64,000 nt of DNA from positions 6,315,501 through 6,379,500 of the forward strand of contig NZ_CP108006.1 in the NCBI RefSeq assembly GCF_036127095.1. Direction: 5' to 3'. This DNA is from Streptomyces sp. NBC_00335. GTDB taxonomy: Bacteria > Actinomycetota > Actinomycetes > Streptomycetales > Streptomycetaceae. Positions 1-64,000 of this stretch are shown in pieces. Numbering within the stretch: the first letter of the stretch is position 1; each line of letters starts with the position of its first letter. The notes below the pieces were generated by a model. The model ran no database searches and had not been told where the DNA came from. It worked only from the letters and a program-made list of their open reading frames with translations. The position numbers and the translations under genes are program-made.

Positions 1-1
1 C

Positions 2-604
2 AAGACCTACCCGTCGAGCGACGTACGACTGCTGGCGGACCTGGGTGTCCGTCACGTGGCGGAAAACCGGGACCAGGACGCGGCCCCCAAGGCCGAGGCC
101 TGTGCGGATCTGCCGCTCACCTGGCACTTCGTCGGCCAGTTGCAGACGAACAAAGTCCGTTCCGTGGCGGGATACGCGCATCTCGTGCAGTCCGTCGACC
201 GCCCCAAGCTCGTGGCAGCCCTCTCGGCGGCCGCGGAGGGCGCCGGACGGGAACTGGGCTGCCTGGTGCAGATCGCCCTCGACGCCGAGTCGGGCGAACG
301 GGGGGCCCGCGGTGGCGCGGCGCCCGAGCAGCTCGCCGAGTTGGCGGACCTCGTGGCGGCGGCCCCGGGGCTGCGCATCGACGGCCTCATGACGGTCGCT
401 CCGCTGGCCGGGCGCTACGCGGGACGCGAACAAGCGGCCTTCGAGCGGCTGGTGGAATTGTCATCCCGCCTGCGCGCGGACCATCCGGCTGCCACGATGG
501 TGTCGGCCGGGATGAGCGCAGACCTGGAACAGGCCGTTGCGGCCGGTGCGACACATGTACGCGTCGGCACTGCGGTACTCGGCGCGAGACCCCGGCTCGG
601 GTAA
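2..604 (+). CDS. yggS: YggS/PLPBP family pyridoxal-phosphate homeostasis protein, 5' end outside window
   Basis: The frame is open from the first base of the window, so only the C-terminal 200 residues are present and roughly 35-40 N-terminal residues are missing. Family motifs are visible: HFVGQLQTNKV, LMTVAP, and a C-terminal MSAGMSADLEQAV followed by THVRVGTAVLG, which builds the phosphate cup of the fold-type III barrel. By alignment with the usual V-(S/T)-K-T-x-P motif, the first complete codon (Lys, bases 2-4) would be the PLP-binding lysine. The protein has no known enzymatic reaction and is thought to buffer PLP. It precedes sepF, as in other actinobacterial division loci, where it follows ftsZ and a laccase-domain gene that would lie upstream. 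Confidence 0.93.
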   Translation, partial: KTYPSSDVRLLADLGVRHVAENRDQDAAPKAEACADLPLTWHFVGQLQTNKVRSVAGYAHLVQSVDRPKLVAALSAAAEGAGRELGCLVQIALDAESGERGARGGAAPEQLAELADLVAAAPGLRIDGLMTVAPLAGRYAGREQAAFERLVELSSRLRADHPAATMVSAGMSADLEQAVAAGATHVRVGTAVLGARPRLG

Positions 605-755
605 CGTCGCGAAGAAAGTCGGACCACAGCAGAAAATATGGTCATTTCCGCTGATGAGCGGACAGGCCACGTGGATCGCGGGCAGTTGGTGACATTCGTG
701 ACACGGCGATACACCTGCGACAGGGCGATCCACCACAGAGCGGAGGACTCAGAGA

Positions 756-1376
756 ATGGCCGGCGCGATGCGCAAGATGGCGGTCTACCTCGGCCTCGTG
801 GAGGACGACCGGTACGACAACCCGGGGTACGACCCCGACGACGAGTTCGAACCCGAGCCGGAGCCGGAGCGATCGCGCGAGCGGGATCGCCGGCAGCAGC
901 CCGTTTCGCATCAAACGCCCGTATCGGACGAACCGGTACGAGTTGCCCAGCCTCCGGCACCAAGAGAACCCATCTCAATGCCGGTTGAAAACGGACGTCC
1001 TGCGCGAATCGCCCCCGTGGCGTCCATCACACCCGAACGCTCGAATCTGGAGAAGAACGCCCCCGTGATCATGCCCAAGGTCGTCTCCGAGCGGGAGCCG
1101 TACCGCATCACGACGCTGCACCCCCGGACCTACAACGAGGCCCGTACCATCGGGGAACACTTCCGTGAGGGCACTCCGGTGATCATGAATCTCACGGAGA
1201 TGGATGACACGGACGCCAAGCGTCTGGTCGACTTCGCCGCAGGTCTCGTCTTCGGTCTGCACGGCAGCATTGAACGCGTGACACAGAAGGTGTTCCTGCT
1301 GTCTCCTGCTAACGTCGATGTCACGGCGGAGGACAAGGCCCGCATCGCGGAGGGCGGGTTCTTCAACCAAAGCTAG
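756..1376 (+). CDS. sepF: Cell division protein SepF
   Basis: 206 residues. SepF anchors FtsZ to the membrane and organises the septal ring. The N-terminal helix [18 protein letters not shown] fits the amphipathic membrane-binding peptide. It is followed by an acidic, Glu/Pro-rich linker (about residues 20-100). The C-terminal SepF fold (about 108-200) includes the [18 protein letters not shown] and [19 protein letters not shown] segments that form the dimer and FtsZ-binding surface. An ATG follows GGAGGACTCAGAGA, giving a good ribosome site. It sits between yggS and yggT, the standard Streptomyces order, which supports the call. Confidence 0.96.
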
Positions 1377-1436
1377 ACCGATCCGTCAGATACGGGACCG
1401 GGTACAGGGCGGAAGCAGGGGAGAGGGAAGCGCGGG

Positions 1437-1733
1437 ATGGGCGTAGCACTGCAAGTGGTTTACATCGCGCTGATGTGCTTCCTCATCGTGCTGATCTTCC
1501 GACTGGTCATGGACTACGTGTTCCAGTTCGCACGTTCATGGACACCCGGCAAGGCGATGGTGGTCGTTCTGGAGGCCACCTACACTGTCACCGATCCACC
1601 GCTCAAGCTTCTTCGGCGGCTCATCCCGCCGTTGCGTCTCGGGGGCGTGGCACTCGACCTGTCCTTCTTCGTTCTGATGATCATCGTTTACATCCTCATC
1701 AGTTTCGTGAGCACCGCTGCGAGAAGCGTGTGA
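1437..1733 (+). CDS. yggT: YggT family integral membrane protein
   Basis: 98 residues with two strongly hydrophobic segments (about 3-27 and 70-95) separated by a short basic loop containing P-L-K-L-L-R-R-L-I-P-P. This is the conserved YggT repeat feature. The protein is probably inserted in the cytoplasmic membrane. Its exact role is unknown, although linkage to sepF and divIVA suggests a part in envelope or division functions. The start ATG follows GGGGAGAGGGAAGCGCGGG. It lies 60 bp after sepF and 82 bp before divIVA, so co-transcription is likely. Confidence 0.9.
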   Translation: MGVALQVVYIALMCFLIVLIFRLVMDYVFQFARSWTPGKAMVVVLEATYTVTDPPLKLLRRLIPPLRLGGVALDLSFFVLMIIVYILISFVSTAARSV

Positions 1734-1815
1734 ACGATGAGCTTCCCCGCAGGCGCGGGGACAGTCCCGATACGGTCCTGCCGACTGCCGACGACTACGT
1801 AGAGGTGAAGAAGAC

Positions 1816-3087
1816 ATGCCGCTGACTCCCGAGGACGTGCGGAACAAGCAGTTCACGACCGTCCGCCTGCGAGAAGGCTATGACGAGGACGAGGTCGACG
1901 CCTTCCTCGACGAGGTCGAGTCCGAACTGACGCGCCTGCTGCGCGAGAACGAGGACCTGCGCGCCAAGCTGGCGGCCGCCACGCGTGCCGCCGCGCAGAA
2001 CCAGCAGCAGGGCATGCGCAAGCCGGACCCCCAGGACGGTGGAGGCCAGCGTGGCCCCGGAGCCCCCGTGCCCGCGGCCATATCCGGCCCCCCGCAGCAG
2101 CAGCCCCAGATGGGTCCGCCGCAGCTTCCGGGTGGCCCGCCTCAGCTTCCGGCCGGCCCCGGTGGGCACGGCCAGCAGGGTCCCGGCCCGATGGGCAACC
2201 CCATGCAGCAGCACACCATGGGTGGGCAGCAGCAGATGGGCCAGCAGGGCATGGGTCAGCAGGGCATGGGCCAGCAGGGCATGGGCCAGCAGGGTCCCGG
2301 CCTGATGGGCGGCCCGATGCAGGCACAGCAGCAGCAGTCCATGGGTGGCCAGAACCCGCTCGGCCAGCAGATGGGCCAGCCGATGGGGCAGCAGATGCAG
2401 CCCATGGGCCAGCAGATGCAGCCGATGGGCCAGCAGATGCACCAGCAGCCGCAGCAGCTTCCGCAGCAGGGTCCCGGTGGCGACAGCGCCGCCCGCGTCC
2501 TGTCGCTCGCGCAGCAGACCGCCGACCAGGCGATCGCGGAGGCCCGCTCCGAGGCCAACAAGATCGTCGGCGAGGCCCGGTCGCGCGCCGAGGGCCTGGA
2601 GCGGGACGCCCGCGCCAAGGCCGACGCGCTGGAGCGGGACGCACAGGAGAAGCACCGCGTCGCGATGGGCTCCCTGGAGTCCGCCCGCGCCACGCTGGAG
2701 CGCAAGGTCGAGGACCTGCGGGGCTTCGAGCGTGAGTACCGCACCCGCCTGAAGTCCTACCTGGAGTCGCAGCTGCGCCAGCTGGAGACGCAGGCCGACG
2801 ACTCGCTGGCTCCGCCGCGGAACCCCGCCGGTCCCGCGCTGCCGCCGTCGCCGACCCCGTCGATGGCTCCGGCCGGTGCGATGCACTCCATGGGTGGCCC
2901 GTCGATGGGTGGCCCGTCGCCGATGGGCGGTCCGTCCCCGATGGCCCCCTCCTACGGTGGCGGCCAGCAGCAGATGTCCCCGGCCATGACGCAGCCGATG
3001 GCTCCGGTGCGGCCGGCTGCTCCGCAGCCGATGCAGCAGGCGCCGTCTCCCATGCGGGGCTTCCTGATCGACGAGGACGACAACTAA
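1816..3087 (+). CDS. divIVA: Polar growth determinant DivIVA
   Basis: 423 residues. DivIVA marks hyphal tips and directs apical wall growth in Streptomyces. The N-terminal lipid-binding head begins MPLTPEDVRNKQFTTVRLR with the usual curved-membrane-binding residues, followed by a short coiled coil (about 25-60). Residues 75-215 form a Gln/Gly/Pro/Met-rich spacer containing repeated M-G-Q-Q-G units (bases about 2227-2300). This spacer is typical of Streptomyces rather than Bacillus homologues. A second long coiled coil (about 225-325) is followed by another Pro/Met/Gly-rich tail ending GFLIDEDDN. The gene is followed by a strong hairpin terminator and converges on ileS. Confidence 0.96.
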   Translation: MPLTPEDVRNKQFTTVRLREGYDEDEVDAFLDEVESELTRLLRENEDLRAKLAAATRAAAQNQQQGMRKPDPQDGGGQRGPGAPVPAAISGPPQQQPQMGPPQLPGGPPQLPAGPGGHGQQGPGPMGNPMQQHTMGGQQQMGQQGMGQQGMGQQGMGQQGPGLMGGPMQAQQQQSMGGQNPLGQQMGQPMGQQMQPMGQQMQPMGQQMHQQPQQLPQQGPGGDSAARVLSLAQQTADQAIAEARSEANKIVGEARSRAEGLERDARAKADALERDAQEKHRVAMGSLESARATLERKVEDLRGFEREYRTRLKSYLESQLRQLETQADDSLAPPRNPAGPALPPSPTPSMAPAGAMHSMGGPSMGGPSPMGGPSPMAPSYGGGQQQMSPAMTQPMAPVRPAAPQPMQQAPSPMRGFLIDEDDN

Positions 3088-3112
3088 GCGGCATCATCCG
3101 TCGGCAGACGGT

Positions 3113-3158
3113 ACGGGCCGGGCCCGGTTCCCCTTCGGGGGCACCGGGCCCGGCCCGT
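3113..3158 (+). terminator. Hairpin terminator after divIVA
   Basis: A 16-bp perfect stem pairs bases 3113-3128 with 3143-3158, enclosing a loop that itself folds as CCCCTTCGGGG. TTCCG follows, without a long T tract, which is common in Streptomyces terminators. It starts 25 bp after the divIVA stop codon. Confidence 0.8.
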
Positions 3159-3220
3159 TTCCGTACCCGGACGGTGCGAGGCCCCCGCGGGCCGGGCGCA
3201 CGCCGCTGCGCGGGGCGGAA

Positions 3221-3440
3221 GTCCCCTACCCGCCCTTCCACCGTTCCCAGGGTCGGCCCTGACCCGCGCCTCAAACGCCGGACGGGCTGAAAGCAGGGGG
3301 CCCGGGCTGCGCCCGGACCCCCTGGGGCTCCGCCCCAGACCCCGCGCCTCAAACGCCGGCGGGGCTGGATGTGGCCAGCGTTTGAGGCGCGGGTCCGGGC
3401 AGCGCCCGGGGAACGGCGGAAGGGCGGGTAGGGGAAACGC
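3221..3440 (+). repeat. Dispersed Streptomyces intergenic repeat, two direct copies and one inverted
   Basis: Most of the 406-bp space between divIVA and ileS (3088-3493) is built from a repeated module. The core CGCCTCAAACGCCGG occurs at about 3267 and again at about 3345. A reverse-complement copy (GCGTTTGAGGCG) lies near 3378. The outer arms (CCCCTACCCGCCCTTCC at about 3223 and GGAAGGGCGGGTAGGGG at about 3417) are also inverted. Related copies lie at 10479-10604 and 61648-61735, always in non-coding DNA after a gene. The function is unknown. The transcript could fold into a very long hairpin. Confidence 0.8.
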
Positions 3441-3484
3441 GAAACGGCCCGCACCCCCCGGGGAAGGGGGCACGGGCCGCTTCG
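3441..3484 (-). terminator. Hairpin terminator after ileS
   Basis: Bases 3445-3451 (CGGCCCG) pair with 3473-3479 (CGGGCCG), with an inner C-run/G-run stem. Read on the minus strand, TTTCGCGTTTCC follows. It begins about 10 bp after the ileS stop codon. Confidence 0.7.
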
Positions 3485-3493
3485 GGCCGGGGG

Positions 3494-6400
3494 CTACGCC
3501 TTGCGGAGGCGGAAGGTGAGGCCCAGGGGCTCGTCCGTGAACGGGTCGCCGTACGTGGCGTCCGCCTCGCCGGAGGCGTAGTCCGTGGCCAGGACCTCGT
3601 CGGCGATCAGCGAAGCGTGGTCGGTCAGCGCTGCCACCAGCTCGGGGTCCGACGAGGACCAGCGCAGGGCGATGCGGTCCGCGACGTCGAGGCCGGAGTT
3701 CTTCCGGGCCTCCTGGATCAGGCGGATCGCGTCACGGGCCAGGCCCGCCAGACGCAGCTCCGGGGTGATCTCCAGGTCCAGGGCGACCGTCGCGCCGGAG
3801 TCGGACGCCACCGACCAGCCCTCGCGCGGGGTCTCCGTGATGATGACCTCCTCGGGGGTGAGGGCGACGGGCTCGCCGTTCACCTCCACCGAGGCCTCAC
3901 CGGAACGCAGGGCCAGGGACAGCGCCGCCGCGTCGGCCGCGGCGACCGCCTTCGCCACGTCCTGCACGCCCTTGCCGAAGCGCTTGCCCAGCGCGCGGAA
4001 GTTCGCCTTGGCCGTGGTGTCGACCAGGGACCCGCCGACCTCCGAGAGGGAGGCCAGCGAGGAGACGTTCAGCTCCTCCGTGATCTGCGAGTGCAGCTCG
4101 GGGGAGAGGGTCTCGAAGCCCGATACGGCGACCAGCGCACGGGACAGCGGCTGGCGGGTCTTCACGCCCGACTCGGCGCGCGTCGCGCGGCCCAGCTCCA
4201 CGAGGCGGCGTACCAGCTGCATCTGCTGGGACAGCGCCGGGTCGATGGCCGAGGCGTCCGGGACCGGCCACGTGGTCAGGTGCACCGACTCCGGGGCGTC
4301 CGGGGTGACCGGGACGATCATGTCCTGCCAGACCCGCTCCGTGATGAAGGGGGTGAGTGGGGCGAGGAGGCGGGTGACCGTCTCCACGACCTCGTGCAGG
4401 GTGCGCAGCGCGGCCGCGTCGCCCTGCCAGAAGCGGCGCCGCGAGCGGCGGACGTACCAGTTGGAGAGGTCGTCCACGAAGGAGGAGAGCAGCTTGCCGG
4501 CGCGCTGGGTGTCGTAGGACTCCATCGCCTCCGTGACCTCGGTGGTGAGGGTGTGCAGCTCCGAGAGCAGCCAGCGGTCCAGGACCGTGCGGTCCGCGGG
4601 CGCCGGGTCGGAGGCCGAGGGGGCCCAGTTCGACGTGCGTGCGTACAGGGCCTGGAAGGCGACCGTGTTCCAGTACGTGAGGAGCGTCTTGCGGACGACC
4701 TCCTGGATCGTGCCGTGGCCGACGCGGCGCGCCGCCCACGGAGAGCCGCCGGCCGCCATGAACCAGCGGACGGCGTCCGCGCCGTGCGTGTCCATCAGCT
4801 GGATCGGTTCGAGGGTGTTGCCCAGGTGCTTGGACATCTTGCGGCCGTCCTCGGCGAGGATGTGGCCCAGGCAGACCACGTTCTCGTAGGAGGACTTGTC
4901 GAAGACGAGGGTGCCGACCGCCATCAGGGTGTAGAACCACCCGCGGGTCTGGTCGATGGCCTCCGAGATGAACTGCGCCGGGTAGCGCTTCTCGAAGATC
5001 TCCTTGTTCTTGTGCGGGTAGCCCCACTGCGCGAACGGCATCGAACCCGAGTCGTACCAGGCGTCGATGACCTCCGGCACGCGCACCGAGGTGCGGGTGC
5101 AGCCCTCGGCCGTGCAGGGGAAGGTGACCTCGTCGATGTACGGGCGGTGCGGGTCCAGGTTCGACTGGTCCGTGCCCGTCAGGTCGCTCAGCTCGGCCAG
5201 GGAGCCCACGCAGGTGAGGTGGTTGTCCTCGCAGCGCCAGATGGGCAGCGGGGTGCCCCAGTAGCGGTTGCGGGACAGCGCCCAGTCGATGTTGTTGTTC
5301 AGCCAGTCGCCGAAGCGGCCCTGCTTGACGGAGTCCGGGAACCAGTTGGTCTTCTCGTTCTCCCGCAGCATCGCGTCCTTGACGGCGGTGGTGCGGACGT
5401 ACCAGGACGGCTGCGCGTAGTAGAGCAGGGCGGTGTGGCAGCGCCAGCAGTGCGGGTAGCTGTGCTCGTAGGCGATGTGCTTGAAGAGCAGGCCGCGCGC
5501 GTCGAGGTCGGCGGTCAGCTTCTCGTCGGCCTTCTTGAAGAAGACGCCGCCGACGAGCGGGACCTCCTCCTCGAAGGTGCCGTCGGGGCGGACCGGGTTC
5601 ACGACGGGCAGGCCGTACGCGCGGCAGACCGCGAGGTCGTCGGCGCCGAAGGCGGGGGACTGGTGGACCAGACCGGTGCCGTCCTCGGTCGTGACGTACT
5701 CGGCGTTCACGACGTAGTGGGCGGGGGCGGGGAACTCGACCAGGTCGAAGGGGCGCTGGTACGTCCAGCGCTCCATCTCCTTGCCCGTGAAGGACTCGCC
5801 GGTGGCCTCCCAGCCCTCGCCGAGGGACTTCTCCAGCAGCGGCTGGGCGACGACGAGCTTCTCTTCGCCGTTGGTCGCCACGACGTAGGTGACGTCGGGG
5901 TGCGCGGCCACCGCGGTGTTGGAGACCAGGGTCCAGGGGGTGGTCGTCCAGACGACCAGCGCCGCCTCGCCCGCGAGGGGGCCGGAGGTCAGCGGGAAGC
6001 GGACGTAGACCGAGGGGTCGACGACCGTCTCGTAGCCCTGGGCCAGCTCGTGGTCCGAGAGGCCGGTGCCGCAGCGGGGGCACCAGGGCGCGACGCGGTG
6101 GTCCTGGGTGAGCAGGCCCTTGTTGAAGATCTCCTTCAGCGACCACCACACGGACTCGACGTACTCGGGGTCCATGGTGCGGTAGGCGTCGTCGAGGTCG
6201 ACCCAGTAGCCCATCCGGTTGGTGAGCTCGGTGAACGCATCGGTGTGGCGGGTCACCGACTCGCGGCACTTGGCGTTGAACTCGGCGATGCCGTACGCCT
6301 CGATGTCCTTCTTGCCGTTGAAGCCCAGTTCCTTCTCGACGGCGAGCTCGACGGGCAGGCCGTGGCAGTCCCAGCCGGCCTTGCGGGCCACGTGGTAGCC

Positions 6401-6640
6401 GCGCATGGTGCGGAAGCGGGGGAAGACGTCCTTGAAGACGCGGGCCTCGATGTGGTGCGCGCCGGGCATGCCGTTCGCGGTGGGCGGGCCCTCGTAGAAG
6501 ACCCACTCGGGGCGTCCCTCGGACTGCTCCAGGGTCTTGGCGAAGGTCTTGCTCTCGCGCCAGAAGTCGAGGACGGCGTGCTCAAGGGCAGGCAGGTCGA
6601 CCTGGGCGGGTACCGGGCGGTACTGCGGCGGTGTGGTCAT
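3494..6640 (-). CDS. ileS: Isoleucyl-tRNA synthetase
   Basis: 1048 residues from the chosen ATG at 6640; the stop is TAG. The enzyme charges tRNA-Ile with isoleucine in the cytoplasm. Class I motifs are present: the HIGH-equivalent TANGMPGAHHIEARVF near residue 50, the WDCHGLPVE motif, the editing domain, and KMSKS as DGRKMSKHLGN. Zinc-type Cys pairs appear in APWCPRCG and YPHCWRCH. The anticodon-binding and C-terminal regions are intact. The start was set at 6640 (MTTPPQYRPV) because it follows a strong GGAGGAAG ribosome site. An upstream in-frame ATG at 6697 falls inside the T-box leader and would translate the riboswitch. Regulation is by that leader. Confidence 0.97.
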   Translation of the reverse strand: MTTPPQYRPVPAQVDLPALEHAVLDFWRESKTFAKTLEQSEGRPEWVFYEGPPTANGMPGAHHIEARVFKDVFPRFRTMRGYHVARKAGWDCHGLPVELAVEKELGFNGKKDIEAYGIAEFNAKCRESVTRHTDAFTELTNRMGYWVDLDDAYRTMDPEYVESVWWSLKEIFNKGLLTQDHRVAPWCPRCGTGLSDHELAQGYETVVDPSVYVRFPLTSGPLAGEAALVVWTTTPWTLVSNTAVAAHPDVTYVVATNGEEKLVVAQPLLEKSLGEGWEATGESFTGKEMERWTYQRPFDLVEFPAPAHYVVNAEYVTTEDGTGLVHQSPAFGADDLAVCRAYGLPVVNPVRPDGTFEEEVPLVGGVFFKKADEKLTADLDARGLLFKHIAYEHSYPHCWRCHTALLYYAQPSWYVRTTAVKDAMLRENEKTNWFPDSVKQGRFGDWLNNNIDWALSRNRYWGTPLPIWRCEDNHLTCVGSLAELSDLTGTDQSNLDPHRPYIDEVTFPCTAEGCTRTSVRVPEVIDAWYDSGSMPFAQWGYPHKNKEIFEKRYPAQFISEAIDQTRGWFYTLMAVGTLVFDKSSYENVVCLGHILAEDGRKMSKHLGNTLEPIQLMDTHGADAVRWFMAAGGSPWAARRVGHGTIQEVVRKTLLTYWNTVAFQALYARTSNWAPSASDPAPADRTVLDRWLLSELHTLTTEVTEAMESYDTQRAGKLLSSFVDDLSNWYVRRSRRRFWQGDAAALRTLHEVVETVTRLLAPLTPFITERVWQDMIVPVTPDAPESVHLTTWPVPDASAIDPALSQQMQLVRRLVELGRATRAESGVKTRQPLSRALVAVSGFETLSPELHSQITEELNVSSLASLSEVGGSLVDTTAKANFRALGKRFGKGVQDVAKAVAAADAAALSLALRSGEASVEVNGEPVALTPEEVIITETPREGWSVASDSGATVALDLEITPELRLAGLARDAIRLIQEARKNSGLDVADRIALRWSSSDPELVAALTDHASLIADEVLATDYASGEADATYGDPFTDEPLGLTFRLRKA

Positions 6641-6945
6641 GAGGCTGAACTCTTCCTCCGGCGGGGTGTCACTTCCGTCCGGAGGGACGAGAACCATGCC
6701 CTGAAGATCAGGGACTGCTCCCGCGGTACCACCCTCCTTGGCCTGCGGACCTGCGGTCCGTCGGCCCCCTCATTGGGGTGCGAAGCCGGTTCTACTCGCC
6801 CTACGGGAATCCCGGTGGGCTTTCTTCCGGCGGCTCCGGGGTGATCCTTCGCATCGCGCTCGCCCCCGGGCTCTCACCGTCCCCGGGTCGCTCCTGGCTG
6901 CGTCCGACGCTACTCGTCCCCATCCATGCTTCTCGCTGGGCCCAG
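6641..6945 (-). promoter_or_regulatory. T-box riboswitch in the ileS leader, probably translational
   Basis: On the minus strand the T-box core AGGGTGGTACCGCGGG lies at about 6723-6738, the sequence that senses the uncharged tRNA 3' end. Upstream, an AUC isoleucine codon followed by A (minus strand, 6845-6843) sits in a suitable specifier position, and the leader begins near GAGAAGCATGGATGGGGAC. Downstream, CCCTCCGG (about 6680-6687) is complementary to the CCGGAGG that forms the ileS ribosome site (about 6653-6661). This suggests uncharged tRNA frees the ribosome site rather than an antiterminator. That fits the translational ileS T-boxes known in actinobacteria. The exact 5' end is not determined. 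Confidence 0.9.
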
Positions 6946-7010
6946 TGTACGGGCCGGGGGGCGCGTCGGCAGACCGGTTTACGGGGCGTGGCGCGAGGGT
7001 CCGGGCGGGG

Positions 7011-7086
7011 CGCGGACCGGGGTCTGGACCCGGGCTCGGACCGGGGCTCGGACCGGGCTCCGACCCGGGCTCGGACCGGGATCGGA
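7011..7086 (+). repeat. GC-rich short tandem repeat
   Basis: About six imperfect copies of an 11-13 bp unit resembling GGGCTCGGACC lie between the ileS leader and the DksA-type gene. The rest of this intergenic stretch (about 6946-7281) shows no gene. Both flanking genes are read away from it, so their promoters should lie here. No function for the repeat is evident. Confidence 0.7.
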
Positions 7087-7281
7087 TTGACCCGAATGGG
7101 CCGACGGGCCGCTCCGGGGTGCGGTGGGGTGGGTGGGGCGGATTACCGGGCTCCCCGCTGGGCACAACGGATGCAGGTTGACCTCGATGGACGCGTGCCC
7201 CGTTGCCGCGGGGCCGGAGCCGATTTATCGTTCCGGCACGATTCGCGAGCAATGATCACAGTATGTGAAGGGGCCGCGGCC

Positions 7282-8142
7282 ATGGTGGCGAAGAAGACCG
7301 CCGGGAGTACTGCCAAGAAGGCTGTCGGGAAGGCTGCGGAGAAGCCGGCGCAGGAGCCGGTGACGGAGATGGTGTCGGCGGTGGCGGCTCCGGATCCGGA
7401 GGCCGGACCGGTGGAAGGGGCTGCCGCCGGGAAGAAGGCGGCGGCCGCGAAGAAGGCGGCCTCGAAGACGGCGGCGGCCGGGACGAAGGCCGCCGGCGCG
7501 AAGAAGGCGGCAGCCGGGAAGGCGCCCGCCGAGGAGACGGCCGCCGTCAGGAAGACGGCGGTCAAGAAGACCGCCGCGAAGAAGGCCACGGCCAAGACGG
7601 CCGGGGCCGAGGGGGCGGCGCAGGCCGCGCACGAGACGGGAGCCCGGAAAGTGGTTGCCAAGAAGAGCACCGGCACGGCCAGGAAGACGGCCACGGCCGC
7701 GACCAGCGGGCTGCCCAAGGCGCGGGGCACGGCGGGCCTGGCGCCCGGCGAGCTCGCCGTACGGCCCGGCGAGGACCCCTGGACCCCGGCGGAGGTCTCC
7801 GAGGCGCGGACCGAGCTGCAGAGCGAGGTGCTGCGGCTGCGCGCCGAGCTCCAGGCCTCCGACGCGGCCATCTCCGGGCTGATGCGGGACTCCGGCGACG
7901 GCGCGGGCGACGACCAGGCCGACACCGGGACCAAGAACATCACCCGGGAGTCCGAGCTCGCCCTCGCCGCGAACGCCAACTCGATGCTGGAGCAGACCGA
8001 GCGCGCGCTGGAACGGCTGGAGGCGGGCACGTACGGCCTCTGCGAGAACTGCGGCCAGCCCATCGGCAAGGCACGGATGCAGGCGTTCCCGCGGGCCACG
8101 CTGTGCGTGGACTGCAAGCAGAAGCAGGAGCGGCGGCACTGA
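7282..8142 (+). CDS. TraR/DksA-type zinc-finger protein with lysine/alanine-rich tail
   Basis: 286 residues. The C-terminal third carries the DksA/TraR zinc finger: LCENCGQPIGKAR followed by LCVDCKQKQ, a C-x2-C-x17-C-x2-C pattern. Before it is the helical segment NSMLEQTERALERLEAGTYG. DksA proteins bind RNA polymerase through the secondary channel. The first 150 residues are dominated by K-K-A-A, K-T-A and A-K-K repeats, resembling eukaryotic H1 or the tail of actinobacterial HupS, and probably bind DNA. The ATG at 7282 was preferred over an upstream in-frame ATG at 7252 because of the GAAGGGGCC site and the usual MVAKK start. The location between ileS and lspA is conserved in Streptomyces. 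Confidence 0.85.
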   Translation: MVAKKTAGSTAKKAVGKAAEKPAQEPVTEMVSAVAAPDPEAGPVEGAAAGKKAAAAKKAASKTAAAGTKAAGAKKAAAGKAPAEETAAVRKTAVKKTAAKKATAKTAGAEGAAQAAHETGARKVVAKKSTGTARKTATAATSGLPKARGTAGLAPGELAVRPGEDPWTPAEVSEARTELQSEVLRLRAELQASDAAISGLMRDSGDGAGDDQADTGTKNITRESELALAANANSMLEQTERALERLEAGTYGLCENCGQPIGKARMQAFPRATLCVDCKQKQERRH

Positions 8143-8361
8143 GCGGGAGCCGGGCGGAGGCCGTGAGGGTGCCGTGAGGGCGCCTGGCGGGCGCCGCAGG
8201 GCCCCGGGCCGGTGCCGGTGGGCTCCGGTCGAGGTCCGGCCGGGGCGGCGGCCGAAGGGCGCCCTGACGTACTCTCGTGTCTCGTCAGGGTCCAGGCACC
8301 TGGCGGGTCGGCGGCGCGGTGCCGTCCAACAACCTGGTTCGAGCTAGTTCGAGGGACTCAC

Positions 8362-8925
8362 GTGGCAGAGGCGGAGCGCATCATCGGTACGCCGGAGGTC
8401 GGGGACGACGGCACCCAGCCCGAATCCGCGGCGCCCAAGGGGCGGCGGCGGATCGTCGCGCTGCTCGTCGTGGCGCTTCTCGCCTATCTCGTCGACCTGG
8501 GCAGCAAGATGCTGGTCGTCGCGAAGCTGGAGCACCAGCCGTCGATCCAGGTCATCGGAGACCTGCTGAAGTTCGACGCGATCCGCAATCCCGGCGCGGC
8601 CTTCGGCTTCGGCGAGGCCTTCACGATCATCTTCACCTGCATCGCGGCCACCGTCATCGTGGTGATCGTGCGCCTCGCGCGGAAGCTGTACAGCCTGCCC
8701 TGGGCCATCGCGCTGGGCCTGCTGCTGGGCGGGGCGCTGGGCAATCTGACCGACCGGATCTTCCGCTCGCCGGGCGTCTTCCGCGGAGCGGTCGTCGACT
8801 TCATCGCACCCGCCCACTTCGCCGTCTTCAACCTCGCGGACTCGGCGATCGTGTGCGGCGGGATCCTGATCGTCCTGCTGTCCTTCAAGGGCCTGGACCC
8901 GGACGGCACCGTCCACAAGGACTGA
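8362..8925 (+). CDS. lspA: Lipoprotein signal peptidase (signal peptidase II)
   Basis: 187 residues from a GTG at 8362. This inner-membrane aspartyl protease cleaves prolipoprotein signal peptides after lipidation. Four hydrophobic segments are visible. Conserved blocks appear in order: [33 protein letters not shown] and FNLADSAI. The aspartates in GNLTDR and NLADS are the expected catalytic pair. A 30-residue hydrophilic N-terminal extension precedes the first membrane helix, as is common in Streptomyces. The open frame continues upstream, but no better start or ribosome site was found. It is followed 87 bp later by the rluD-like gene. Confidence 0.95.
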
Positions 8926-9012
8926 CCCGGCAAGCGGGCGGCGGGCTGATCGCGGGCTGATCGGGGGCTGATCGCGGGAATGGTCTTCTGTCGAGTCCTG
9001 CATACTCGACAG

Positions 9013-9954
9013 GTGAGTACGATTCCCGAGATCCGCACCCTGCCCGTACCCGATGGCCTAGAGGGCGAGCGCGTCGACGCCGCAATCGCCCGTATGTTCG
9101 GTTTTTCCCGGACGAAGGCGGCCGAACTCGCGGCTGCGGGAAAGGTGCTGGTCGACGGCAGTGTCGTCGGGAAGTCCGAGCGTGTGCACGGTGGCGCCTG
9201 GCTCGAAGTCGAGATGCCCGAGCCGCCGCGGAAGGTCGAGCTCGTCGCCGAACCCGTCCCCGGCATGGAGATCGTCCATGACGACGACGACATCGTCGTC
9301 ATCATGAAGCCGGTCGGCGTCGCCGCCCACCCCAGCCCCGGCTGGACCGGCACCACCGTCATCGGCGGCCTCGCCGCCGCCGGCTACCGCATCTCCACCT
9401 CCGGCGCCTCCGAGCGCCAGGGCATCGTGCACCGGCTCGACGTCGGCACCTCCGGCCTGATGGCCGTCGCGAAGTCGGAGCGCGCGTACACCTCGCTGAA
9501 GAACCAGTTCCGCGAGCGGATCGTCGACAAGCGCTACCACGCGCTGGTGCAGGGCCACCCGGACCCGATGAGCGGCACGATCGACGCGCCGATCGGGCGG
9601 CACCCCACCGCCGACTACAAGTGGGCCGTGACCCAGGAGGGCAAGCCCTCCGTCACCCACTACGACCTGATCGAGGCCTTCCGCGCCGCCTCCCTGCTGG
9701 ACATCAAGCTGGAGACCGGGCGCACGCACCAGATCCGCGTGCACATGGCCGCGCACAAGCACCCCTGCGTCGGCGACCTGACGTACGGCGCCGACCCGAC
9801 CGTCGCGAAGCGCCTCGGGCTCACGCGGCAGTGGCTGCACGCGGTGCGGCTCGGGTTCGAGCACCCGTCGGACGGGCAGTGGGTCGAGTTCGCGAGCACG
9901 TACCCGGCGGACCTGCAGAACGCGCTGGACGTGATCCGCAAGGAGAGCGAGTGA
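9013..9954 (+). CDS. RluD/RluA family 23S rRNA pseudouridine synthase
   Basis: 313 residues from a GTG. An N-terminal S4 RNA-binding domain (about 10-70, [19 protein letters not shown]) precedes the catalytic domain. The latter carries the signature [11 protein letters not shown], whose Asp is the catalytic residue, and the later block [10 protein letters not shown]. The enzyme isomerises uridines in large-subunit rRNA, or less likely tRNA. The specific target sites cannot be read from sequence, so no symbol is assigned. The start was chosen because upstream codons ([11 protein letters not shown]) do not match the family. The stop overlaps the next gene in a GTGA. Confidence 0.92.
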
Positions 9955-10445
9955 CCGGCGGCGCCGGCGGTGCCGGCGCTGTCGGCGCTGTCGTCGTGCG
10001 GGTCGTCGACAACGAAGCGGACCTGAAGGCCTGCTTCGCGGTGCGGACCGAGGTCTTCGTGGTCGAGCAGTCGGTGCCGGAGTCGATCGAGTACGACGCG
10101 TACGACGAGATCGCGCTGCACGTGCTGGCCGAGGGGCCGGACGGGGTGCCGCTGGGCACCGGCCGGCTGCTGTACGGGCCGCGGGCCCTGGGCAAGACGG
10201 GCTCCGCGGAGGTCGGCTCGCTCGGGCGGCTGGCCGTCTCCAAGGCCGCGCGCGGGCTCGGGGTCGGGGTCGCGCTGGTGCGGGCGATCGAGACGGAGGC
10301 GGGTCGGCTGGGGCTGTCCGCCGTCGATCTGGGTGCCCAGACCCATGCGATGGGGTTCTACGAGCGGCTCGGGTACGAGGCCTACGGGCCGGAGTTCGAG
10401 GACGCGGGTATTCCGCACCGGTCGATGAGGCGCGCCCTGCCGTAG
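9951..10445 (+). CDS. GNAT family N-acetyltransferase, ElaA-like
   Basis: 164 residues from a GTG overlapping the previous stop codon by 4 bp, so it is translationally coupled. After a Gly/Ala-rich start, the segment [17 protein letters not shown] with the later DEIALHVLA matches the ElaA branch of GNAT proteins. The acetyl-CoA pyrophosphate loop is present as [18 protein letters not shown], and the fold closes with [12 protein letters not shown]. The substrate is unknown. It follows rluD in related genomes and is probably a core gene rather than part of the metabolite island. Confidence 0.88.
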
Positions 10446-10478
10446 CCCGGGCAGGGGTGCAAGCGGCCCTGCGGGGCC

Positions 10479-10604
10479 GTCCCCTGCCCGCCCTTCCGCC
10501 GTTCCCCGGGCTCCGCCCAGACCCGCGCCTCCAACGCCGGCGGGGCTGAAAGACCCCCCGGGGCTCCGCCCCGGACCCCGGTCCTCAAACGCCGGACGGC
10601 TGAA
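10479..10604 (+). repeat. Dispersed intergenic repeat, second locus
   Basis: The same module as at 3221-3440: CCCCTGCCCGCCCTTCCGCC, then CGCGCCTCCAACGCCGG (a one-base variant), then CCTCAAACGCCGGACGGCTG. It lies just after the GNAT gene in a 227-bp intergenic space and may act as a terminator-like structure. Confidence 0.75.
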
Positions 10605-10672
10605 AACACAAGCGGCGGTGCGGCCGGATCGGCTGCGCCCGACACGCACCCCGGTCCGCCTCGCCGGGCGCA

Positions 10673-12286
10673 GTGGGCTGGCAGGGTGTGGGAGTGGATC
10701 AGCTCCTGCTGTTGTTCGTGTTGTTGCTCGGGGCCGTGGTGACGGTGCCGCTCGGGGACCGGCTGGGGTTGCCCGCGCCGGTGCTGATGACGCTCGGCGG
10801 GGTGGTGCTCGCCCTGGTGCCCGTCGTGCCCAATGTCGACATCCCGCCCGAGTTCATCCTGCCGCTGGTGCTGCCCCCGCTGCTGTACGCCTCCGTGCAG
10901 CGGACCTCCTGGCGGCAGTTCGCCGCCAATGTGCGGCCCATCCTGCTGCTGGCCGTCGCCCTTGTCTTCGTGACCACCGCGGCCGTCGCCTTCACCGCGC
11001 ACGCCCTGGTGCCGGGGCTCTCGATCGCCGCGGCCGTCGCGCTCGGCGCGCTCGTCGCCCCGCCCGACCCCGTCGCCGCCACCGCCGTGGCCGGATCGCT
11101 CGGGCTGCCCCGGCGCATGGTGTCGATCCTGGAGGGCGAGGGGCTCTTCAACGACGTCACCGCCATCGTGCTCTACCACGTGGCCATCGCCGCCGCCGTC
11201 AGCGGCACCTTCTCGTGGCCCGAGGCGCTCGGCGAGTTCGTGCTGTCGGCCGTCGTGGCCGTCGCCGTGGGGCTCGGGCTCGGCTGGGCCGCCAACCGGC
11301 TCATGGGGCGGCTCGGCGATGCCACGCTCCAGATCGGGCTGACGCTGCTGGTGCCGTTCGTGGCGTACGTACTGGCGGAGGAGTTCCGGGGCTCCGGGGT
11401 GCTGGCCGTGCTGACCACGGCGCTGTTCCTCGCCGAATACGCGACCGACGCCGACGACGTGCTGGGCCGGCTCGCCGGGCACACGTTCTGGGAGGTCGTC
11501 GACATGCTGGTCACCGGTGTCGCCTTCGGGCTGATCGGGCTGGAGCTGCACCACGTGTTCGGGGCGGCGAGCGGTCGCGCCTGGGAGATGGCCGGGTGGG
11601 CGGCGGTTGTGGTCGGGGTGGTGGTCGGCGTACGGCTGGTGTGGCTGCTGCCGGCCGGCTGGCTCGCGAAACGGCTTCACTCGCGGCGCGACTACGAGGA
11701 GGAGATCCCGCTGAGCTGGCGGGAGTCCGTGGTGATGTGGTGGGCGGGCATGCGGGGAGTGGCCTCCGTGGCGCTGGCGCTCGCCCTTCCCTTCGAGACG
11801 GACGCGGGGGATCCCTTCCCGGCCCGGCAGGAGATCGTCTTCATCGCCTTCGCCGTGATCATGACCACCCTGGTGCTCCAGGGGCTGACCCTGCCGTGGC
11901 TGGTCCGCCGGCTCGGCGTGGAGGCCGACTCGGACGCGGAGGCGGAGATCGCCCGGGCGCTGGCGATCCGCGCCGCCAAGGCCGCGAAGCGGCGGCTCAA
12001 GGAGATCGAGGAGGTGGAGGACCTGCCCGAGGACCTGGTGGAGGTGCTCTACCGCAGGGCGTACGACGTGGGCGCCAGGATCAGCCCCGACATGGTCGAC
12101 GAGGAGCGGCGGGAGGCGTACGCGAAGCGGGTGGAGCGGATCCGCGACGTGCAGCGCATCCAGCGGGAGATGATGTCCGCCGCCCGGCACGAGGTGCTGG
12201 CCGCGCGCAGCGAACCCGGAGCCGACCCGGAGATCGTCGACCGGGTGCTGAGGCACTTGGACGTGCGCAGTCTGCGCAGTCCGTAG
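10673..12286 (+). CDS. CPA1-type Na+/H+ antiporter
   Basis: Up to 537 residues. It has about twelve membrane helices through residue 420, then a charged cytoplasmic tail of about 110 residues (AKAAKRRLKEIEEVEDLPEDLVE). Motifs typical of NhaP/CPA1 carriers are present: the APPDPVAATAVAGSLGLP segment and GEGLFNDVTAIV, whose Asn-Asp participates in ion exchange. A later block reads WWAGMRGVASVALALALP. The protein exchanges cytoplasmic Na+ (or K+) for protons. The start is uncertain: GTG codons at 10673, 10688 and 10694 are all in frame, and the shortest (MDQLLLLFV) best fits the family. Confidence 0.92.
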   Translation: MGWQGVGVDQLLLLFVLLLGAVVTVPLGDRLGLPAPVLMTLGGVVLALVPVVPNVDIPPEFILPLVLPPLLYASVQRTSWRQFAANVRPILLLAVALVFVTTAAVAFTAHALVPGLSIAAAVALGALVAPPDPVAATAVAGSLGLPRRMVSILEGEGLFNDVTAIVLYHVAIAAAVSGTFSWPEALGEFVLSAVVAVAVGLGLGWAANRLMGRLGDATLQIGLTLLVPFVAYVLAEEFRGSGVLAVLTTALFLAEYATDADDVLGRLAGHTFWEVVDMLVTGVAFGLIGLELHHVFGAASGRAWEMAGWAAVVVGVVVGVRLVWLLPAGWLAKRLHSRRDYEEEIPLSWRESVVMWWAGMRGVASVALALALPFETDAGDPFPARQEIVFIAFAVIMTTLVLQGLTLPWLVRRLGVEADSDAEAEIARALAIRAAKAAKRRLKEIEEVEDLPEDLVEVLYRRAYDVGARISPDMVDEERREAYAKRVERIRDVQRIQREMMSAARHEVLAARSEPGADPEIVDRVLRHLDVRSLRSP

Positions 12287-12423
12287 CCGTGGATTTCCTC
12301 GTTCGCCCGCGCAATGGGAAGGCGTAGACGCTGGGCTCGGGCATGGCTTATCTTCGGTCGGCTCGGGCCGCCCGAAGGGTGGCCCCTTTACGTGTCATAC
12401 GTTCCCGTGGGGGGTACTTCGTC

Positions 12424-13122
12424 ATGTCCCAGTTGTCCGCGACGCCACTGCCGCAGTCTGTCGGGGGGCTCCGTTCCCCGGAGGGCCTGGCGAGGGCGCT
12501 GACCGTGCTGCTGTCCCTCGAAGCCGGTGTCGGGCTCCTGTCGGCCGGGTCCGGCTTCTACGCCCGGCAGCTGATGGAAGACCTGATCGCCGATCCCGGG
12601 AGCGTCGCCGAGGACCGCCTCGACCAGGTCGACAACTTCCAGATGGTGCTCGCGTCCGGGTGGAATCTCCTCGGGCTGGCGCTGGGCGTGGTCTTCCTCG
12701 TGTGGTTCCACCGGGTCCGCCTCAACGGCCAGGTGTTCCGCCCCGACGGCTTCAGTCAGAGCGCCGGCTGGGCCATCGGCGGCTGGTTCGTCCCGATCGC
12801 GAACTTCGTGCTCCCGTACCGGGTGGCGCTGGAGACCTGGGAGGCCAGCGTCCAGAACGCGCCCGACGGCTCCTTCCGCCGGATCTCGTCTTCCCCGGTG
12901 ACCGCCTGGTGGGTGCTGTACTCCTTCAGCTGGGTGCTCGGGATCTACCTCCGGCTTCAGGACCAGCCGGAGAGCGCCGAGGAGTTCAGCGAATACTTCG
13001 CCCTCGGCGCGGCGGCGGACCTGACCACCGTGGCGGCCGCCGTGCTCGCCGTCCTCTTCGTGCGCAAGCTGACCGCGCTGCAGGGGGTCAGGGCCGCTCA
13101 CGGGCCGAACGCCGCCGCCTGA
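12424..13122 (+). CDS. DUF4328 domain-containing membrane protein
   Basis: 232 residues with four predicted membrane segments. The DUF4328 hallmarks are present: FLVWFHRVRLNGQVF, then GWAIGGWFVPIANFVLPYR, then AWWVLYSFSWVLG. The function of this actinobacterial family is unknown. The ATG at 12424 was chosen because it follows GGGGTACTTCGTC, while the open frame upstream (from 12343) is Arg-rich and unlike the family. It stands alone, converging on the sugar-dehydratase operon across a shared hairpin. Confidence 0.85.
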   Translation: MSQLSATPLPQSVGGLRSPEGLARALTVLLSLEAGVGLLSAGSGFYARQLMEDLIADPGSVAEDRLDQVDNFQMVLASGWNLLGLALGVVFLVWFHRVRLNGQVFRPDGFSQSAGWAIGGWFVPIANFVLPYRVALETWEASVQNAPDGSFRRISSSPVTAWWVLYSFSWVLGIYLRLQDQPESAEEFSEYFALGAAADLTTVAAAVLAVLFVRKLTALQGVRAAHGPNAAA

Positions 13123-13154
13123 CCCGGCGGCCGGACGTGGTTCCGGCCGCCGGG
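13123..13154. terminator. Bidirectional hairpin between convergent genes
   Basis: CCCGGCGGCCGGA (13123-13135) pairs perfectly with TCCGGCCGCCGGG (13142-13154) around a 6-nt loop. It lies immediately after the DUF4328 stop and just before the convergent dehydratase stop, so it can serve both. Confidence 0.75.
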
Positions 13155-13162
13155 GCCCCGCC

Positions 13163-14215
13163 TCAGACCTGGTAGCGGTCCGGGGCGAAGAGGTGGAGGT
13201 GGGCGGCTATCCACTCCGAGGTGCGGGTCAGACCCTCCTGGAGGGAGACCTCGGGCTTCCAGCCGGCCCAGTCGCGGGCCCGGGAGTTGTCCGACAGCAG
13301 GCGCTGGACCTCGCTGCCCGGGGGACGCAGCCGGGCCGGGTCGACGACGACCTCCGCGTCCCGGCCCGATGCCGTGATCAGGGCCCGGGCCAGGTCGCCG
13401 ACGGAGATCTCCTCGCCGGTGCCGAGGTTGACCACCTCGCCCAGGGCCCGGTCGCACTCCGCGACCGCGAGGAAGCCGGCCGCGGTGTCGGTCACGTAGG
13501 TGAAGTCCCGGGTCGGGGTCAGGGAGCCCAGGCGGATCTCCCGGGCGCCCGAGTGGAGCTGGGCCAGGATGGTGGGGATGACCGCGCGGGCGGACTGGCG
13601 CGGGCCGTAGGTGTTGAAGGGCCGGACCACCGTCACCGGCAGCTCGAACGCGTGGTGGAAGGAGAGCGCCATCATGTCGGCGCCGATCTTCGAAGCGGAG
13701 TACGGGGACTGCGGCTGGAGCGGGTGGCTCTCGGAGATCGGGGCCGTCAGGGCCGTCCCGTAGACCTCGCTGGTGGAGGTGTGGACGAGGCGGCGCACGC
13801 CGTGGCGGCGGCAGGCCTCGGCCATGTTCTCCGTACCGGTGACGTTGGTCTGGACGTACGCGCCGGGCGAGGCGTAGCTGTACGGGATCCCGATCAGCGC
13901 CGCCAGGTGGAAGACCGTGTCGCAGCCGGCCACCGCGTCGCTGACCCGGCCCGCGTCGCGGACGTCGCCGGCCCACATCTCCACCGGGCCGCCCGGGTCG
14001 GCCAGGTACCGGGCCAGGTGGCCCTTCTCGGCGTACGGCTTGTAGTGCACGAAGGCGCGCACCTTCGCGCCGCGCGCCACCAGCAGGTCGACGAGGGTGG
14101 AGCCGATGAAGCCCTCGGCGCCCGTGACGAGGACGGTGCGGCCGGTCCAGTCTGCGGGGGTGCGCGCCGGGGTCAGCGTGAGCGTGGGGGTGGGGGTGGG
14201 GGTGTGCGTGGTCAT
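13163..14215 (-). CDS. LegB-type NAD-dependent nucleotide-sugar 4,6-dehydratase
   Basis: 350 residues, extended SDR. The Rossmann motif TGAEGFIGSTLVDLL lies near residue 32. The catalytic set is THTSTSEVYG plus YSASK. The blocks LIGIPYSYASPGAYV, FNTYGPRQSARAVIPT and LGSLTPTRDFTYV closely resemble LegB, the UDP-GlcNAc 4,6-dehydratase of legionaminate synthesis, more than RmlB or GMD. The expected product is a UDP-4-keto-6-deoxy-N-acetyl sugar. The N-terminus carries a T-P/T-L repeat (GTG-rich DNA at 14181-14205) that may be non-coding if a later start is used. Its ATG overlaps the upstream MurG-like stop in ATGA, so the two are coupled. Confidence 0.85.
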   Translation of the reverse strand: MTTHTPTPTPTLTLTPARTPADWTGRTVLVTGAEGFIGSTLVDLLVARGAKVRAFVHYKPYAEKGHLARYLADPGGPVEMWAGDVRDAGRVSDAVAGCDTVFHLAALIGIPYSYASPGAYVQTNVTGTENMAEACRRHGVRRLVHTSTSEVYGTALTAPISESHPLQPQSPYSASKIGADMMALSFHHAFELPVTVVRPFNTYGPRQSARAVIPTILAQLHSGAREIRLGSLTPTRDFTYVTDTAAGFLAVAECDRALGEVVNLGTGEEISVGDLARALITASGRDAEVVVDPARLRPPGSEVQRLLSDNSRARDWAGWKPEVSLQEGLTRTSEWIAAHLHLFAPDRYQV

Positions 14216-15426
14216 ACGAGCTCCAGGGGAGTGGGGGAGAAGGAGGGGAAGCCGGCGACCCGCAGGACCTGCGAGGCCAGCAGGTCGGCGGCCCGTGCGT
14301 GCGGGCCGGGGTCGGCCGCCCCGGCCATCGCCGCCAGCCGCGCCGGGTCGGCCAGCAGTGGGGCGAGCAGCTCCGCGAGGCGGCCGGCCGTGGCCTCGGC
14401 GTCCGCCAGCAGCAGGCCGGCGCCCGCGTCGGACAGCACCCGGGCGTTGTGGGTCTGGTGGTCGCCCGGGGCGTACGGGTAGGGGACCAGCACCGCGGGG
14501 ACGCCGGTCGCCGCGAGCTCCGCCACCGTCGCCGAGCCCGCCCGGCACACCACCAGGTCGGCGGCCGCGTAGACCAGGTCCATCCGGTCCAGGTAGGGCA
14601 CGGCGCGTGCGATCCGATGCCCGCCCGAGGCGGCCAGCCCGGCCACGGTGTCCGCGAGCGTCGCCGGCCCCGTCTTGATCAGCAGCTGCACGTCCTCCCG
14701 GTCCTGCCAGGCGGCCGCCAGCCCGGCCGCCGCCGCGGTCAGGCGCACGGCGCCCAGGCTGCCGCCGTTGAACACCACCAGGCGCCGCGCGTCCGGCACC
14801 CCGAGCTCCCGCCGGGCCCCGGCGCGCAGCACCGCCCGCTCGGGGCGGGTCAGCCGGGCGAGGTGCGACAGCTCGGCGGAGATGGGCATTCCGGTGGTCA
14901 GGGCCCGGGCCCCGCCCGCCAGGTGCTCCCGGCTGCGGTCGAAGGCCACCGCCATGTGCGGGGTGAGGCGGGCCGCGAACTGGTTGGCCCGGCCCGGTAC
15001 CGCGTTGGACTCGTGGATGACCGCCGGCAGCCCGGCCAGCCGGGCCCCGAGCACGGCGGGCGCGCTCGGATAGCCGCCCATGCCGACGGCCACCTGCGCT
15101 CCCTGGGCCCGGATCACGGCCCGTGCCTGCCCGGCCGAGCGCATCAGCGCTGCCGGGAGGAGGAAGCGCTTGGCGCCCAGCGCCGGGTCGAAGGGGATCA
15201 TGTCCACGGTGTGCAGCCGGTAGCCGGCGGCCGGGATCAGCTCGGTCTCCAGGCCGCGTTCGGTGCCGATGAACGAGACCACGGCGTCCGGGACGGCGGC
15301 GCGCAGCGCCTGGGCCAGGGCGAGGCCGGGATAGATGTGGCCGCCGGTGCCACCCGCGCCGATCACGACGGACAGCGGCCGGTACGGGGACCGGGGCGAG
15401 GCGGAACGTGAGGGGGAGGAGGTCAT
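14212..15426 (-). CDS. MurG-like glycosyltransferase (paralogue outside the division cluster)
   Basis: 404 residues, GT-B fold of family GT28. MurG hallmarks are clear: the N-terminal loop VIGAGGTGGHIYPGLALA, then GMGGYPSAPAVLGARLAGLP, the HESNAVPGRANQ segment, and FNGGSLGAVRL. The C-terminal UDP-GlcNAc region has CRAGSATVAELAATGVPAVLVPYP and DHQTHNARVL. Authentic murG should lie in the dcw cluster before ftsZ, outside this window, so this is probably a second copy. Pairing with a LegB-type dehydratase suggests transfer of a modified N-acetyl sugar to a lipid or other acceptor. The acceptor is unknown. It begins 74 bp from a divergent response regulator. Confidence 0.85.
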   Translation of the reverse strand: MTSSPSRSASPRSPYRPLSVVIGAGGTGGHIYPGLALAQALRAAVPDAVVSFIGTERGLETELIPAAGYRLHTVDMIPFDPALGAKRFLLPAALMRSAGQARAVIRAQGAQVAVGMGGYPSAPAVLGARLAGLPAVIHESNAVPGRANQFAARLTPHMAVAFDRSREHLAGGARALTTGMPISAELSHLARLTRPERAVLRAGARRELGVPDARRLVVFNGGSLGAVRLTAAAAGLAAAWQDREDVQLLIKTGPATLADTVAGLAASGGHRIARAVPYLDRMDLVYAAADLVVCRAGSATVAELAATGVPAVLVPYPYAPGDHQTHNARVLSDAGAGLLLADAEATAGRLAELLAPLLADPARLAAMAGAADPGPHARAADLLASQVLRVAGFPSFSPTPLELV

Positions 15427-15499
15427 GGACGCAAGCCTTCCGGTGCGCCCTAAGAAGGTTCTAAGAGGTTCTCCCGGAGCATTTGGGAGGCTTTGCCGC

Positions 15500-16186
15500 A
15501 TGCAGCGGATTCTGGTGGTGGACGACGAGCCCGAGGTGCGGGCCGCCGTCGAGGACGGCCTCGCCGTCGAGGGGTACGAGGTGCGCGGCGCGGCCGACGG
15601 GCTGGCCGCGCTCTCCGAGGTGGCGCTCTGGCAGCCGGACGCGGTGGTCCTCGACGTGATGATGCCGGTGCTGGACGGGCTCGCCGTGTGCCGGCAACTG
15701 CGCGCGGTGGGCGACCGTACGCCCGTCCTCGTCCTCACGGCCCTGGACGCGGTGAGCGACCGGGTCGACGGGCTGGAGGCGGGCGCCGACGACTACCTGG
15801 TCAAACCGTTCGCGCTCGACGAGCTCGTGGCCCGGGTGCGGGCCCTGCTGCGGCGTGCCGCCCCCGACGAGCAGGCCGGGGGAGCGCCCGTGCTCGCGTA
15901 CGGGGACCTCGTCCTCGAACCCGCCACCCGCACCGGGCGGCGCGGCGAGCGGCCGCTGGAGTTCAGCCGCACCGAGTCGGCGCTGCTCGAACTGCTCCTG
16001 CGCCACCCCGGGCAGGTGCTGCCGCGCGAGCTGATCCTGGAACTGGTGTGGGGCCGCGACTTCGGGCCGGACTCCAACTCCCTGGCCGTCTACGTCGGCT
16101 ACCTGCGCCGGAAGCTGGAGGCCGGCGGTGAGCCCCGGCTGGTGCACACCGTGCACGGGGTCGGCTACCGGCTGGACGCCGCGTGA
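15500..16186 (+). CDS. OmpR-family two-component response regulator
   Basis: 228 residues. The receiver domain (about 1-118) has the acidic pair DDEPEVR, the phospho-acceptor Asp in VVLDVMMPVLDGL (about residue 54), and the switch Lys in YLVKPFALDEL. The C-terminal winged helix (about 130-226) ends GVGYRLDAA. The ATG at 15500 directly precedes the receiver domain; the frame upstream is not homologous. The stop overlaps the kinase start (GTGA). It is divergent from the MurG-like operon, a reasonable target. Confidence 0.94.
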   Translation: MQRILVVDDEPEVRAAVEDGLAVEGYEVRGAADGLAALSEVALWQPDAVVLDVMMPVLDGLAVCRQLRAVGDRTPVLVLTALDAVSDRVDGLEAGADDYLVKPFALDELVARVRALLRRAAPDEQAGGAPVLAYGDLVLEPATRTGRRGERPLEFSRTESALLELLLRHPGQVLPRELILELVWGRDFGPDSNSLAVYVGYLRRKLEAGGEPRLVHTVHGVGYRLDAA

Positions 16187-17610
16187 GCCGGCGGGGGCTC
16201 GGAGCGCGGTGGCGGCGCAGGCGGCCGCTGCGGACCCGGCTGGCGCTCGCCGTCACGGCGGCGGTGGCCTTCGTCGCGCTCGGCGTGTGCACCGCCGCCT
16301 TCCTGGAGGGGCGGGCCGCGCTCTACCAGCAGCTCGACCTGAGCCTCACCCAGGCCGCCCGGCTCGCCGCGAAGCAGTACGGCGACTCCCCGCCCGGGAC
16401 CGCCGCCTGGGACTGCCGGTACCTGGCCGCGCCCGCCTGCGTCCAGATCGTCCCGGCCGAGGCGCGCAAGGACCCGGCCGGCGGGGAGGGTGCGTACCGG
16501 ATGCCCGTGGCCCCGGCCACCCGGCTGGTGGCCTTGCGGGAGCGGGCCCCCTTCTACACGGACATCGTCGTCGAGGGGCATCCCGCGCGGATGCTCACCA
16601 CCGACTTCCTCAAGGGCCGGGCCCTCCAGGTCGCCGTGCGCTCCGACTCGGTGGAGACCGGCATCGACCGGGCCGCCCGCCGGCTCGCCGTCACCGCCGC
16701 CGCCGGGGTGTTGCTGGCCGCGCTGCTCGGTTACTGGGTCGCGCGGACGGGTCTGGCTCCGGTCACCCGGCTCACCGCCACCGCCGAGCGGATCGCCGCC
16801 ACCCGGGACCCGAGGCACCGGATCGAACTGCCGCCTCCGGGGCGCGGCCGCGAGGACGAGGTCACCCGGCTCGCCGGGAGCTTCAACACCATGCTGGGGG
16901 AACTGGAGCAGTCCGTCACCGCGCAGCGCAGGCTCGTCGCGGACGCCTCGCACGAGCTGCGGACCCCGCTGACCGCACTGCGGACGAACGCGGAGCTGCT
17001 GGCGCGGGGGGACCGGCTGACGGCGGAGCAGCGGGAGCGGGCCTCGCTGGCGCTCGGGCGGCAGTTGCGGGAGGTGACGGGGCTGGTCAACGACCTGATC
17101 GAGCTGGCCCGCGACGAGGAGCCGCAGCTGCTGGTGGAGCAGGTGCGGCTGGCTCCGCTGGTGGAGTACTGCGCGGGGGCCGCGCGGGCGCACTGGCCGG
17201 GGGTGGCCTTCCGGGTGCGGGCGCCGTCCCCGTCCCGGGAGGAGGGGGAGGTGGTGGAGGTGGTGGTCCCCGGGGTGCCGGCGCGGCTCAGCCGGCTGCT
17301 GGGGAACCTGCTGGACAACGCGGCGAAGTTCAGCCCGGCGGGGGCGGAGGTGGAGGTGGCGCTGGCCGTTCGGGGGGACGGCCGCGCGGAGCTGACCGTA
17401 CGGGATCACGGGCCGGGGATCGCGGAGGCGGATCTGCCGTACGTCTTCGACCGGTTCTACCGGGCGGGGGCGGCGCGGGCGCTGCCCGGGTCGGGGCTCG
17501 GGCTGGCGATGGCCCGGCAGATCGCCCGGGCCCACGAGGCGGAGCTGGTGGCCGAGGCCGCCCCGGGCGGGGGCGCGCTGTTCCGGCTGACGTTCGCGGC
17601 CCCGGGGTAG
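16183..17610 (+). CDS. Two-component sensor histidine kinase with HAMP domain
   Basis: 475 residues from a GTG overlapping the regulator. The layout is a basic N-terminus, a membrane helix (about 22-44), an extracellular sensor of about 120 residues containing two cysteines (WDCRYLAAPAC), a second helix (about 168-188), then HAMP. The DHp box is VADASHELRTPLTAL, whose His is the phosphorylation site. ATPase boxes follow: GNLLDNAAKFSP, DHGPGIAEADLPYVFDRFYR and GSGLGLAMARQIA. The signal is unknown. The sensor Cys pair and neighbouring wall-sugar genes suggest envelope sensing, as inference only. Confidence 0.93.
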   Translation: MSRRGLGARWRRRRPLRTRLALAVTAAVAFVALGVCTAAFLEGRAALYQQLDLSLTQAARLAAKQYGDSPPGTAAWDCRYLAAPACVQIVPAEARKDPAGGEGAYRMPVAPATRLVALRERAPFYTDIVVEGHPARMLTTDFLKGRALQVAVRSDSVETGIDRAARRLAVTAAAGVLLAALLGYWVARTGLAPVTRLTATAERIAATRDPRHRIELPPPGRGREDEVTRLAGSFNTMLGELEQSVTAQRRLVADASHELRTPLTALRTNAELLARGDRLTAEQRERASLALGRQLREVTGLVNDLIELARDEEPQLLVEQVRLAPLVEYCAGAARAHWPGVAFRVRAPSPSREEGEVVEVVVPGVPARLSRLLGNLLDNAAKFSPAGAEVEVALAVRGDGRAELTVRDHGPGIAEADLPYVFDRFYRAGAARALPGSGLGLAMARQIARAHEAELVAEAAPGGGALFRLTFAAPG

Positions 17611-17692
17611 GCCGCCTCCTTCGGATCCTGCCCTGCCCTGCCCGCTGCCCTGCCCCTCCTCGGGGCCCTCACCGCGCCCGGGCGGGAAGGGG

Positions 17693-18523
17693 TCAGCGCA
17701 GGCCGGCGAAGAGGTCGTTCTCGGGTACGGCCGCGCCGGTGGAGTCCTTGACGCGGACGAAGGTCTCCGTGCCCATCAGCTCGCCGAACCTCTCCTTGCC
17801 CATCTTGAGGAAGAAGATGCTCTCGCCCTGGCTGGCGTGCGCGGCCAGCGCGTCGTACTTCTGACCGCTGAAGGCCAGGGTGTCCACCCAGGTGGTGATC
17901 TCGTCGTCGGGGAGGCCGATCTCGGCCAGCGCGGCGGTCTCGGCGGGATCCGGCTCCGGCATGTCCTCGAACTCCTGCATGATCTCGCCGAACTGCCGCA
18001 CCGCGGAGCGGGGCATCGCCGTCCAGTACACCTTCGGCGTCAGCGAGGTCATCTCCAGCGCCGCCATCGTGATCCGGTGGGCCTGGATGTGGTCGGGGTG
18101 GCCGTAGAAGCCGTTCTCGTCATAGGTGACGACCACGTCGGGTCGGTAGTGCCGCATGAGCTCCGCGAGCCGGGCGGCGCCCTCCTCCACGGGGGTCTGC
18201 CAGAAGGATCCGGGGGCGTCGTTGCTCGGCCAGCCCATCATTCCGGAATCGGCGTAGTCCAGCGTCTCCAGGTCGCTGACCTTCAGGACGCCGCAGCTCG
18301 CGTCGAGCTCTCGACGGCGCATGGCGGCGACGGCCGCCGGATCGTGCCCGGGGCCGCCCGGCTTCGTGCCCCCCGGTCCGTCACCGCAGCGGCCGTCGGT
18401 ACAGGTCACGAGAACCGTGCGGATGCCTTCCGCCGCGTACCGCGCGAGGACCCCGCCGGTTCCGGTGGCCTCGTCGTCGGGGTGGGCGTGCACTGCCATG
18501 AGCGTCAAGGGCCGGTCAGCCAT
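17693..18523 (-). CDS. PIG-L (LmbE-like) family deacetylase
   Basis: 276 residues. Zinc-binding and catalytic motifs are VHAHPDDEATGTGG near the N-terminus and YGHPDHIQAH near residue 140. This places it with the GlcNAc-PI/mycothiol-type deacetylases and amidases (MshB, Mca, LmbE). The substrate may be a GlcNAc-inositol, mycothiol S-conjugate or other N-acyl sugar; the sequence does not decide. It lies at the edge of the island and may be core. If it belongs to the island, a mycothiol-conjugate amidase would fit a pathway making electrophilic quinones. It converges with the histidine kinase. Confidence 0.85.
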   Translation of the reverse strand: MADRPLTLMAVHAHPDDEATGTGGVLARYAAEGIRTVLVTCTDGRCGDGPGGTKPGGPGHDPAAVAAMRRRELDASCGVLKVSDLETLDYADSGMMGWPSNDAPGSFWQTPVEEGAARLAELMRHYRPDVVVTYDENGFYGHPDHIQAHRITMAALEMTSLTPKVYWTAMPRSAVRQFGEIMQEFEDMPEPDPAETAALAEIGLPDDEITTWVDTLAFSGQKYDALAAHASQGESIFFLKMGKERFGELMGTETFVRVKDSTGAAVPENDLFAGLR

Positions 18524-18761
18524 GAAAAGAGTCCTCCTGCGGACGTACGTCTTGGTCCGGGTGCGCGGCGGACGTGCCGCGGTCCCGGGGCCCGGATCCC
18601 GGTGGGGCGGACGACCTCGCGGTGTCCGTGTTCCCCGCCCGTGCGGCGCCGGTCCCTCGGTCCGTACAACCGCGGCGGCCGTACCGGGTGTTCCCGGTAC
18701 GGCCGCCCGGTGTCCGCAGGAGGGGCCGTGGCGGCCGTCAGTACGGCCGCCACGGCACCCG

Positions 18762-19754
18762 TCAGTACGGCGGCGGAACGGATCCGACCGGCTCGGTGAC
18801 GACGACGGCCTCGAAGACCCGCTCGCCGTCCTGGAAGCCCGTGACCCGGACCGACCGGGCCGCGGTGCCGCCCAGTTCCGCCGAGACGGGTTCCGCGTGG
18901 ATCCACAGCGGGGTGCCGAACTCGGCGTAGCGCTGGTAGGTGCTCATGACGGAGACCGGCATGACGCCGGCTTCGGCGTCGATGGTCACGGCCTGGCGGG
19001 CGGCCTCCAGGAGGACCATGCCGGGCACGTGGTCGCCGACGTGGTCGAAGAGCACGGGGTGACGGATGTCGTAGCGCAGTTCCCAGACCCCCGGGGCGGA
19101 GGACGCGGAGAGGACGACGTCGAAGGGGGAGAACCGGCCCACCTCGGCGGGCGCGACCGGGGCGGACCCGAGCACCGATTCCGGCTCGGTGGCCAGCTGC
19201 TTGGCGCGCAGCCGCTCGTAGACGGCAGGAGAGGTGACGGTGTAGCCGACGCGCCCGGTGGCCACGACCCGCTCATCCTGACGGATCACCACCTCGTAGG
19301 TGAGCGCCGTGAGCCGGCTGCCCCGACGGCGTATCTCGGGGCAGGTGACGATGAGGTCGAGGTCCGCGGGGGCCCCGCCTATGACGAGTTGCTCGGGGAC
19401 GGTGGAGTACTCCAGCGACCAGAGCAGGAACTGGTGTCCGATCGGTACCTCGAAGGCCTGGTGGGCCAGGTACGCGCCGACCTGCCGGATGGTCTCGGCG
19501 ATCAGCATCGGGTCGTAGTGGGTGCCCGCCACGGGGGTGAAGAAGCTGTGGCCGCGGGGCCATTGGGCCTTGATGTGGAAGCGGTCATCGGCGATGCGGC
19601 ACATGCCGGTCAGGAAGACCTCGGCGACTGCCGCCCGGTGGACGAGTGCCCTCGGAACCGTGGCGGCCAGCTTGTTGTCCGTCTGGGCGTGACACGCGCA
19701 GTGCTCGGCCGGAGTAGACGTGGTGAAGTCCGTCGGTTCCAGGGTCGTGATCAT
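18762..19754 (-). CDS. AfsA/ScbA family gamma-butyrolactone-type signal synthase
   Basis: 330 residues with two AfsA hotdog repeats (about 30-165 and 205-320). First-repeat motifs are VPRALVHRAAVAEVFLTG and HYDPMLIAETIRQVG; second-repeat motifs are GHVPGMVLLEAARQA and RYAEFGTPLW. AfsA enzymes join a beta-ketoacyl chain to dihydroxyacetone phosphate, the first committed step to A-factor-type signals. The start was set at 19754 because GAGGGACTTC precedes ATGATCACG; an ATG 12 bp upstream lacks a ribosome site. It is divergent from HAD, SDR and TetR genes that complete a signalling locus. Confidence 0.9.
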   Translation of the reverse strand: MITTLEPTDFTTSTPAEHCACHAQTDNKLAATVPRALVHRAAVAEVFLTGMCRIADDRFHIKAQWPRGHSFFTPVAGTHYDPMLIAETIRQVGAYLAHQAFEVPIGHQFLLWSLEYSTVPEQLVIGGAPADLDLIVTCPEIRRRGSRLTALTYEVVIRQDERVVATGRVGYTVTSPAVYERLRAKQLATEPESVLGSAPVAPAEVGRFSPFDVVLSASSAPGVWELRYDIRHPVLFDHVGDHVPGMVLLEAARQAVTIDAEAGVMPVSVMSTYQRYAEFGTPLWIHAEPVSAELGGTAARSVRVTGFQDGERVFEAVVVTEPVGSVPPPY

Positions 19755-20137
19755 GAAGTCCCTCATCGTGGACGAGTACAGCAAACCTCTACGGGGGTCA
19801 GAGTACGTACTTCCGAGTTTGATTATGGGATCGATCTTGACCGAAGCGCACCCCCGCGTCCGTGCAGAGTGACGCAAGGCACAGGACAAATTGCCGCCGG
19901 GGTGGATGAGTTGCGGTGAATGCTCGCCATCACACCATTTTGTGGCGTGAGTTATCGGGCATGATCGAGATCATCCGGCCTGGCGAGAATCAACTGACGT
20001 CCGGTATCTTTCCCGGTGCAGAGCAACGCGGATACTGCTGGGTATTTTTCGGGGGGCTACCGAGTGCACTCGCGTCGCGGCTGATTCGGAGTCCAGAAAA
20101 CGTCTGCGCCGGCCCTCCCCCGCGTGATCGGAGCGCC
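19755..20137. promoter_or_regulatory. Divergent control region of the signalling locus (383 bp, no gene seen)
   Basis: Less GC-rich than its surroundings and placed between the divergent AfsA-like and HAD genes, so it should hold both promoters. Visible structure includes the perfect 10-bp palindrome AGTACGTACT (19802-19811), a CAAACC (about 19776) and an AGTTTG (about 19815) that resemble half-sites of butyrolactone receptor operators, and ATGATC-GA-GATCAT (19961-19974). None matches a full autoregulatory element well enough to call one. No convincing small gene was seen. Confidence 0.5.
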
Positions 20138-20833
20138 ATGCGCCCCCTGCAGCACCTGCGGCTCGCCGCCCTGAACATCGACGGTGTCCTGCTCAACGAC
20201 ACCTTCAGCCCGGTCATTCACGGGTTCATCACCCGCCGGGGCGGAACCTACGACGGCGAGGTGGAGCGCTCGATCTTTTCCCAGCCCAGGGCGGTCGCGG
20301 CGCCGGCCCTGGCCAGGGCCGCCGGGGTCGACTGGCCCCCGGAGCGCGTGCTGGAGGCGTACTTCGAGGAGCGGGCCGCCTATCTGGCCGAGCACCCGCT
20401 GCACGTGATGGACGGGGTCGAGGAACTCCTGCTGCGGCTCCGGGGCCTCGGGCTGCAGACCGTTTGCTACGGCGGCCTCGACAAGGAGCACTTCGACCGC
20501 TACCTGGGGCACGTCGCGCACCTCTTCGACGGCCCCGGTTACATCAGCACGGACACCTTCCGCCCGGGCATCCACGAGATCACGGTCGACTGGTTCGGCC
20601 TCGACCACTCCCAGGCGCTGTTCGTGGACGACGTGGCACGTGTGGCCGCGGCTGCCCTTGACCTGGGTGTTCCCTTCATCGGGCACCCCAGTACCTTCGA
20701 ACACGGCTTCCAGGGGCACCAGATGCGCCAGGCCGGGGTGCGGAACCTGGTCGGCTCGCTCGGCGAGATCGACGAGGAACTCCTGCGTGCGGTGGACGCG
20801 CGGGCCGGTGCGGGCACCAGCCGCGCGGCCTGA
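20138..20833 (+). CDS. HAD family hydrolase (candidate butenolide/butyrolactone phosphate phosphatase)
   Basis: 231 residues. HAD motif I appears as LNIDGVLLND, where the usual first Asp is replaced by Asn (consensus D-x-D; here N-I-D). Motif II lies in the CYGGL area, and motif III/IV as ALFVDDVARVAAAALDLG. The family hydrolyses small phosphate esters. In AfsA pathways a phosphate from dihydroxyacetone phosphate must be removed, and HAD proteins occur in some such loci, so this is the natural candidate. The Asn at the nucleophile position is odd and may indicate altered or lost phosphatase chemistry. The ATG at 20138 follows GGAGCGCC. Confidence 0.75.
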   Translation: MRPLQHLRLAALNIDGVLLNDTFSPVIHGFITRRGGTYDGEVERSIFSQPRAVAAPALARAAGVDWPPERVLEAYFEERAAYLAEHPLHVMDGVEELLLRLRGLGLQTVCYGGLDKEHFDRYLGHVAHLFDGPGYISTDTFRPGIHEITVDWFGLDHSQALFVDDVARVAAAALDLGVPFIGHPSTFEHGFQGHQMRQAGVRNLVGSLGEIDEELLRAVDARAGAGTSRAA

Positions 20834-20908
20834 AGCCGAAGCGGCCGCCGTACCCACCGGTGCGGAGCGGCACACCGAGTGCGAAGGCGTGAAATGAAGG
20901 GAACGGAC

Positions 20909-21676
20909 ATGCAGGGGAACGGTCTACTGGAGGGCAAGGTCGCGCTGATCACCGGCGCGAGCAGCGGCATCGGCGCCGCGGCCGCCCGGGTGTTCGCGCG
21001 GGAGGGCGCGCGGGTGGTGCTCGCCGCCCGGCGCGAGCAGCGGATCAAGGAGCTCTCCGAGGAGCTGCGGTCGCAGGGCGCGCAGGCGGCGTACGTGGTG
21101 ACGGACGTGACCCGGCGCGGCGACGCGGAGGCCGCCGTCGCCCGTGCGGTCGAGGAGTTCGGCCGGCTGGACTGCGCCTTCAACAACGCCGGCTGGGGCG
21201 TGGGGCGCACGCCGCTGCACGAGATGGGCGACGAGCTGTACGACGAGATCATGGAAGTCAACGTGCGCGGGGTGTGGAACTGCCTGCGCCCGGAGATCGC
21301 CGCGATGCTGGAGACCGGCGGCGGGGCGATCGTCAACAACAGCAGCGTGGGCGGGCTGCTCGCCACCCCGGTGGCGGCCCCGTACGTCGCGGCCAAACAC
21401 GCGGTCATCGGGCTGACCAAGGCGGCCGCGGCCGAGTACGGGGCCCAGGGCATCCGGGTGAACGCGGTGGCGCCCGGCACCACCCGCACCGAGGTGGTCG
21501 AGCAGTGGTTCGCGGCCGTGCCCGGCATCGAGGCCCAGCTGCACGCGGGGACGCCGCAGCCGCGTACCGCGGAGCCCGCGGAGATCGCCGAGGCCGCCGC
21601 CTGGCTGTGCAGCGCGAGGTCCTCTTTCGTCACGGGTGTGACGATGCCGGTGGACGGCGGGTTCTCCATGGTGTGA
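20909..21676 (+). CDS. SDR family oxidoreductase of the signalling locus
   Basis: 255 residues, classical SDR. The coenzyme site is TGASSGIGAAAARVF (T-G-x3-G-I-G), followed by the NNAG motif (CAFNNAGWGVG). The catalytic residues are Ser in NNSSVGG and the Y-x3-K in YVAAKHAVIGLTKAA; it ends with the usual MPVDGGFSMV. It probably uses NADPH, given the RR after beta-2 (AARREQR). Placed between the HAD and receptor genes, it is a candidate for reducing the C-6 keto group of an A-factor-like precursor, by analogy with other butyrolactone loci. The start at 20909 follows AAGGGAACGGAC. Confidence 0.85.
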   Translation: MQGNGLLEGKVALITGASSGIGAAAARVFAREGARVVLAARREQRIKELSEELRSQGAQAAYVVTDVTRRGDAEAAVARAVEEFGRLDCAFNNAGWGVGRTPLHEMGDELYDEIMEVNVRGVWNCLRPEIAAMLETGGGAIVNNSSVGGLLATPVAAPYVAAKHAVIGLTKAAAAEYGAQGIRVNAVAPGTTRTEVVEQWFAAVPGIEAQLHAGTPQPRTAEPAEIAEAAAWLCSARSSFVTGVTMPVDGGFSMV

Positions 21677-21679
21677 AAC

Positions 21680-21708
21680 TGCCCTTGGTAAGAACGTACC
21701 CGAGGGCA
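21680..21708 (+). promoter_or_regulatory. Imperfect inverted repeat upstream of the TetR gene
   Basis: TGCCCTTGGTA and TACCCGAGGGCA face each other across AGAACG, with one bulge. It starts a few bases after the SDR stop and about 110 bp before the receptor start. It could be a weak terminator or a receptor operator; sequence alone does not decide. Confidence 0.45.
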
Positions 21709-21818
21709 TGTAAAGCACCGGTGTACGAGGGATGGCGGGGGAGATAAGACTCATCCGCTGATTGCCCCGGAAATGGGGGCGCAGTGGCATGACGCACCGG
21801 GCGGAGAGGTCGCATCAC

Positions 21819-22604
21819 ATGAGGACAGAACGACCGCAGGTCAAGCAGGACCGGGCGGTGCGCACCCGCCGGGCGATCCTGGAGGCGGCCGCCGTGGTGT
21901 TCGAAGAGCGAGGCTATGAATCGGCCAAGCTCTCGGACATCGTCAACATCGCCAAGGTGACCAAGGGTGCGCTCTACTTCCACTTCGACTCGAAGGAACA
22001 CCTCGCCCAGGCGGTGATCGACGCCCAGGTGGCCTCGGCCCCGACCGCGATGCCCCAGGCATTCAAGGTGCAGGAGTTCGTCGACACCGGCATGATCTTC
22101 TCGCACCGGTTGCGGCACGACGTCCTGATGCGGGCGAGCGCGCGGCTCACGCTGGACCAGACCGGCCTGAGCCTCGACCGGGCCTCTCCTTACGAGGCGT
22201 GGATAGAGCTTCACCTCTCCTTGATGACGGAGGCCAAGGCCCGCGGCGAGCTGTTGACGACCGTGGACCCCATCGTGCCGGCGCGGCTGATCGTGGGGTC
22301 CTACGCGGGGCTCAACATGATGTCCCACATGCTCGGCATGGACATGGACGAGCAGGTTTCGGCCCTCTACACCCATGTCATGCCGAACCTGGTGGTGCCG
22401 TCCCTGGCGATCCGGCTGGACACGGCCCCGGGCCGGGGTGCGAGGGCGCTGTACGGACCGCAGGGGACGCACCCGTGTGATTACGGCTGCGCCTCGGGCG
22501 TGCCCCGGCCGCCGGTGGCGGTCACCGAGGACGAGCCGTGGACCTCGTCGGCCCGGGCGGCCGGTGTGCACGAGGAGATCCGCGCGGGTGGGGCACGCGC
22601 CTGA
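21819..22604 (+). CDS. TetR family regulator, ScbR/ArpA-type butyrolactone receptor
   Basis: 261 residues. The N-terminal HTH (about 12-60) reads RRAILEAAAVVFEERGYES, then SDIVNIAKVTKGALYFHF and SKEHLAQAVI, close to ArpA/ScbR. A Trp in SPYEAWIELH is in the region of the ligand-pocket Trp of these receptors. It probably represses local promoters until the lactone binds. It is longer than ScbR (about 215 residues): a Cys/Pro/Gly-rich tail of about 45 residues follows MPNLVVPSLAIRL. ATG codons at 21789 and 21819 are both possible; the latter has GGAGAGG and begins MRTERPQVKQ like the family. Confidence 0.87.
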   Translation: MRTERPQVKQDRAVRTRRAILEAAAVVFEERGYESAKLSDIVNIAKVTKGALYFHFDSKEHLAQAVIDAQVASAPTAMPQAFKVQEFVDTGMIFSHRLRHDVLMRASARLTLDQTGLSLDRASPYEAWIELHLSLMTEAKARGELLTTVDPIVPARLIVGSYAGLNMMSHMLGMDMDEQVSALYTHVMPNLVVPSLAIRLDTAPGRGARALYGPQGTHPCDYGCASGVPRPPVAVTEDEPWTSSARAAGVHEEIRAGGARA

Positions 22605-22609
22605 CGGTG

Positions 22610-22675
22610 CCGTAGCCGTAGCCGTAGCCGTAGCCGTAGCCGTAGCCGTAGCCGTAGCCGTAGCCGTAGCCGTAG
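22610..22675 (+). repeat. Hexanucleotide tandem repeat, 11 perfect copies of CCGTAG
   Basis: Eleven uninterrupted copies of a 6-bp unit begin 6 bp after the receptor stop codon and end about 135 bp before the SARP promoter. Perfect identity suggests slippage-prone, recently expanded DNA. It is outside any gene believed real; on the minus strand it would encode a Gly-Tyr dipeptide run, judged fortuitous. Confidence 0.95.
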
Positions 22676-22810
22676 CCGGCGCCGGCGCTGACGGATGTGC
22701 GGATGCCCGGACGGGCCCGGAAAGGGTCATTGGTCCGGTGCATCCGCATGTGCGCGTCCGCGCGTGCGGGAGTCTCGATCCGTGTGTTCTGCATACCGGC
22801 CAACCATCCC

Positions 22811-22839
22811 TTGCAAAAAATCCTTCTGGGTATTATTTT
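22811..22839 (+). promoter_or_regulatory. Candidate promoter of the SARP gene
   Basis: TTGCAA (22811-22816), a 17-bp spacer and TATTTT (22834-22839) lie in a short AT-rich island, unusual in this DNA, about 45 bp upstream of the GTG start. An alternative -10 is TATTAT at 22831. Confidence 0.55.
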
Positions 22840-22883
22840 TCTGACGCCCAGCGTCGCTGTGTCTTGCCTCCAGGGAGGGAACC

Positions 22884-23663
22884 GTGGACATTGACGTACT
22901 CGGAGGGCTGCGCGTCACCGAGAACGGGGTTCCCATCGCGGCTGCCACCCCGCAGGCCCGCCACGTACTGGCGGTCCTCGCGGCCCATGCCGACCAGGTC
23001 GTACCCCTGTCGGTACTGGCCGACGAGCTGACCAGCTGCGCCCCGCCCGAGCACACCCGGGCCGTCGCCCACGCCGCCGTGCGCATGCTGCGCGAGCAGC
23101 TCGCGGGCGCCCTGCAGTCCGGTCCGGGCGCGGTACGGACTCCCGACACGGTGCTGTCGGCGGTGCCCGGCGGGTATCTTCTCGACACCGGTGGCGGTCG
23201 GTGCGACTTCCGCGAGTTCGAGCGCGAGGCGGGCGCCGGCTACCGGGCCATTTCCTGCGGAGACTTCGAGAAGGCGGCCCGCCGGCTGCGCGGCGCCCTG
23301 GACCTGTGGTCCGGACCGGCCTTCGCCGGGATCGACGCGGGCGCCTGGCTGGGCGAGCGCATCGCGGCCCTGGAGGAGACCCGGCACGCCGTTCTCGGCC
23401 AGTGGGTGGAAGCCGGACTGGCGCTGGGCCGCCACTGCGAGCTGGACGCCGAGCTCTCGGCCCTGCTCGTACGGCACAGTGGCCACGGACACCTCGACGA
23501 GCGGTACTTCGCCGCCCTGCGCCGTTCCGGGCGGCGCGTCGGACCGCAGCGCGGCCCTTCCCTCGCGGCGGAGCGGCGCTCGAACGGCGGACCCGCGACG
23601 GTGGTCTGGGCCGCCGGCCGCACCGCCCTGCTGGGCACCGCCCCGGCTCCCCGGGCGGCCTGA
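22884..23663 (+). CDS. SARP family transcriptional activator
   Basis: 259 residues from a GTG after CAGGGAGGGAACC. The OmpR-like DNA-binding part (about 1-95) starts MDIDVLGGLRVTENGVPIA, with HVLAVLAAHADQVVPLSVL. The bacterial transcriptional activation domain (about 98-235) has AVPGGYLLDTGGGRCDFREF, YRAISCGDFEKAARRLRGAL and RHCELDAELSALLVRHSGH. The length matches small stand-alone SARPs that switch on metabolite clusters. The last 30 residues are low complexity. It is expected to be under the adjacent butyrolactone receptor and to activate the exporter and biosynthetic operons. The 220-bp gap to the next gene holds only GC-rich short repeats. Confidence 0.9.
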   Translation: MDIDVLGGLRVTENGVPIAAATPQARHVLAVLAAHADQVVPLSVLADELTSCAPPEHTRAVAHAAVRMLREQLAGALQSGPGAVRTPDTVLSAVPGGYLLDTGGGRCDFREFEREAGAGYRAISCGDFEKAARRLRGALDLWSGPAFAGIDAGAWLGERIAALEETRHAVLGQWVEAGLALGRHCELDAELSALLVRHSGHGHLDERYFAALRRSGRRVGPQRGPSLAAERRSNGGPATVVWAAGRTALLGTAPAPRAA

Positions 23664-23879
23664 CCGCCGCGTCCGCCGCGTCCGGCTCCGGGCCGTGTTC
23701 GGCCCCGGGCCGGTTCCGCGCGTCCGGCCCGGGGCCGGTTCGCCGCGTCCGGCCCCGGACCGTTTGAGCGCGTCGGCCCCGGGTCGTTTCAGCAGGTCGG
23801 GCCCCGGGTCCGCGATGTCTCCGGGCGTCCGGTCCGCGACGCCGTGGACCGGACGCCCGGACCGGACAGACGGTGAGGA

Positions 23880-24221
23880 TCAGCCAGTGGTGCGGGCGCT
23901 GTCCGCGCGGGGGAGTGCGTCGACCGAGATCGCGCCGAGGACCGCGTCCAGCAGTCCGGGGAAGCGCACGTCGAGATCCTCGCGGCGCAGGGACAGGAGC
24001 AGCTCTCTGCCGGACGGGCGCTGCCAGATGAGGCCGCCCTCGCGCAGTACCCGCCAGTGGTGGGTGAGCGTGGATTTGGAGACGCCTTCGAGCAGGCTTC
24101 CGCACGGGTACTCGCCGCCGGCCGCCAGGGCGCGGACCACGGTGAGTCGCATGGGGTTGCCCAGCGCGGTGAACACGTTCTCCAGCTTGATCTGGTCCCT
24201 GGTCGGGTGGTTGACAGTCAT
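23880..24221 (-). CDS. ArsR-type winged-helix transcriptional regulator
   Basis: 113 residues from ATG 24221, preceded by GAAGG. The fold is ArsR-like: VFTALGNPMRLTVVRALA, then STLTHHWRVLREGGLIWQR as recognition helix and wing, then GRELLLSLRREDLD. The metal-binding Cys pairs of metal-sensing ArsR proteins are absent, so the ligand is likely organic. It is divergent from the MFS exporter and presumably represses it through the inverted repeat in the shared 202-bp region. An upstream in-frame ATG (24248) has no ribosome site. Confidence 0.85.
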   Translation of the reverse strand: MTVNHPTRDQIKLENVFTALGNPMRLTVVRALAAGGEYPCGSLLEGVSKSTLTHHWRVLREGGLIWQRPSGRELLLSLRREDLDVRFPGLLDAVLGAISVDALPRADSARTTG

Positions 24222-24330
24222 GCCTTCAAAAGTAACTCGTATGTCCAAGGATGGTCGAACAGTTGCTGGTCAGTCCTTGTGCGCGAGCCTCCGGGGACCG
24301 TTCGCGACCTGACACACCCTCCGGGTCCGG

Positions 24331-24397
24331 TTGACAGGCACCTCGGAACCGTACGACTATCCGTGAACAGTAATTGTACGTACACAGTCGTACTGTT
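24331..24397 (+). promoter_or_regulatory. Promoter and operator of the MFS exporter gene
   Basis: A consensus -35 TTGACA (24331-24336) is followed after 18 bp by GACTAT (24355-24360). Just downstream, AACAGTA (24366-24372) and TACTGTT (24391-24397) form a perfect 7-bp inverted repeat around a central GTACGTAC palindrome (24376-24383). A repressor bound here would block early transcription. The divergent ArsR-type regulator is the likely ligand-responsive binder. Confidence 0.75.
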
Positions 24398-24423
24398 GAG
24401 TCCTGGAAAGGTCGCCACTCCCC

Positions 24424-25920
24424 ATGTCTGCCACCCGTTCCGCCTCCCCGTCAGGCACGGGGACTCCCCGCCTCGGCTGGATTCTTGCTCTCCTGGCCTT
24501 CGCCCAGCTGATCATTTCCCTGGACTTCAACATCGTCTACGTGGCCCTGCCGGAGATCGGCGAGGAGCTGGGCTTCACCGACCAGTCGCTCCAGTGGGTG
24601 GTCAGTGCCTACGCGGTGCTCTTCGGCGGCTTCCTCCTGCTCGGCGGCCGCGCGGCGGACCTGCTCGGCAAGCGCAACATGTTCGCCCTCGCCCTCGGCC
24701 TGTACGCCGTGTCCTCGCTGGTCGGCGGCTTCGCGGGCAACCCGGAGACGATGATCGCGGTCCGCGCGGTGCAGGGTCTGGGTGGCGCTCTGCTCTTCCC
24801 GGCCACGCTGTCGCTGATCAACACCCTGTTCGCGGAGGGCAAGGAGCGCAACAAGGCGCTCGCGATCTGGGGCGGCGCCGGCGCCTCCGGCCTCACCCTC
24901 GGCTCGCTCCTCGGCGGCGTCCTCACCGGCGCCTTCGGCTGGGCCTCGGTCTTCTTCGTCAACGTTCCGCTGGCCGGAATCGTGCTGATCGCCGCCCTCG
25001 CCGTCATGCCGCGCGACACGAAGGCCACCGAACGCCGCAGCTTCGACCTGCCGGGCGCCATCACCGCCACGCTCGGTGTGACCCTGCTGGTCTACGTGCT
25101 GGTCCAGGGCCCCGAGAGCGGCTGGGCCTCCGCCGAGATCATCGTCAGCGCCGTCGTCGCCGTGGCCCTGCTCGCCCTCTTCGCCTTCATCGAGGCGAAG
25201 AGCAAGGACCCGCTGATGCCGCTGCGCCTCTTCGGCAACCGCAGCCTCGCGGTCGGCATGGCCGTCACCTTCATCTTCATGGGCACCTTCAGCTCCCTGC
25301 CGTACTTCCTGACCGTCCTCTTCCAGAGCGTGCACGGCTTCACCGCCCTGGAGACCGGTCTCGCCTTCCTCGTCCCCTCGCTCTCCATCGCCGCGGGCAC
25401 CCAGATCGGTGAGCGGATGGCCACCCGCACCGCGACCCGGACGACCCTGGTCACCGGCCTCGTCGTCGGGGCGATCGGCACCGCCGTCCTCGCCTACTCG
25501 ATCTCCGCCGACGCCGGCTACGCGAGCGTCGTCCCCGGCCTCGTCATCGCGGGCATCGGCCAGGGCATCACCTGGACCGGCATGTGGATCGCCGCCGCCT
25601 CCGGCGTGGCCCCGCACGAGCAGGGCATCGCCTCCGGCATGGCCTCCACCACCCAGCAGATCGGCGGCGCGGTCGGCCTCGCCATCCTGATCGCCATCGC
25701 CAACGCCCACATCGACGGCCTCGCCGGCGACGCGCTCAAGACCAGCATGGCGGACGGCACCCAGACCGCCGTCTACATCGCCGCCGCGGGCATCCTCCTC
25801 GGCGCGCTCATCTCGCTCGCCCTCCCCGGCAAGCCCGCGGCCGCCCCCCAGCCCCCCGTCCAGGGGACCCCGGACCAGCGGGGTGAGGAGCACACCGTCA
25901 GCTCCCCCGCCAAGGTGTGA
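24424..25920 (+). CDS. MFS transporter, DHA2 (EmrB/QacA) subfamily
   Basis: 498 residues with 14 predicted membrane helices, the DHA2 layout. Features include LDFNIVYVALPEIGEEL in helix 1, the loop 2-3 motif LLGGRAADLLGKRN and the antiporter motif region ALLFPATLSLINTLF. Proton-driven drug export across the cytoplasmic membrane is the family role, so product efflux and self-protection are likely. The C-terminus has a Pro-rich tail. It is the first gene of a probable two-gene unit with the flavin monooxygenase 134 bp downstream, controlled by the adjacent operator. Confidence 0.93.
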   Translation: MSATRSASPSGTGTPRLGWILALLAFAQLIISLDFNIVYVALPEIGEELGFTDQSLQWVVSAYAVLFGGFLLLGGRAADLLGKRNMFALALGLYAVSSLVGGFAGNPETMIAVRAVQGLGGALLFPATLSLINTLFAEGKERNKALAIWGGAGASGLTLGSLLGGVLTGAFGWASVFFVNVPLAGIVLIAALAVMPRDTKATERRSFDLPGAITATLGVTLLVYVLVQGPESGWASAEIIVSAVVAVALLALFAFIEAKSKDPLMPLRLFGNRSLAVGMAVTFIFMGTFSSLPYFLTVLFQSVHGFTALETGLAFLVPSLSIAAGTQIGERMATRTATRTTLVTGLVVGAIGTAVLAYSISADAGYASVVPGLVIAGIGQGITWTGMWIAAASGVAPHEQGIASGMASTTQQIGGAVGLAILIAIANAHIDGLAGDALKTSMADGTQTAVYIAAAGILLGALISLALPGKPAAAPQPPVQGTPDQRGEEHTVSSPAKV

Positions 25921-26054
25921 TCTCGTCACCACCGCTGGACGGAGGGGAAGCGGCGCACGACCTGCCCGCTTCCCCTCCGTCATGCCCAAGACGCCAAGAC
26001 GCCCGCTGCGCCCACTTCACAGCACAGCACCACCCAGCAACCTGGAGGTCCCCC

Positions 26055-27557
26055 ATGTCCCTGGACACCGACGTCGCCGTGGTCGGCGGTGGCCCGGTCG
26101 GCATGCTGCTCGCCGCCGAGCTCGCCCTGTACGGCGTACGCGCCACGGTCCTGGAACACCTGCCCGAGCCCACCGGGGAGTCCAAGGCCGGCACCTTGCA
26201 CGCGCGCACCGCGCAGACACTGCACCGGCGCGGCCTGCTGGGCGCCGTACAGCCCGGAGCGCACAAGTCCCTGGGGCATTCCCGCGGGCCGGTGCCGTTC
26301 CACTTCGGCGGGATGTTCGAGCTCGACCTGTCGGCGGTCGTCCACGAGGGCCCCGCCATGGTCGGCAGCCCGCAGGCCTACGCCGAGCAGGTCTTCGCCC
26401 GGCGGGCCACCACGCTCGGCACCCGCGTCGAACGCGACAGCGAGGTGGTCGGCCTCGACCAGCACGAGGACCACGTCACGCTGACCGTCCGGAACGAGGC
26501 CGGGGCCGAGCGGACGCTGACGGCCGGCTGGGTCGTCGGATGCGACGGAGCGCGCAGCTCCGTACGCAAACTCAGCGGCATCGACTTCCTGGGCACCCCC
26601 GCGACGGTGGGCGCGCTGATGGGCGAGGTCGAGCTGCTCGACCCGTACGGCGCCCCGTCCGGCTGGCAGCGCAACTCCCGCGGCTGGACGCTGATCTGGC
26701 TCAACCCGTACGGCCGCAGCCGGGTCTCCACCTACGACTTCCGCGGGCCGCACGCGGACCGGAGCGCGCCCGTCACCCTCGACGAGATGCGGGACGAGGT
26801 CGAGCGCATCGCCGGGTACCCCGTGCCCATGGCCAACCCCCGCTGGCTGACCCGTTTCAGCGACGCGGCCCTCCAGGCCGAGCGCTACCGCACCGGACGG
26901 GTCCTGCTCGCCGGCGACGCCGCGCACGTCCACTTCCCGGCCGGCGGCCAGGGTCTGAACCTGGGACTCCAGGACGCGGTCAACCTGGGCTGGAAGCTCG
27001 CCGCGCAGGTGCAGGGCTGGGCCCCCGAGGCGCTGCTCGACACCTACCACGCGGAGCGCCACCCGGTCGCGGCCAAGGTGCTCTACAACGTCCGCGCCCA
27101 GGTCGCGCTGATGAACCCGGATCCGCGCACCGACGCGCTGCGCGAGCTCTTCACCGAGCTGATGCACATGCCCCAGGTCAACGAGTACCTCAGCGGGATG
27201 ATCAGCGGCACCGCGGTGCGCTACGACATCGGCGACCCGGCCGACCCCATGGCCGGGCTGCTCGCCCCCGATCTCCCGCTCAAGACCGGCGACGCCCAGA
27301 CGGGCCTGGCCGAGCAGCTGCACGGCGGGCGGCCACTGCTCCTCGACCTCGGCGGTCGCGGCGACCTGCTCGAAGCGGCCCGGCCCTGGGCCGACCGGGT
27401 CACCACGCTCTCCGCGGTGACCGACGTGCGCACCCCCGGCGCGCTCCTGGTCCGTCCCGACGGCTACACGGCGTGGAGCGCGGCCGGCGGCCCGGACGAC
27501 GTGCGGGCCCTGACGGCGGCGCTGCGCGCCTGGTTCGGCGCACCGCTCCAGCGATGA
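26055..27557 (+). CDS. Class A FAD-dependent aromatic monooxygenase (rifampicin/polyketide hydroxylase type)
   Basis: 500 residues. The dinucleotide fold VVGGGPVGMLLAAELALYG opens the protein, the DG motif is WVVGCDGARSSVRKLSG, and the FAD-ribityl GD motif is LLAGDAAHVHFPAGGQG. A C-terminal thioredoxin-like domain (about 395-500) is typical of the RdmE/PgaE/rifampicin-monooxygenase branch. It hydroxylates an aromatic substrate with NAD(P)H and O2, either building the product or modifying a drug. Pairing with the exporter leaves both tailoring and resistance possible. ATG 26055 follows CTGGAGGTCCCCC; the open frame extends upstream without homology. Confidence 0.9.
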   Translation: MSLDTDVAVVGGGPVGMLLAAELALYGVRATVLEHLPEPTGESKAGTLHARTAQTLHRRGLLGAVQPGAHKSLGHSRGPVPFHFGGMFELDLSAVVHEGPAMVGSPQAYAEQVFARRATTLGTRVERDSEVVGLDQHEDHVTLTVRNEAGAERTLTAGWVVGCDGARSSVRKLSGIDFLGTPATVGALMGEVELLDPYGAPSGWQRNSRGWTLIWLNPYGRSRVSTYDFRGPHADRSAPVTLDEMRDEVERIAGYPVPMANPRWLTRFSDAALQAERYRTGRVLLAGDAAHVHFPAGGQGLNLGLQDAVNLGWKLAAQVQGWAPEALLDTYHAERHPVAAKVLYNVRAQVALMNPDPRTDALRELFTELMHMPQVNEYLSGMISGTAVRYDIGDPADPMAGLLAPDLPLKTGDAQTGLAEQLHGGRPLLLDLGGRGDLLEAARPWADRVTTLSAVTDVRTPGALLVRPDGYTAWSAAGGPDDVRALTAALRAWFGAPLQR

Positions 27558-27592
27558 GCCCCGGGAGCCGGCGGTGAACCGGAGAACGAGAG

Positions 27593-27627
27593 GGGCCCGC
27601 CCGGCACGCGATGTGCCGGGCGGGCCC
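27593..27627. terminator. Strong bidirectional terminator hairpin
   Basis: A perfect 15-bp stem (27593-27607 with 27613-27627) with a 5-nt loop separates the plus-strand monooxygenase gene from the convergent minus-strand oxidase gene. Confidence 0.85.
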
Positions 27628-27663
27628 GCCGTCGTGCCCCTCTTCCTGCGGGGGCCGGACGGA

Positions 27664-29361
27664 CTACGGGAGCCGGACGGACTGCCCGTGGTTGAAGCGG
27701 TTCGCCGGGTCGTACTTGGCCTTGATCTGCTGCAGGCGCGGGTAGTTGGACCCGTAGTACAGCGTGTACCAGGGCACTCCCGACGTGTTGTGGGCCGGGT
27801 CGTTCAGGTCGATGTCGCAGTAGTTGATGTAGCAGCCGTCGGTGACGTCGTCGAGCACGGGGACGCCGCCGGTCGTCTTGTACGTCTCCTCGTACAGCTC
27901 GCGCAGCCAGGAGATGTTGACCGCGTCGTCGGCCGCGGACGGCCAGTAGCTCTGGAAGAGCAGCTTGAAGACCGAGTCCCGGTGCACGGTGGCCGTGGCG
28001 CCGGGGCTGACGCTGTTCACGTTGCCGCCGTAGGAGCTGAGCAGCACCATCGCGCCGGGGTTGTGCAGGTCGGTGCGGTTGAGGTGCTTCCAGAAGGCGG
28101 CGATCTGCGCGTCGGTCACGTTCTTCTTGTGGAAGGCCGACTTGTAGTCGCCGCGCAGCGTCGGGTCCACCAGGGTGCTGTTGGTGGTGCCGAGGTAGCG
28201 GGTGGCCTGCAGCCACCCCATGCGCTGCGGGGTGAAGTACTCCGGCATCGGGCCGTGCTCGCCCATGGCCTTGGTGACCGGACCGTGCGGGATGTCGACG
28301 CCCTCGGTGACCGCCGCGAGGAAGTCCTCCAGGAGCTGCTCCGCGCCCGGCACGGTGGCGTCCAGCTGGGTGAGCAGGCCTATCTCGCCATTGGACTTGT
28401 GGTTGAGCTTCAGGAAGCTCATCAGGCTTCCGTACTTGCCGCCGGGAGCCCCGTTGGCGACGTGCCAGGCGCCGAAGTTGCGGGTGAGGCGGGTGAAGGC
28501 CGCCTCGGTGACCTGGTCCCACTTCCAGGAGATGGCGCTGATGAACACCTCGGCCGGCGGCTTGACGAGCGACTGCTCCGGCGCCGTGCCCGTGGCCTTC
28601 GGCGACCGGAACCAGTAGCGGGTGATGACGCCGTAGTTGCCGCCGCCCGCTCCCGTGTGCGCCCACCACAGGTCGCGGTGGGGGTCGGTCGCCTCGCGGG
28701 TCGCGAGGACGGTGCGGGCGGTGCCCGCCGCGTCCACGGTGACGACCTCGACCGCGTAGAGGTGGTCGACGATCAGGCCGTGCTCGCGGGCGAGCATGCC
28801 CCAGCCGCCGCCGCTGACGTGGCCGCCGGCGCCCACGGAGTAGCACATGCCGCCGGGGACGGTCACGCCCCAGACCTTGAACAGCCGCTCGTAGACGTCC
28901 AGCAGGGTGGCGCCCGCCTCCACGGCGAAGGCCTTGTACGTGGAGTCCCAGTAGACGGAGGTCATCTCGGACATGTCGAGGACGATCTGGGTGTCCGCGT
29001 TGAAGACGAAGTCCTCGTAACAGTGGCCGCCACTGCGCACGGTGAGCTTCTTCTTGGCCCGGGCGGCCTCCTGGACGACCGCGAGGACCTGAGCGGTGGA
29101 GTCCACCACCCGCACGCTCTCGGGGCGGCCGGTCCAGCGCTGGTTCATGCCGCGCACGAGGTCCCGGTAGCGCGGGTCGGTCGGGGAGACCTTCGCCGCG
29201 GGGAACTCCGCGGCCGGTCCGGCCGCGGGGCCCGTCGCGGAGTCGGCGGCCCGTGCGGTGAGGGCGCCGCCCGCGGTGATCGCCGCGCTCGCGCCGACGA
29301 CCGCCGCCGCGTTGCCCAGAAGCCGCCTGCGGCTCCACTGGCCGTTCGATACGTCTGTCAT
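27664..29361 (-). CDS. Tat-exported FAD-linked oxidase with berberine-bridge C-terminus
   Basis: 565 residues. The N-terminus has a twin-arginine signal (WSRRRLLGNAAAVVGAS, then AxA near residue 36), so the folded flavoprotein is probably secreted. The PCMH-type FAD domain (about 85-260) carries VRSGGHCYEDF and, further on, GGMCYSVGAGGHVSGGGWG. The His and Cys fit bicovalent flavin attachment, as in GilR-type oxidases. The BBE motif near the C-terminus is NRFNHGQSVRLP. It oxidises alcohols or phenolic substrates with O2. It is last in the cupin-amidohydrolase-oxidase operon. ATG 29361 was preferred over an upstream TTG. Confidence 0.9.
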   Translation of the reverse strand: MTDVSNGQWSRRRLLGNAAAVVGASAAITAGGALTARAADSATGPAAGPAAEFPAAKVSPTDPRYRDLVRGMNQRWTGRPESVRVVDSTAQVLAVVQEAARAKKKLTVRSGGHCYEDFVFNADTQIVLDMSEMTSVYWDSTYKAFAVEAGATLLDVYERLFKVWGVTVPGGMCYSVGAGGHVSGGGWGMLAREHGLIVDHLYAVEVVTVDAAGTARTVLATREATDPHRDLWWAHTGAGGGNYGVITRYWFRSPKATGTAPEQSLVKPPAEVFISAISWKWDQVTEAAFTRLTRNFGAWHVANGAPGGKYGSLMSFLKLNHKSNGEIGLLTQLDATVPGAEQLLEDFLAAVTEGVDIPHGPVTKAMGEHGPMPEYFTPQRMGWLQATRYLGTTNSTLVDPTLRGDYKSAFHKKNVTDAQIAAFWKHLNRTDLHNPGAMVLLSSYGGNVNSVSPGATATVHRDSVFKLLFQSYWPSAADDAVNISWLRELYEETYKTTGGVPVLDDVTDGCYINYCDIDLNDPAHNTSGVPWYTLYYGSNYPRLQQIKAKYDPANRFNHGQSVRLP

Positions 29362-29415
29362 CGCTGTTGGCAAACCTTTCGTGGAATGTGCGTGGTGACG
29401 CGGTGTCCCGAGGCG

Positions 29416-30387
29416 TCAGGAGGCCTTTTCGATCCGCTCGGACAGGCGGGGCAGGAGGCTCAGCGCGTTGGTCCGGCCGATGGCCGCGCGCTCCTCGCCG
29501 GACCACCCCGGGAAGGCGCGGAAGCCCTCGGTGTTCTCCGTGGTGTGAGCGGCGGGCATGAAGGGGAAGTCGCTGCCGAACAGGATGTTCCCGGTGCCGG
29601 CGAGCTTGGTGAGCGCCGGAAGGGCGTACTCGGTGGCGGACATGGCGATGTCGTAGTGCAGGCGCCCGAGCGAACCGATGAGGTCCTCGGGCGCGCGGTC
29701 CTTGAGGTACGCGCCGATCGTCGGCCCGTACGTCATCCGCTGGGCCAGGAACGGCAGGGTGCCGCCCGCGTGGGACAGGATCAGCCGCAGACCGGGCAGC
29801 CGGTCGAGGGTCCGGTTGAACAGCAGGCTGGCGACCGTGCGGGTGGTCTCGAAGGTGAACTCGTAGAGCGACGGCGGCAGATCGAAGGTGGCGAGGTCCT
29901 TCGACGGCGGGGTCATCGGGTGCACGTGGACCGGCAGGCCGCGCTCGGTCAGCTCGGCGAGGAGCGGCTCGAACTCGGGGTCGCCGAGGTAGCGGCCCTC
30001 GTAGCTGGTGAGCAGTCCGACGCCGTCGAGCCCCAGCTCGTCGATGGCGTAGGCCAGTTCCTCCCGCGCCGCGGCCACGTCGGGCAGCGGCAGGACCGCG
30101 AAGGCACCGAAGCGGCCGGGGTGCAGACGGATCAGCTCGGCGAAGTACTCGTTGACCCGGCGGGCGAGCTTGCGGCTCTCGTCGCCTTCGAGGAAGGTCA
30201 CGCCCGGAGCGGTGATGGACAGCACGGCCGCGTCGATGCCGTGCCGGTCCATGACCTCCAGGCTCTCCTCGGGCGTCCAGGTCGGGTAGTCCACGCCGGG
30301 GATGGCCGTCTTCCCGCCGAGCGCCTCGGCGTAGACGGGGGGAATCGCGTGGTGGTGAACGTCAATCAGTCCGTGCGGTCCGGGCAT
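29416..30387 (-). CDS. Amidohydrolase_2 family protein, aromatic-acid decarboxylase type
   Basis: 323 residues, TIM-barrel with metal ligands in DVHHHAIPP (H-x-H), LPVHVHP, LILSHAGGTLPF and NILFGSDFPF. Blocks such as YPTWTPEESLEVMDRHGID and LSITAPGV are typical of the ACMSD/gamma-resorcylate/6-methylsalicylate decarboxylase branch rather than hydrolytic amidohydrolases. Non-oxidative decarboxylation of a hydroxylated benzoate or anthranilate is therefore the best guess; in this island the substrate would be 3-hydroxyanthranilate or a hydroxylated derivative. It lies 54 bp upstream of the oxidase gene and 65 bp after the cupin gene. Confidence 0.85.
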   Translation of the reverse strand: MPGPHGLIDVHHHAIPPVYAEALGGKTAIPGVDYPTWTPEESLEVMDRHGIDAAVLSITAPGVTFLEGDESRKLARRVNEYFAELIRLHPGRFGAFAVLPLPDVAAAREELAYAIDELGLDGVGLLTSYEGRYLGDPEFEPLLAELTERGLPVHVHPMTPPSKDLATFDLPPSLYEFTFETTRTVASLLFNRTLDRLPGLRLILSHAGGTLPFLAQRMTYGPTIGAYLKDRAPEDLIGSLGRLHYDIAMSATEYALPALTKLAGTGNILFGSDFPFMPAAHTTENTEGFRAFPGWSGEERAAIGRTNALSLLPRLSERIEKAS

Positions 30388-30452
30388 GGGGGCTCCATCG
30401 TTAATGGTTCGTGAATAGCTTGTCGCCTTCTCGGAAGGCGTTCACATGAAAT

Positions 30453-30977
30453 TTACGAGAGATATTCATCGCCATACTGTCCGGCGACCCTGAGTGCCCG
30501 CTCCACGTCCAGCTCGTATTGGCCGGCCGGTGGCATCGGTGCATTGTCGTCGGCCGAGACTCCCGCGCCGAGAAAGAATCCGTCCTTGCCGCCGGGCATG
30601 AACATAATGAGAAGTTTCGATGGCTCGTCGCTGACGTTCTTGAACGAATGGACGCTGCCGCGGGGCACGTGGATGAAAGAGCCTGAGTTCAGCTTCAGCT
30701 GCTCGGTTCCGTCGAACATGTCCACCTTTCCCTCAAGGACGTAGAACGCCTCCTCCTCGTGGTGGTGGATATGTGGCGGCGGGCCGCCACCCGGTGGGAC
30801 CAGCGCTTCCATCATGAAGAAGTGCTTTCCGGTGTTGTGCTCGCCCGATTTGATCGTGTACTTGTCGCCGAATGCCCAGCGGCTCGGACCCTCGCCCGGG
30901 GGTACGTGAACGATCTTGCGCGACCACTGTTCTTCGAAACTCAAGGCGCCGCTCCGTCCTCTGCTTTTTCGGGCCAC
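30453..30977 (-). CDS. Cupin domain protein
   Basis: 174 residues, single cupin barrel (about 45-150). Motif 1 is PPPHIHHHEEEAFYVLEG, containing the His-x-His and Glu metal ligands; motif 2 is IHVPRGSVHSFKN with the last His. Such proteins can be metal-dependent dioxygenases, isomerases, cyclases or sensors. It does not obviously match 3-hydroxyanthranilate 3,4-dioxygenase, although the pathway context makes an aromatic substrate plausible. The GTG at 30977 is the assigned start; the first dozen codons are atypical (CGA, AAA, AGA) and the true start could be later. It is the first gene of a minus-strand operon. Confidence 0.83.
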   Translation of the reverse strand: MARKSRGRSGALSFEEQWSRKIVHVPPGEGPSRWAFGDKYTIKSGEHNTGKHFFMMEALVPPGGGPPPHIHHHEEEAFYVLEGKVDMFDGTEQLKLNSGSFIHVPRGSVHSFKNVSDEPSKLLIMFMPGGKDGFFLGAGVSADDNAPMPPAGQYELDVERALRVAGQYGDEYLS

Positions 30978-31196
30978 CCGTCCTGTCCCGGAATGGCCCA
31001 GCAGAGTGTCCGCCGGGCGCCGGGCCGGGACAACAGCGGGCGGAACAGTAAGTCATGTCCAAACGGATATTCGACGCCATCTGACATAGTCCCGCGATCG
31101 CCTTTGATCCTCCTCGCCCGCTTCGTACAGAGTCGGCGGCGGCCGCTTTCCCGAACTCGATCGGAGGCGGCCTCACTTCACCCCAGGAGGTACCAG
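30978..31196. promoter_or_regulatory. Divergent promoter region between the two biosynthetic operons
   Basis: 219 bp between the cupin and DAHP synthase genes. It includes a less GC-rich patch (about 31040-31085) with CATGTC near 31057 facing GACATAG near 31083 as a loose inverted repeat. Promoters for both operons, and SARP sites, are expected here. No clear SARP heptamer pair was recognised. Confidence 0.5.
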
Positions 31197-32369
31197 GTGA
31201 ACGGTGTCCACGAATTCCTCCGATCCTTGCCAGCCGCTCAGCAGCCACAATGGGCGGGACACGCGGAGCTCGGGCGGGTACGGGAGGAACTGGCTTCTCT
31301 GCCCCCGCTCGTCGACTCCGAAGACGTCGACGGACTGCGCGCCCTGCTCGCCGAGGCCGCTGAGGGCCGCATCCAGATCATCCAGTCCGGCGACTGCGCC
31401 GAGGACTGGGCCGAATCCTCCGCGGACAGCGTGGCCCGCAAGGCCGGCCTGCTGGAGGTGCTGGCGGGCACGATGAAGATGATCTCGCACAAGCCCGTGA
31501 TCCGGGTGGGCCGGATAGCCGGCCAGTACGGCAAGCCGCGCTCCAAGCCGACCGAGATCGTCGGAGGCGTCGAACTCCCCGTCTACCGGGGCCACATGGT
31601 CAACGCCCCCGAGCCCGACCCGGAGCTGCGCAAGCCCGACCCCACCCGCATGCTCACGGGGTACGAAGCCGCGCGGGGCGTCATCGAAGGCCTCGGCTGG
31701 CACCGGGACGAGCGGAGCCCGCGCCCCGACACCACCGTGTGGACCAGCCACGAGGCGCTGCTGCTCGACTACGAACTGCCCATGATGCGGACGCGGGCCG
31801 ACGGCCGGTTACTGCTCGCCTCGACCCACTGGCCGTGGATCGGCGAGCGCACCCGCCAGGTCGACGGCGCGCACGTCGCACTGCTGGCCGCGGTGTCGAA
31901 CCCGGTGGCCTGCAAGGTCGGCCCCGGCATGACCACCGACGAGCTGCTGGCCCTGTGCCTCGCGCTCGACCCGGACAAGACGCCCGGCCGCCTGACCCTG
32001 ATCGCACGCATGGGCGCCGACACGGTCGGCGAGAAGCTCCCCCCGCTGGTCGCGGCGGTCCGGGAGGCCGGCCACCCGGTCATCTGGCTGACCGACCCGA
32101 TGCACGGGAACACCGTCAGCGGCCCCGAGGGCCTCAAGACGCGCCTCGTGAAGACCGTGGTGCGCGAGGTCCTGGAGTTCCACCGCGCCGTCACCGGGGC
32201 GGGCGGTGTCGCCGGCGGAATCCACCTGGAGACCACGCCCGACGCGGTCACCGAGTGCGTGGCCGACCAGGACCGGCTGCACGAGGTCGGCAACAAGTAC
32301 ACGAGCTTCTGCGACCCGCGCCTCAACCCGCGGCAGGCCGTCGCGGTGGCCGCCGCCTGGCTCGGCTGA
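31197..32369 (+). CDS. Type II 3-deoxy-7-phosphoheptulonate (DAHP) synthase
   Basis: 390 residues from a GTG after a consensus CAGGAGG. It condenses erythrose 4-phosphate and PEP, the entry to the shikimate pathway. Type II (plant-like, PhzC-like) signatures are IIQSGDCAEDWAES, KPVIRVGRIAGQYGKPRS, STHWPWIGERTRQVDGAHV and CKVGPGMT. It is shorter than housekeeping actinobacterial AroH (about 450-460) and lacks its extended N-terminus, where aromatic amino acids act. This suggests a feedback-relaxed, pathway-dedicated enzyme. Leu in ADGRLLLAS is encoded by TTA (31809-31811), making translation bldA-dependent. It heads a plus-strand operon of nine genes. Confidence 0.93.
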   Translation: MNGVHEFLRSLPAAQQPQWAGHAELGRVREELASLPPLVDSEDVDGLRALLAEAAEGRIQIIQSGDCAEDWAESSADSVARKAGLLEVLAGTMKMISHKPVIRVGRIAGQYGKPRSKPTEIVGGVELPVYRGHMVNAPEPDPELRKPDPTRMLTGYEAARGVIEGLGWHRDERSPRPDTTVWTSHEALLLDYELPMMRTRADGRLLLASTHWPWIGERTRQVDGAHVALLAAVSNPVACKVGPGMTTDELLALCLALDPDKTPGRLTLIARMGADTVGEKLPPLVAAVREAGHPVIWLTDPMHGNTVSGPEGLKTRLVKTVVREVLEFHRAVTGAGGVAGGIHLETTPDAVTECVADQDRLHEVGNKYTSFCDPRLNPRQAVAVAAAWLG

Positions 32370-32386
32370 AGGGGACGGGGACAGTG

Positions 32387-33187
32387 ATGTACGGAGTGGA
32401 AACGACGGACAGCGGGATCGCATTGGTCACCGGTGCGGCCGGCGGCATCGGCGAGGAGGTCGTACGCATCCTGGCGGAGCGCGGCCTGACCGTCGCGGCC
32501 GTGGACCGGGACGCCGACGCGCTCGGCGACACCGTGGCCAAACTGCGGGCCGAAGGGCTCAACGTCGAGGCGTTCCCCTGTGACGTGACCGTCTCGGCCC
32601 GGGTGGACAGCCTGGTCGACACCGTGGAGCAGGTCCTGGGGCCCGTGCGGTACCTGGTCAACTCCGCCGGCGTACTGCGCCTGGGCCAGGCCGTGTCCCT
32701 GTCCGACGAGGACTGGGCGGCCACCTTCGCGGTCAACACCACCGGCGTCTTCCACGTCTCGCGCGCCGTCGTCGGCCGCATGGTGGAACGCCGCTCGGGA
32801 GCGGTGGTCACCGTCGCCTCGAACGCCGCCGGCACGCCCCGGACCGGGATGGCCGCCTACGCGGCGTCCAAGGCGGCGACGGCCATGTTCACCAAGTGCC
32901 TGGGCCTGGAGGTGGCCAGGTACGGAATCCGGTGCAACGTCGTGGCCCCCGGATCCACCGCCACCCCGATGCTGACCTCCCTCTGGGCGGACGGCGGCGC
33001 GGACGGCAGCGGCGAGCGCGGCTCGATCGACGGCATCGCGGACGAGTTCCGGGTGGGCATCCCCCTCGGCAAGCTGGCCCGCCCCCTCGATGTGGCCCAG
33101 GCGGTGGCGTTCCTGCTCTCCGACCACGCCTCCCACATCACCCTGCACGACCTCACCGTCGACGGCGGCGCCGCCCTCGGCGTCTGA
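32387..33187 (+). CDS. EntA/DhbA-type dihydro-aromatic dehydrogenase (SDR), likely forming 3-hydroxyanthranilate
   Basis: 266 residues. SDR motifs: [25 protein letters not shown], the catalytic Y-x3-K in [12 protein letters not shown]. The C-terminus [17 protein letters not shown] and [17 protein letters not shown] resembles 2,3-dihydro-2,3-dihydroxybenzoate dehydrogenase closely. Siderophore genes are absent, and PhzD/PhzE are adjacent. The substrate is therefore probably 2,3-dihydro-3-hydroxyanthranilate (DHHA), oxidised with NAD+ to 3-hydroxyanthranilate. That step diverts the phenazine precursor. It starts 17 bp after the DAHP synthase stop. Confidence 0.88.
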
Positions 33188-33297
33188 CCCGCCGCCGCCC
33201 CCGCACCGACCCGGCACCGCCCCCGCATCGACCCGGCACCGAGCCCCTGCCGAAGGCCACACCCCGAGCCCACACCCGAGCGAGAGGAAGGACGACC

Positions 33298-33954
33298 ATG
33301 GCGGGAATTCCGCCCATCGATCCGTACCCCATGCCCTCCGAGGGAGACCTCCCCGTCAACACCGCCGACTGGACGGTCGACCCCGACCGGGCGGTGCTGC
33401 TGATCCACGACATGCAGCGCTACTTCCTGCGCCCGTTCCCCGAGGGCGAGTCCCCGGTCGGCGACCTCGTGCGCAACGCGACGCTGCTGCGCGAACAGTG
33501 CGCCGCCCTCGGCATCCCGGTCGCGTACACCGCGCAACCCGGCGGCATGTCGGAACAGGAGCGCGGTCTCCTCAAGGACTTCTGGGGCCCCGGGATGAAG
33601 GTCTCGCCCGAGGACCGCCGGGTGGTCGACCCCATCGAACCGGGCCCCTCCGACTGGGTGTTCACCAAGTGGCGCTACAGCGCCTTCTTCAAGTCGGAGC
33701 TGCTGGAGCGCATGCGCTTCCAGGGCCGCGACCAGCTCGTCGTCTGCGGTGTGTACGCCCACGTGGGCGTGATGGCGACGGTCGTGGAGGCCTTCACCAA
33801 CGACATCCGGTCCTTCCTCGTCGCGGACGCCGTCGCCGACTTCTCCGAGGCGCAGCACCGGTTCGCCCTGGACTACGTCGCCCAGCGCGCGGGGGTCGTC
33901 AAGACCACCAAGTCCGTGCTCGCCGAGCTCACCGCGCCGGGCGGTGCCCGGTGA
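33298..33954 (+). CDS. phzD: PhzD-type isochorismatase (ADIC hydrolase)
   Basis: 218 residues. Very close to pseudomonad PhzD throughout: [61 protein letters not shown], and [15 protein letters not shown]. The catalytic Asp is in HDMQ and the Lys in TKWRYS. It cleaves the enolpyruvyl ether of 2-amino-2-deoxyisochorismate, giving trans-2,3-dihydro-3-hydroxyanthranilate and pyruvate. It has no aryl-carrier domain, unlike EntB/DhbB, which argues against a siderophore role. It is preceded by a 110-bp gap with an AGAGGAAGG ribosome site and overlaps phzE by GTGA. Confidence 0.95.
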
Positions 33955-35828
33955 CCCCGGACCTGCTGAACCGGGTGCTCACCGGCCGCGCACCGGCGTA
34001 CGCCCTGCTGTACCGCCCCGAGACCACCGGTCAGGAGCTCCTGGAGGTGCTGCTCGGCGAGGTGTCGAGCGTGGAGACCCTCGCCGAGATCCCCGTGCCG
34101 CAGGGCCCCGCCGCGGGCCCGCGGCACGAGACCCTGGCCATCGTCCCCTACCGGCAGATCACCGAGCGGGGGTTCGCCGGCACCGACGACGGCGAACCGC
34201 TGATCACCATGACGGTCGGCGAGCAGGCGGTCCTCCCGCTGGCCGATGCGCTGCGCAGGCTCCCCGACGAGCCGGTCACCCTGACCGGCGGCCACTTCGA
34301 CGTGGACGACGACGCGTACGCCGGAATGGTCCGCGAGGTCATCGAGCGCGAGATCGGCAACGGCGAGGGCGCGAACTTCGTCATCAAGCGCTCGTTCGTC
34401 GCGGAGATCACCCACTACTCCCCGGCCGGCGCGCTCTCCTTCTTCCGGCGGCTGCTGGAGCGGGAGTCGGGCGCCTACTGGACCTTCCTCGTCCACACCG
34501 GGGACCGCACCTTCGTCGGCGCCAGCCCCGAGCGGCACGTCAGCCTGCACGACGGCACCGCCGTGATGAACCCGATCAGCGGCACCTACCGCTACCCGGC
34601 CGCGGGCCCCGACCTGCCGGGCGTGATGGCCTTCCTCGCCGACCGCAAGGAGGCGGACGAGCTGTACATGGTCGTGGACGAGGAACTCAAGATGATGGCC
34701 CGGATCTGTGAGGGAGGCGGCCGCGTCGTCGGCCCGTACCTCAAGGAGATGGCCCGCCTCGCCCACACCGAGTACTTCATCGAGGGGCAGACCTCCCGCG
34801 ACGTACGGGAGATCCTGCGCGAGACGATGTTCGCCCCCACCGTCACGGGCAGCCCACTGGAGAGCGCCTGCAAGGTGATCAACCGGTACGAGCCGGAGGG
34901 CCGCGGCTACTACAGCGGCGTCATGGCCCTCATCGGCCGGGACGCCGACGGCGGCCGCACGATGGACTCCGCGATCCTCATCCGCACCGCCGACATCGCG
35001 GCCGACGGCCGGGTGCGCATCGGCGTCGGCGCGACCCTCGTACGGCACTCCGACCCGCTGAGCGAGGTCGCCGAGACCCGGGTGAAGGCGGCCGGACTGC
35101 TGTCCGCGCTCGAAGCGGGCGGCGCGAGCCGTTTCGCCCGGCACGCCGACGTCCGGGGCGCCCTGGAGGAGCGCAACGAGGGCATCGCCGGATTCTGGCT
35201 GCGCAAGACCGCCGAGCGGTCCCGGCCGGTGCCGGAGCTGGCCGGCCGCAGTGTGCTCATCATCGACGCCGAGGACACCTTCACCTCGATGATCGGCCAC
35301 CAGCTGGCCTCCATGGGGCTGAAGGTGACGGTCAGCCGTTTCGACGAGCCGTACGACACCGGCGCCCACGACCTCGTCGTCATGGGCCCGGGTCCCGGCG
35401 ACCCCGGCGAGACCGCACACCCCAAGATCGCGCACCTGCGGGCGACGGTCTCCCGGCTGCTGGGCGAGCGGCGGCCGTTCCTCGCCGTCTGCCTCAGCCA
35501 CCAGGTCCTCTCCACCCTGCTCGGCCTCGACCTCGTCCGCAGGACCGTGCCCAACCAGGGTGTCCAGCGGCAGATCGACCTGTTCGGCGCGCCGGAGCGG
35601 GTCGGCTTCTACAACACGTTCGCGGCGCGGCTGGCCGAGGACAAGTTCGAACACCCGCGGGCCGGGATCGTCGAGGTCAGCCGCGACGTCGAGACCGGTG
35701 AGGTGCACGCCCTGCGCGGACGGGGCTTCGCCTCGATGCAGTTCCACGCCGAGTCGGTCCTCACCGAGGACGGCGTACGGATCACCCGCGACCTGCTGAT
35801 CGGAGTGGTGCGCTCGTGCGAGCGGTAA
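33951..35828 (+). CDS. phzE: PhzE-type 2-amino-2-deoxyisochorismate synthase (fused TrpE- and TrpG-like domains)
   Basis: 625 residues from a GTG, matching PhzE length (about 630). The N-terminal chorismate-binding domain (about 1-410) has [26 protein letters not shown] and [13 protein letters not shown]. The C-terminal glutamine amidotransferase (about 430-620) has [12 protein letters not shown], the nucleophile in [15 protein letters not shown], and the His/Glu of [13 protein letters not shown]. It converts chorismate plus glutamine-derived ammonia into ADIC without pyruvate loss. Translational coupling to phzD suggests channelled production of DHHA. The gene's last codons contain the start of the next gene. 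Confidence 0.95.
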
Positions 35829-36154
35829 TCGTCTGGTGGGACCTGAAGGAATCCGAGCAGACCATCGACTCGCTGCGCGGGTTCCTGCGCGACGAGGCGG
35901 TCGACCGGTTCAGTCAACTGGCCGGTCTGCGGCTGAAGTTCTGGATATCCGACCGGGAGACCGACCGCTGGGGAGCGGTACTCCTGTGGGAGTCCGCCGA
36001 GTCGGCCGCGCTCGCCGCGGCCCTGCCCAACCGGGCTGCGGAACTCATCGGCTACCCGCCCACCGAGCGCTCCTTCTTCGACGTGGAAGCCACCGTCGAG
36101 GGCGTCTTCTCGCTCGACCGGCTCGCCGGCCGCGGCCTGGCCCTGGAGGGCTGA
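35816..36154 (+). CDS. YdhR-like small protein, dimeric alpha/beta-barrel type
   Basis: 112 residues; its GTG lies inside the phzE end, overlapping by 13 bp. The sequence ([50 protein letters not shown]) resembles the YdhR group of ferredoxin-like monooxygenase-fold proteins. Members include quinone-forming monooxygenases without cofactor, cyclases and orphan proteins, so function is not assignable. Its place between phzE and transketolase within a tightly coupled operon suggests it acts in the pathway, for example oxidising an aminophenol to a quinone, as inference only. GGAGGGCTGAG lies over its stop codon. Confidence 0.75.
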   Translation: MRAVIVWWDLKESEQTIDSLRGFLRDEAVDRFSQLAGLRLKFWISDRETDRWGAVLLWESAESAALAAALPNRAAELIGYPPTERSFFDVEATVEGVFSLDRLAGRGLALEG

Positions 36155-36277
36155 GCGATGCCCGGACCGGGGGAGGGGCCGGGCCCGGCCCGGGCGAGCT
36201 CATCGGCCGCCCCGCCCGAAACCACGCCCACGCCCCCTCCCGCCTCCAGACAAGCCACAAGGAGCCCTGACCGTCCG

Positions 36278-38476
36278 GTGAACACCCAGGCGAGCACCAG
36301 CAACCCCGCCTTCGAGTGGTCCGCACTCGACCGGCAATCCGTCGATGTCGCACGCGCCCTCGCGGTCGACGCAGTCGAGAAGGCCGGGCACGGCCACCCG
36401 GGCACGGCCATGAGCCTGGCCCCGGCGGCGCACCTCCTCTTCCAGCGGCTGCTGCGCCACGACCCGGCGGCCCCCCGCTGGACCGGTCGCGACCGCTTCG
36501 TCCTGTCCTGCGGACACTCCAGCCTCACCCTCTACACCCAGCTCTACCTCTGCGGCTACGGCCTGGAGCTCGACGACCTCAAGGCGCTGCGCACCGAGGG
36601 CAGCCTCACCCCCGCCCACCCCGAGTACGGGCACACCCCCGGCGTGGAAACCACCACGGGCCCCCTCGGCCAGGGCCTCGGCAACGCCGTCGGCATGGCC
36701 ATGGCCGCCCGCCGCGAGCGCGGCCTCTTCGACCCGGACGCCGCCCCCGGCACGTCCCCCTTCGACCACACCGTCTGGGTGTTCGCCTCCGACGGGGACC
36801 TCGAAGAAGGCATCAGCCACGAAGTCGGCTCGCTCGCCGGACACCAGAAGCTGGGCAACCTCGTCGTGCTCTGGGACGACAACCGGATCTCGATCGAGGA
36901 CGACACCTCCATCGCAGTGTCGGAGGACGTCCTCGCCCGCTACGCCGCCTACGGCTGGCACGTCCAGCAGGTCGACTGGACCCGGACCGGCTCCTACGAG
37001 GAGGACGTGCCGGCCCTGCACGCGGCGCTGGCCGCCGCCCGCGAGGAGACCGGCCGTCCCTCGATCGTCGCGCTGCGCACGATCATCGGCTGGCCCGCCC
37101 CCACCCAACAGAACACCGGCAAGATCCACGGATCCGCGCTGGGCGCCGGCGAGGCGGCCGCGGCCAAGGCCGCCATGGGCCTGGATCCGCAGGCCTCCTT
37201 CCAGGTCCCCGCCGAGGTGCTCGCCCACGCCCGCGAGGTCGCCGACCGTGGGCGCGCGGCCCGCGCGGAGTGGGACAAGCGCTACCAGGACTGGCGCGCG
37301 GCCCGGCCGGAGCACGCGGCCCTCTTCGACCGGGTCGACGCCAAGCGGCTGCCCGAGGGCTGGAGCGACGCGCTGCCGGAGTTCACCGCGGGCGGCGAGA
37401 TGGCCACCCGCAAGGCCTCGGGCGAGGTGCTGAACGCGCTGGCCGGCGTACTGCCCGAACTGTGGGGCGGCTCCGCGGACCTCGCCGAGTCCAACAACAC
37501 CACCATGAAGGGCGAACCCTCCTTCATCCCCTCGGAGTTCGCCACCCGGGCCTTCCCGGGCCACCCCTACGGCCGCACGCTCCACTTCGGCATCCGCGAG
37601 CACGGCATGGGCGCCGTCCTCAACGGCATCGCCCTGCACGGCGGAACCCGGCCCTACGGCGGCACCTTCCTCGTCTTCTCCGACTACATGCGCCCGGCCG
37701 TGCGCCTCGCGGCCATGATGAAGCTGCCCGTCACCTACGTCTGGACCCACGACTCCATCGGACTCGGCGAGGACGGCCCCACCCACCAGCCGGTCGAGCA
37801 CCTCTGGTCGCTGCGCCTGATTCCCGGCCTCGACGTGGTCCGCCCGGCCGACGCCAACGAGACCGCCGCCGCCTGGCGGGCCGTCCTGGAGCGCGACGAC
37901 CGGCCCGCCGGACTCTGCCTGACCCGTCAGAACGTCCCCGTCCTGCCCGACCCCGGTGCCGACGCCGTGGCCCGGGGCGGCTACGTACGAGCCGAAGCCG
38001 AGGGCGGCCGGCCCGAGGCGGTCGTCCTGGCCACCGGCAGCGAGGTCCACATCGCGCTCGCGGCACGCGAACTCCTGCAGCGCGACGGCATACCGACCCG
38101 GGTCGTCTCGCTGCCCTGCCTGGAGTGGTTCGCCGAACAGCCCCGGGAGTACCGCGACTCGGTCCTCCCGCCGCGACTGCGCGCCAGGGTCTCGGTGGAG
38201 GCCGGCTCCACCCTCGGCTGGCACGCCCTGACCGGCGAGGCGGGCGAAGCCGTCGGCATCGACAGCTTCGGCGCCTGTGCCCCGTACCGGTCCCTGTACG
38301 AGCAGCACGGCCTCACCGCGGAGCGGGTCGCGGCGGCCGTCCGTACGAGCATCGCCCGCGCCGCCGAGCAGCACCCGGCGCCCGCGTCCGAGGGGCCGTC
38401 GCCGGGGTCGCCGGGGTCGCCGGGGTCGCCCAAGTCGCCGAAGTCGTCGGAGCCGTCGCAGGAAGGAACCCGATGA
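36278..38476 (+). CDS. Transketolase, pathway-dedicated copy
   Basis: 732 residues. Thiamine-diphosphate motif VWVFASDGDLEEGISHE with later WDDN; substrate residues in KAGHGHPGTAMSLAPAAH and PLGQGLGNAVGMAMA; C-terminal half with VWTHDSIGLGEDGPTHQP. It makes erythrose 4-phosphate from fructose 6-phosphate, the partner substrate of DAHP synthase. The start was placed at GTG 36278. An ATG at 36158 has a good ribosome site, but the intervening codons include AGA, CAA, ACA and AGG, unlike coding DNA here. The tail holds a 9-bp tandem repeat giving S-P-G units. Cytoplasmic. The stop overlaps the next start. Confidence 0.92.
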   Translation: MNTQASTSNPAFEWSALDRQSVDVARALAVDAVEKAGHGHPGTAMSLAPAAHLLFQRLLRHDPAAPRWTGRDRFVLSCGHSSLTLYTQLYLCGYGLELDDLKALRTEGSLTPAHPEYGHTPGVETTTGPLGQGLGNAVGMAMAARRERGLFDPDAAPGTSPFDHTVWVFASDGDLEEGISHEVGSLAGHQKLGNLVVLWDDNRISIEDDTSIAVSEDVLARYAAYGWHVQQVDWTRTGSYEEDVPALHAALAAAREETGRPSIVALRTIIGWPAPTQQNTGKIHGSALGAGEAAAAKAAMGLDPQASFQVPAEVLAHAREVADRGRAARAEWDKRYQDWRAARPEHAALFDRVDAKRLPEGWSDALPEFTAGGEMATRKASGEVLNALAGVLPELWGGSADLAESNNTTMKGEPSFIPSEFATRAFPGHPYGRTLHFGIREHGMGAVLNGIALHGGTRPYGGTFLVFSDYMRPAVRLAAMMKLPVTYVWTHDSIGLGEDGPTHQPVEHLWSLRLIPGLDVVRPADANETAAAWRAVLERDDRPAGLCLTRQNVPVLPDPGADAVARGGYVRAEAEGGRPEAVVLATGSEVHIALAARELLQRDGIPTRVVSLPCLEWFAEQPREYRDSVLPPRLRARVSVEAGSTLGWHALTGEAGEAVGIDSFGACAPYRSLYEQHGLTAERVAAAVRTSIARAAEQHPAPASEGPSPGSPGSPGSPKSPKSSEPSQEGTR

Positions 38477-39750
38477 CCACGGGGACCCTCGCCGGTACGG
38501 GCCGCGCGGCCCGCATCCCGGGTTCGAAGAGCATCACCAACCGCGCCCTGCTCCTCGCGGCGGCGGCCGACGGCACCAGCACCCTGCGCGCCCCCCTGAT
38601 CAGCGAGGACACCACTGCCTTCCGCACCGCCCTGACAGGTCTCGGAGTCCAGGTCACCGCGACCCCCCACGACGAGTTCTGGGAGGTCGGCGGTCTCGCC
38701 GGAGCCCCCGCACACGGCGGCCGCGTCTGGTGCGCCGACGCCGGGACCGCGGCCCGCTTCCTGCCGCCCTTCGCCGCGGCCGGCCACGGCTCGTACGTGT
38801 TCGACGGCTCGGAGCAACTGTGTGCCCGCCCGCTCCGCCCGCTCGCCGACGCCCTGGCACGGCTCGGCGCGCGGGTACGGACCCGGGACGGGGACACCCT
38901 GCCCTTGCGGATCGAGGCCGACGCGCTCGACGGAGGCGAACTCGCCGTCGACGGCGGGCTGAGCAGCCAGTTCCTGAGCGGACTGCTGATGGCGGCACCC
39001 CTGCTGCGCACCCCGCTGACCGTGACGGTCGGCGAGCTCGTCAGCCGCCCGTACATCGACATGACCATCGTCCTGATGCGCCGCTTCGGCGCACGGGTCA
39101 CCGAAGACGCGCCGGGTGTGTTCGAGATCGGCACGGGGGGATACCGCGCCACCGACCTCGTGATCGAACCGGACGCCTCCACCGCCTCCTACGTCTTCGC
39201 GGCCGCGGCCGTCACCGGCCGCTCGGTCACCGTGCCCGGCCTCGGGCGCGACAGCCTCCAGGGAGACCTCGGCTTCGTCGACGTCCTGCGCACCGCCGGA
39301 GCCGAGGTGGAGATCGGCGATCACGCGACGACGGTCACCGGCACCGGCCGGCTCCGCGGCGGGTTCGACGTGGACATGGGCGCGATCTCGGACACCTTCA
39401 TGACGCTCGCCGCGATCGCACCGCTCGCGGACGCTCCCCTCACCATCCGCGGCATCGGGCACGCCCGGCTCAAGGAGTCGGACCGGATCGCGGCGGTCGC
39501 CCTGAACCTCGCCGCGTGCGGAGTGCGCGCCGAGACCGGCCGGGACTGGATCACCGTGCATCCGGGCGAGGTCCGCCCCGCCCGGATCGCCTGCCACCGC
39601 GACCACCGGATCGCCATGGCGTTCTCCGTGCTCGGACTGCGCGCGCCGGGACTCCACCTCGACGATCCGGCCTGCGTGGGCAAGACCTTCCCCGGCTTCC
39701 ACGCCGAACTGGCCCAGCTGTTCCCCAAGACACAAGGAGAACGAGGATGA
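38473..39750 (+). CDS. aroA: EPSP synthase (3-phosphoshikimate 1-carboxyvinyltransferase), second-copy type
   Basis: 425 residues; ATG overlaps the transketolase stop. Signatures: IPGSKSITNRALLLAAAA, the active-site loop CADAGTAARFLPPF, GGLSSQFLSGLLMAAPLL, and the C-terminal HARLKESDRIAAVALNLA with CHRDHRIAMAFSVLGL. It transfers enolpyruvate from PEP to shikimate 3-phosphate. Streptomyces has a housekeeping copy elsewhere, so this copy should boost chorismate supply for PhzE. A less likely alternative is a tolerant target copy for self-protection. Domain structure appears intact. Confidence 0.93.
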   Translation: MTTGTLAGTGRAARIPGSKSITNRALLLAAAADGTSTLRAPLISEDTTAFRTALTGLGVQVTATPHDEFWEVGGLAGAPAHGGRVWCADAGTAARFLPPFAAAGHGSYVFDGSEQLCARPLRPLADALARLGARVRTRDGDTLPLRIEADALDGGELAVDGGLSSQFLSGLLMAAPLLRTPLTVTVGELVSRPYIDMTIVLMRRFGARVTEDAPGVFEIGTGGYRATDLVIEPDASTASYVFAAAAVTGRSVTVPGLGRDSLQGDLGFVDVLRTAGAEVEIGDHATTVTGTGRLRGGFDVDMGAISDTFMTLAAIAPLADAPLTIRGIGHARLKESDRIAAVALNLAACGVRAETGRDWITVHPGEVRPARIACHRDHRIAMAFSVLGLRAPGLHLDDPACVGKTFPGFHAELAQLFPKTQGERG

Positions 39751-41000
39751 CGGACGTACTCGTCGCCGGCGGCGGCATCGGCGGACTGGCCACGGCACTG
39801 AGCCTGGCCGCCCGCGGCCACCGGGTGACCGTGCTGGAGCGCCGGCCCGAGTTCGCCGAGCTCGGCGCGGGGATCCAGCTGGGTCCCAACGCCTTCCACG
39901 CCCTCGACCGGCTCGGTGTGGGCGGGGCCGTGCGCGACCGGGCCGTCCTCATCGACGAGCTGCGCTTCATGGACGCCACCAGCGGGGAGAGCGTCGCGCG
40001 GATGCCGCTGACGGGCGCCTACCGGGAACGGTTCGGCAATCCGTACGCGGTCGTCCACCGGGGCGACCTCTACCAGCCGCTGCTGGACGCCTGCCAGGCC
40101 GCGGACGGAGTCACCCTGCTGGCCGGGCATTCGGTCATCCGGTACGAGCAGACGGCCGACGAGGTCACGGCGATCACCGGCACCGGGCAGCGGTTCACCG
40201 GGGACGTGCTGATCGGAGCCGACGGCATCCGATCGGCCTTACGCCGCCAGCTGATCGGGGACGGGGACCCGCGGGTGTCGGGCCACACGATCTACCGGTC
40301 GGTCATCCCCATGGAGAAGGTGCCCGAGGAACTGCGCTGGAACAGCGTGACCCTGTGGGCCGGACCCAAGTGGCACTTCGTGCACTACGCGATCGGCGGC
40401 GGCGAGTTCCTGAACCTGGCCGCCACCCGCGACAACGGCGCGCGCGAGGCGCTCGTCGGGCTGCCGGTGGACCGGGATCACGTACTGGGCGAGTTCCCGG
40501 AGCTGGGCGACGCGGTCCGGCGGCTGCTGGAGCTCGGTGAGGAGTGGAAGACCTGGGTGCTGTGCGACCGTGACCCGGTCGAGGGCTGGACGGACGGCCG
40601 GGTGGCGCTCATGGGCGACGCGGCGCATCCGATGCTCCAGTACGCGGCCCAGGGCGCGTGCATGGCGCTGGAGGACGCGGTCGTCCTCGGCGAAGTACTG
40701 GACGGCAACGGCGACGGCAACGGTGACGGCGGGGCCGCGGTCGGCCGGGACGTCGCCGGCCGGCTGGCACGGTACAACGAGCAGCGGCGCGACCGTACGG
40801 CCAAGACCCAGCTGGTGGCACGGGAGATGGGCGCGCAGCTCTACCACCCGGCCGGCGAGGCGGCGGCGGCCCGCAACCGGATGCTCGCCGGGTACAGCGC
40901 GGACGACCTGTACGACACGGTGGCGTGGCTCCACGGCTCCCGTGACTTCACGGCGGGGCCGGCGCGAGCCGCCGAACTCGTCGAGGGAGGGGTCCGTTGA
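39747..41000 (+). CDS. FAD-dependent hydroxylase of the salicylate / 3-hydroxybenzoate 6-hydroxylase group
   Basis: 417 residues; ATG overlaps aroA. FAD-binding [23 protein letters not shown] motif [15 protein letters not shown] and GD motif [18 protein letters not shown]. Relatives hydroxylate salicylate with decarboxylation or 3-hydroxybenzoate at C-6; PhzS is also related. On 3-hydroxyanthranilate it could give a 2-amino-hydroquinone, with or without CO2 loss. Leu in SALRRQ is a TTA codon (40239-40241), so translation depends on bldA. A short N-G-D-G repeat (about residues 321-328, DNA 40705-40730) interrupts the region after the GD motif and may be a slippage insertion. Confidence 0.9.
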
Positions 41001-42181
41001 GCAGGCTGCGCTGGCTGACCGCCGGGGAGTCGCACGGACCGGCGCTGGTGGCGACGCTAGAGGGGCTTCCCGCCGGTGTTCCGGTCACCACCGCTCTGGT
41101 GGCCGGGCACCTGGCCCGGCGCCGGCTCGGCCACGGGCGCGGTGCGCGGATGAAGTTCGAGCAGGACGAGATCACCTTCCTCGGCGGGGTCCGGCACGGG
41201 CTGTCGCTGGGCTCTCCCGTGGCGGTGATGGTCGGCAACAGCGAGTGGCCGAAGTGGCGGACGGTGATGTCGGCCGACCCGGTGGATCCGTCGCTGTCGA
41301 AGGAGGCCGGCCGGGGCGCCCCGCTGACGCGTCCGCGTCCGGGTCACGCGGATCTGGCGGGGATGCAGAAGTACGGGTTCGACGAGGCCCGGCCGGTTCT
41401 GGAGCGCGCCAGTGCGCGGGAGACGGCCGCGCGGGTCGCGCTGGGGGCGGTCGCCAGGTCCTTCCTGAAGGAGGCCGCCGGGATCGAGATCGTGTCGCAC
41501 GTGGTGGAGCTGGCGGGGGCCAGGGCCCCGTACGGGGCGTACCCGACGACGGCCGACGTGGAGAAGCTCGACGCGGACCCGGTGCGGTGCCTGGACGCGG
41601 ACGCGAGCAAGGCGATGGTCGCGGAGATCGACCGGGCCCACGGGGACGGCGATACCCTGGGAGGTGTGGTCGAGGTCCTGGCGTACGGCGTACCCGTCGG
41701 GCTCGGCTCGCACGTCCACTGGGACCGGCGCCTGGACGCGCGCCTGGCGGCGGCCCTGATGGGCATCCAGGCGATCAAGGGCGTCGAGGTCGGCGACGGC
41801 TTCGCACTCGCCCGGGTGCCCGGCTCGAAGGCGCACGACGCGATCGTCCCCACCCCCGAGGGTCTCAAGCGCACCTCCGGCCGCTCCGGCGGCACCGAGG
41901 GCGGGCTGAGCACCGGCGAGCCGCTGCGGGTGCGGGCCGCGATGAAGCCCATCGCGACGGTGCCGCGGGCGCTCGCGACGGTCGACGTGGTGACCGGAGA
42001 GGCGACGGTGGCGCACCACCAGCGCTCGGACGTGTGTGCCGTGCCGGCGGCGGGGATCGTCGCGGAAGCGATGACCGCCCTCGTGCTGGCGGACGCGGTC
42101 GTCGAGAAGTTCGGCGGGGACTCGGTCCCCGAGACCCGCCGCAACGTGCGGTCGTACCTCGGCAACATGCGGTTCATCTGA
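40997..42181 (+). CDS. aroC: Chorismate synthase
   Basis: 394 residues starting at a TTG that overlaps the preceding stop (TTGA), so translation is probably coupled. Signatures are [16 protein letters not shown], the [17 protein letters not shown] block that binds substrate phosphate and FMN, and [20 protein letters not shown]. The final [14 protein letters not shown] is also typical. It anti-eliminates phosphate from EPSP to give chorismate, using reduced FMN. It is complete and probably duplicates a housekeeping copy. Last gene of the operon, followed by a strong hairpin. Confidence 0.94.
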
Positions 42182-42207
42182 CCCTCGCCGACCGCACCCC
42201 GGCCACC

Positions 42208-42240
42208 CCCCACACCCCTTGTGCCGCAAGGGGTGTGGGG
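42208..42240 (+). terminator. Terminator of the chorismate/3-hydroxyanthranilate operon
   Basis: A 14-bp perfect stem (42208-42221 with 42227-42240) and 5-nt loop lies 27 bp after the aroC stop. No T-run follows. Confidence 0.85.
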
Positions 42241-42347
42241 TCCCGTCACCACCCCCGGCCGCAGGCAGGTGGCCGGCGCACCTCCCCCGCAGGGGGGTCC
42301 CCGGGCGACGGTGGGACTGCATTCGAAGCAGCCTAGGGGGGCCTGTG

Positions 42348-43583
42348 GTGACCACCGCCATGAACACCATCGTCCGAAGGGAACTGTCCGTCGTGGGTGC
42401 GCGGGAGGGCCGCGACACCGCGGTCCGGATCCGGCGCGACCCGATCAGGGAAATCACCGAAGACCTGTGTGCCACCGTCTTCGCCTCGCTCCGCCGCAAG
42501 GACCAGCGGGAGAAGGCCCAGCACTACGTACGGGGACTGCTGGCCACCTCGGGGCGCAAGTCCATCCGCAGCATCGCCGCCCACGTCGAGGGGGACGCCG
42601 CCGAACAGAGCCTGCACCACTTCATCTTCAGCTCCACCTGGGACTGGCAGCCCCTGCGCACCGCGCTCTCGGAATACCTGGAGAGCACCACCCCGCTGGC
42701 GGCCTGGGTCGCCCAGCCGATGGCGATCCCCAAGGGCGGCGAACACTCGGTCGGCGTCGGCCACCACTTCGACCCGCACCAGGGCCAGATGTTCCGCGGC
42801 CAGCAGGCATTCGGCACCTGGTTCGCCTCGGCCGAGGTGGCCACGCCGGTCGGCTGGCGGCTGTTCGTACCGGACGGCGAGAACAACGCCGAAGCCTCCG
42901 CCAATTCGGCGCGCCGCACTGTCGCCGACCCCGGCACCGGTCCCGCCCCCGCACACCACACCTCGTACGAGGAGTGCGCGGCCAGCGGTGTCATCGAGAC
43001 CGTCAAGGCCGCCGCGATGCCCGCCCACCCGGTCGTCCTCGACGTCCCCAACATCGGCACCCGCATGACGATGAACCGCTTCGCCGAGGCCCGCATCCCC
43101 GTCCTGGCCCGGATCAGCCCCGCCGGCCGGCTGCTCGTCACCGACCCGGCGCTGCCCGGCTACGGCGCCGGCCCGCTGAACGCCGAGGACATCCTGCAGT
43201 CCCTCAAGGGGCTGCGCGCGCCCGTGGAGTGGGCCGACCCGGCCAACCCGTCGGCGCGCCGCAGCACCCTCGCCGTCGCCGTCGGCGTGATGATCCCCGA
43301 CCCGTCGGCGGCGCGGCGCCGCCAGCTCGTGCTGGTCGGCGAGTGGACCGACCCGCACCGGCTGCCGTCCCAGCTGTGGATCACCGACCTGACCCGGCTG
43401 TCCGCGGGCCGCCTGCTGCGGCTGACCAAGCAGGCCCCGCGGGTGGCGCTCACCTCCCAGCACAGCGGCCAGGAGCTGGGACTGCGCGACTACACCGGGC
43501 GTTCCCTGCACGGCTGGCACCGGCACGTCACCCTGGCCTCCATCGCCCACGCCGCCCACAGCCTCGCCGCGGCGCGGCAGTAG
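42348..43583 (+). CDS. IS701-type transposase-derived protein lacking catalytic aspartates
   Basis: 411 residues from GTG 42348 after GGGGGGCCT; GTG 42345 is equally possible. The overall architecture follows IS701/DDE_5 transposases: EKAQHYVRGLLATSGRKSI, SLHHFIFSSTWDWQPLR, HSVGVGHHFDPHQGQ and VGWRLFVPD. Where active enzymes have an Asp pair before the T-G-F-P-K segment, this protein reads AQPMAIPKGGEHSVGV. The second Asp region (normally D-A-x-Y-G) reads LDVPNIG. No terminal inverted repeats or target duplication were seen. It is probably an immobile, co-opted DNA-binding protein, perhaps a regulator; similar proteins occur in Streptomyces metabolite clusters. Confidence 0.8.
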   Translation: MTTAMNTIVRRELSVVGAREGRDTAVRIRRDPIREITEDLCATVFASLRRKDQREKAQHYVRGLLATSGRKSIRSIAAHVEGDAAEQSLHHFIFSSTWDWQPLRTALSEYLESTTPLAAWVAQPMAIPKGGEHSVGVGHHFDPHQGQMFRGQQAFGTWFASAEVATPVGWRLFVPDGENNAEASANSARRTVADPGTGPAPAHHTSYEECAASGVIETVKAAAMPAHPVVLDVPNIGTRMTMNRFAEARIPVLARISPAGRLLVTDPALPGYGAGPLNAEDILQSLKGLRAPVEWADPANPSARRSTLAVAVGVMIPDPSAARRRQLVLVGEWTDPHRLPSQLWITDLTRLSAGRLLRLTKQAPRVALTSQHSGQELGLRDYTGRSLHGWHRHVTLASIAHAAHSLAAARQ

Positions 43584-43605
43584 CCTCCCCCGCCCGCCCC
43601 GCTCC

Positions 43606-45573
43606 TCACCCCATGCGCGGGGCGGGCCCGGACCCGGGCCCGAACCCGGGCCCGGATTCGGTGCGCCGTTCGTGCAGTACGTCGCGGGCCTTGCGCAGCC
43701 GCAGCGCCATCTGGATCTCCAGGGCCCGGTCCGGCCTCTGCCAGTGCGGGCCGAGCAGCTCCGTGATGCGCGCCAGGCGGCGCGAGACGGTGTTGGCGTG
43801 GACGTGCAGCGCCTCGGCCGCACGGGTGGGGCTGCCGCCCGACTCGAAGTACGAGTCCAGCGTGCGGGTCAGCTCCGTGACGCGGGTCCCGTCGTAGTCC
43901 AGGACCGGGCCGATCGTCGACCCGATGAACGCCTCCACGTCATGGTCGGTGGACAGCAGCAGTCCCAGGAAGCCCAGTTCGCTCAGCGAGGCGGTTCCGC
44001 CGGCGCCGTCGAGGGCCGTCAGGGCGTCCAGGCAGCGCACGGCCTCCGCGTACACCTGGGCCACCTCGCGGGCGCTGCGCGAGGGCCCGGCGGCCCCGGT
44101 GGACACCGGGTGCCCGAGCAGCGGTGACAGCTCGGCCGACACCTGGCGGGCGGCGGCCGAGGCGTCGTCGCCGGGGACCACGAGCACGATGCAGCCGCGG
44201 CGCACGCCCTTGAGTCCGTTCATCCGATGGGCGTACGAGGAAGCCCAGGCCACCGCCCTGCCCAGCTCCCCGCCCTCCGGCCGGGCCACCACCACCACAT
44301 GGGGGCGGTCCAGCTCGATCCCCAGGCGCCGTACGCGCTCCAGCAGGTGACGGTCGGAGCGGGTCGGCCGGTCCAGCAGCTCCTGGAGCAGTTCCTCGTG
44401 GACCGGGCCCTCGGCGGCGGCGGTGCCGCGCTGGATCAGGATCAGCGAGGCCACGGTCTGGGCGGCCATCCGCAGGAGCCGTACGTCCTCGACCGTCAGC
44501 GGCGCCGAGGCGTGCAGCACCAGGGCGCCGAGCTCCTCGGCGCCGGCCAGCACCGGGGCCAGCCACACGTCGCCGGGCAGTTCCACGGGCCGCAGCCCGT
44601 GGGCCGTCAGGGCCGCCCGCGCGACGGCCTCCTCGTCGAGGTCCGCCGGCAGCTCACCGGTGGAGACCAGCACCCGCCCACCGGGATCCCGGACCTGGAC
44701 GACCGCGTCCAGCGCGTCCGCGGCCGCCCGCGCCAGCGCCGACAGGCTCGCCCCGTCCAGCACCAGGCCGGCCAGCCGGGCGTGGCACTCCCACAGGTAA
44801 CGGACCCTGGTCAGGGTGGAGTTGGTGTGGGATCCGAACCGCTCCAGCTCGGCGACCTCCTCCTGGGTCTGCTCCAGCAGGCGCGCCTTCTCGATGGCGA
44901 CGGCCGCCAGGTCGGCGAGCGAGAGCAGCAGCCCGATCTCGTCCGGGGTGAAACGGCGTACGTCACGCTGGGCGCCGTACAGGGCGCCGAGCGTGGAGTT
45001 CCCGTTGCGCAGGGGCACGGCGATGATCGCGTGCAGTCCCTCGGCCCGGGCCACGGTGTCGATGCCGGGGCCGTGCGGGACCGTGTCGTCGTTCAGGTAG
45101 TCGGCGCTCCACAGGGGAGCCCGGCGGGTCTGGGCGGCGCTGCCCAGCCCCGTGCCCAGCTCCATCCCTATGTTCTGCGTGGTGGTCTCGCCCTCACAGG
45201 TGCGGACGTAGCCGGTGCCGTCCGGGCGGTTGAGGGACACCCAGGCCATGTCGAGGCCGAGCAGGCGCCGAGCCCTCCGGTTGATCACGCGGAGCAGGCC
45301 GTCCAGGTCGTACGGCGAGGTCAGGTCGTGCGCGGTGTCCACCAGCGCGGCCAGGGAAGCCTGTTGCTGCCGGCCGATCACGGCGTTCGCGCGCACGGCC
45401 CCGGCCAGCTCCAGGGCCCGGGTAAGCTCGGCGACCTCCGCCTCCCCGGCCCCGGATCTTCGGGCCTCGTGCAGCAGGGCCTCGAACAGGCCGGGCGGAG
45501 CTTCCTGCGCGAGGAGCTCCAGCACGGCCAGCGCGCCGGACCCTCCCCGGTGGGAACCGATCTCCGGTGCCAT
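43606..45573 (-). CDS. GAF and PucR/CdaR-type transcriptional regulator
   Basis: 655 residues. A GAF domain (about 75-215, e.g. LLGLDMAWVSLNRPDG and IIAVPLRNGNSTLGALYGAQ) may sense a small ligand. A central CdaR GGDEF-like region follows (about 390-530). The C-terminal PucR helix-turn-helix has LDSYFESGGSPTRAAEALHVHANTVSRRL. The N-terminal 60 residues are helical. Such regulators often control catabolic or aromatic genes. It sits at the right edge of the island, convergent with the transposase-derived gene, and could be island or core. The ATG is preceded by GAGGGGAGACACGC. Confidence 0.88.
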   Translation of the reverse strand: MAPEIGSHRGGSGALAVLELLAQEAPPGLFEALLHEARRSGAGEAEVAELTRALELAGAVRANAVIGRQQQASLAALVDTAHDLTSPYDLDGLLRVINRRARRLLGLDMAWVSLNRPDGTGYVRTCEGETTTQNIGMELGTGLGSAAQTRRAPLWSADYLNDDTVPHGPGIDTVARAEGLHAIIAVPLRNGNSTLGALYGAQRDVRRFTPDEIGLLLSLADLAAVAIEKARLLEQTQEEVAELERFGSHTNSTLTRVRYLWECHARLAGLVLDGASLSALARAAADALDAVVQVRDPGGRVLVSTGELPADLDEEAVARAALTAHGLRPVELPGDVWLAPVLAGAEELGALVLHASAPLTVEDVRLLRMAAQTVASLILIQRGTAAAEGPVHEELLQELLDRPTRSDRHLLERVRRLGIELDRPHVVVVARPEGGELGRAVAWASSYAHRMNGLKGVRRGCIVLVVPGDDASAAARQVSAELSPLLGHPVSTGAAGPSRSAREVAQVYAEAVRCLDALTALDGAGGTASLSELGFLGLLLSTDHDVEAFIGSTIGPVLDYDGTRVTELTRTLDSYFESGGSPTRAAEALHVHANTVSRRLARITELLGPHWQRPDRALEIQMALRLRKARDVLHERRTESGPGFGPGSGPAPRMG

Positions 45574-45719
45574 GCGTGTCTCCCCTCGTCTGACCAGCGC
45601 AAATCAAGCCAGCTCCCCGAACCTAGGTTCCGTCCGCCGAAGGGTCAAGCGGGGCCTGTCCTTTGCGGCCGGCAAGACGGTGCGGGGGAGCCAACTCCCG
45701 TGCCCTACCTGCCTGTACG

Positions 45720-46748
45720 TCAGGGGGCGGGCGGGTGAACCGCCTCCGCCGTGACGATGCGGGGCAGGGCGTACGGGTGGTGCGCAGTCAGCCAGGTGAT
45801 CAGGCGTTCGCGGACCGCGCAGCGGACGGTCCAGACGGCGTCCCCGTCCTTCGCCGTGACCACCGCGCGGACCAGGATGGTGTTCGGGGTGGTGTCGGTG
45901 ACCGCCAGGGAGCCGGTGCGGCCGTCCCATTCCGGGATGTCCTCCAGGATCCGCTGGAGCTGCTCGCGCATCAGGTCCACCGGGGCGCTGTGGTCCAGGT
46001 GCCAGAACACGGTGCCCGTCATCTGCGCGCCGCCGCGCGACCAGTTCTCGTAGGGTTTGCTCGTGAAGTACGAGACCGGCATCGTGATCCGGCGCTCGTC
46101 CCAGGTGCGGACGGTGAGGAAGGTGAGGGTGATCTCCTCCACCGTGCCCCACTCCTTGTCCACCACCACCGTGTCGCCGATCCGGACGGTGTCGCCGAAG
46201 GCGATCTGGAGTCCGGCGAAGAGGTTGCCGAGTGCGGCCTGCGCCGCGATGCCCGCCACGATGCCGAGCACGCCGGCCGAGGCCAGCATCGAGGTGCCGA
46301 CCGTCCGCATCTCGGGGAAGGTCAGGAGCATCGCGCCGAGGGCCACCACGATCACCACCGCCGTGACCACCCGCTGGATCAGCGTGACCTGGGTGCGGAC
46401 CCGGCGCACCCTGGCCTGGTCGGAGGCGTCGGCCGCGTAGCGGGCGTACGTGGAGTCCACGATCGCCGTCGTGATGCGGATCAGCAGCCACGCGGCCGCG
46501 GCGATCAGGATCAGGGTCAGCACGTGCCCGGGGCCGTCCGCGCGCCGCCGCACGGCCTGGAGCAGGGAGGTGGCCAGGACCACCAGGAACGGCGGGCGGC
46601 AGCGGCGCAGCAGCCCCCACAGCGGGGTCTCGCTGTGCCGGGCGTCGGCGCGGCGCAGCAGCAGGTCCAGCAGCCAGCCCGCGAGCAGGGTGACGGCCAG
46701 GGTGCCGGCGACGGCCGCGATCGGGCGCAGGAAGGAGTCCGTGTCCAT
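45720..46748 (-). CDS. Mechanosensitive ion channel of the MscS family
   Basis: 342 residues: membrane helices at about 10-30, 47-67, 78-98 and 120-145, then the pore helix VLGIVAGIAAQAALGNLFAG. The beta domain contains FGDTVRIGDTVVVDKEWGTVEEITLTFLTV and ITMPVSYF. A C-terminal alpha/beta cage follows to residue 330. It would open under membrane tension to release solutes. The ATG at 46748 was chosen over an upstream TTG. Divergent from the hydrolase gene, sharing a 50-bp gap. Confidence 0.92.
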   Translation of the reverse strand: MDTDSFLRPIAAVAGTLAVTLLAGWLLDLLLRRADARHSETPLWGLLRRCRPPFLVVLATSLLQAVRRRADGPGHVLTLILIAAAAWLLIRITTAIVDSTYARYAADASDQARVRRVRTQVTLIQRVVTAVVIVVALGAMLLTFPEMRTVGTSMLASAGVLGIVAGIAAQAALGNLFAGLQIAFGDTVRIGDTVVVDKEWGTVEEITLTFLTVRTWDERRITMPVSYFTSKPYENWSRGGAQMTGTVFWHLDHSAPVDLMREQLQRILEDIPEWDGRTGSLAVTDTTPNTILVRAVVTAKDGDAVWTVRCAVRERLITWLTAHHPYALPRIVTAEAVHPPAP

Positions 46749-46798
46749 GCAGGCCAACGTAACCGGAGGGGGTGCGCCGAAACTGGCACGATGGGGGC

Positions 46799-47368
46799 AT
46801 GAACATCATGCTTTTCCATTCGACCTACGGGCTGCGGCCCGCCGTGCGGGAGGCGGCCGACCGGCTGCGCGCGGCCGGGCACCAGGTCCAGGTGCCGGAC
46901 CTCTTCGAGGGGCGCACCTTCGAGACCGTCGAGGAGGGCATGGCCCACCAGGAGGAGATCGGCCGCGACGAGCTGCTCAAGCGGGCGATCCTGGCCTCGG
47001 CCCCGTACTCCGACCAGGGCCTGGTCTACGCCGGCTTCTCCTTCGGGGGCTCCATCGCCCAGCACCTGGCGCTCGCCGACGAGAAGGCGCGCGGGCTGCT
47101 GCTCCTGCACGGGACGGCCGACCTGGAGGAGGGCGTCTACGTCGACGAGCTGCCGGTGCAGCTGCACATCGCCGACCCGGACCCCTTCGAGCCGCACGAC
47201 TGGCTGACGGCCTGGTACCTGCGGATGCGCAAGGCCGGGGCGGACGTGGAGGTCCACGGTTATCCGGGGGCCGGGCACCTGTTCACCGACCCGGGACTGG
47301 ACGACTACGACGCCGAGGCGGCGGAGCAGGCCTGGTCGGTGGCCCTCGCCTTCCTCGACGGTCTCTAG
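46799..47368 (+). CDS. Dienelactone hydrolase family protein
   Basis: 189 residues, alpha/beta hydrolase. The nucleophile elbow is GFSFGGSIAQ, with Ser in place of the Cys of classical dienelactone hydrolase. The acid lies in the IADPDPFEPHDW region and the His in PGAGHLFTDPGL. It probably hydrolyses an ester or lactone; substrate unknown. The ATG at 46799 follows a G-run but at short spacing, and an ATG nine bases later (MLFHSTYG) may be the real start. It is probably a core gene. Confidence 0.87.
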   Translation: MNIMLFHSTYGLRPAVREAADRLRAAGHQVQVPDLFEGRTFETVEEGMAHQEEIGRDELLKRAILASAPYSDQGLVYAGFSFGGSIAQHLALADEKARGLLLLHGTADLEEGVYVDELPVQLHIADPDPFEPHDWLTAWYLRMRKAGADVEVHGYPGAGHLFTDPGLDDYDAEAAEQAWSVALAFLDGL

Positions 47369-47417
47369 GCCGGTCTCTCGGCCGGTCTCTCCGACGGTCT
47401 TCGGGCGGAACACGGCA

Positions 47418-47443
47418 ATGGGGCCCCGCGTGCGGGGCCCCAT
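47418..47443 (+). terminator. Hairpin terminator after the dienelactone hydrolase gene
   Basis: ATGGGGCCCCGC (47418-47429) and GCGGGGCCCCAT (47432-47443) form a perfect 12-bp inverted repeat. It lies between convergent genes and can act in both directions. Confidence 0.8.
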
Positions 47444-47472
47444 CGTCATGACTGCGTCAGAGCGCCGGAGCG

Positions 47473-48456
47473 TCAGCCGCGGTAGGCCGTCCACATGCTC
47501 TTCATGCGGGCCACCTGGCCCGCGGTGAACTGGTACATGCAGTTGTCGTACGTGTAGTCCATGAAGTTGTGGATCGGGTCGACGCCCGCCTTGCTGGCGC
47601 AGGTGTCACGGCCGGTCGGGCACTCGAAGGCCGCGCTCTTCTCGGCCGGGGTGTCCGAAACGGAGTCGCCCGCGCCGTTACAGCCGCCCTGGAAGGTGTG
47701 GTAGAGACCCATCCAGTGGCCGACCTCGTGGGTCGCGGTGTCGCCCTCGTTGTAGTTGGCCGCGGAGCCGCCCGGCAGCGAGGTGTCCAGGACGACCACG
47801 CCGTCCATCTTCGGCTGGGAGGCGTAGGAGCTGGGGAAGGTGGCCCAGCCCAGCAGCCCGCCGGAGAGGTTGGCGGTGTAGAAGTTCAGGGCGTTCGCCC
47901 CGCCCTTGCGCAGGGTGTTCTTCATGGTCTTCTCGGCCGTGGAGCCGGAAGCCAGGTTGTACCAGCTCGCGTTGTCCGTGTAGTCGGTGCCCGCCAGGGT
48001 GAACTGGTAGGTGCTGTCGACGTTTCCGGTGCCCTGGCCGGCGTAGGCCGCGTTGAGGACCGCCAGCTGCTTGCTGATGTCGGTGGCCGTCAGCTTTCCG
48101 GTGGTGCCGGAGTGGATGACGTGGAAGTACACGGGGATGCTGGTGGCGGCCTCGGCGGCGCGAAGGCTGCGGTGCTCCTTCGAGATCTTGTCCAGCTTCG
48201 CCTTGAGGTCGGCGTCCATGGCCTTGGACTGGGCCTCGGTGACCTCGTTCGGCTCGGCCGCGTGCTGGTCCTTCGGGCGCGCCACACGGGCGTTGGCCGC
48301 GGCGCCGGTCTCCTCGGCGCACACCTCGGCGCCGGTCTTGGCGGCGGCGACCGTGGTGGGGGCGGCGAGCGGGGTGAAGGCCAGGGTGCCGGCGAGTACG
48401 GCGGTACCCATCAGGCGGCGGCGAAGAAGGGGGGATATGCGGGCAAGAGCGCGCAC
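47473..48456 (-). CDS. Secreted M43 (pappalysin-like) zinc metalloprotease
   Basis: 327 residues from GTG 48456, chosen because GAGGAG lies 5 bp upstream. A Sec signal follows: basic [16 protein letters not shown], a hydrophobic core, then A-x-A near residue 30. A propeptide-like charged stretch precedes the catalytic domain (about 110-325). The zinc site is [13 protein letters not shown] (H-E-x2-H-x2-G-x2-H), with the Met-turn in [16 protein letters not shown]. Cysteines near the C-terminus probably form disulfides. An extracellular peptidase; target unknown. Confidence 0.9.
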
Positions 48457-48579
48457 GTGTGCTCCTCGCGAGTGGGGGGTAGAGCGGGAGGGATCTCCTC
48501 GGCTGGCGGGAATCTTACGTGCGCATGTCATAAACAGGTCAAGTGCTCTACGTAAAAGATTTGTTGCTTCTGATGCCAA

Positions 48580-48608
48580 AGGGGCGCCTGGTCTACGCCA
48601 AGCGCCCC
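48580..48608 (-). terminator. Hairpin terminator after the phoD-like gene
   Basis: GGGGCGC (48581-48587) and GCGCCCC (48602-48608) pair around a 14-nt loop. On the minus strand, TTTGG follows the stem. It lies just beyond the PhoD stop codon at 48634. Confidence 0.65.
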
Positions 48609-48633
48609 TCCGGACGGGAAATCCGACGGTGCG

Positions 48634-50313
48634 TCAGCGCACCGGCCGGTCCGCCCGCTCGACCTTCTGGGTCCCGTTCAGCGTGCGGTACGAGCGGGCC
48701 CAGGCGGCCGTGGCGTCCTGGCGCCGCTTGTCCGAGACCACGTAGTAGTCCATCTGCGAACGCTCGGCCGTCACGTCCAGCACGCCGTAGCCGTGGGCGT
48801 CCATGTCCAGCCACTTCACGTGCCGGTTGGCGGCCTTGATGGCCGTTTCGGCCACCAGCGAGGCCGTGTCGGCCGGTACGTGCAGCAGGTCGTCGATGTT
48901 GTCGGAGGTCACCGAGGTCACCACGAACTCCACGCCCGCCGACCGCGACCACGGGTAGGTGGCCGCCGTCACCGGGACGTCGTTCGCCCAGGCCATGTGG
49001 ATGTCACCGGTCAGGAAGACGGTGTTGCGGACGGAACGGTCCGTCAGGTGCCCCAGCAGCTCCCGGCGGTCGTCCGTGTACCCGTCCCACTGGTCCACGT
49101 TGATCGCGAGGCCGCCCGCGGGCAGGCCGAGCAGCTCGGCGAGGGGAGCCAGCAGGTGCGCGGGCAGCGAGCCGAAGGCCACCGGCGAGATCATCACCGA
49201 GGTGCCCACCAGCTTCCAGGTGGCCTGCGAGCCGGCCAGCCCGGCCTTCAGCCAGTCCAGCTGGGCGCGCCCGGTGATGCTGCGCTCCGGGTCGTCCACC
49301 GCGCCGCTGCCGATGCCCGCCTGCTGCGAGCGGAAGGTCCGCAGGTCCAGCAGGTGCAGGTCGGCGAGGGTGCCGAAGCGCAGCCGGCGGTAGACGGTGC
49401 CCTCGGTGGAGGTGCGCACCGGCATCCACTCGAAGTACGCCTGGCGGGCGGCGGCCGCTCGGGCCGCGAAGGAGCCCTCGGTGGCGGCATCGTGGTTCTC
49501 GGCGCCGCCGGCCCAGGTGTCGTTGGCGATCTCGTGGTCGTCCCAGATCGCGATGACGGGGTGGGCCTGGTGCAGGGCCTGCAGGTCGGGGTCGGTCTTG
49601 TACTTCCCGTGCCGGGTGCGGTAGTCGGCCAGGGTGAGGATCTCGTGCAGCGGCTCGTGCTGCCGTACGACGTACTTCGCCTCGGGGTAACCGCCGCTCT
49701 TGTACTCGTAGATGTAGTCGCCCAGGTGCAGTACGGCGTCCAGATCGGCCCGCGCGGCCAGGTGGCGGTACGCGGAGAAGTAGCCGGCCTCCCAGTTGGC
49801 GCAGGAGACCACGCCGAAGCGGATCCCGGCGGGCGCGGTCGTGACGGCGGGGGCGGTACGGGTGCGGCCGGCCGGGGAGACGGTGGCGCCGGCGGTGAAC
49901 CGGTACCAGTAGGCCGTCTGCGGGCGCAGGCCCCGTACGTCGGCCTTGACGGTGTGGTCGGAGGCGGCGCTCGCGGTGACGGAGCCGCTCGCGACGATCC
50001 GGGAGAAGGCCTTGTCCTCGGCGATCTCCCAGCCCACCGCGACGGCCGGGCCCGCGCCGGAGCCCGGTACGGCCGCGGCGGTCGGGGTGACGCGGGTCCA
50101 CAGCAGGACCCCGTCGGGGAGCGGGTCGCCCGAGGCGACGCCGTGCAGGAAGGAGGGGGTGTCTTCACCGGTGGCGGCGTGGGCGGCTTCGGCACCCAGC
50201 GCGGCGATCGGGACGAGTGCCGCCGTGGCCGCCGCGGCCAGGACGACCGTACGGCGGCGGGGAGCCGGCAGGGAGGCCGATTCCGGGGCGGAGGGGGAGA
50301 GTTGACTGGTCAC
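48634..50313 (-). CDS. phoD: Alkaline phosphatase D family protein (PhoD), Tat-exported
   Basis: 559 residues from GTG 50313. The N-terminus has a Tat-like signal ([19 protein letters not shown], cleavage around AHAA). The PhoD N-terminal domain (about 50-140, [20 protein letters not shown]) is followed by the metallophosphatase domain (about 150-530). Metal-ligand blocks are [41 protein letters not shown] and [13 protein letters not shown]. It hydrolyses phosphate mono- and diesters outside the cell. No obvious PHO box was recognised in the short region upstream. Confidence 0.92.
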
Positions 50314-50365
50314 GGATGATCATATTACCGGCGGGTATTCGCTCCGGACCAGACCCGTGGAAGCA

Positions 50366-50400
50366 ACGGACGGGCGAACTCTGGGAGTTCGCCCGTCCGT
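50366..50400 (-). terminator. Hairpin terminator after the DsbA-like gene
   Basis: A perfect 16-bp stem (50366-50381 with 50385-50400) and a 3-nt loop lies just past the minus-strand stop codon at 50422. Confidence 0.85.
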
Positions 50401-50421
50401 CGGTGATCCAGCCTCAAAGCC

Positions 50422-51219
50422 TCAGCCGGCGATGGCCTTGTCGATCGCCGTCGTGAACGCCTCGGGCGTCTGCGGCAGCGGGTCGATCTTCTTGCCGTCC
50501 ATCTTCAGCGTCGGCGTGCCCTTCGCACCGCTCTTGTCGAAGGTCTTCGACATCTCCAGCGCCCACCGGTCGTAGGTGCCCTCGTCGAGCGCCTTCTTGA
50601 ACTCGGCGTTCCCCTTGAGCGCCGGGACCTGGTCCGCGACGAGGAGCAGGTAGGCGTCCTTGGCGAACTTGTCGTCCTTCTCCTCCGGGTGGTTCGCCGC
50701 GGAGTAGAGGGCCGTCTTGTACTCCAGGAACGCCTCGGGGCTGACGTTGAGGGCCGCGCCCAGCGCGCTCAGGGCGTTCTTGGAGCCGCTGCCGGGGAAG
50801 CCGTTGTCCAGGAAGGTGGCCCCGATGAACTGGATCTTGTACTTGCCGGCGTCGACGTCCTTCTTGACCTGCGGGCCGACCGCCTGCTCGAAGCTCGCGC
50901 AGACCGGGCAGCGCGCGTCCTCGTAGAGCTCCAGGGTCTTCTTGGCGTCGGCCTTGCCGATGACCACCGTCGTGCCGTTCTCGCCCGAGGTGTTCTTCGG
51001 CGCGACCACGGGGGCGTCGGCGGCCTTCTCCCAGGCGCTCGGCTTGTTGGACTGGACGACGGCGTAACCGACGCCGCCGGCCAGGGCGAGGGCGGCCACG
51101 ACGCCGCCCGCCACGAACACCTGCCGGCGGACCTTGGCCTTCTTGGCCTGCTGCTCGCGCTCGATGCGCAGCTTCTCGCGGGCCGCCGCCTTGTTCGCCT
51201 GGCTGTTGCGTGCGCTCAT
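50422..51219 (-). CDS. Membrane-anchored DsbA-like thioredoxin-fold protein
   Basis: 265 residues from ATG 51219. A charged, helical N-terminus (about 1-32) precedes one membrane helix (about 33-55, VFVAGGVVAALALAGGVGYA), placing the rest outside. The thioredoxin fold contains the redox motif YEDARCPVCASFEQAVG (C-P-V-C), followed by a DsbA helical insertion and the cis-Pro loop KGTPTLKMDGK. It probably oxidises or isomerises disulfides in exported proteins such as the neighbouring secreted enzymes. GGAGAGA precedes the start. It overlaps nothing, but the next minus-strand gene lies 73 bp upstream. Confidence 0.9.
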   Translation of the reverse strand: MSARNSQANKAAAREKLRIEREQQAKKAKVRRQVFVAGGVVAALALAGGVGYAVVQSNKPSAWEKAADAPVVAPKNTSGENGTTVVIGKADAKKTLELYEDARCPVCASFEQAVGPQVKKDVDAGKYKIQFIGATFLDNGFPGSGSKNALSALGAALNVSPEAFLEYKTALYSAANHPEEKDDKFAKDAYLLLVADQVPALKGNAEFKKALDEGTYDRWALEMSKTFDKSGAKGTPTLKMDGKKIDPLPQTPEAFTTAIDKAIAG

Positions 51220-51292
51220 CGTTCTCTCCGTGGGGTGTGGCTCCGCTGTGGAGCCGGCTGTCAGGGGGGACTGGAGGGACTGCCCTCGGACC

Positions 51293-51982
51293 TCAGGCGC
51301 GAGCGAACGCGCCGGGTACGCGAGGAGGTCCCCGCCGTCCCACGGAGTGCACGGGGAAGCGGGTACGGGCCACCGTGCTCGCGAGCGCCGCCCGCGGCGA
51401 GCGCCGCACCGGAGCCAGGATCCGCGCCGCACGGGCCGAGGCCATCCGCAGCGGCCGGAAGGCGCAGGCGGACGCGGCGCGCAGCAGCCGGCCGAGGGCC
51501 CGCTCCCCGCGGTGCAGCCACAGGGAGGCGAGCAGTCCGACCGAGACGTGCGCCCCCAGCAGCAGCCAGGGGGCCCACGGTCCGGGAGCGGCCAGCAGCG
51601 CGGCCGGGTCGGCGGGCCCGCCCACCTCGGCCAGTGACCCGCCCACCGGGCTGCCGCCGCAGAAGTCGGCCAGCCCCATGGCCCGCAGCGGACCCGAGAC
51701 GGGGCCGCCCGCGGGGCCGTAGCAAAGGTGCTGGCCCGAGGTCAGGACGGTGTCGGCGGCCAGTTCCAGGGGGACGAGCAGCCCGGCGATGTGACCGAGG
51801 CCCCGCTCGCGTCCGGCCAGGGCGAAGGCGATCGCGAAGACCGCGACGAAGGCCCCTCCCACCAGGGCGGGAGGCAGCGGCACCCGGGACATCAGGACGT
51901 GCGAGCCCGTCGAGAGCAGCACGACGACCGCGCTGAACAGCGCGGCCCGCAGCCCTCGGAGTCCCACCCCGGATATGTCCAT
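51293..51982 (-). CDS. Hypothetical multi-pass membrane protein
   Basis: 229 residues from ATG 51982. Four or five hydrophobic segments are visible (about 10-30, 37-55, 60-80, 125-155), with a His/Cys-containing loop (SGQHLCYGPAGG, then DFCGGSP). The C-terminal 60 residues are Arg/Ala-rich and probably cytoplasmic. No known family was recognised. It lies immediately upstream of the DsbA-like gene on the same strand, so a link to extracytoplasmic redox is possible. The start is uncertain, as the frame continues upstream. Confidence 0.7.
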   Translation of the reverse strand: MDISGVGLRGLRAALFSAVVVLLSTGSHVLMSRVPLPPALVGGAFVAVFAIAFALAGRERGLGHIAGLLVPLELAADTVLTSGQHLCYGPAGGPVSGPLRAMGLADFCGGSPVGGSLAEVGGPADPAALLAAPGPWAPWLLLGAHVSVGLLASLWLHRGERALGRLLRAASACAFRPLRMASARAARILAPVRRSPRAALASTVARTRFPVHSVGRRGPPRVPGAFARA

Positions 51983-52032
51983 CGTCGCGAGTGTGCCATG
52001 CGTCCCTGTGAGGACGGGCCGAAGGTCCCCGC

Positions 52033-53358
52033 CTAGGCCAGGATCCGGCCGTTGCGGAAGAGGTCCACGAAGATCTGGTGGTCGGCCCGGGCCCGGGCGC
52101 CGTAGGCGTGCGCGAAGTCCACCAGCAGGTCCGCGAAGCCCTCCTCGTCGGCGGCGATGGCCGCGTCGATGGCCCGCTCGGTGGAGAACGGGACCAGCGT
52201 CTGGCCGCTCTCCTGCGCGTCCGCCGCGCCGTGCATGGTCGCCGTCGCCCGGCCCAGGTCGGCGACCACGGCCGCGATCTCCTCCGGGTCGTCCAGGTCC
52301 GACCAGTCCAGGTCCACCGCGTACGGGGAGACCTCCGCGACCAGCTGCCCGGCCCCGTCCAGCTCGGTCCAGCCGAGCCACGGGTCGGCGTGCGCCTGCA
52401 GGGCCCGCTGGGAGATCACGGTGCGGTGCCCCTCGTGCTGGAAGTACTCGCGCACCGAGCGGTCGGTGACGTGGCGGGACACGGCCGGGGTCTGCGCCTG
52501 CTTGAGGTAGATCACGACGTCGTTCTCCAGGGCGTCGCTGTGCCCCTCCAGCAGGATGTTGTACGAGGGCAGGCCCGCCGAGCCGATTCCGATGCCCCGG
52601 CGGCCCACCACGTCCTTGACCCGGTAGGAGTCCGGGCGGACCAGGGACTCGTCGGGAAGGGTCTCCAGGTACCCGTCGAAGGCGGCGAGCACCTTGTACC
52701 GGGTGGCCGCGTCCAGCTCGATGGTCCCGGGGCCGGGGGAGAAGCGGCGCTCGAAGTCACGGATCTCGGTCATCGAGTCGAGGAGCGAGAAGCGGGTGCG
52801 GCGGCGGGCGTCGCGCAGGGCGTCCAGCAGCGGACCCTCGGCGGTGTCCAGGGTGAAGGCGGGGACCTCGTCGTTCTTGGCGCCCGTCGCCAGCGCGTGG
52901 ATGCGCTCCCGGTAGGCGGCCGCGTAGATCCGTACCAGCTCGCTGATCTGGTCGTCGCTGAGCGCCTTGGTGTAGCCGAGCAGGGCGACGGAGGCGGAGA
53001 ACCGCTTCAGGTCCCAGGTGAAGGGGCCGACGTAGGCCTCGTCGAAGTCGTTGACGTTGAAGACCAGCCGGCCCTGGGCGTTCATGTAGGTGCCGAAGTT
53101 CTCGGCGTGCAGATCGCCGTGGATCCACACCCGGCCGGTGCGCTCGTCCAGGTACGGGCCGCCGTGCCGCTCGCGCTCCAGGTCGGCGTAGAAGAGGCAG
53201 GCCGTGCCCCGGTAGAACGCGAAGGCCGAGGCCGCCATCTTGCGGAACTTGACCCGGAAGGCCGCGGGGTCGGCGGTGATCAGCTCGCCGAAGGCGATGT
53301 CGAACACGTCGAGTATCTGCTCGGCGCGCTGCTCGTCGGTCGTCTCGGGAACCGCCAT
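52033..53358 (-). CDS. DUF2252 domain-containing protein
   Basis: 441 residues, full length for DUF2252. Characteristic blocks: RVKFRKMAASAFAFYRGTA, VWIHGDLHAENFGTY, FNVNDFDEAYVGPFTWDLKR, VGRRGIGIGSAGLPSYNIL and the C-terminal FAHAYGARARADHQIF. The H-G-D-L-H-x-E-N and N-D-F-D-E motifs resemble the catalytic loops of aminoglycoside-phosphotransferase-like kinases. A small-molecule kinase fold is likely, but no substrate is known. A single gene between the membrane protein and divergent dnaE. Confidence 0.88.
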   Translation of the reverse strand: MAVPETTDEQRAEQILDVFDIAFGELITADPAAFRVKFRKMAASAFAFYRGTACLFYADLERERHGGPYLDERTGRVWIHGDLHAENFGTYMNAQGRLVFNVNDFDEAYVGPFTWDLKRFSASVALLGYTKALSDDQISELVRIYAAAYRERIHALATGAKNDEVPAFTLDTAEGPLLDALRDARRRTRFSLLDSMTEIRDFERRFSPGPGTIELDAATRYKVLAAFDGYLETLPDESLVRPDSYRVKDVVGRRGIGIGSAGLPSYNILLEGHSDALENDVVIYLKQAQTPAVSRHVTDRSVREYFQHEGHRTVISQRALQAHADPWLGWTELDGAGQLVAEVSPYAVDLDWSDLDDPEEIAAVVADLGRATATMHGAADAQESGQTLVPFSTERAIDAAIAADEEGFADLLVDFAHAYGARARADHQIFVDLFRNGRILA

Positions 53359-53529
53359 GGCGGGTGCCTCCAGGTGGTGCGGTGGATCGGCGTTTTTGAT
53401 CGGGCGCCGCGGACACGCGTCCTTGGGTCTGCAACGGACGAAGGTACCCGTCGGTGCCCGGGAACTGTCACTCGGGCCACGTAGGATTCATAGCTGCCGC
53501 CCCTCTCTCCCCGCCCGGAGGCCCCCACC

Positions 53530-56500
53530 GTGACCAAGACGCCGTTCACGCACCTGCACGTCCACACCCAGTACTCCCTGCTGGACGGTGCCGCGCGGCT
53601 GAAGGACATGTTCAACGCGTGCAACGAGATGGGCATGACGCACATCGCCATGTCCGACCACGGCAACCTGCACGGGGCGTATGACTTCTTCCACACGGCG
53701 AAGAAGGCCGGGGTCACGCCGATCATCGGCATCGAGGCCTACGTCGCCCCCGAGTCCCGGCGAAACAAGCGGCGCATCCAGTGGGGCCAGCCCCACCAGA
53801 AGCGCGACGACGTCTCCGGTTCCGGTGGTTACACCCACAAGACGATCTGGGCGGCGAACTCCACCGGCCTGCACAACCTCTTCCGGCTGTCCTCCGACGC
53901 GTACGCCGAGGGCTGGCTCACGAAGTGGCCGCGCATGGACAAGGAGACCATCAGCCAGTGGTCGGAGGGCCTGATCGCCTCCACCGGCTGCCCCTCCGGC
54001 GAGCTGCAGACCAGGCTGCGCCTCGGCCAGTTCGACGAGGCCCTGAAGGCCGCCTCCGAGTACCAGGACATCTTCGGCAAGGACCGCTACTTCCTGGAGC
54101 TGATGGACCACGGCATCGAGATCGAGCGCCGGGTCCGCGACGGGCTCCTGGAGGTCGGCAAGAAGCTCGGCATCCCGCCGCTGGTGACGAACGACTCGCA
54201 CTACACGTACGCCCACGAGTCGGCCGCGCACGACGCCCTGCTGTGCATCCAGACCGGCAAGAACCTCTCCGACCCGGACCGCTTCCGCTTCGACGGCACC
54301 GGCTACTACCTGAAGTCCACGGAGGAGATGTACGCCGTCGACTCCTCGGACGCCTGGCAGGAGGGCTGCCGCAACACCCTCCTGGTCGCCGAGCAGATCG
54401 ACACCACCGGCATGTTCGAGGCCAAGAACCTCATGCCGAAGTTCGAGATCCCGGAAGAGGGCTTCACCGAGGTCACCTGGTTCAAGGAGGAAGTGCGGCG
54501 CGGCATGGCCCGCCGCTACCCCGGAGGCGTCCCCGACGACCGGCAGAAGCAGGCCGAGTACGAGCTGGACGTCATCATCCAGATGGGGTTCCCGGGCTAC
54601 TTCCTCGTCGTCGCCGACTTCATCATGTGGGCCAAGAAGCAGGGCATCGCGGTCGGCCCCGGCCGAGGCTCCGCCGCCGGCTCGATCGTCGCGTACGCCA
54701 TGGGCATCACCGACCTCGACCCGATCACCCACGGCCTGATCTTCGAGCGCTTCCTGAACCCCGAGCGCGTCTCCATGCCCGATGTCGACATCGACTTCGA
54801 CGAGCGCAGGCGCGTCGAAGTGATCCGGTACGTGACCGACAAGTACGGCGACGACAAGGTCGCCATGATCGGCACGTACGGAAAGATCAAGGCGAAGAAC
54901 GCCATCAAGGACTCGGCGCGAGTCCTCGGCTACCCGTACGCCATGGGCGACCGGCTCACCAAGGCCATGCCCGCCGACGTCCTCGGCAAGGGCATCGACC
55001 TCAACGGCATCACCGACCCCTCGCACCCGCGCTACGGTGAGGCCGGCGAGATCCGGGCGATGTACGAGAACGAGCCTGACGTCAAGAAGGTCATCGACAC
55101 CGCCCGCGGCGTCGAGGGCCTGGTCCGCCAGATGGGCGTGCACGCCGCCGGCGTGATCATGTCCAGCGAGCCGATCGTCGACCACGCGCCGGTCTGGGTC
55201 CGGCACACGGACGGCGTGACCATCACGCAGTGGGACTACCCCCAGTGCGAGTCGCTCGGCCTGATCAAGATGGACTTCCTGGGCCTGCGCAACCTCACGA
55301 TCATGGACGACGCCGTCAAGATGGTGAAGGCCAACAAGGGGATCGACCTCGATCTCCTCGGCCTGCCGCTCGACGACCCCAAGACCTTCGAACTGCTCGG
55401 CCGCGGCGACACCCTCGGCGTGTTCCAGTTCGACGGCGGGCCCATGCGCTCCCTGCTGCGCCTGATGAAGCCCGACAACTTCGAGGACATCTCCGCCGTC
55501 TCGGCCCTGTACCGGCCGGGCCCGATGGGCATGAACTCGCACACGAACTACGCCCTGCGCAAGAACAAGCAGCAGGAGATCACCCCGATCCACCCGGAGC
55601 TGGAGGAGCCGCTCAGGGAGATCCTCGGCGTCACCTACGGCCTCATCGTGTACCAGGAGCAGGTCCAGAAGGCCGCCCAGATCATCGCCGGCTACTCGCT
55701 CGGCGAGGCCGACATCCTGCGCCGCGTGATGGGCAAGAAGAAGCCCGACGAACTGGCGAAGAACTTCGTCATCTTCGAGGCCGGCGCCAAGGAGAAGGGC
55801 TTCAGCGACCAGGCGATCAAGGCGCTGTGGGACGTCCTGGTCCCCTTCGCCGGCTACGCCTTCAACAAGGCCCACTCCGCCGCGTACGGCCTGGTCTCCT
55901 ACTGGACCGCCTACCTCAAGGCCAATTTCCCGGCCGAGTACATGGCGGGCCTGCTCACCTCGGTCAAGGACGACAAGGACAAGTCCGCGATCTACCTGAA
56001 CGAGTGCCGCCGGATGGGCATCAAGGTGCTCCCGCCGAACGTGAACGAGTCGGAGGCGAACTTCGCCGCCCAGGGCGACGACGTGATCCTCTTCGGCCTC
56101 ACCGCCGTGCGCAACGTCGGCACCAACGTCGTCGAGTCGATCATCAAGAGCAGGAAGGCCAAGGGGAAGTACTCCACCTTCCCCGACTTCCTCGACAAGG
56201 TCGAAGCGGTCGTCTGCAACAAGCGCACCGTCGAGTCCCTGATCAAGGCCGGGGCCTTCGACGAGATGGGCCACACCCGCAAGGGCCTGGTCGCCCACCA
56301 CGAACCGATGATCGACAACGTGGTCGCCGTCAAGCGCAAGGAGGCCGAGGGCCAGTTCGACCTCTTCGGCGGAATGGGCGACGAGGGCGCGAGCGACGAG
56401 CCCGGGTTCGGCCTCGACGTGGAGTTCTCCGACGTCGAGTGGGAGAAGGCCTACCTGCTCGCCCAGGAGCGCGAGATGCTCGGGCTCTACGTCTCCGACC

Positions 56501-57075
56501 ACCCGCTCTTCGGCCTGGAGCACGTGCTCTCCGACAAGACCGACGCCGGCATCTCCCAGCTCACCGGCGGCGAGCACGGCGACGGCGCGGTCGTCACCAT
56601 CGGCGGCATCATCTCGGGCCTCCAGCGCAAGATGACCAAGCAGGGCAACGCCTGGGCCATCGCCACCGTCGAGGACCTGGCCGGCTCCATCGAATGCATG
56701 TTCTTCCCCGCGACCTACCAGCTCGTCTCCACCCAGCTGGTCGAGGACACCGTCGTCTTCGTCAAGGGACGCCTGGACAAGCGCGAGGACGTCCCCCGGC
56801 TGGTCGCCATGGAGATGATGGTCCCCGACCTCTCCAACGCCGGCACCAACGCCCCCGTCGTCCTCACCATCCCGACCGTCAAGGTCACCCCGCCGATGGT
56901 GACCCGGCTCGGCGAGATCCTGCGCCACCACCAGGGCAACAGCGAGGTGCGGATCAAGCTCCAGGGGCCGCGCACCACCACCGTGCTCCGGCTCGACAAG
57001 CACCGGGTCAAGCCCGACCCGGCGCTCTTCGGCGACCTCAAGGTGCTGCTCGGCCCCTCCTGCCTGGCCGGCTGA
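53530..57075 (+). CDS. dnaE: DNA polymerase III alpha subunit
   Basis: 1181 residues from GTG 53530. The replicative polymerase. The N-terminal PHP domain (about 5-280) starts FTHLHVHTQYSLLDGAARL with several metal-ligand His/Asp. The palm has GPGRGSAAGSIVAYAMGI and the catalytic aspartates in MPDVDIDFDERRR (about 417-429). The fingers/thumb region has MGVHAAGVIMSSEPI and YQEQVQKAAQIIAGYS. A helix-hairpin-helix region is followed by an OB-fold (GGIISGLQRKMTKQGN) near residue 1020. The C-terminus is intact. It is the DnaE1 type, not the short DnaE2/ImuC form. Confidence 0.97.
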   Translation: MTKTPFTHLHVHTQYSLLDGAARLKDMFNACNEMGMTHIAMSDHGNLHGAYDFFHTAKKAGVTPIIGIEAYVAPESRRNKRRIQWGQPHQKRDDVSGSGGYTHKTIWAANSTGLHNLFRLSSDAYAEGWLTKWPRMDKETISQWSEGLIASTGCPSGELQTRLRLGQFDEALKAASEYQDIFGKDRYFLELMDHGIEIERRVRDGLLEVGKKLGIPPLVTNDSHYTYAHESAAHDALLCIQTGKNLSDPDRFRFDGTGYYLKSTEEMYAVDSSDAWQEGCRNTLLVAEQIDTTGMFEAKNLMPKFEIPEEGFTEVTWFKEEVRRGMARRYPGGVPDDRQKQAEYELDVIIQMGFPGYFLVVADFIMWAKKQGIAVGPGRGSAAGSIVAYAMGITDLDPITHGLIFERFLNPERVSMPDVDIDFDERRRVEVIRYVTDKYGDDKVAMIGTYGKIKAKNAIKDSARVLGYPYAMGDRLTKAMPADVLGKGIDLNGITDPSHPRYGEAGEIRAMYENEPDVKKVIDTARGVEGLVRQMGVHAAGVIMSSEPIVDHAPVWVRHTDGVTITQWDYPQCESLGLIKMDFLGLRNLTIMDDAVKMVKANKGIDLDLLGLPLDDPKTFELLGRGDTLGVFQFDGGPMRSLLRLMKPDNFEDISAVSALYRPGPMGMNSHTNYALRKNKQQEITPIHPELEEPLREILGVTYGLIVYQEQVQKAAQIIAGYSLGEADILRRVMGKKKPDELAKNFVIFEAGAKEKGFSDQAIKALWDVLVPFAGYAFNKAHSAAYGLVSYWTAYLKANFPAEYMAGLLTSVKDDKDKSAIYLNECRRMGIKVLPPNVNESEANFAAQGDDVILFGLTAVRNVGTNVVESIIKSRKAKGKYSTFPDFLDKVEAVVCNKRTVESLIKAGAFDEMGHTRKGLVAHHEPMIDNVVAVKRKEAEGQFDLFGGMGDEGASDEPGFGLDVEFSDVEWEKAYLLAQEREMLGLYVSDHPLFGLEHVLSDKTDAGISQLTGGEHGDGAVVTIGGIISGLQRKMTKQGNAWAIATVEDLAGSIECMFFPATYQLVSTQLVEDTVVFVKGRLDKREDVPRLVAMEMMVPDLSNAGTNAPVVLTIPTVKVTPPMVTRLGEILRHHQGNSEVRIKLQGPRTTTVLRLDKHRVKPDPALFGDLKVLLGPSCLAG

Positions 57076-57113
57076 CCAGTCCCTTTCCGCCCACGCGCTG
57101 CCCGCTCCGCACG

Positions 57114-57153
57114 CCGGAAGGCCCGCCCCTGTCGACGGGGGCGGGCCTTCCGG
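57114..57153 (+). terminator. Terminator after dnaE
   Basis: Fifteen paired bases (57114-57128 with 57139-57153) around a short loop, 38 bp after the dnaE stop. It also faces the minus-strand small gene and may serve both. Confidence 0.85.
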
Positions 57154-57169
57154 TGTACGCGGGGAGTCG

Positions 57170-57340
57170 TCAGTTGTGGCCGAACTTCTTTTCCCTCTTC
57201 TTGCCGGCCATCTGCAGCGGACTCGGGGCCGCCGGGGCGGAGGCCGGGGGCGAGGATTCCATCGAGGTCTTCGCCGGATCCTGTGCGGCCGAGCGGTCCT
57301 GTGACTTGGCAGGCTGCTGGCGGTTCTTGTTCTTGGCCAT
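57170..57340 (-). CDS. Small basic hypothetical protein (56 aa)
   Basis: 56 residues: starts MAKNKNRQQPAKSQDRSAA, has a central Pro/Ala/Ser-rich linker, and ends QMAGKKREKKFGHN. The ATG at 57340 has an excellent ribosome site (GGAGG, 6-nt spacing), and the gene ends before the dnaE terminator. Strongly basic termini separated by a flexible linker suggest nucleic-acid or ribosome association. Similar short K/N-starting proteins next to dnaE occur in Streptomyces genomes as far as I recall. Codon use matches the neighbourhood. Function unknown. Confidence 0.7.
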   Translation of the reverse strand: MAKNKNRQQPAKSQDRSAAQDPAKTSMESSPPASAPAAPSPLQMAGKKREKKFGHN

Positions 57341-57563
57341 GGAATGCCTCCGTGGGGGGTGTAGGGGCCAGGGCCGCCTTCACACTCACACAGCGCCGTA
57401 AACGGCGCATTTTGGATCATTACCGCGCGTAGTCGGGGCTCCTGTCGGGGAACTCTGAGAGATACGCCACGCCGATGATCGAGTTCCGGCCGTCAAGGCC
57501 GTTGCCGTCGGGCAGACTCGGGGAAACCGCGAAAGACACAGAGGACCCCCAGGGAAGAAGAGG

Positions 57564-58901
57564 GTGGTACGCGTGGACCGCTGCGTCGTCCTGGTGGACG
57601 CCGGCTACCTGCTGGGCGCCGCCGCGAGCCTCCTCGCAGGAGAACCGTCCCGCTCCCGGATCACCGTCGACCATGCGGCGCTCATCCAGGGCCTGCGCGA
57701 ACGCGCCGAAGCCGACACCGAGCAGCCGCTCCTGCGGATCTACTGGTTCGACGGCGCACCCGACCGGGTGCCCCAGCCCGAGCACCGGCGACTGCGCGTC
57801 ATGCCCCGCGTCACCGTCCGCCTCGGCGCCCTGACCCGCAGCGACGGCCGCTGGGCCCAGAAGGGCGTCGACGCGGCCATGCACGCCGAGCTCACCGAGC
57901 TCGCCCGCAACCGGGCCTGCTCGGACGTCGTACTCGTCACCGGCGACGGCGACCTGCTGCCCGGCCTGATGTCCGCCAAGGAACACGGGGTCGCCGTCCA
58001 CCTGTGGGCCGTCCAAGCCGCCGACGGCGACTACAACCAGTCCGAGGACCTCGTCGCCGAAGCCGACGAACGCCGCGTCCTGGACCGCACCTGGATCACC
58101 CGCGCCGTCCGCGCCCGCGACCTCACCGGACTCTGCGCCCCGGCGCCGGCCCCGCGCCCCGAGATCGCCGCCATCCTCTCCGCACCGCTGCCCGAAGCCG
58201 CCCTCGCCGAAGCCGCCCGCGGCAACGGCAACGGAACCCGGCCCCCGGCCCCCGTGGAGCCCGAGGAGGGCGGCGTGGCGGCCACCGCCGGGGCCACCAC
58301 CGCCAACGGCAAGACCGTCCCGACCCCGAAGGACCTCGCGGGCGCCCTGCGCGCCCCCGGCACCGCCGCGCCCGCCCCCGGGCCCGGCCCGGCCCTCGGG
58401 GCCGCCCCGGCCGGCAGCGCCCTGCGGTGGTCCTCCGACAAGGGGTGGATCGACCGCGGCGGACCGCTCGGCGAGCCCGCCGAGACCGCCTCGCTGCCCA
58501 CCCTCGCCCAGCTCACCTCCGCCGAGCAGCGCTGGGCGGACCGCGAGGAGGACATCACCACCGTCGGCGGCGACCCCTTCGAGGTCGGCCAGGTCTTCGC
58601 CCGGCGCTGGATGGAACGGCTCCCGGAGACCGTGCACCTCCAGAAGCTCGCCACCATGTACCCGCGCATCCCGCACCGGATCGACGGCGAGCTGCTGCGC
58701 TACGCCGCCCGGTTCGGACTCCTCGCGCACAAGGACGACCAGATCGACGAGCACGACCGCTACGCCATCAGGGCCGGCTTCTGGCGCGAGATCGACGTGC
58801 GGGCGGCCGCGGAACACGTGGCCGGCGCCGGATCGCCGGCCGGACCGGCCCCCGTCGGCGCCCCCGTCGCGGTGGCCCCGGCGGCCCCGGCAGCCGAGTA
58901 G
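57564..58901 (+). CDS. NYN domain protein (PIN-like putative ribonuclease)
   Basis: 445 residues. An N-terminal NYN domain (about 1-165) has acidic sites in CVVLVDAGYLLG, GVDAAMHAEL and VVLVTGDGDLLPGL, the expected Mg-binding aspartates of PIN-like nucleases. A Pro/Ala-rich linker (about 195-290) leads to a conserved C-terminal helical domain (about 300-420, FEVGQVFARRWMERLPETV). It may act on RNA, with unknown target. GTG 57564 or GTG 57573 (MDRCVVLVD) could be the start; both follow AGAAGAGG. Confidence 0.87.
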   Translation: MVRVDRCVVLVDAGYLLGAAASLLAGEPSRSRITVDHAALIQGLRERAEADTEQPLLRIYWFDGAPDRVPQPEHRRLRVMPRVTVRLGALTRSDGRWAQKGVDAAMHAELTELARNRACSDVVLVTGDGDLLPGLMSAKEHGVAVHLWAVQAADGDYNQSEDLVAEADERRVLDRTWITRAVRARDLTGLCAPAPAPRPEIAAILSAPLPEAALAEAARGNGNGTRPPAPVEPEEGGVAATAGATTANGKTVPTPKDLAGALRAPGTAAPAPGPGPALGAAPAGSALRWSSDKGWIDRGGPLGEPAETASLPTLAQLTSAEQRWADREEDITTVGGDPFEVGQVFARRWMERLPETVHLQKLATMYPRIPHRIDGELLRYAARFGLLAHKDDQIDEHDRYAIRAGFWREIDVRAAAEHVAGAGSPAGPAPVGAPVAVAPAAPAAE

Positions 58902-58929
58902 GGGCCAGAACCCCGTAGGCTGCTCCCTC

Positions 58930-59967
58930 GTGAGTACGGGGACAGCACAGGCGGATACGGACACGGCAGGGGCCGCGGGACCGGCTCCCGACGTGGTCTG
59001 CGCGGTACGCGACCTGGTCAAGACCTATCCCGCGGTACGTGGACGGCGCGGGGCCCCGGCCCTGCCCGAGACCCGTGCCACCGACGGGATCTCCCTGGAC
59101 GTGCGGCGCGGCGAGATCTTCGGGCTGCTCGGCCCCAACGGCGCCGGCAAATCGACCCTGGTCCGCCAGCTCACCGGCCTGCTGCGGCCCGACTCCGGCT
59201 CGGTGACCCTGCTCGGCCACGACCTCGTGCGCCACCCCGACCGGTCGGCCCGGCTGCTCTCCTACCTCGGCCAGGAATCCACCGCCCTCGACGAGCTCAC
59301 GGTCTCGCTGGCCGCCGAGACGACCGGCCGGCTGCGGGGCCTCGGCCTGCGCGAGGCGCGGACCGCACGGGACTCCGTACTGGAAGAACTCGGGCTCACC
59401 GGGATCGCCGGCCGCCCCCTGAAGAAGCTGTCCGGCGGGCAGCGGCGCCTCGCGTGCTTCGCCGCCGCACTGGTGGGGGAGCGGCCCGTCCTGGTGCTCG
59501 ACGAGCCCACGACCGGCATGGACCCGGTGGCCCGGCGGGCCGTCTGGGCAGCCGTCGACCGGCGCCGCGCCGAGACCGGCGCCACCGTGCTGCTGGTCAC
59601 CCACAACGTCATCGAGGCCGAGACCGTCCTCGACCGGGTCGCCGTCATCGACCAGGGCCGGGTCATCGCCTGCGACACCCCGGGCGGGCTCAAGGCCAGG
59701 GTGTCCGGCGAGGTCCGGCTCGAACTGGTCTGGCGCGAGTCCGCTCCGCTGGGTTTTCCCGAGGTCGCGGAGCTGCGCGAGCTCGCAGTGGAGACGGGGC
59801 GGCGCTGGGTGCTGCGACTCGGGCCCGACGAGGCGCGGGCCGCCGTGGCCGCGGTGACCGGCGGCCCGGCCTTCGCCGCCCTCGACGATTTCACGCTGGC
59901 CACGCCGAGCCTGGAGGACGTGTACCTCGCGCTGGGCGGGAAGATGAAAGGGCTGGTGAAGTCGTGA
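58930..59967 (+). CDS. ABC transporter ATP-binding protein
   Basis: 345 residues from a GTG. Walker A is GLLGPNGAGKSTLVRQLTG, the signature LSGGQRRLACFAAAL, Walker B LVLDEPTTGMDP, and the switch His lies in LVTHNVIEAE. About 80 C-terminal residues after the switch form a regulatory or dimer region (VRLELVWRESAPLG). It belongs to the drug/Nod-factor exporter type (DrrA-like) and energises the membrane partner encoded next, with which it overlaps by GTGA. Substrate unknown. Confidence 0.93.
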   Translation: MSTGTAQADTDTAGAAGPAPDVVCAVRDLVKTYPAVRGRRGAPALPETRATDGISLDVRRGEIFGLLGPNGAGKSTLVRQLTGLLRPDSGSVTLLGHDLVRHPDRSARLLSYLGQESTALDELTVSLAAETTGRLRGLGLREARTARDSVLEELGLTGIAGRPLKKLSGGQRRLACFAAALVGERPVLVLDEPTTGMDPVARRAVWAAVDRRRAETGATVLLVTHNVIEAETVLDRVAVIDQGRVIACDTPGGLKARVSGEVRLELVWRESAPLGFPEVAELRELAVETGRRWVLRLGPDEARAAVAAVTGGPAFAALDDFTLATPSLEDVYLALGGKMKGLVKS

Positions 59968-60869
59968 GCGATCGTCCGGCAGGCGCTGTCGCGCCGATCG
60001 GGGCCGCGTCGATGGTCGGCACGCCCACCAACGGCGTGCTGACCGCCACCGCCACCTCACCCGCGACCTCCGGGCAGGGCGCCGCCTCGCCGAACGCGGT
60101 CCGACAGCTCGCCACCGCGCCGCTGGCACCCCGCGCCCGGTTCTTCCCGGCGCTGGCCGCCGTCTACCGGGCCCAGCTGTCCCGCGCGCGGGTCTCGCGG
60201 ATCCCGCTGCTGTTCGTGGCCACCTTCCAGTCCGTCGGGATCATGATCCTGATGCGGGGCGTGGTCGACGGGGGCTCCGAGGCGCGGGCCGTCGTCGCCG
60301 GTTCCTCCGTGCTGGTCGTCGCCTTCGTCGCGCTGAACCTGCTCGCGCAGTACTTCGGGCAGCTCCGGGCCAGCGGCGGGCTCGACCACTACGCCACCCT
60401 GCCGGTGCCGCCCGCGTCCGTGGTGCTGGGCGCGGCCGCCGCGTACGCCTCCTTCACGCTGCCCGGCACGCTGGTGACGGCCGTCTTCGGCAGCGTGCTG
60501 TTCGGGCTGCCGATGGGCGGCCTGTGGATCCTGGCCGCCGTGGTGCCGCTGGCCGGCGCCGCCCTCGCCGGGCTCGGCGCGGCGCTGGGCCTGCTGGCCC
60601 CCCGGCAGGAGCTGGCCACCCTCGCCGGACAGCTCGGCATGTCCGCGGCCCTGCTGCTGGGCGTGCTGCCGCCCGAGCGGATGCCGGACGTCATCGTCTG
60701 GGCGCGGGACCTGCTGCCGTCCACGTACGGAGTGGAAGCCTTCGCCCGCACCTTCGAGCCGCACCCCGACTGGGCGGCGGTCCTCCTCGACCTCGGCGTG
60801 TGCGCGGGGGTGGGGGTGCTGTCCCTCGCCGTCGCGACCTGGGCCTATCGGCGGGCAGCGGTCCGCTGA
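59964..60869 (+). CDS. ABC-2 type transporter permease
   Basis: 301 residues from a GTG overlapping the ATPase stop. After a Thr/Ala-rich hydrophilic N-terminus (about 1-60), six membrane segments follow (for example LLFVATFQSVGIMILM, VLVVAFVALNLLAQYFG, LWILAAVVPLAGAALAGLG). This is the ABC2_membrane layout. Together with the ATPase it forms a homodimeric exporter. The location after dnaE/NYN suggests a core housekeeping function rather than a link to the metabolite island. Confidence 0.9.
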   Translation: MSDRPAGAVAPIGAASMVGTPTNGVLTATATSPATSGQGAASPNAVRQLATAPLAPRARFFPALAAVYRAQLSRARVSRIPLLFVATFQSVGIMILMRGVVDGGSEARAVVAGSSVLVVAFVALNLLAQYFGQLRASGGLDHYATLPVPPASVVLGAAAAYASFTLPGTLVTAVFGSVLFGLPMGGLWILAAVVPLAGAALAGLGAALGLLAPRQELATLAGQLGMSAALLLGVLPPERMPDVIVWARDLLPSTYGVEAFARTFEPHPDWAAVLLDLGVCAGVGVLSLAVATWAYRRAAVR

Positions 60870-60920
60870 CGCCCGCCGGCGCCGATCGTTAAATCAAACA
60901 CTTCCTGGCACGATGTGGGA

Positions 60921-61613
60921 GTGACCGAAGCCGTGACCCCTTATGACAAGCCCGACCAGCCGCCGTCGGAAGCGCCTTCGGCTCCGCCCGCGCCCGCGTC
61001 CGAGCCCGCCTTCTCCCCGTCCGACATCCGCGACGGGGCCGCCATCGCCCTCGTGATCGGCGTGGCCGGTGTGCTCCTCGGACTGCTGTGGGTCTGGCTC
61101 GCACCGCGCGTGCAGTACGTCTCCAACGGCGAGGCCGTGTTCCTGCGGGACACCGAGAGCGAGGCCCGCATCGGGTCCGACGCGACCTTCCTGCTGCTGT
61201 CGGTGGGATTCGGCGTGCTGAGCGCGCTGGCGGTGTTCCTGTGGCGCCGGAGCGGGGGTGCGGCGCAGGTGGTCGGGCTCGCGGTCGGGTCGGTCTTCGC
61301 CGCGCTGGTCGGCTGGCGCGTGGGCCTGTGGCTGGGCCCGTCCTCCGACCTGGTGGCGGCCGCCCGCAAGGCGGGCAAGGGGGTCCCCTTCGAGGCCCCG
61401 CTGGAGTTGCTCGCGCACGGGGCGCTGCTCGGCTGGCCGATGGCCGCGGTCGTCGTCCACCTGGGCCTGACGGCCCTGTGGGGTACGCGGGATCCGGCGC
61501 CGGAGCTCGCGATGTGGCCTTCGGCGTATTACCAGGCCCCCGTCGATTCCGCCGTCTCCCCGGCCTCGTCCCCGTCGTCGGACCCGTCCGGTACGGAGCC
61601 CCCGCGGCCGTAG
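60921..61613 (+). CDS. DUF2567 domain-containing membrane protein
   Basis: 230 residues from GTG 60921; GTG 60915 is also in frame. A Pro-rich N-terminus (about 1-35) is followed by four membrane segments (IALVIGVAGVLLGLLWVWLA; FLLLSVGFGVLSALAVFLW; VVGLAVGSVFAALVGWRVG; LLGWPMAAVVVHLGLTALWG). The extracytoplasmic loop VQYVSNGEAVFLRDTESEA is typical of the family. Ends in a Ser/Pro-rich tail. Function unknown. Confidence 0.85.
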   Translation: MTEAVTPYDKPDQPPSEAPSAPPAPASEPAFSPSDIRDGAAIALVIGVAGVLLGLLWVWLAPRVQYVSNGEAVFLRDTESEARIGSDATFLLLSVGFGVLSALAVFLWRRSGGAAQVVGLAVGSVFAALVGWRVGLWLGPSSDLVAAARKAGKGVPFEAPLELLAHGALLGWPMAAVVVHLGLTALWGTRDPAPELAMWPSAYYQAPVDSAVSPASSPSSDPSGTEPPRP

Positions 61614-61647
61614 CCCCGGCCGGGACGGGCGGGCCCTGCGGGGCGAA

Positions 61648-61735
61648 GTCCCCTACCCGCCCTTCCGCCGTTCCCCGGGCTCTGCCCGGACCCGGAAAAG
61701 ATCGCCTCAAACGCCGGCGGGGCTGGATGCATCCG
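61648..61735 (+). repeat. Dispersed intergenic repeat, third locus
   Basis: Contains CCCCTACCCGCCCTTCCGCC, then GCCTCAAACGCCGGCGGGGCTG, matching the modules at 3221-3440 and 10479-10604. It lies between two convergent genes and merges into the hairpin at 61711-61748. Confidence 0.75.
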
Positions 61736-61748
61736 GCCCCGCCGGCGT
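61711..61748. terminator. Hairpin between DUF2567 and ybaK-like genes
   Basis: ACGCCGGCGGGGC (61711-61723) and GCCCCGCCGGCGT (61736-61748) form a perfect 13-bp stem, with an extra GGAT/ATCC inside the loop. Its 3' end reaches the stop codon of the minus-strand gene. Confidence 0.7.
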
Positions 61749-62236
61749 TACGCGCGGGCGATCGGGGCCAGGGTGGCCGCGGTCAGGGTGGTGAGGGTGG
61801 CCGCCGGGAGCTCGACCTCCAGGCCGCGGCGGCCCGCCGAGACGCAGATCGTGGGGAAGCCGGAGGCCGAGGCGTCCAGGACCGTGCGCAGGCGCTTGCG
61901 CTGGCCCAGCGGGGAGATGCCGCCCAGGACGTAGCCCGTGGTGCGTTCCGCCAGGGCCGGATCGGCCATCGCCGCGCGCTTGCCGCCCACCGCGGCGGCC
62001 AGGGCCTTCAGGTCGAGGCTGCCCGAGACCGGGACCACCGCGACCACCAGGGAGCCGTCCACGTCCGCCAGCAGCGTCTTGAAGACCTGCGCGGGGGAGA
62101 CCCCGAGGGCCTGGGCCGCCTCCTCGCCGTAGGACGGGTGGGCGGGGTCGTGCTCGTAGGCGTGCACGGTGAAATCGGCGCCGGCCGCCGTCAGGGCCAC
62201 GATCGCCGGAGTGCCCGCCGGCTTCTTCTTCGCCAT
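61748..62236 (-). CDS. YbaK/EbsC-type aminoacyl-tRNA deacylase
   Basis: 162 residues, complete YbaK domain: TPAIVALTAAGADFTVHAYEH, then ALGVSPAQVFKTLLADVDG with the conserved Lys, VVPVSGSLDLKALAAAVGGK and GYVLGGISPLGQRKRL. YbaK proteins clear Cys-tRNA-Pro formed by prolyl-tRNA synthetase. The bacterial YbaK subgroup fits best because of the G-x3-P-x-G-x-R-K motif. ATG 62236 is the only reasonable start; it lies 10 bp after the upstream Lon-domain gene, so the two are probably one operon. Confidence 0.9.
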   Translation of the reverse strand: MAKKKPAGTPAIVALTAAGADFTVHAYEHDPAHPSYGEEAAQALGVSPAQVFKTLLADVDGSLVVAVVPVSGSLDLKALAAAVGGKRAAMADPALAERTTGYVLGGISPLGQRKRLRTVLDASASGFPTICVSAGRRGLEVELPAATLTTLTAATLAPIARA

Positions 62237-62246
62237 GGGTCCTTCG

Positions 62247-62984
62247 TCAGTTGGGGCTCGTCGGCGCGCGCGTGAGGTCCACGGCCGGGAGCGAGGGGAG
62301 ATGGCGGATGACGGCCGTCTCGGCGCGCAGCAGCTTCAGCTCCTCCGCGAGGCGGGTCGCCGTGTCCGGGGCCTGGAGCAGGCGCTGCTTGGCCGGGATG
62401 TCCAGCACCGCGGCCGCCGCGACCAGGTAGGAGACCACCGAGGGCTCGTCGGGGAGGTCCATGCCGGTCAGGGACCGCTCGCGGGCTCCCGCCAGCCGCT
62501 TCTGGTACGTGCGGAACGCCCGCAGCACGCCCTCGGCCAGCGCGCCCGCGCCGTCGCCCGCGTCCTCCGGGAGCTCCTCCAGCTCCGCCACGAGGAACGG
62601 GCCGGAGGCGTCGACCGACAGCAGCCGGACCCGGACCGTGCCGGTCGCCATCACCTCGAAGCTGCCGTCCTCCCGCTCCCGGATCGAGGCCGCGTCCGCG
62701 ATGCAGCCCACCCGGTGGAAGGCCTGGACCGGGTCCGCGCCGAAACCGGCGGCCGGCCCGCGCTCGGGCACGGCCGTCTGGTCGGGCAGGCCGGGCGCGG
62801 TCGGGGCGACTTCCCGGCCGTCGCGGATCGCGACGACCGCGAAACGGCGGGGCTCGTCCTCTCCCGCCTTCAGCAGCTCGCGCATCATGGCGCGATAACG
62901 CTCCTCGAAGATGTTCAGCGGGAGCACGAGTCCCGGGAACAGCACCGAGTTCAGCGGGAAGAGGGGCAGGCGAACGGTGGTCAC
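62247..62984 (-). CDS. Lon protease substrate-binding-domain protein
   Basis: 245 residues from GTG 62984. The LON N-terminal domain is clear: LPLFPLNSVLFPGLVLPLNIFEERYRAM split by conserved prolines, then GCIADAASIRE and a helical C-terminal bundle. No ATPase or protease domain is present, so it is a stand-alone domain protein of unknown function, possibly a substrate adaptor. It is the first gene of a pair with the ybaK-like gene. Confidence 0.9.
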   Translation of the reverse strand: MTTVRLPLFPLNSVLFPGLVLPLNIFEERYRAMMRELLKAGEDEPRRFAVVAIRDGREVAPTAPGLPDQTAVPERGPAAGFGADPVQAFHRVGCIADAASIREREDGSFEVMATGTVRVRLLSVDASGPFLVAELEELPEDAGDGAGALAEGVLRAFRTYQKRLAGARERSLTGMDLPDEPSVVSYLVAAAAVLDIPAKQRLLQAPDTATRLAEELKLLRAETAVIRHLPSLPAVDLTRAPTSPN

Positions 62985-63018
62985 GAGGCACAGGGTAGTG
63001 GCCGTGGCCCGGGGATCG

Positions 63019-64000
63019 TTATCCCCGCCTCAGGACGCGGGAAGCGCCCGCCGCCACCGTCGTCGCCAGGATCCAGCCGAGGATGACCAGGGCGGCCGTG
63101 CCCCACTGCCAGCCGCCCCGCAGAATCCACTGGTCCTGCTGGCCCAGGTCGATCACCGGGAGCAGCAGGTCCAGGGCGAACAGCACGGAGTTCCAGTCCG
63201 GGTGCTCCTGCGCCTTGAGCGGCGGCGGCTCGCCGTGCACCTCGAAGAGCACGGCCCCGGCCGCCCACAGCACGGCCATCCACAGCGCCGCCCGCCCCGG
63301 CCGGTAGCCGTAGACCACCGTCCAGTCCTGGAGGTACCCCCACGCGCGCAGCGCCGGCGGCAGCGTGGCCCGCCGGCGCCGCTGTTTGGCCACCAGCACC
63401 TCGCGGGCGTCCGCGTCCTCCCCGGAGGCCCGCAGGACCGCGGCGAGCCGCTCGTACGGTTCCGGGGAGTACTCGGGGGTGGCCGCCTCGACCCACTCCA
63501 GCCGGCGGGCCGGCGGGAAGAGGCCCCGGGGCGCCAGGTTCTCGTAGGCGAAGCCCTCGATGGACAGCCGGCCCGGGCGGGCCGGCCAGCTGGCGGCCGT
63601 GTCCACGAGCTTGACCACCCGCGAGCCCGACAGCACCACCCGGCCCCGCTCCGGCCGCTCGCCCACGAACCGCAGCTCCGGGGTGTGGATGCGGCGCAGC
63701 GCGACCTCCTGGTCCTCCGTGAGGGTGAACCGGGCCCCGTAGAAGTCCACGGCGTCCCCGAAGCGGCCGTCGTCCAGCCGCAGGCCGCCCACGCACTCGA
63801 AGTGCTGCGCGGGCTCGCCCCGCAGCGGGGTGTGGCCCTGCCCGTAGGGGGGAGTGGCTGAACCGGGGTCGCCCGAGGTGTAGTCCAGGGCGATGGAGGT
63901 GAGGTAGAGGGTGCGCTCGACGGTGAGCTGCGGGGCGTTCAGCGCCCGCTTGCCGGCCGGGTTGCTCAGGCGGGCCCCGCGCAGGCTCATCGACACGCCG
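63019..64000 (-). CDS. Membrane protein with N-terminal repeat-like region, 5' end outside window
   Basis: The frame stays open to the end of the window, so the N-terminus is missing. The visible 327 residues begin with LRGARLSNP and later LSGSRVVKLVD, resembling pentapeptide/beta-helix stretches (A-x-L-x-x). Two or three membrane segments lie near the C-terminus (AALWMAVLWAAGAVLF; LFALDLLLPVIDL; ALVILGWILATTVAA). Similar Streptomyces proteins are labelled membrane-associated oxidoreductase, but no cofactor motif is visible here. The stop lies 35 bp before the Lon-domain gene start. Confidence 0.75.
   Translation of the reverse strand, partial: GVSMSLRGARLSNPAGKRALNAPQLTVERTLYLTSIALDYTSGDPGSATPPYGQGHTPLRGEPAQHFECVGGLRLDDGRFGDAVDFYGARFTLTEDQEVALRRIHTPELRFVGERPERGRVVLSGSRVVKLVDTAASWPARPGRLSIEGFAYENLAPRGLFPPARRLEWVEAATPEYSPEPYERLAAVLRASGEDADAREVLVAKQRRRRATLPPALRAWGYLQDWTVVYGYRPGRAALWMAVLWAAGAVLFEVHGEPPPLKAQEHPDWNSVLFALDLLLPVIDLGQQDQWILRGGWQWGTAALVILGWILATTVAAGASRVLRRG

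Follow-up and report, generated by a model that had tools for sequence, protein, structure and literature searches.

Gene content of the locus

The window, by which we mean the whole 64,000-nucleotide stretch of Streptomyces sp. NBC_00335 that was analysed, contains a core 3-hydroxyanthranilate (3-HAA) module that runs from a class II DAHP synthase gene, whose GTG start codon is at 31197, to a chorismate synthase gene, whose stop is at 42181. Besides the genes assigned to 3-HAA formation, the operon includes a transketolase, aroA, a flavin monooxygenase (FMO2) and a NosA-like small protein; in the adjoining stretch 24424-30977 there are four more tailoring genes besides one for an exporter. 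The features are:

18762..19889, minus strand: ScbA/AfsA gamma-butyrolactone synthase (NF041195, 350.7 bits)
19916..21676, plus: two genes between ScbA and ScbR, both also beside ScbA/ScbR in the sister cluster G256 (93% and 97%); the first encodes 305 aa (no Pfam match, HAD-like by eye), the second (20879-21676, plus) an SDR
21762..22604, plus: ScbR-type butyrolactone receptor (NF041196, 196.5 bits, cut-off 150)
22884..23663, plus: SARP-like activator (weak NF053617 and NF041231 matches, far under their cut-offs)
23880..24248, minus: ArsR-type regulator (NF033788, 46.7 bits, under the cut-off of 55)
24424..25920, plus: MFS exporter, DHA2/EmrB type (PF07690; TIGR00711, 221.8 bits, just below the cut-off of 230.2)
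26055..27557, plus: FMO1, second flavin monooxygenase (PF01494; 4k5r, E=3.6e-122)
27664..29361, minus: BBE-type FAD oxidase with a twin-arginine export signal, SRRRLLG, identified by eye (PF01565, PF08031)
29416..30387, minus: AMH, amidohydrolase-2 family (PF04909)
30453..30977, minus: quercetinase-type cupin with a 3-His/1-Glu site, proposed hydroquinone oxidase/epoxidase
31197..32369, plus: class II DAHP synthase, PhzC/Pau21-like, feeding the shikimate pathway (PF01474, 424.7 bits)
32387..33187, plus: DhbA/EntA-like SDR (TIGR04316, 338.3 bits, cut-off 300; best PDB matches 8sbv/2fwm)
33298..33954, plus: PhzD-type isochorismatase, ADIC to DHHA (1nf9, PhzD, 299 bits, E=1.9e-88)
33951..35828, plus: PhzE-type ADIC synthase with chorismate-binding and GATase domains (3r74, E=9.6e-225; PF00425, PF00117)
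35816..36154, plus: NosA/ydhR-like small protein, overlapping the phzE end by 13 bp (4za1, NosA, E=2.8e-24)
36278..38476, plus: transketolase, precursor supply (TIGR00232, 749 bits)
38473..39750, plus: EPSP synthase AroA, precursor supply (TIGR01356, 380.9 bits)
39747..41000, plus: FMO2, 3-hydroxybenzoate 6-hydroxylase family (NF006021, 469.5 bits, cut-off 459; 4bjy, E=3e-65)
40997..42181, plus: chorismate synthase AroC (TIGR00033, 444 bits)
42345..43583, plus: IS701-transposase-derived protein, lacking the DDTGF motif in an alignment (NF033540, 251.8 bits)
43606..45573, minus: GAF-PucR regulator (PF13556, PF01590)

The two genes between ScbA and ScbR probably serve butyrolactone biosynthesis. 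The BBE-type oxidase matches the structures of TamL (2y08, E=2.6e-156) and AknOx (2ipi, E=2.6e-149), and the nearest structure to FMO1 is 4k5r, presumably MtmOIV, with further matches to RifMO and PgaE. Both the IS701-derived protein and the GAF-PucR regulator recur next to DHHA clusters.

Probable route to 3-hydroxyanthranilate

The sequence chorismate, ADIC, DHHA, 3-HAA is well supported in the window, where a PhzE-type ADIC synthase, a PhzD-type isochorismatase and an adjoining DhbA-like SDR, the gene set of the chorismate/DHHA pathway, were all found. The earlier note had called PhzE and PhzD clear, and PDB comparison bore this out: the best solved structure for PhzE, 3r74, scores 751 bits and the runner-up only 84. 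The title of entry 3r74 reads anthranilate/para-aminobenzoate synthases component I; we take it to be a PhzE. Asp38 and Lys124 of the window PhzD (counted by hand) occupy the places of the catalytic Asp/Lys pair, presumably Asp38/Lys122 in PhzD. The EntA/DhbA-like dehydrogenase noted directly upstream is the SDR, a member of the NCBIfam 2,3-dihydro-2,3-dihydroxybenzoate dehydrogenase family (TIGR04316), whose predicted role is conversion of DHHA to 3-HAA. The DAHP synthase, transketolase, AroA and AroC of the cluster would drive carbon towards chorismate; chorismate synthase is present in three copies in this genome, the cluster AroC being one of them.

This route, also described previously as known in principle, matches the published chorismate/DHHA pathway. 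In the part of PMC5958127 available to us, the limazepine study demonstrates both the ADIC and the DHHA step in vitro, terms the SDR Lim4 putative, and names other clusters with this pathway, those for paulomycin, diazepinomicin, calcimycin, caboxamycin, A33853 and tilivalline. The same four kinds of 3-HAA gene occur, according to the accessible portions of PMC5958127 and PMC9323291, in the limazepine (Lim3-Lim6), calcimycin, caboxamycin, A33853, tilivalline and penzonemycin clusters; the route to 3-HAA is already published for other clusters. Limazepine-type pathways acylate 3-HAA or join it to another unit, whereas oxidation and decarboxylation are predicted for the window.

Phenazine clusters (PhzA-G) have PhzC/D/E-type genes in common with the window, but their PhzF and PhzA/B are missing from it, as had been claimed, and the SDR would take the DHHA branch instead. 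All five places of the PhzF family (PF02567) in the genome are outside the window, the closest (6,089,460) lying about 226 kb before it; the sole PhzA/B place (PF03284; 3,484,078) is also outside, about 2.8 Mb away, and neighbours another PhzD (3,478,648) and a PhzF-family gene (3,488,403), a separate phenazine-type locus at 3.48 Mb of the same genome. The reported lack of NRPS, PKS and adenylation genes nearby was likewise confirmed: the AMP-binding family PF00501 has 64 places in the genome but none in the window (flanking ones about 59 kb before and about 50 kb after), and no PKS or NRPS gene was seen in the window gene list.

Tailoring genes and related clusters

FMO2 overlaps aroA and aroC by 4 bp each, and its closest solved structure is 4bjy. 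Residues H210, Y214 and Q298 align with H213, Y217 and Q301, which we take to be the catalytic residues of 3-hydroxybenzoate 6-hydroxylase; His/Tyr/Gln is retained in 11 of 12 aligned members from SDR-containing clusters, and in a distant group (G195) the Gln is replaced by His. Among 295 Streptomyces genomes, PhzD lies within 20 kb for 41 of 50 FMO2 relatives and within 33 kb for three more. FMO2 would hydroxylate 3-HAA at C6, para to the 3-hydroxyl, yielding 3,6-dihydroxyanthranilate. Because oxidative decarboxylases (8x38 and 8gsm, both structure matches) share its family, ipso-hydroxylation is a possible alternative.

The best PDB match of AMH is an unspecified metal-dependent hydrolase (2f6k, 1e-31), followed by 5-carboxyvanillate decarboxylase (6.4e-27) and gamma-resorcylate decarboxylase (2.7e-26). 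Its HxH, H156, H206 and D273 are conserved. AMH was detected (E<=1e-85) in 9 of the 295 genomes; in seven of them all three genes, AMH, PhzD and FMO2, are on one contig and AMH is at most 15 kb from PhzD, and three of these seven carry distant relatives (51-52% identity). Close relatives (>=76%, the window's included) occur in eight genomes, in five of them within a DHHA cluster. AMH is not exclusive to the DHHA pathway, since in the other three (G583, G249 and G071) the 19-35 kb that were fetched (L151/L158, L153 and L165) are free of DHHA genes.

In other species, too, most tailoring genes of the window accompany the 3-HAA module. G256 has the region ScbA-PucR, minus transketolase, AroA and AroC, conserved at 88-97%, and S. 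alkaliphilus keeps on a contig of 14 kb (L020) the enzyme genes that run from FMO1 to AroC, minus transketolase and AroA. Of the 15 loci that span 20 kb or more and have both SDR and FMO2, 12 carry the NosA-like gene. In five clusters (L013/L152, L018, L073, L065/L154 and L162/L156) the module is adjoined by AMH, cupin, arylamine N-acetyltransferase (NAT), ketoreductase and MFS genes, the set one would predict for acetamidoepoxyquinols like LL-C10037alpha. G447 has cupin, BBE and FMO1 beside the module and carboxylate-reduction-like genes in place of AMH, a swap that one would expect were the pathway to branch at the FMO2 product, which still has its carboxyl. For one of the five cupin places found at E<=1e-42 in the genus sample (G288, 47%), the 20 kb fetched (L157) hold a DAHP synthase but no PhzD.

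Among the closest known counterparts is the paulomycin ring-A module (pau17-pau21/plm14-plm18), in which the accessible parts of PMC4425429 and PMC4802897 describe a DAHP synthase, a DhbA-like SDR, PhzD, PhzE and the 3-hydroxybenzoate 6-hydroxylase Pau17; judged at family level from the published tables, the window has this set. In both, the DHHA-derived ring is hydroxylated further (in the window, by proposal). The window differs in having AMH, cupin, BBE and the NosA-like protein, and among the scanned proteins of 18762-45573 (Pfam/NCBIfam) there was neither a C-glycosyltransferase nor any gene product for sugars or paulic acid. The cluster follows paulomycin ring-A logic.

Candidate products

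We consider it somewhat probable that the locus is a secondary-metabolite cluster under butyrolactone control, with 3-HAA as an intermediate that is converted via 3,6-dihydroxyanthranilate and 2-aminohydroquinone to an aminoquinone or aminoepoxyquinone. What we observed are the gene families, the structure of the operon, the conservation of catalytic residues and the co-occurrence of genes; every reaction after 3-HAA is an inference, foremost the epoxidation and what FMO1 and BBE do. AMH would decarboxylate 3,6-dihydroxyanthranilate to 2-aminohydroquinone; hydroxylation at C6 places a hydroxyl ortho to the carboxylate, giving the kind of substrate decarboxylated by AMH's relatives. The cupin, modelled as a metal enzyme of the quercetinase type, would oxidise and probably epoxidise the hydroquinone. 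FMO1 and the export-signal FAD oxidase could complete the oxidation level, the latter possibly as a late, extracellular step; the MFS pump would carry the product out. Several observations speak against this reading: the closest solved relatives of the cupin are flavonol dioxygenases, the L073 cupin and the G288 cupin place do not fit the pattern, AMH stands apart from DHHA genes in three genomes, FMO2 of the G195 group has lost the Gln, and the window has neither the NAT nor the tailoring-arm ketoreductase of LL-C10037-like clusters.

LL-C10037alpha derives from 3-HAA. It and MM14201, both acetamidoepoxyquinols, would share with the window pathway a predicted 2-aminohydroquinone-level intermediate and an epoxidised hydroquinone; the NAT and tailoring-arm ketoreductase of LL-C10037-like clusters are present in the five related clusters but missing from the window. 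The genome has NAT genes (PF00797) at three places, all outside the window, and their products are 28-41% identical to the NATs of the related clusters. The epoxidases of these compounds, DHAE I and II, were reportedly studied as enzymes in 1991. A literature search found no gene for DHAE; 2,5-dihydroxyacetanilide epoxidase is mentioned in the available part of PMC12356543, which also describes the fungal cupin AtyE as oxidising and epoxidising a hydroquinone, AtD and PatJ as likewise hydroquinone-acting cupin epoxidases, and the AtyE gene as lying beside that of an FAD-binding monooxygenase. These fungal pathways use other substrates, and their cupins are likened to that of the window by description.

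As a tentative extension, which could well hold although we rate it short of probable, the cupin clade would comprise bacterial hydroquinone epoxidases; the NAT-plus-ketoreductase clusters, such as those of Streptomyces sp. Je 1-79, UNOC14_S4 and NRRL S-337, would encode LL-C10037alpha/MM14201-type pathways, and the window a free-amine relative finished by the exported FAD oxidase. As a family, all these clusters would then draw on one 3,6-dihydroxyanthranilate platform and differ in the fate of the carboxyl: loss through AMH, reduction by an acid-reductase-like pair, amidation by an AsnB-like enzyme, or retention.

It is rather unlikely that the cupin is instead a quinone-forming oxygenase of the TcmJ/MomA type, acting with FMO1 and BBE to give a hydroxylated or plain aminobenzoquinone and no epoxide. 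Its matches do include RemF (3ht1) and tetracenomycin-type cupins (2gu9 and 3h50), and the tailoring arm of the window lacks the ketoreductase of the NAT clusters. However, YxaG and QueD outscore TcmJ and RemF as matches, and window-type and NAT-cluster cupins are sister clades; their joint clade (support 98/82) holds the window cupin together with those of four NAT-plus-ketoreductase clusters, where an epoxyquinol is the simplest product, while the L073 cupin falls outside.

Retention of the carboxyl, with AMH otherwise employed, would yield a carboxylated aminoquinone resembling paulomycin ring A or enaminomycin, itself a carboxylated aminoquinone; we regard this as quite improbable. Paulomycin is proposed to proceed via 3,5,6-trihydroxyanthranilate, four loci (L014, L015, L021 and L048) have FMO2 and BBE with no AMH in the fetched stretch, and AMH homologues stand apart elsewhere. 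Against this, AMH and the cupin are same-strand neighbours 65 bp apart, and AMH is 82-96% conserved in L020 and G256 and keeps the decarboxylase-family metal ligands.

Ring cleavage is very unlikely; here the cupin would be the dioxygenase that opens the ring of 3-HAA (or aminogentisate), and AMH would follow as a decarboxylase of the ACMSD type, with picolinate or aminomuconate as the outcome. 3-HAA dioxygenase (3-HAO) is a cupin and ACMSD an amidohydrolase, of sizes similar to the window pair, AMH matches ACMSD (E about 2e-18), and the cupin weakly matches gentisate 1,2-dioxygenase (2d40, E=0.0032). Yet AMH is closer to the aromatic decarboxylases, the metal site of 3-HAO is 2-His/1-Glu rather than 3-His/1-Glu, and the window cupin has no match to the 3-HAO family PF06052 at E<=0.001 (a genome search with PF06052 was uninformative, as neither it nor its control gave a match); FMO2, BBE, FMO1 and the NAT/ketoreductase clusters would also be left without explanation.

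The earlier note's proposal that a DhbA-like SDR reroutes phenazine-type ADIC/DHHA genes to 3-HAA is supported, but its view of 3-HAA as a small molecule in its own right, an end product either free or exported, although in line with the MFS pump and the missing adenylation, NRPS and PKS genes, is extremely improbable because FMO2 overlaps its operon neighbours, an amidohydrolase, a cupin, an FAD oxidase, a second FMO and an MFS gene lie nearby, and oxidative and decarboxylative tailoring genes accompany the module across species.

Layout and extent of the cluster

The window occupies G000:C1:6,315,501–6,379,500 of a 9.0-Mb genome, assigned by its relatives to Streptomyces, and has a G+C content of 71.9%. 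The span singled out in the earlier note, together with two further genes discussed below, is delimited as follows:

31197 (start), plus strand: class II DAHP synthase (DAHPS), left end of the span
35816–36154, plus strand: NosA/ydhR-like gene
42181 (stop), plus strand: chorismate synthase AroC, right end of the span
42345–43583, plus strand: IS701-family transposase-derived protein

Between DAHPS and AroC lie, in plus-strand order, a DhbA/EntA-like dehydrogenase (SDR), PhzD, PhzE, the NosA/ydhR-like gene, a transketolase (TKT), AroA and FMO2, a flavin monooxygenase of the 3-hydroxybenzoate-6-hydroxylase family. The PhzD/PhzE, TKT/AroA, AroA/FMO2 and FMO2/AroC pairs overlap by 4 bp, and PhzE and the NosA-like gene by 13 bp; because of its 4-bp overlaps with AroA and AroC, FMO2 belongs to the operon. 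A cupin gene and an amidohydrolase gene (AMH), separated by 65 bp, are divergent from DAHPS and are followed by an FAD oxidase of BBE type, in which a twin-arginine signal was spotted by eye; further out, FMO1 (a second flavin monooxygenase) and an MFS exporter lie on the plus strand. These tailoring genes are preceded by SARP-like and ArsR-type genes and by a butyrolactone block made up of ScbA, ScbR and two more genes, and the IS701-derived protein and a GAF-PucR regulator form the right border. The whole block, ScbA through PucR, is kept at 88–97% in the sister genome (G256), apart from TKT, AroA and AroC, which are missing there; this conservation supports a predicted extent of approximately 18.8–45.6 kb and shows the three missing shikimate genes to be accessory in the cluster. 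The genome has three copies of chorismate synthase. No Rfam family matched the window at gathering scores (none at E ≤ 0.1 in 18000–46000), and a tRNA search of the window found none.

The identities of PhzE and PhzD are clear, as the earlier note had it, and the SDR scores above the DhbA cut-off; the absence of PhzF and PhzA/B, also claimed there, was borne out within the window by family searches of the genome. The proposed pathway from chorismate through DHHA, the PhzD product, to 3-hydroxyanthranilate (3-HAA) is likewise right, and the steps to 3-HAA are already published (available part of PMC5958127). It is very likely that the cluster runs this route. Elsewhere in the same genome, PhzA/B and PhzF stand beside another PhzD at 3.478–3.488 Mb; this locus (L160; G000:C1:3470000–3489999) carries phenazine-type PhzD, PhzE, PhzA/B and PhzF family genes together with AsnB-like and NosA-like genes. 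A second 3-HAA-type locus at 3.79 Mb (L161; G000:C1:3780000–3799999) contains PhzE, PhzD, SDR and DAHPS as well as a flavin monooxygenase, an MFS gene, a BBE-type oxidase and two AtaL-like genes; its 20 kb showed no FMO2. Cross-talk between L161 and the window cluster is possible.

Proposed hydroxylation, decarboxylation and oxidation of 3-HAA

By its score FMO2 clears the curated 3-hydroxybenzoate 6-monooxygenase cut-off. The solved structure nearest to it is 4bjy (entry name 'probable salicylate monooxygenase'), which we take to be the Rhodococcus jostii 3-hydroxybenzoate 6-hydroxylase, with H213, Y217 and Q301 as its presumed catalytic residues; H210, Y214 and Q298 of FMO2 align with these. 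Among 13 hand-picked relatives, the triad is complete in 11 of the 12 from SDR-containing clusters, the exception being L164 from a distant 61% group (H, Y, H); the thirteenth, L006, from a locus without SDR, has H, F, P. FMO2 would hydroxylate 3-HAA para to the 3-OH, and formation of 3,6-dihydroxyanthranilate appears probable. In 295 Streptomyces genomes, at least 41 of 50 FMO2 places (the window's own excluded) are within 20 kb of one of the PhzD places listed; of the other nine, three are at 32–33 kb on the same contig, four lie on contigs for which no PhzD was listed, and two are far from PhzD (G133 and G104). The earlier note had taken 3-HAA itself for the probable product. This is not supported, since FMO2 overlaps its operon neighbours and accompanies PhzD across species, and 3-HAA as end product can be set aside.

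AMH is an amidohydrolase-2 family protein. In the PDB it is most similar to 2f6k, a hydrolase of unspecified kind; 5-carboxyvanillate and gamma-resorcylate decarboxylases come next, and ACMSD ranks lower. Its metal ligands are kept in the hand-picked relatives aligned, among which the script-called L020 protein is N-terminally cut. The acids on which these two decarboxylases work bear an OH in the ortho position, a group that 3-HAA lacks and the proposed FMO2 product has. Because it arises only with that product, FMO2 is placed first and AMH second: AMH would convert 3,6-dihydroxyanthranilate to 2-aminohydroquinone, and we favour the occurrence of this decarboxylation, with somewhat less assurance than the hydroxylation. 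Relatives of AMH at E ≤ 1e-85 are present in 9 of the 295 genomes. AMH, PhzD and FMO2 share a contig in G000 (the window's genome), G256, G180 and G193 (AMH 76% or more) and also in a distant group (G195, G062 and G032; 51–52%); no such contig was found in G071 and G249 (77%). In the family sample AMH is inside a DHHA cluster in G370 and outside in G583, and overall five of eight close relatives, counting the window's own, are in DHHA clusters. Three relatives (L151, L153 and L165; 76–77% identical) stand alone, the sequence retrieved around them showing no DHHA genes.

For the predicted cupin fold, quercetinases were the best matches, and 3-HAO structures were absent among the 50 matches listed, an absence that carries no weight. 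Cupin relatives at E ≤ 1e-42 occupy four places in 394 family genomes (the window's own, G370, G409 and G447), all in DHHA clusters, and five in the 295 genus genomes (own, G256, G193, G180 and G288); no PhzD was seen in the 20 kb fetched around the G288 gene (L157), where a DAHP synthase is present. That the proposed cupin oxidation is an epoxidation rather than quinone formation is a tentative reading, which we put at slightly less than an even chance.

Related clusters and the nature of the product

Paulomycin ring-A logic, in a variant form, describes the window cluster best. The paulomycin module (Pau17–21) comprises 3-hydroxybenzoate 6-hydroxylase, PhzE, PhzD, SDR and DAHPS, kinds all found in the window; likened in this way by gene kinds, the window cluster differs in its proposed additions, AMH decarboxylation and cupin oxidation.

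LL-C10037alpha is an epoxyquinol of 3-HAA origin. The 3-HAA module occurs with AMH, cupin, an arylamine N-acetyltransferase (NAT), a ketoreductase and MFS in Je 1-79 (L013/L152), UNOC14_S4 (L018), SA15 (L073), NRRL S-337 (L065/L154) and G180 (L162/L156), NAT being assigned by a PF00797 scan in L013 and by BLAST in the others. FMO2 was seen in each of them except L018, where the retrieved sequence stops inside AroA; in G370 and G193 the contigs themselves carry AMH, cupin and NAT along with some of the module. This gene set is what a route from 3-HAA through 2-aminohydroquinone, 2,5-dihydroxyacetanilide and an epoxyquinone to an epoxyquinol would predict. The window cluster should not be classed as an LL-C10037alpha cluster, because NAT is absent and its tailoring arm has no ketoreductase. 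In several 3-HAA clusters (L055, L057, L065, L018 and L154) a KAS III-like gene adjoins NAT, which suggests N-acylation with a different acyl group.

A route similar to that of nybomycin and streptonigrin has five gene kinds in common with the window (DAHPS, PhzD-like, PhzE-like, amidohydrolase and salicylate hydroxylase), but the available part of PMC6265801 names no DhbA-like SDR and describes many further genes absent from the window cluster. Ring cleavage to picolinate is disfavoured by the lack of a 3-HAO match, by a 3-His/1-Glu site and by the greater proximity of AMH to aromatic decarboxylases. Mycemycin, made by a kynurenine route according to the part of PMC5867642 available, is unrelated.

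Elsewhere the carboxyl group appears to be handled differently. In G447, which belongs to a different genus of the family, the module is adjoined by a cupin of the window type, BBE and FMO1, and the place of AMH (L170, 9790–13790) is taken by AMP-binding-like (29.4 bits, just under the cut-off of 29.9), aldehyde-dehydrogenase-family and aldo/keto reductase genes, only the last being named by NCBIfam. The first two are read as a putative carboxylate-reducing pair, on the model of grixazone GriC/GriD. G409 has putative counterparts in matching order. L014 and L050 carry BBE and an asparagine-synthetase-like gene, with no AMH in the fetched stretch; sarubicin was left unassigned for these AsnB-containing loci because PMC12190653, in the part available, is silent on ring origin. 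What varies across the cluster family thus seems to be the fate of the carboxyl group, in support of an FMO2 product that still bears it as shared intermediate.

The chorismate/DHHA entry route and paulomycin ring hydroxylation are already known. If the proposed scheme is true, it provides candidate genes for the epoxidation of hydroquinones in bacteria and for the conversion that leads from 3-HAA to aminohydroquinone, a case of one aminated aromatic acid diversified by exchanging the gene that handles its carboxyl group, and a genome-mining handle for small reactive quinone antibiotics, whose clusters, without NRPS and PKS genes, are readily overlooked. Bacterial hydroquinone epoxidases appear in the available portions of the literature found only as mention or citation of enzyme work from 1991 on two strains; no published gene for the 2,5-dihydroxyacetanilide epoxidases of LL-C10037alpha/MM14201 was found in the literature searched, where subscription journals are thinly covered.

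Survey of PhzD loci

The best 80 of 567 PhzD relatives were surveyed, with genes called by our own script (starts may be off). At set thresholds, SDR was found in 50 loci, FMO2 in 25, NosA-like in 25, NAT in 6, cupin in 4 and AMH in 3, absences meaning little in the 27 loci shorter than 20 kb. Among the 53 loci of at least 20 kb, 37 have SDR, 15 of these with FMO2, and 16 lack SDR, two of these with FMO2 (L006 and L008). As FMO2 accompanies fewer than half of the 3-HAA loci, the route clearly also feeds other products.

The NosA/ydhR-like gene (PDB match 4za1) is present in 12 of the 15 loci of this length with SDR and FMO2 versus 1 of the 22 with SDR and no FMO2, which hints that the role of its product is tied to the FMO2 branch. 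The IS701-derived protein, often with the GAF-PucR regulator, recurs beside DHHA clusters, both genes being present in 20 of the 80 loci. Relative to a transposase-like ORF on L017, the DDTGF position is altered (e.g. AQPMAI) in all 10 hand-picked copies aligned (window, L006, L014, L037, L042, L058, L073, L150, L170 and L174); judging from these residues, the protein therefore seems to have been domesticated and to lack transposase activity, and it is perhaps a regulator.
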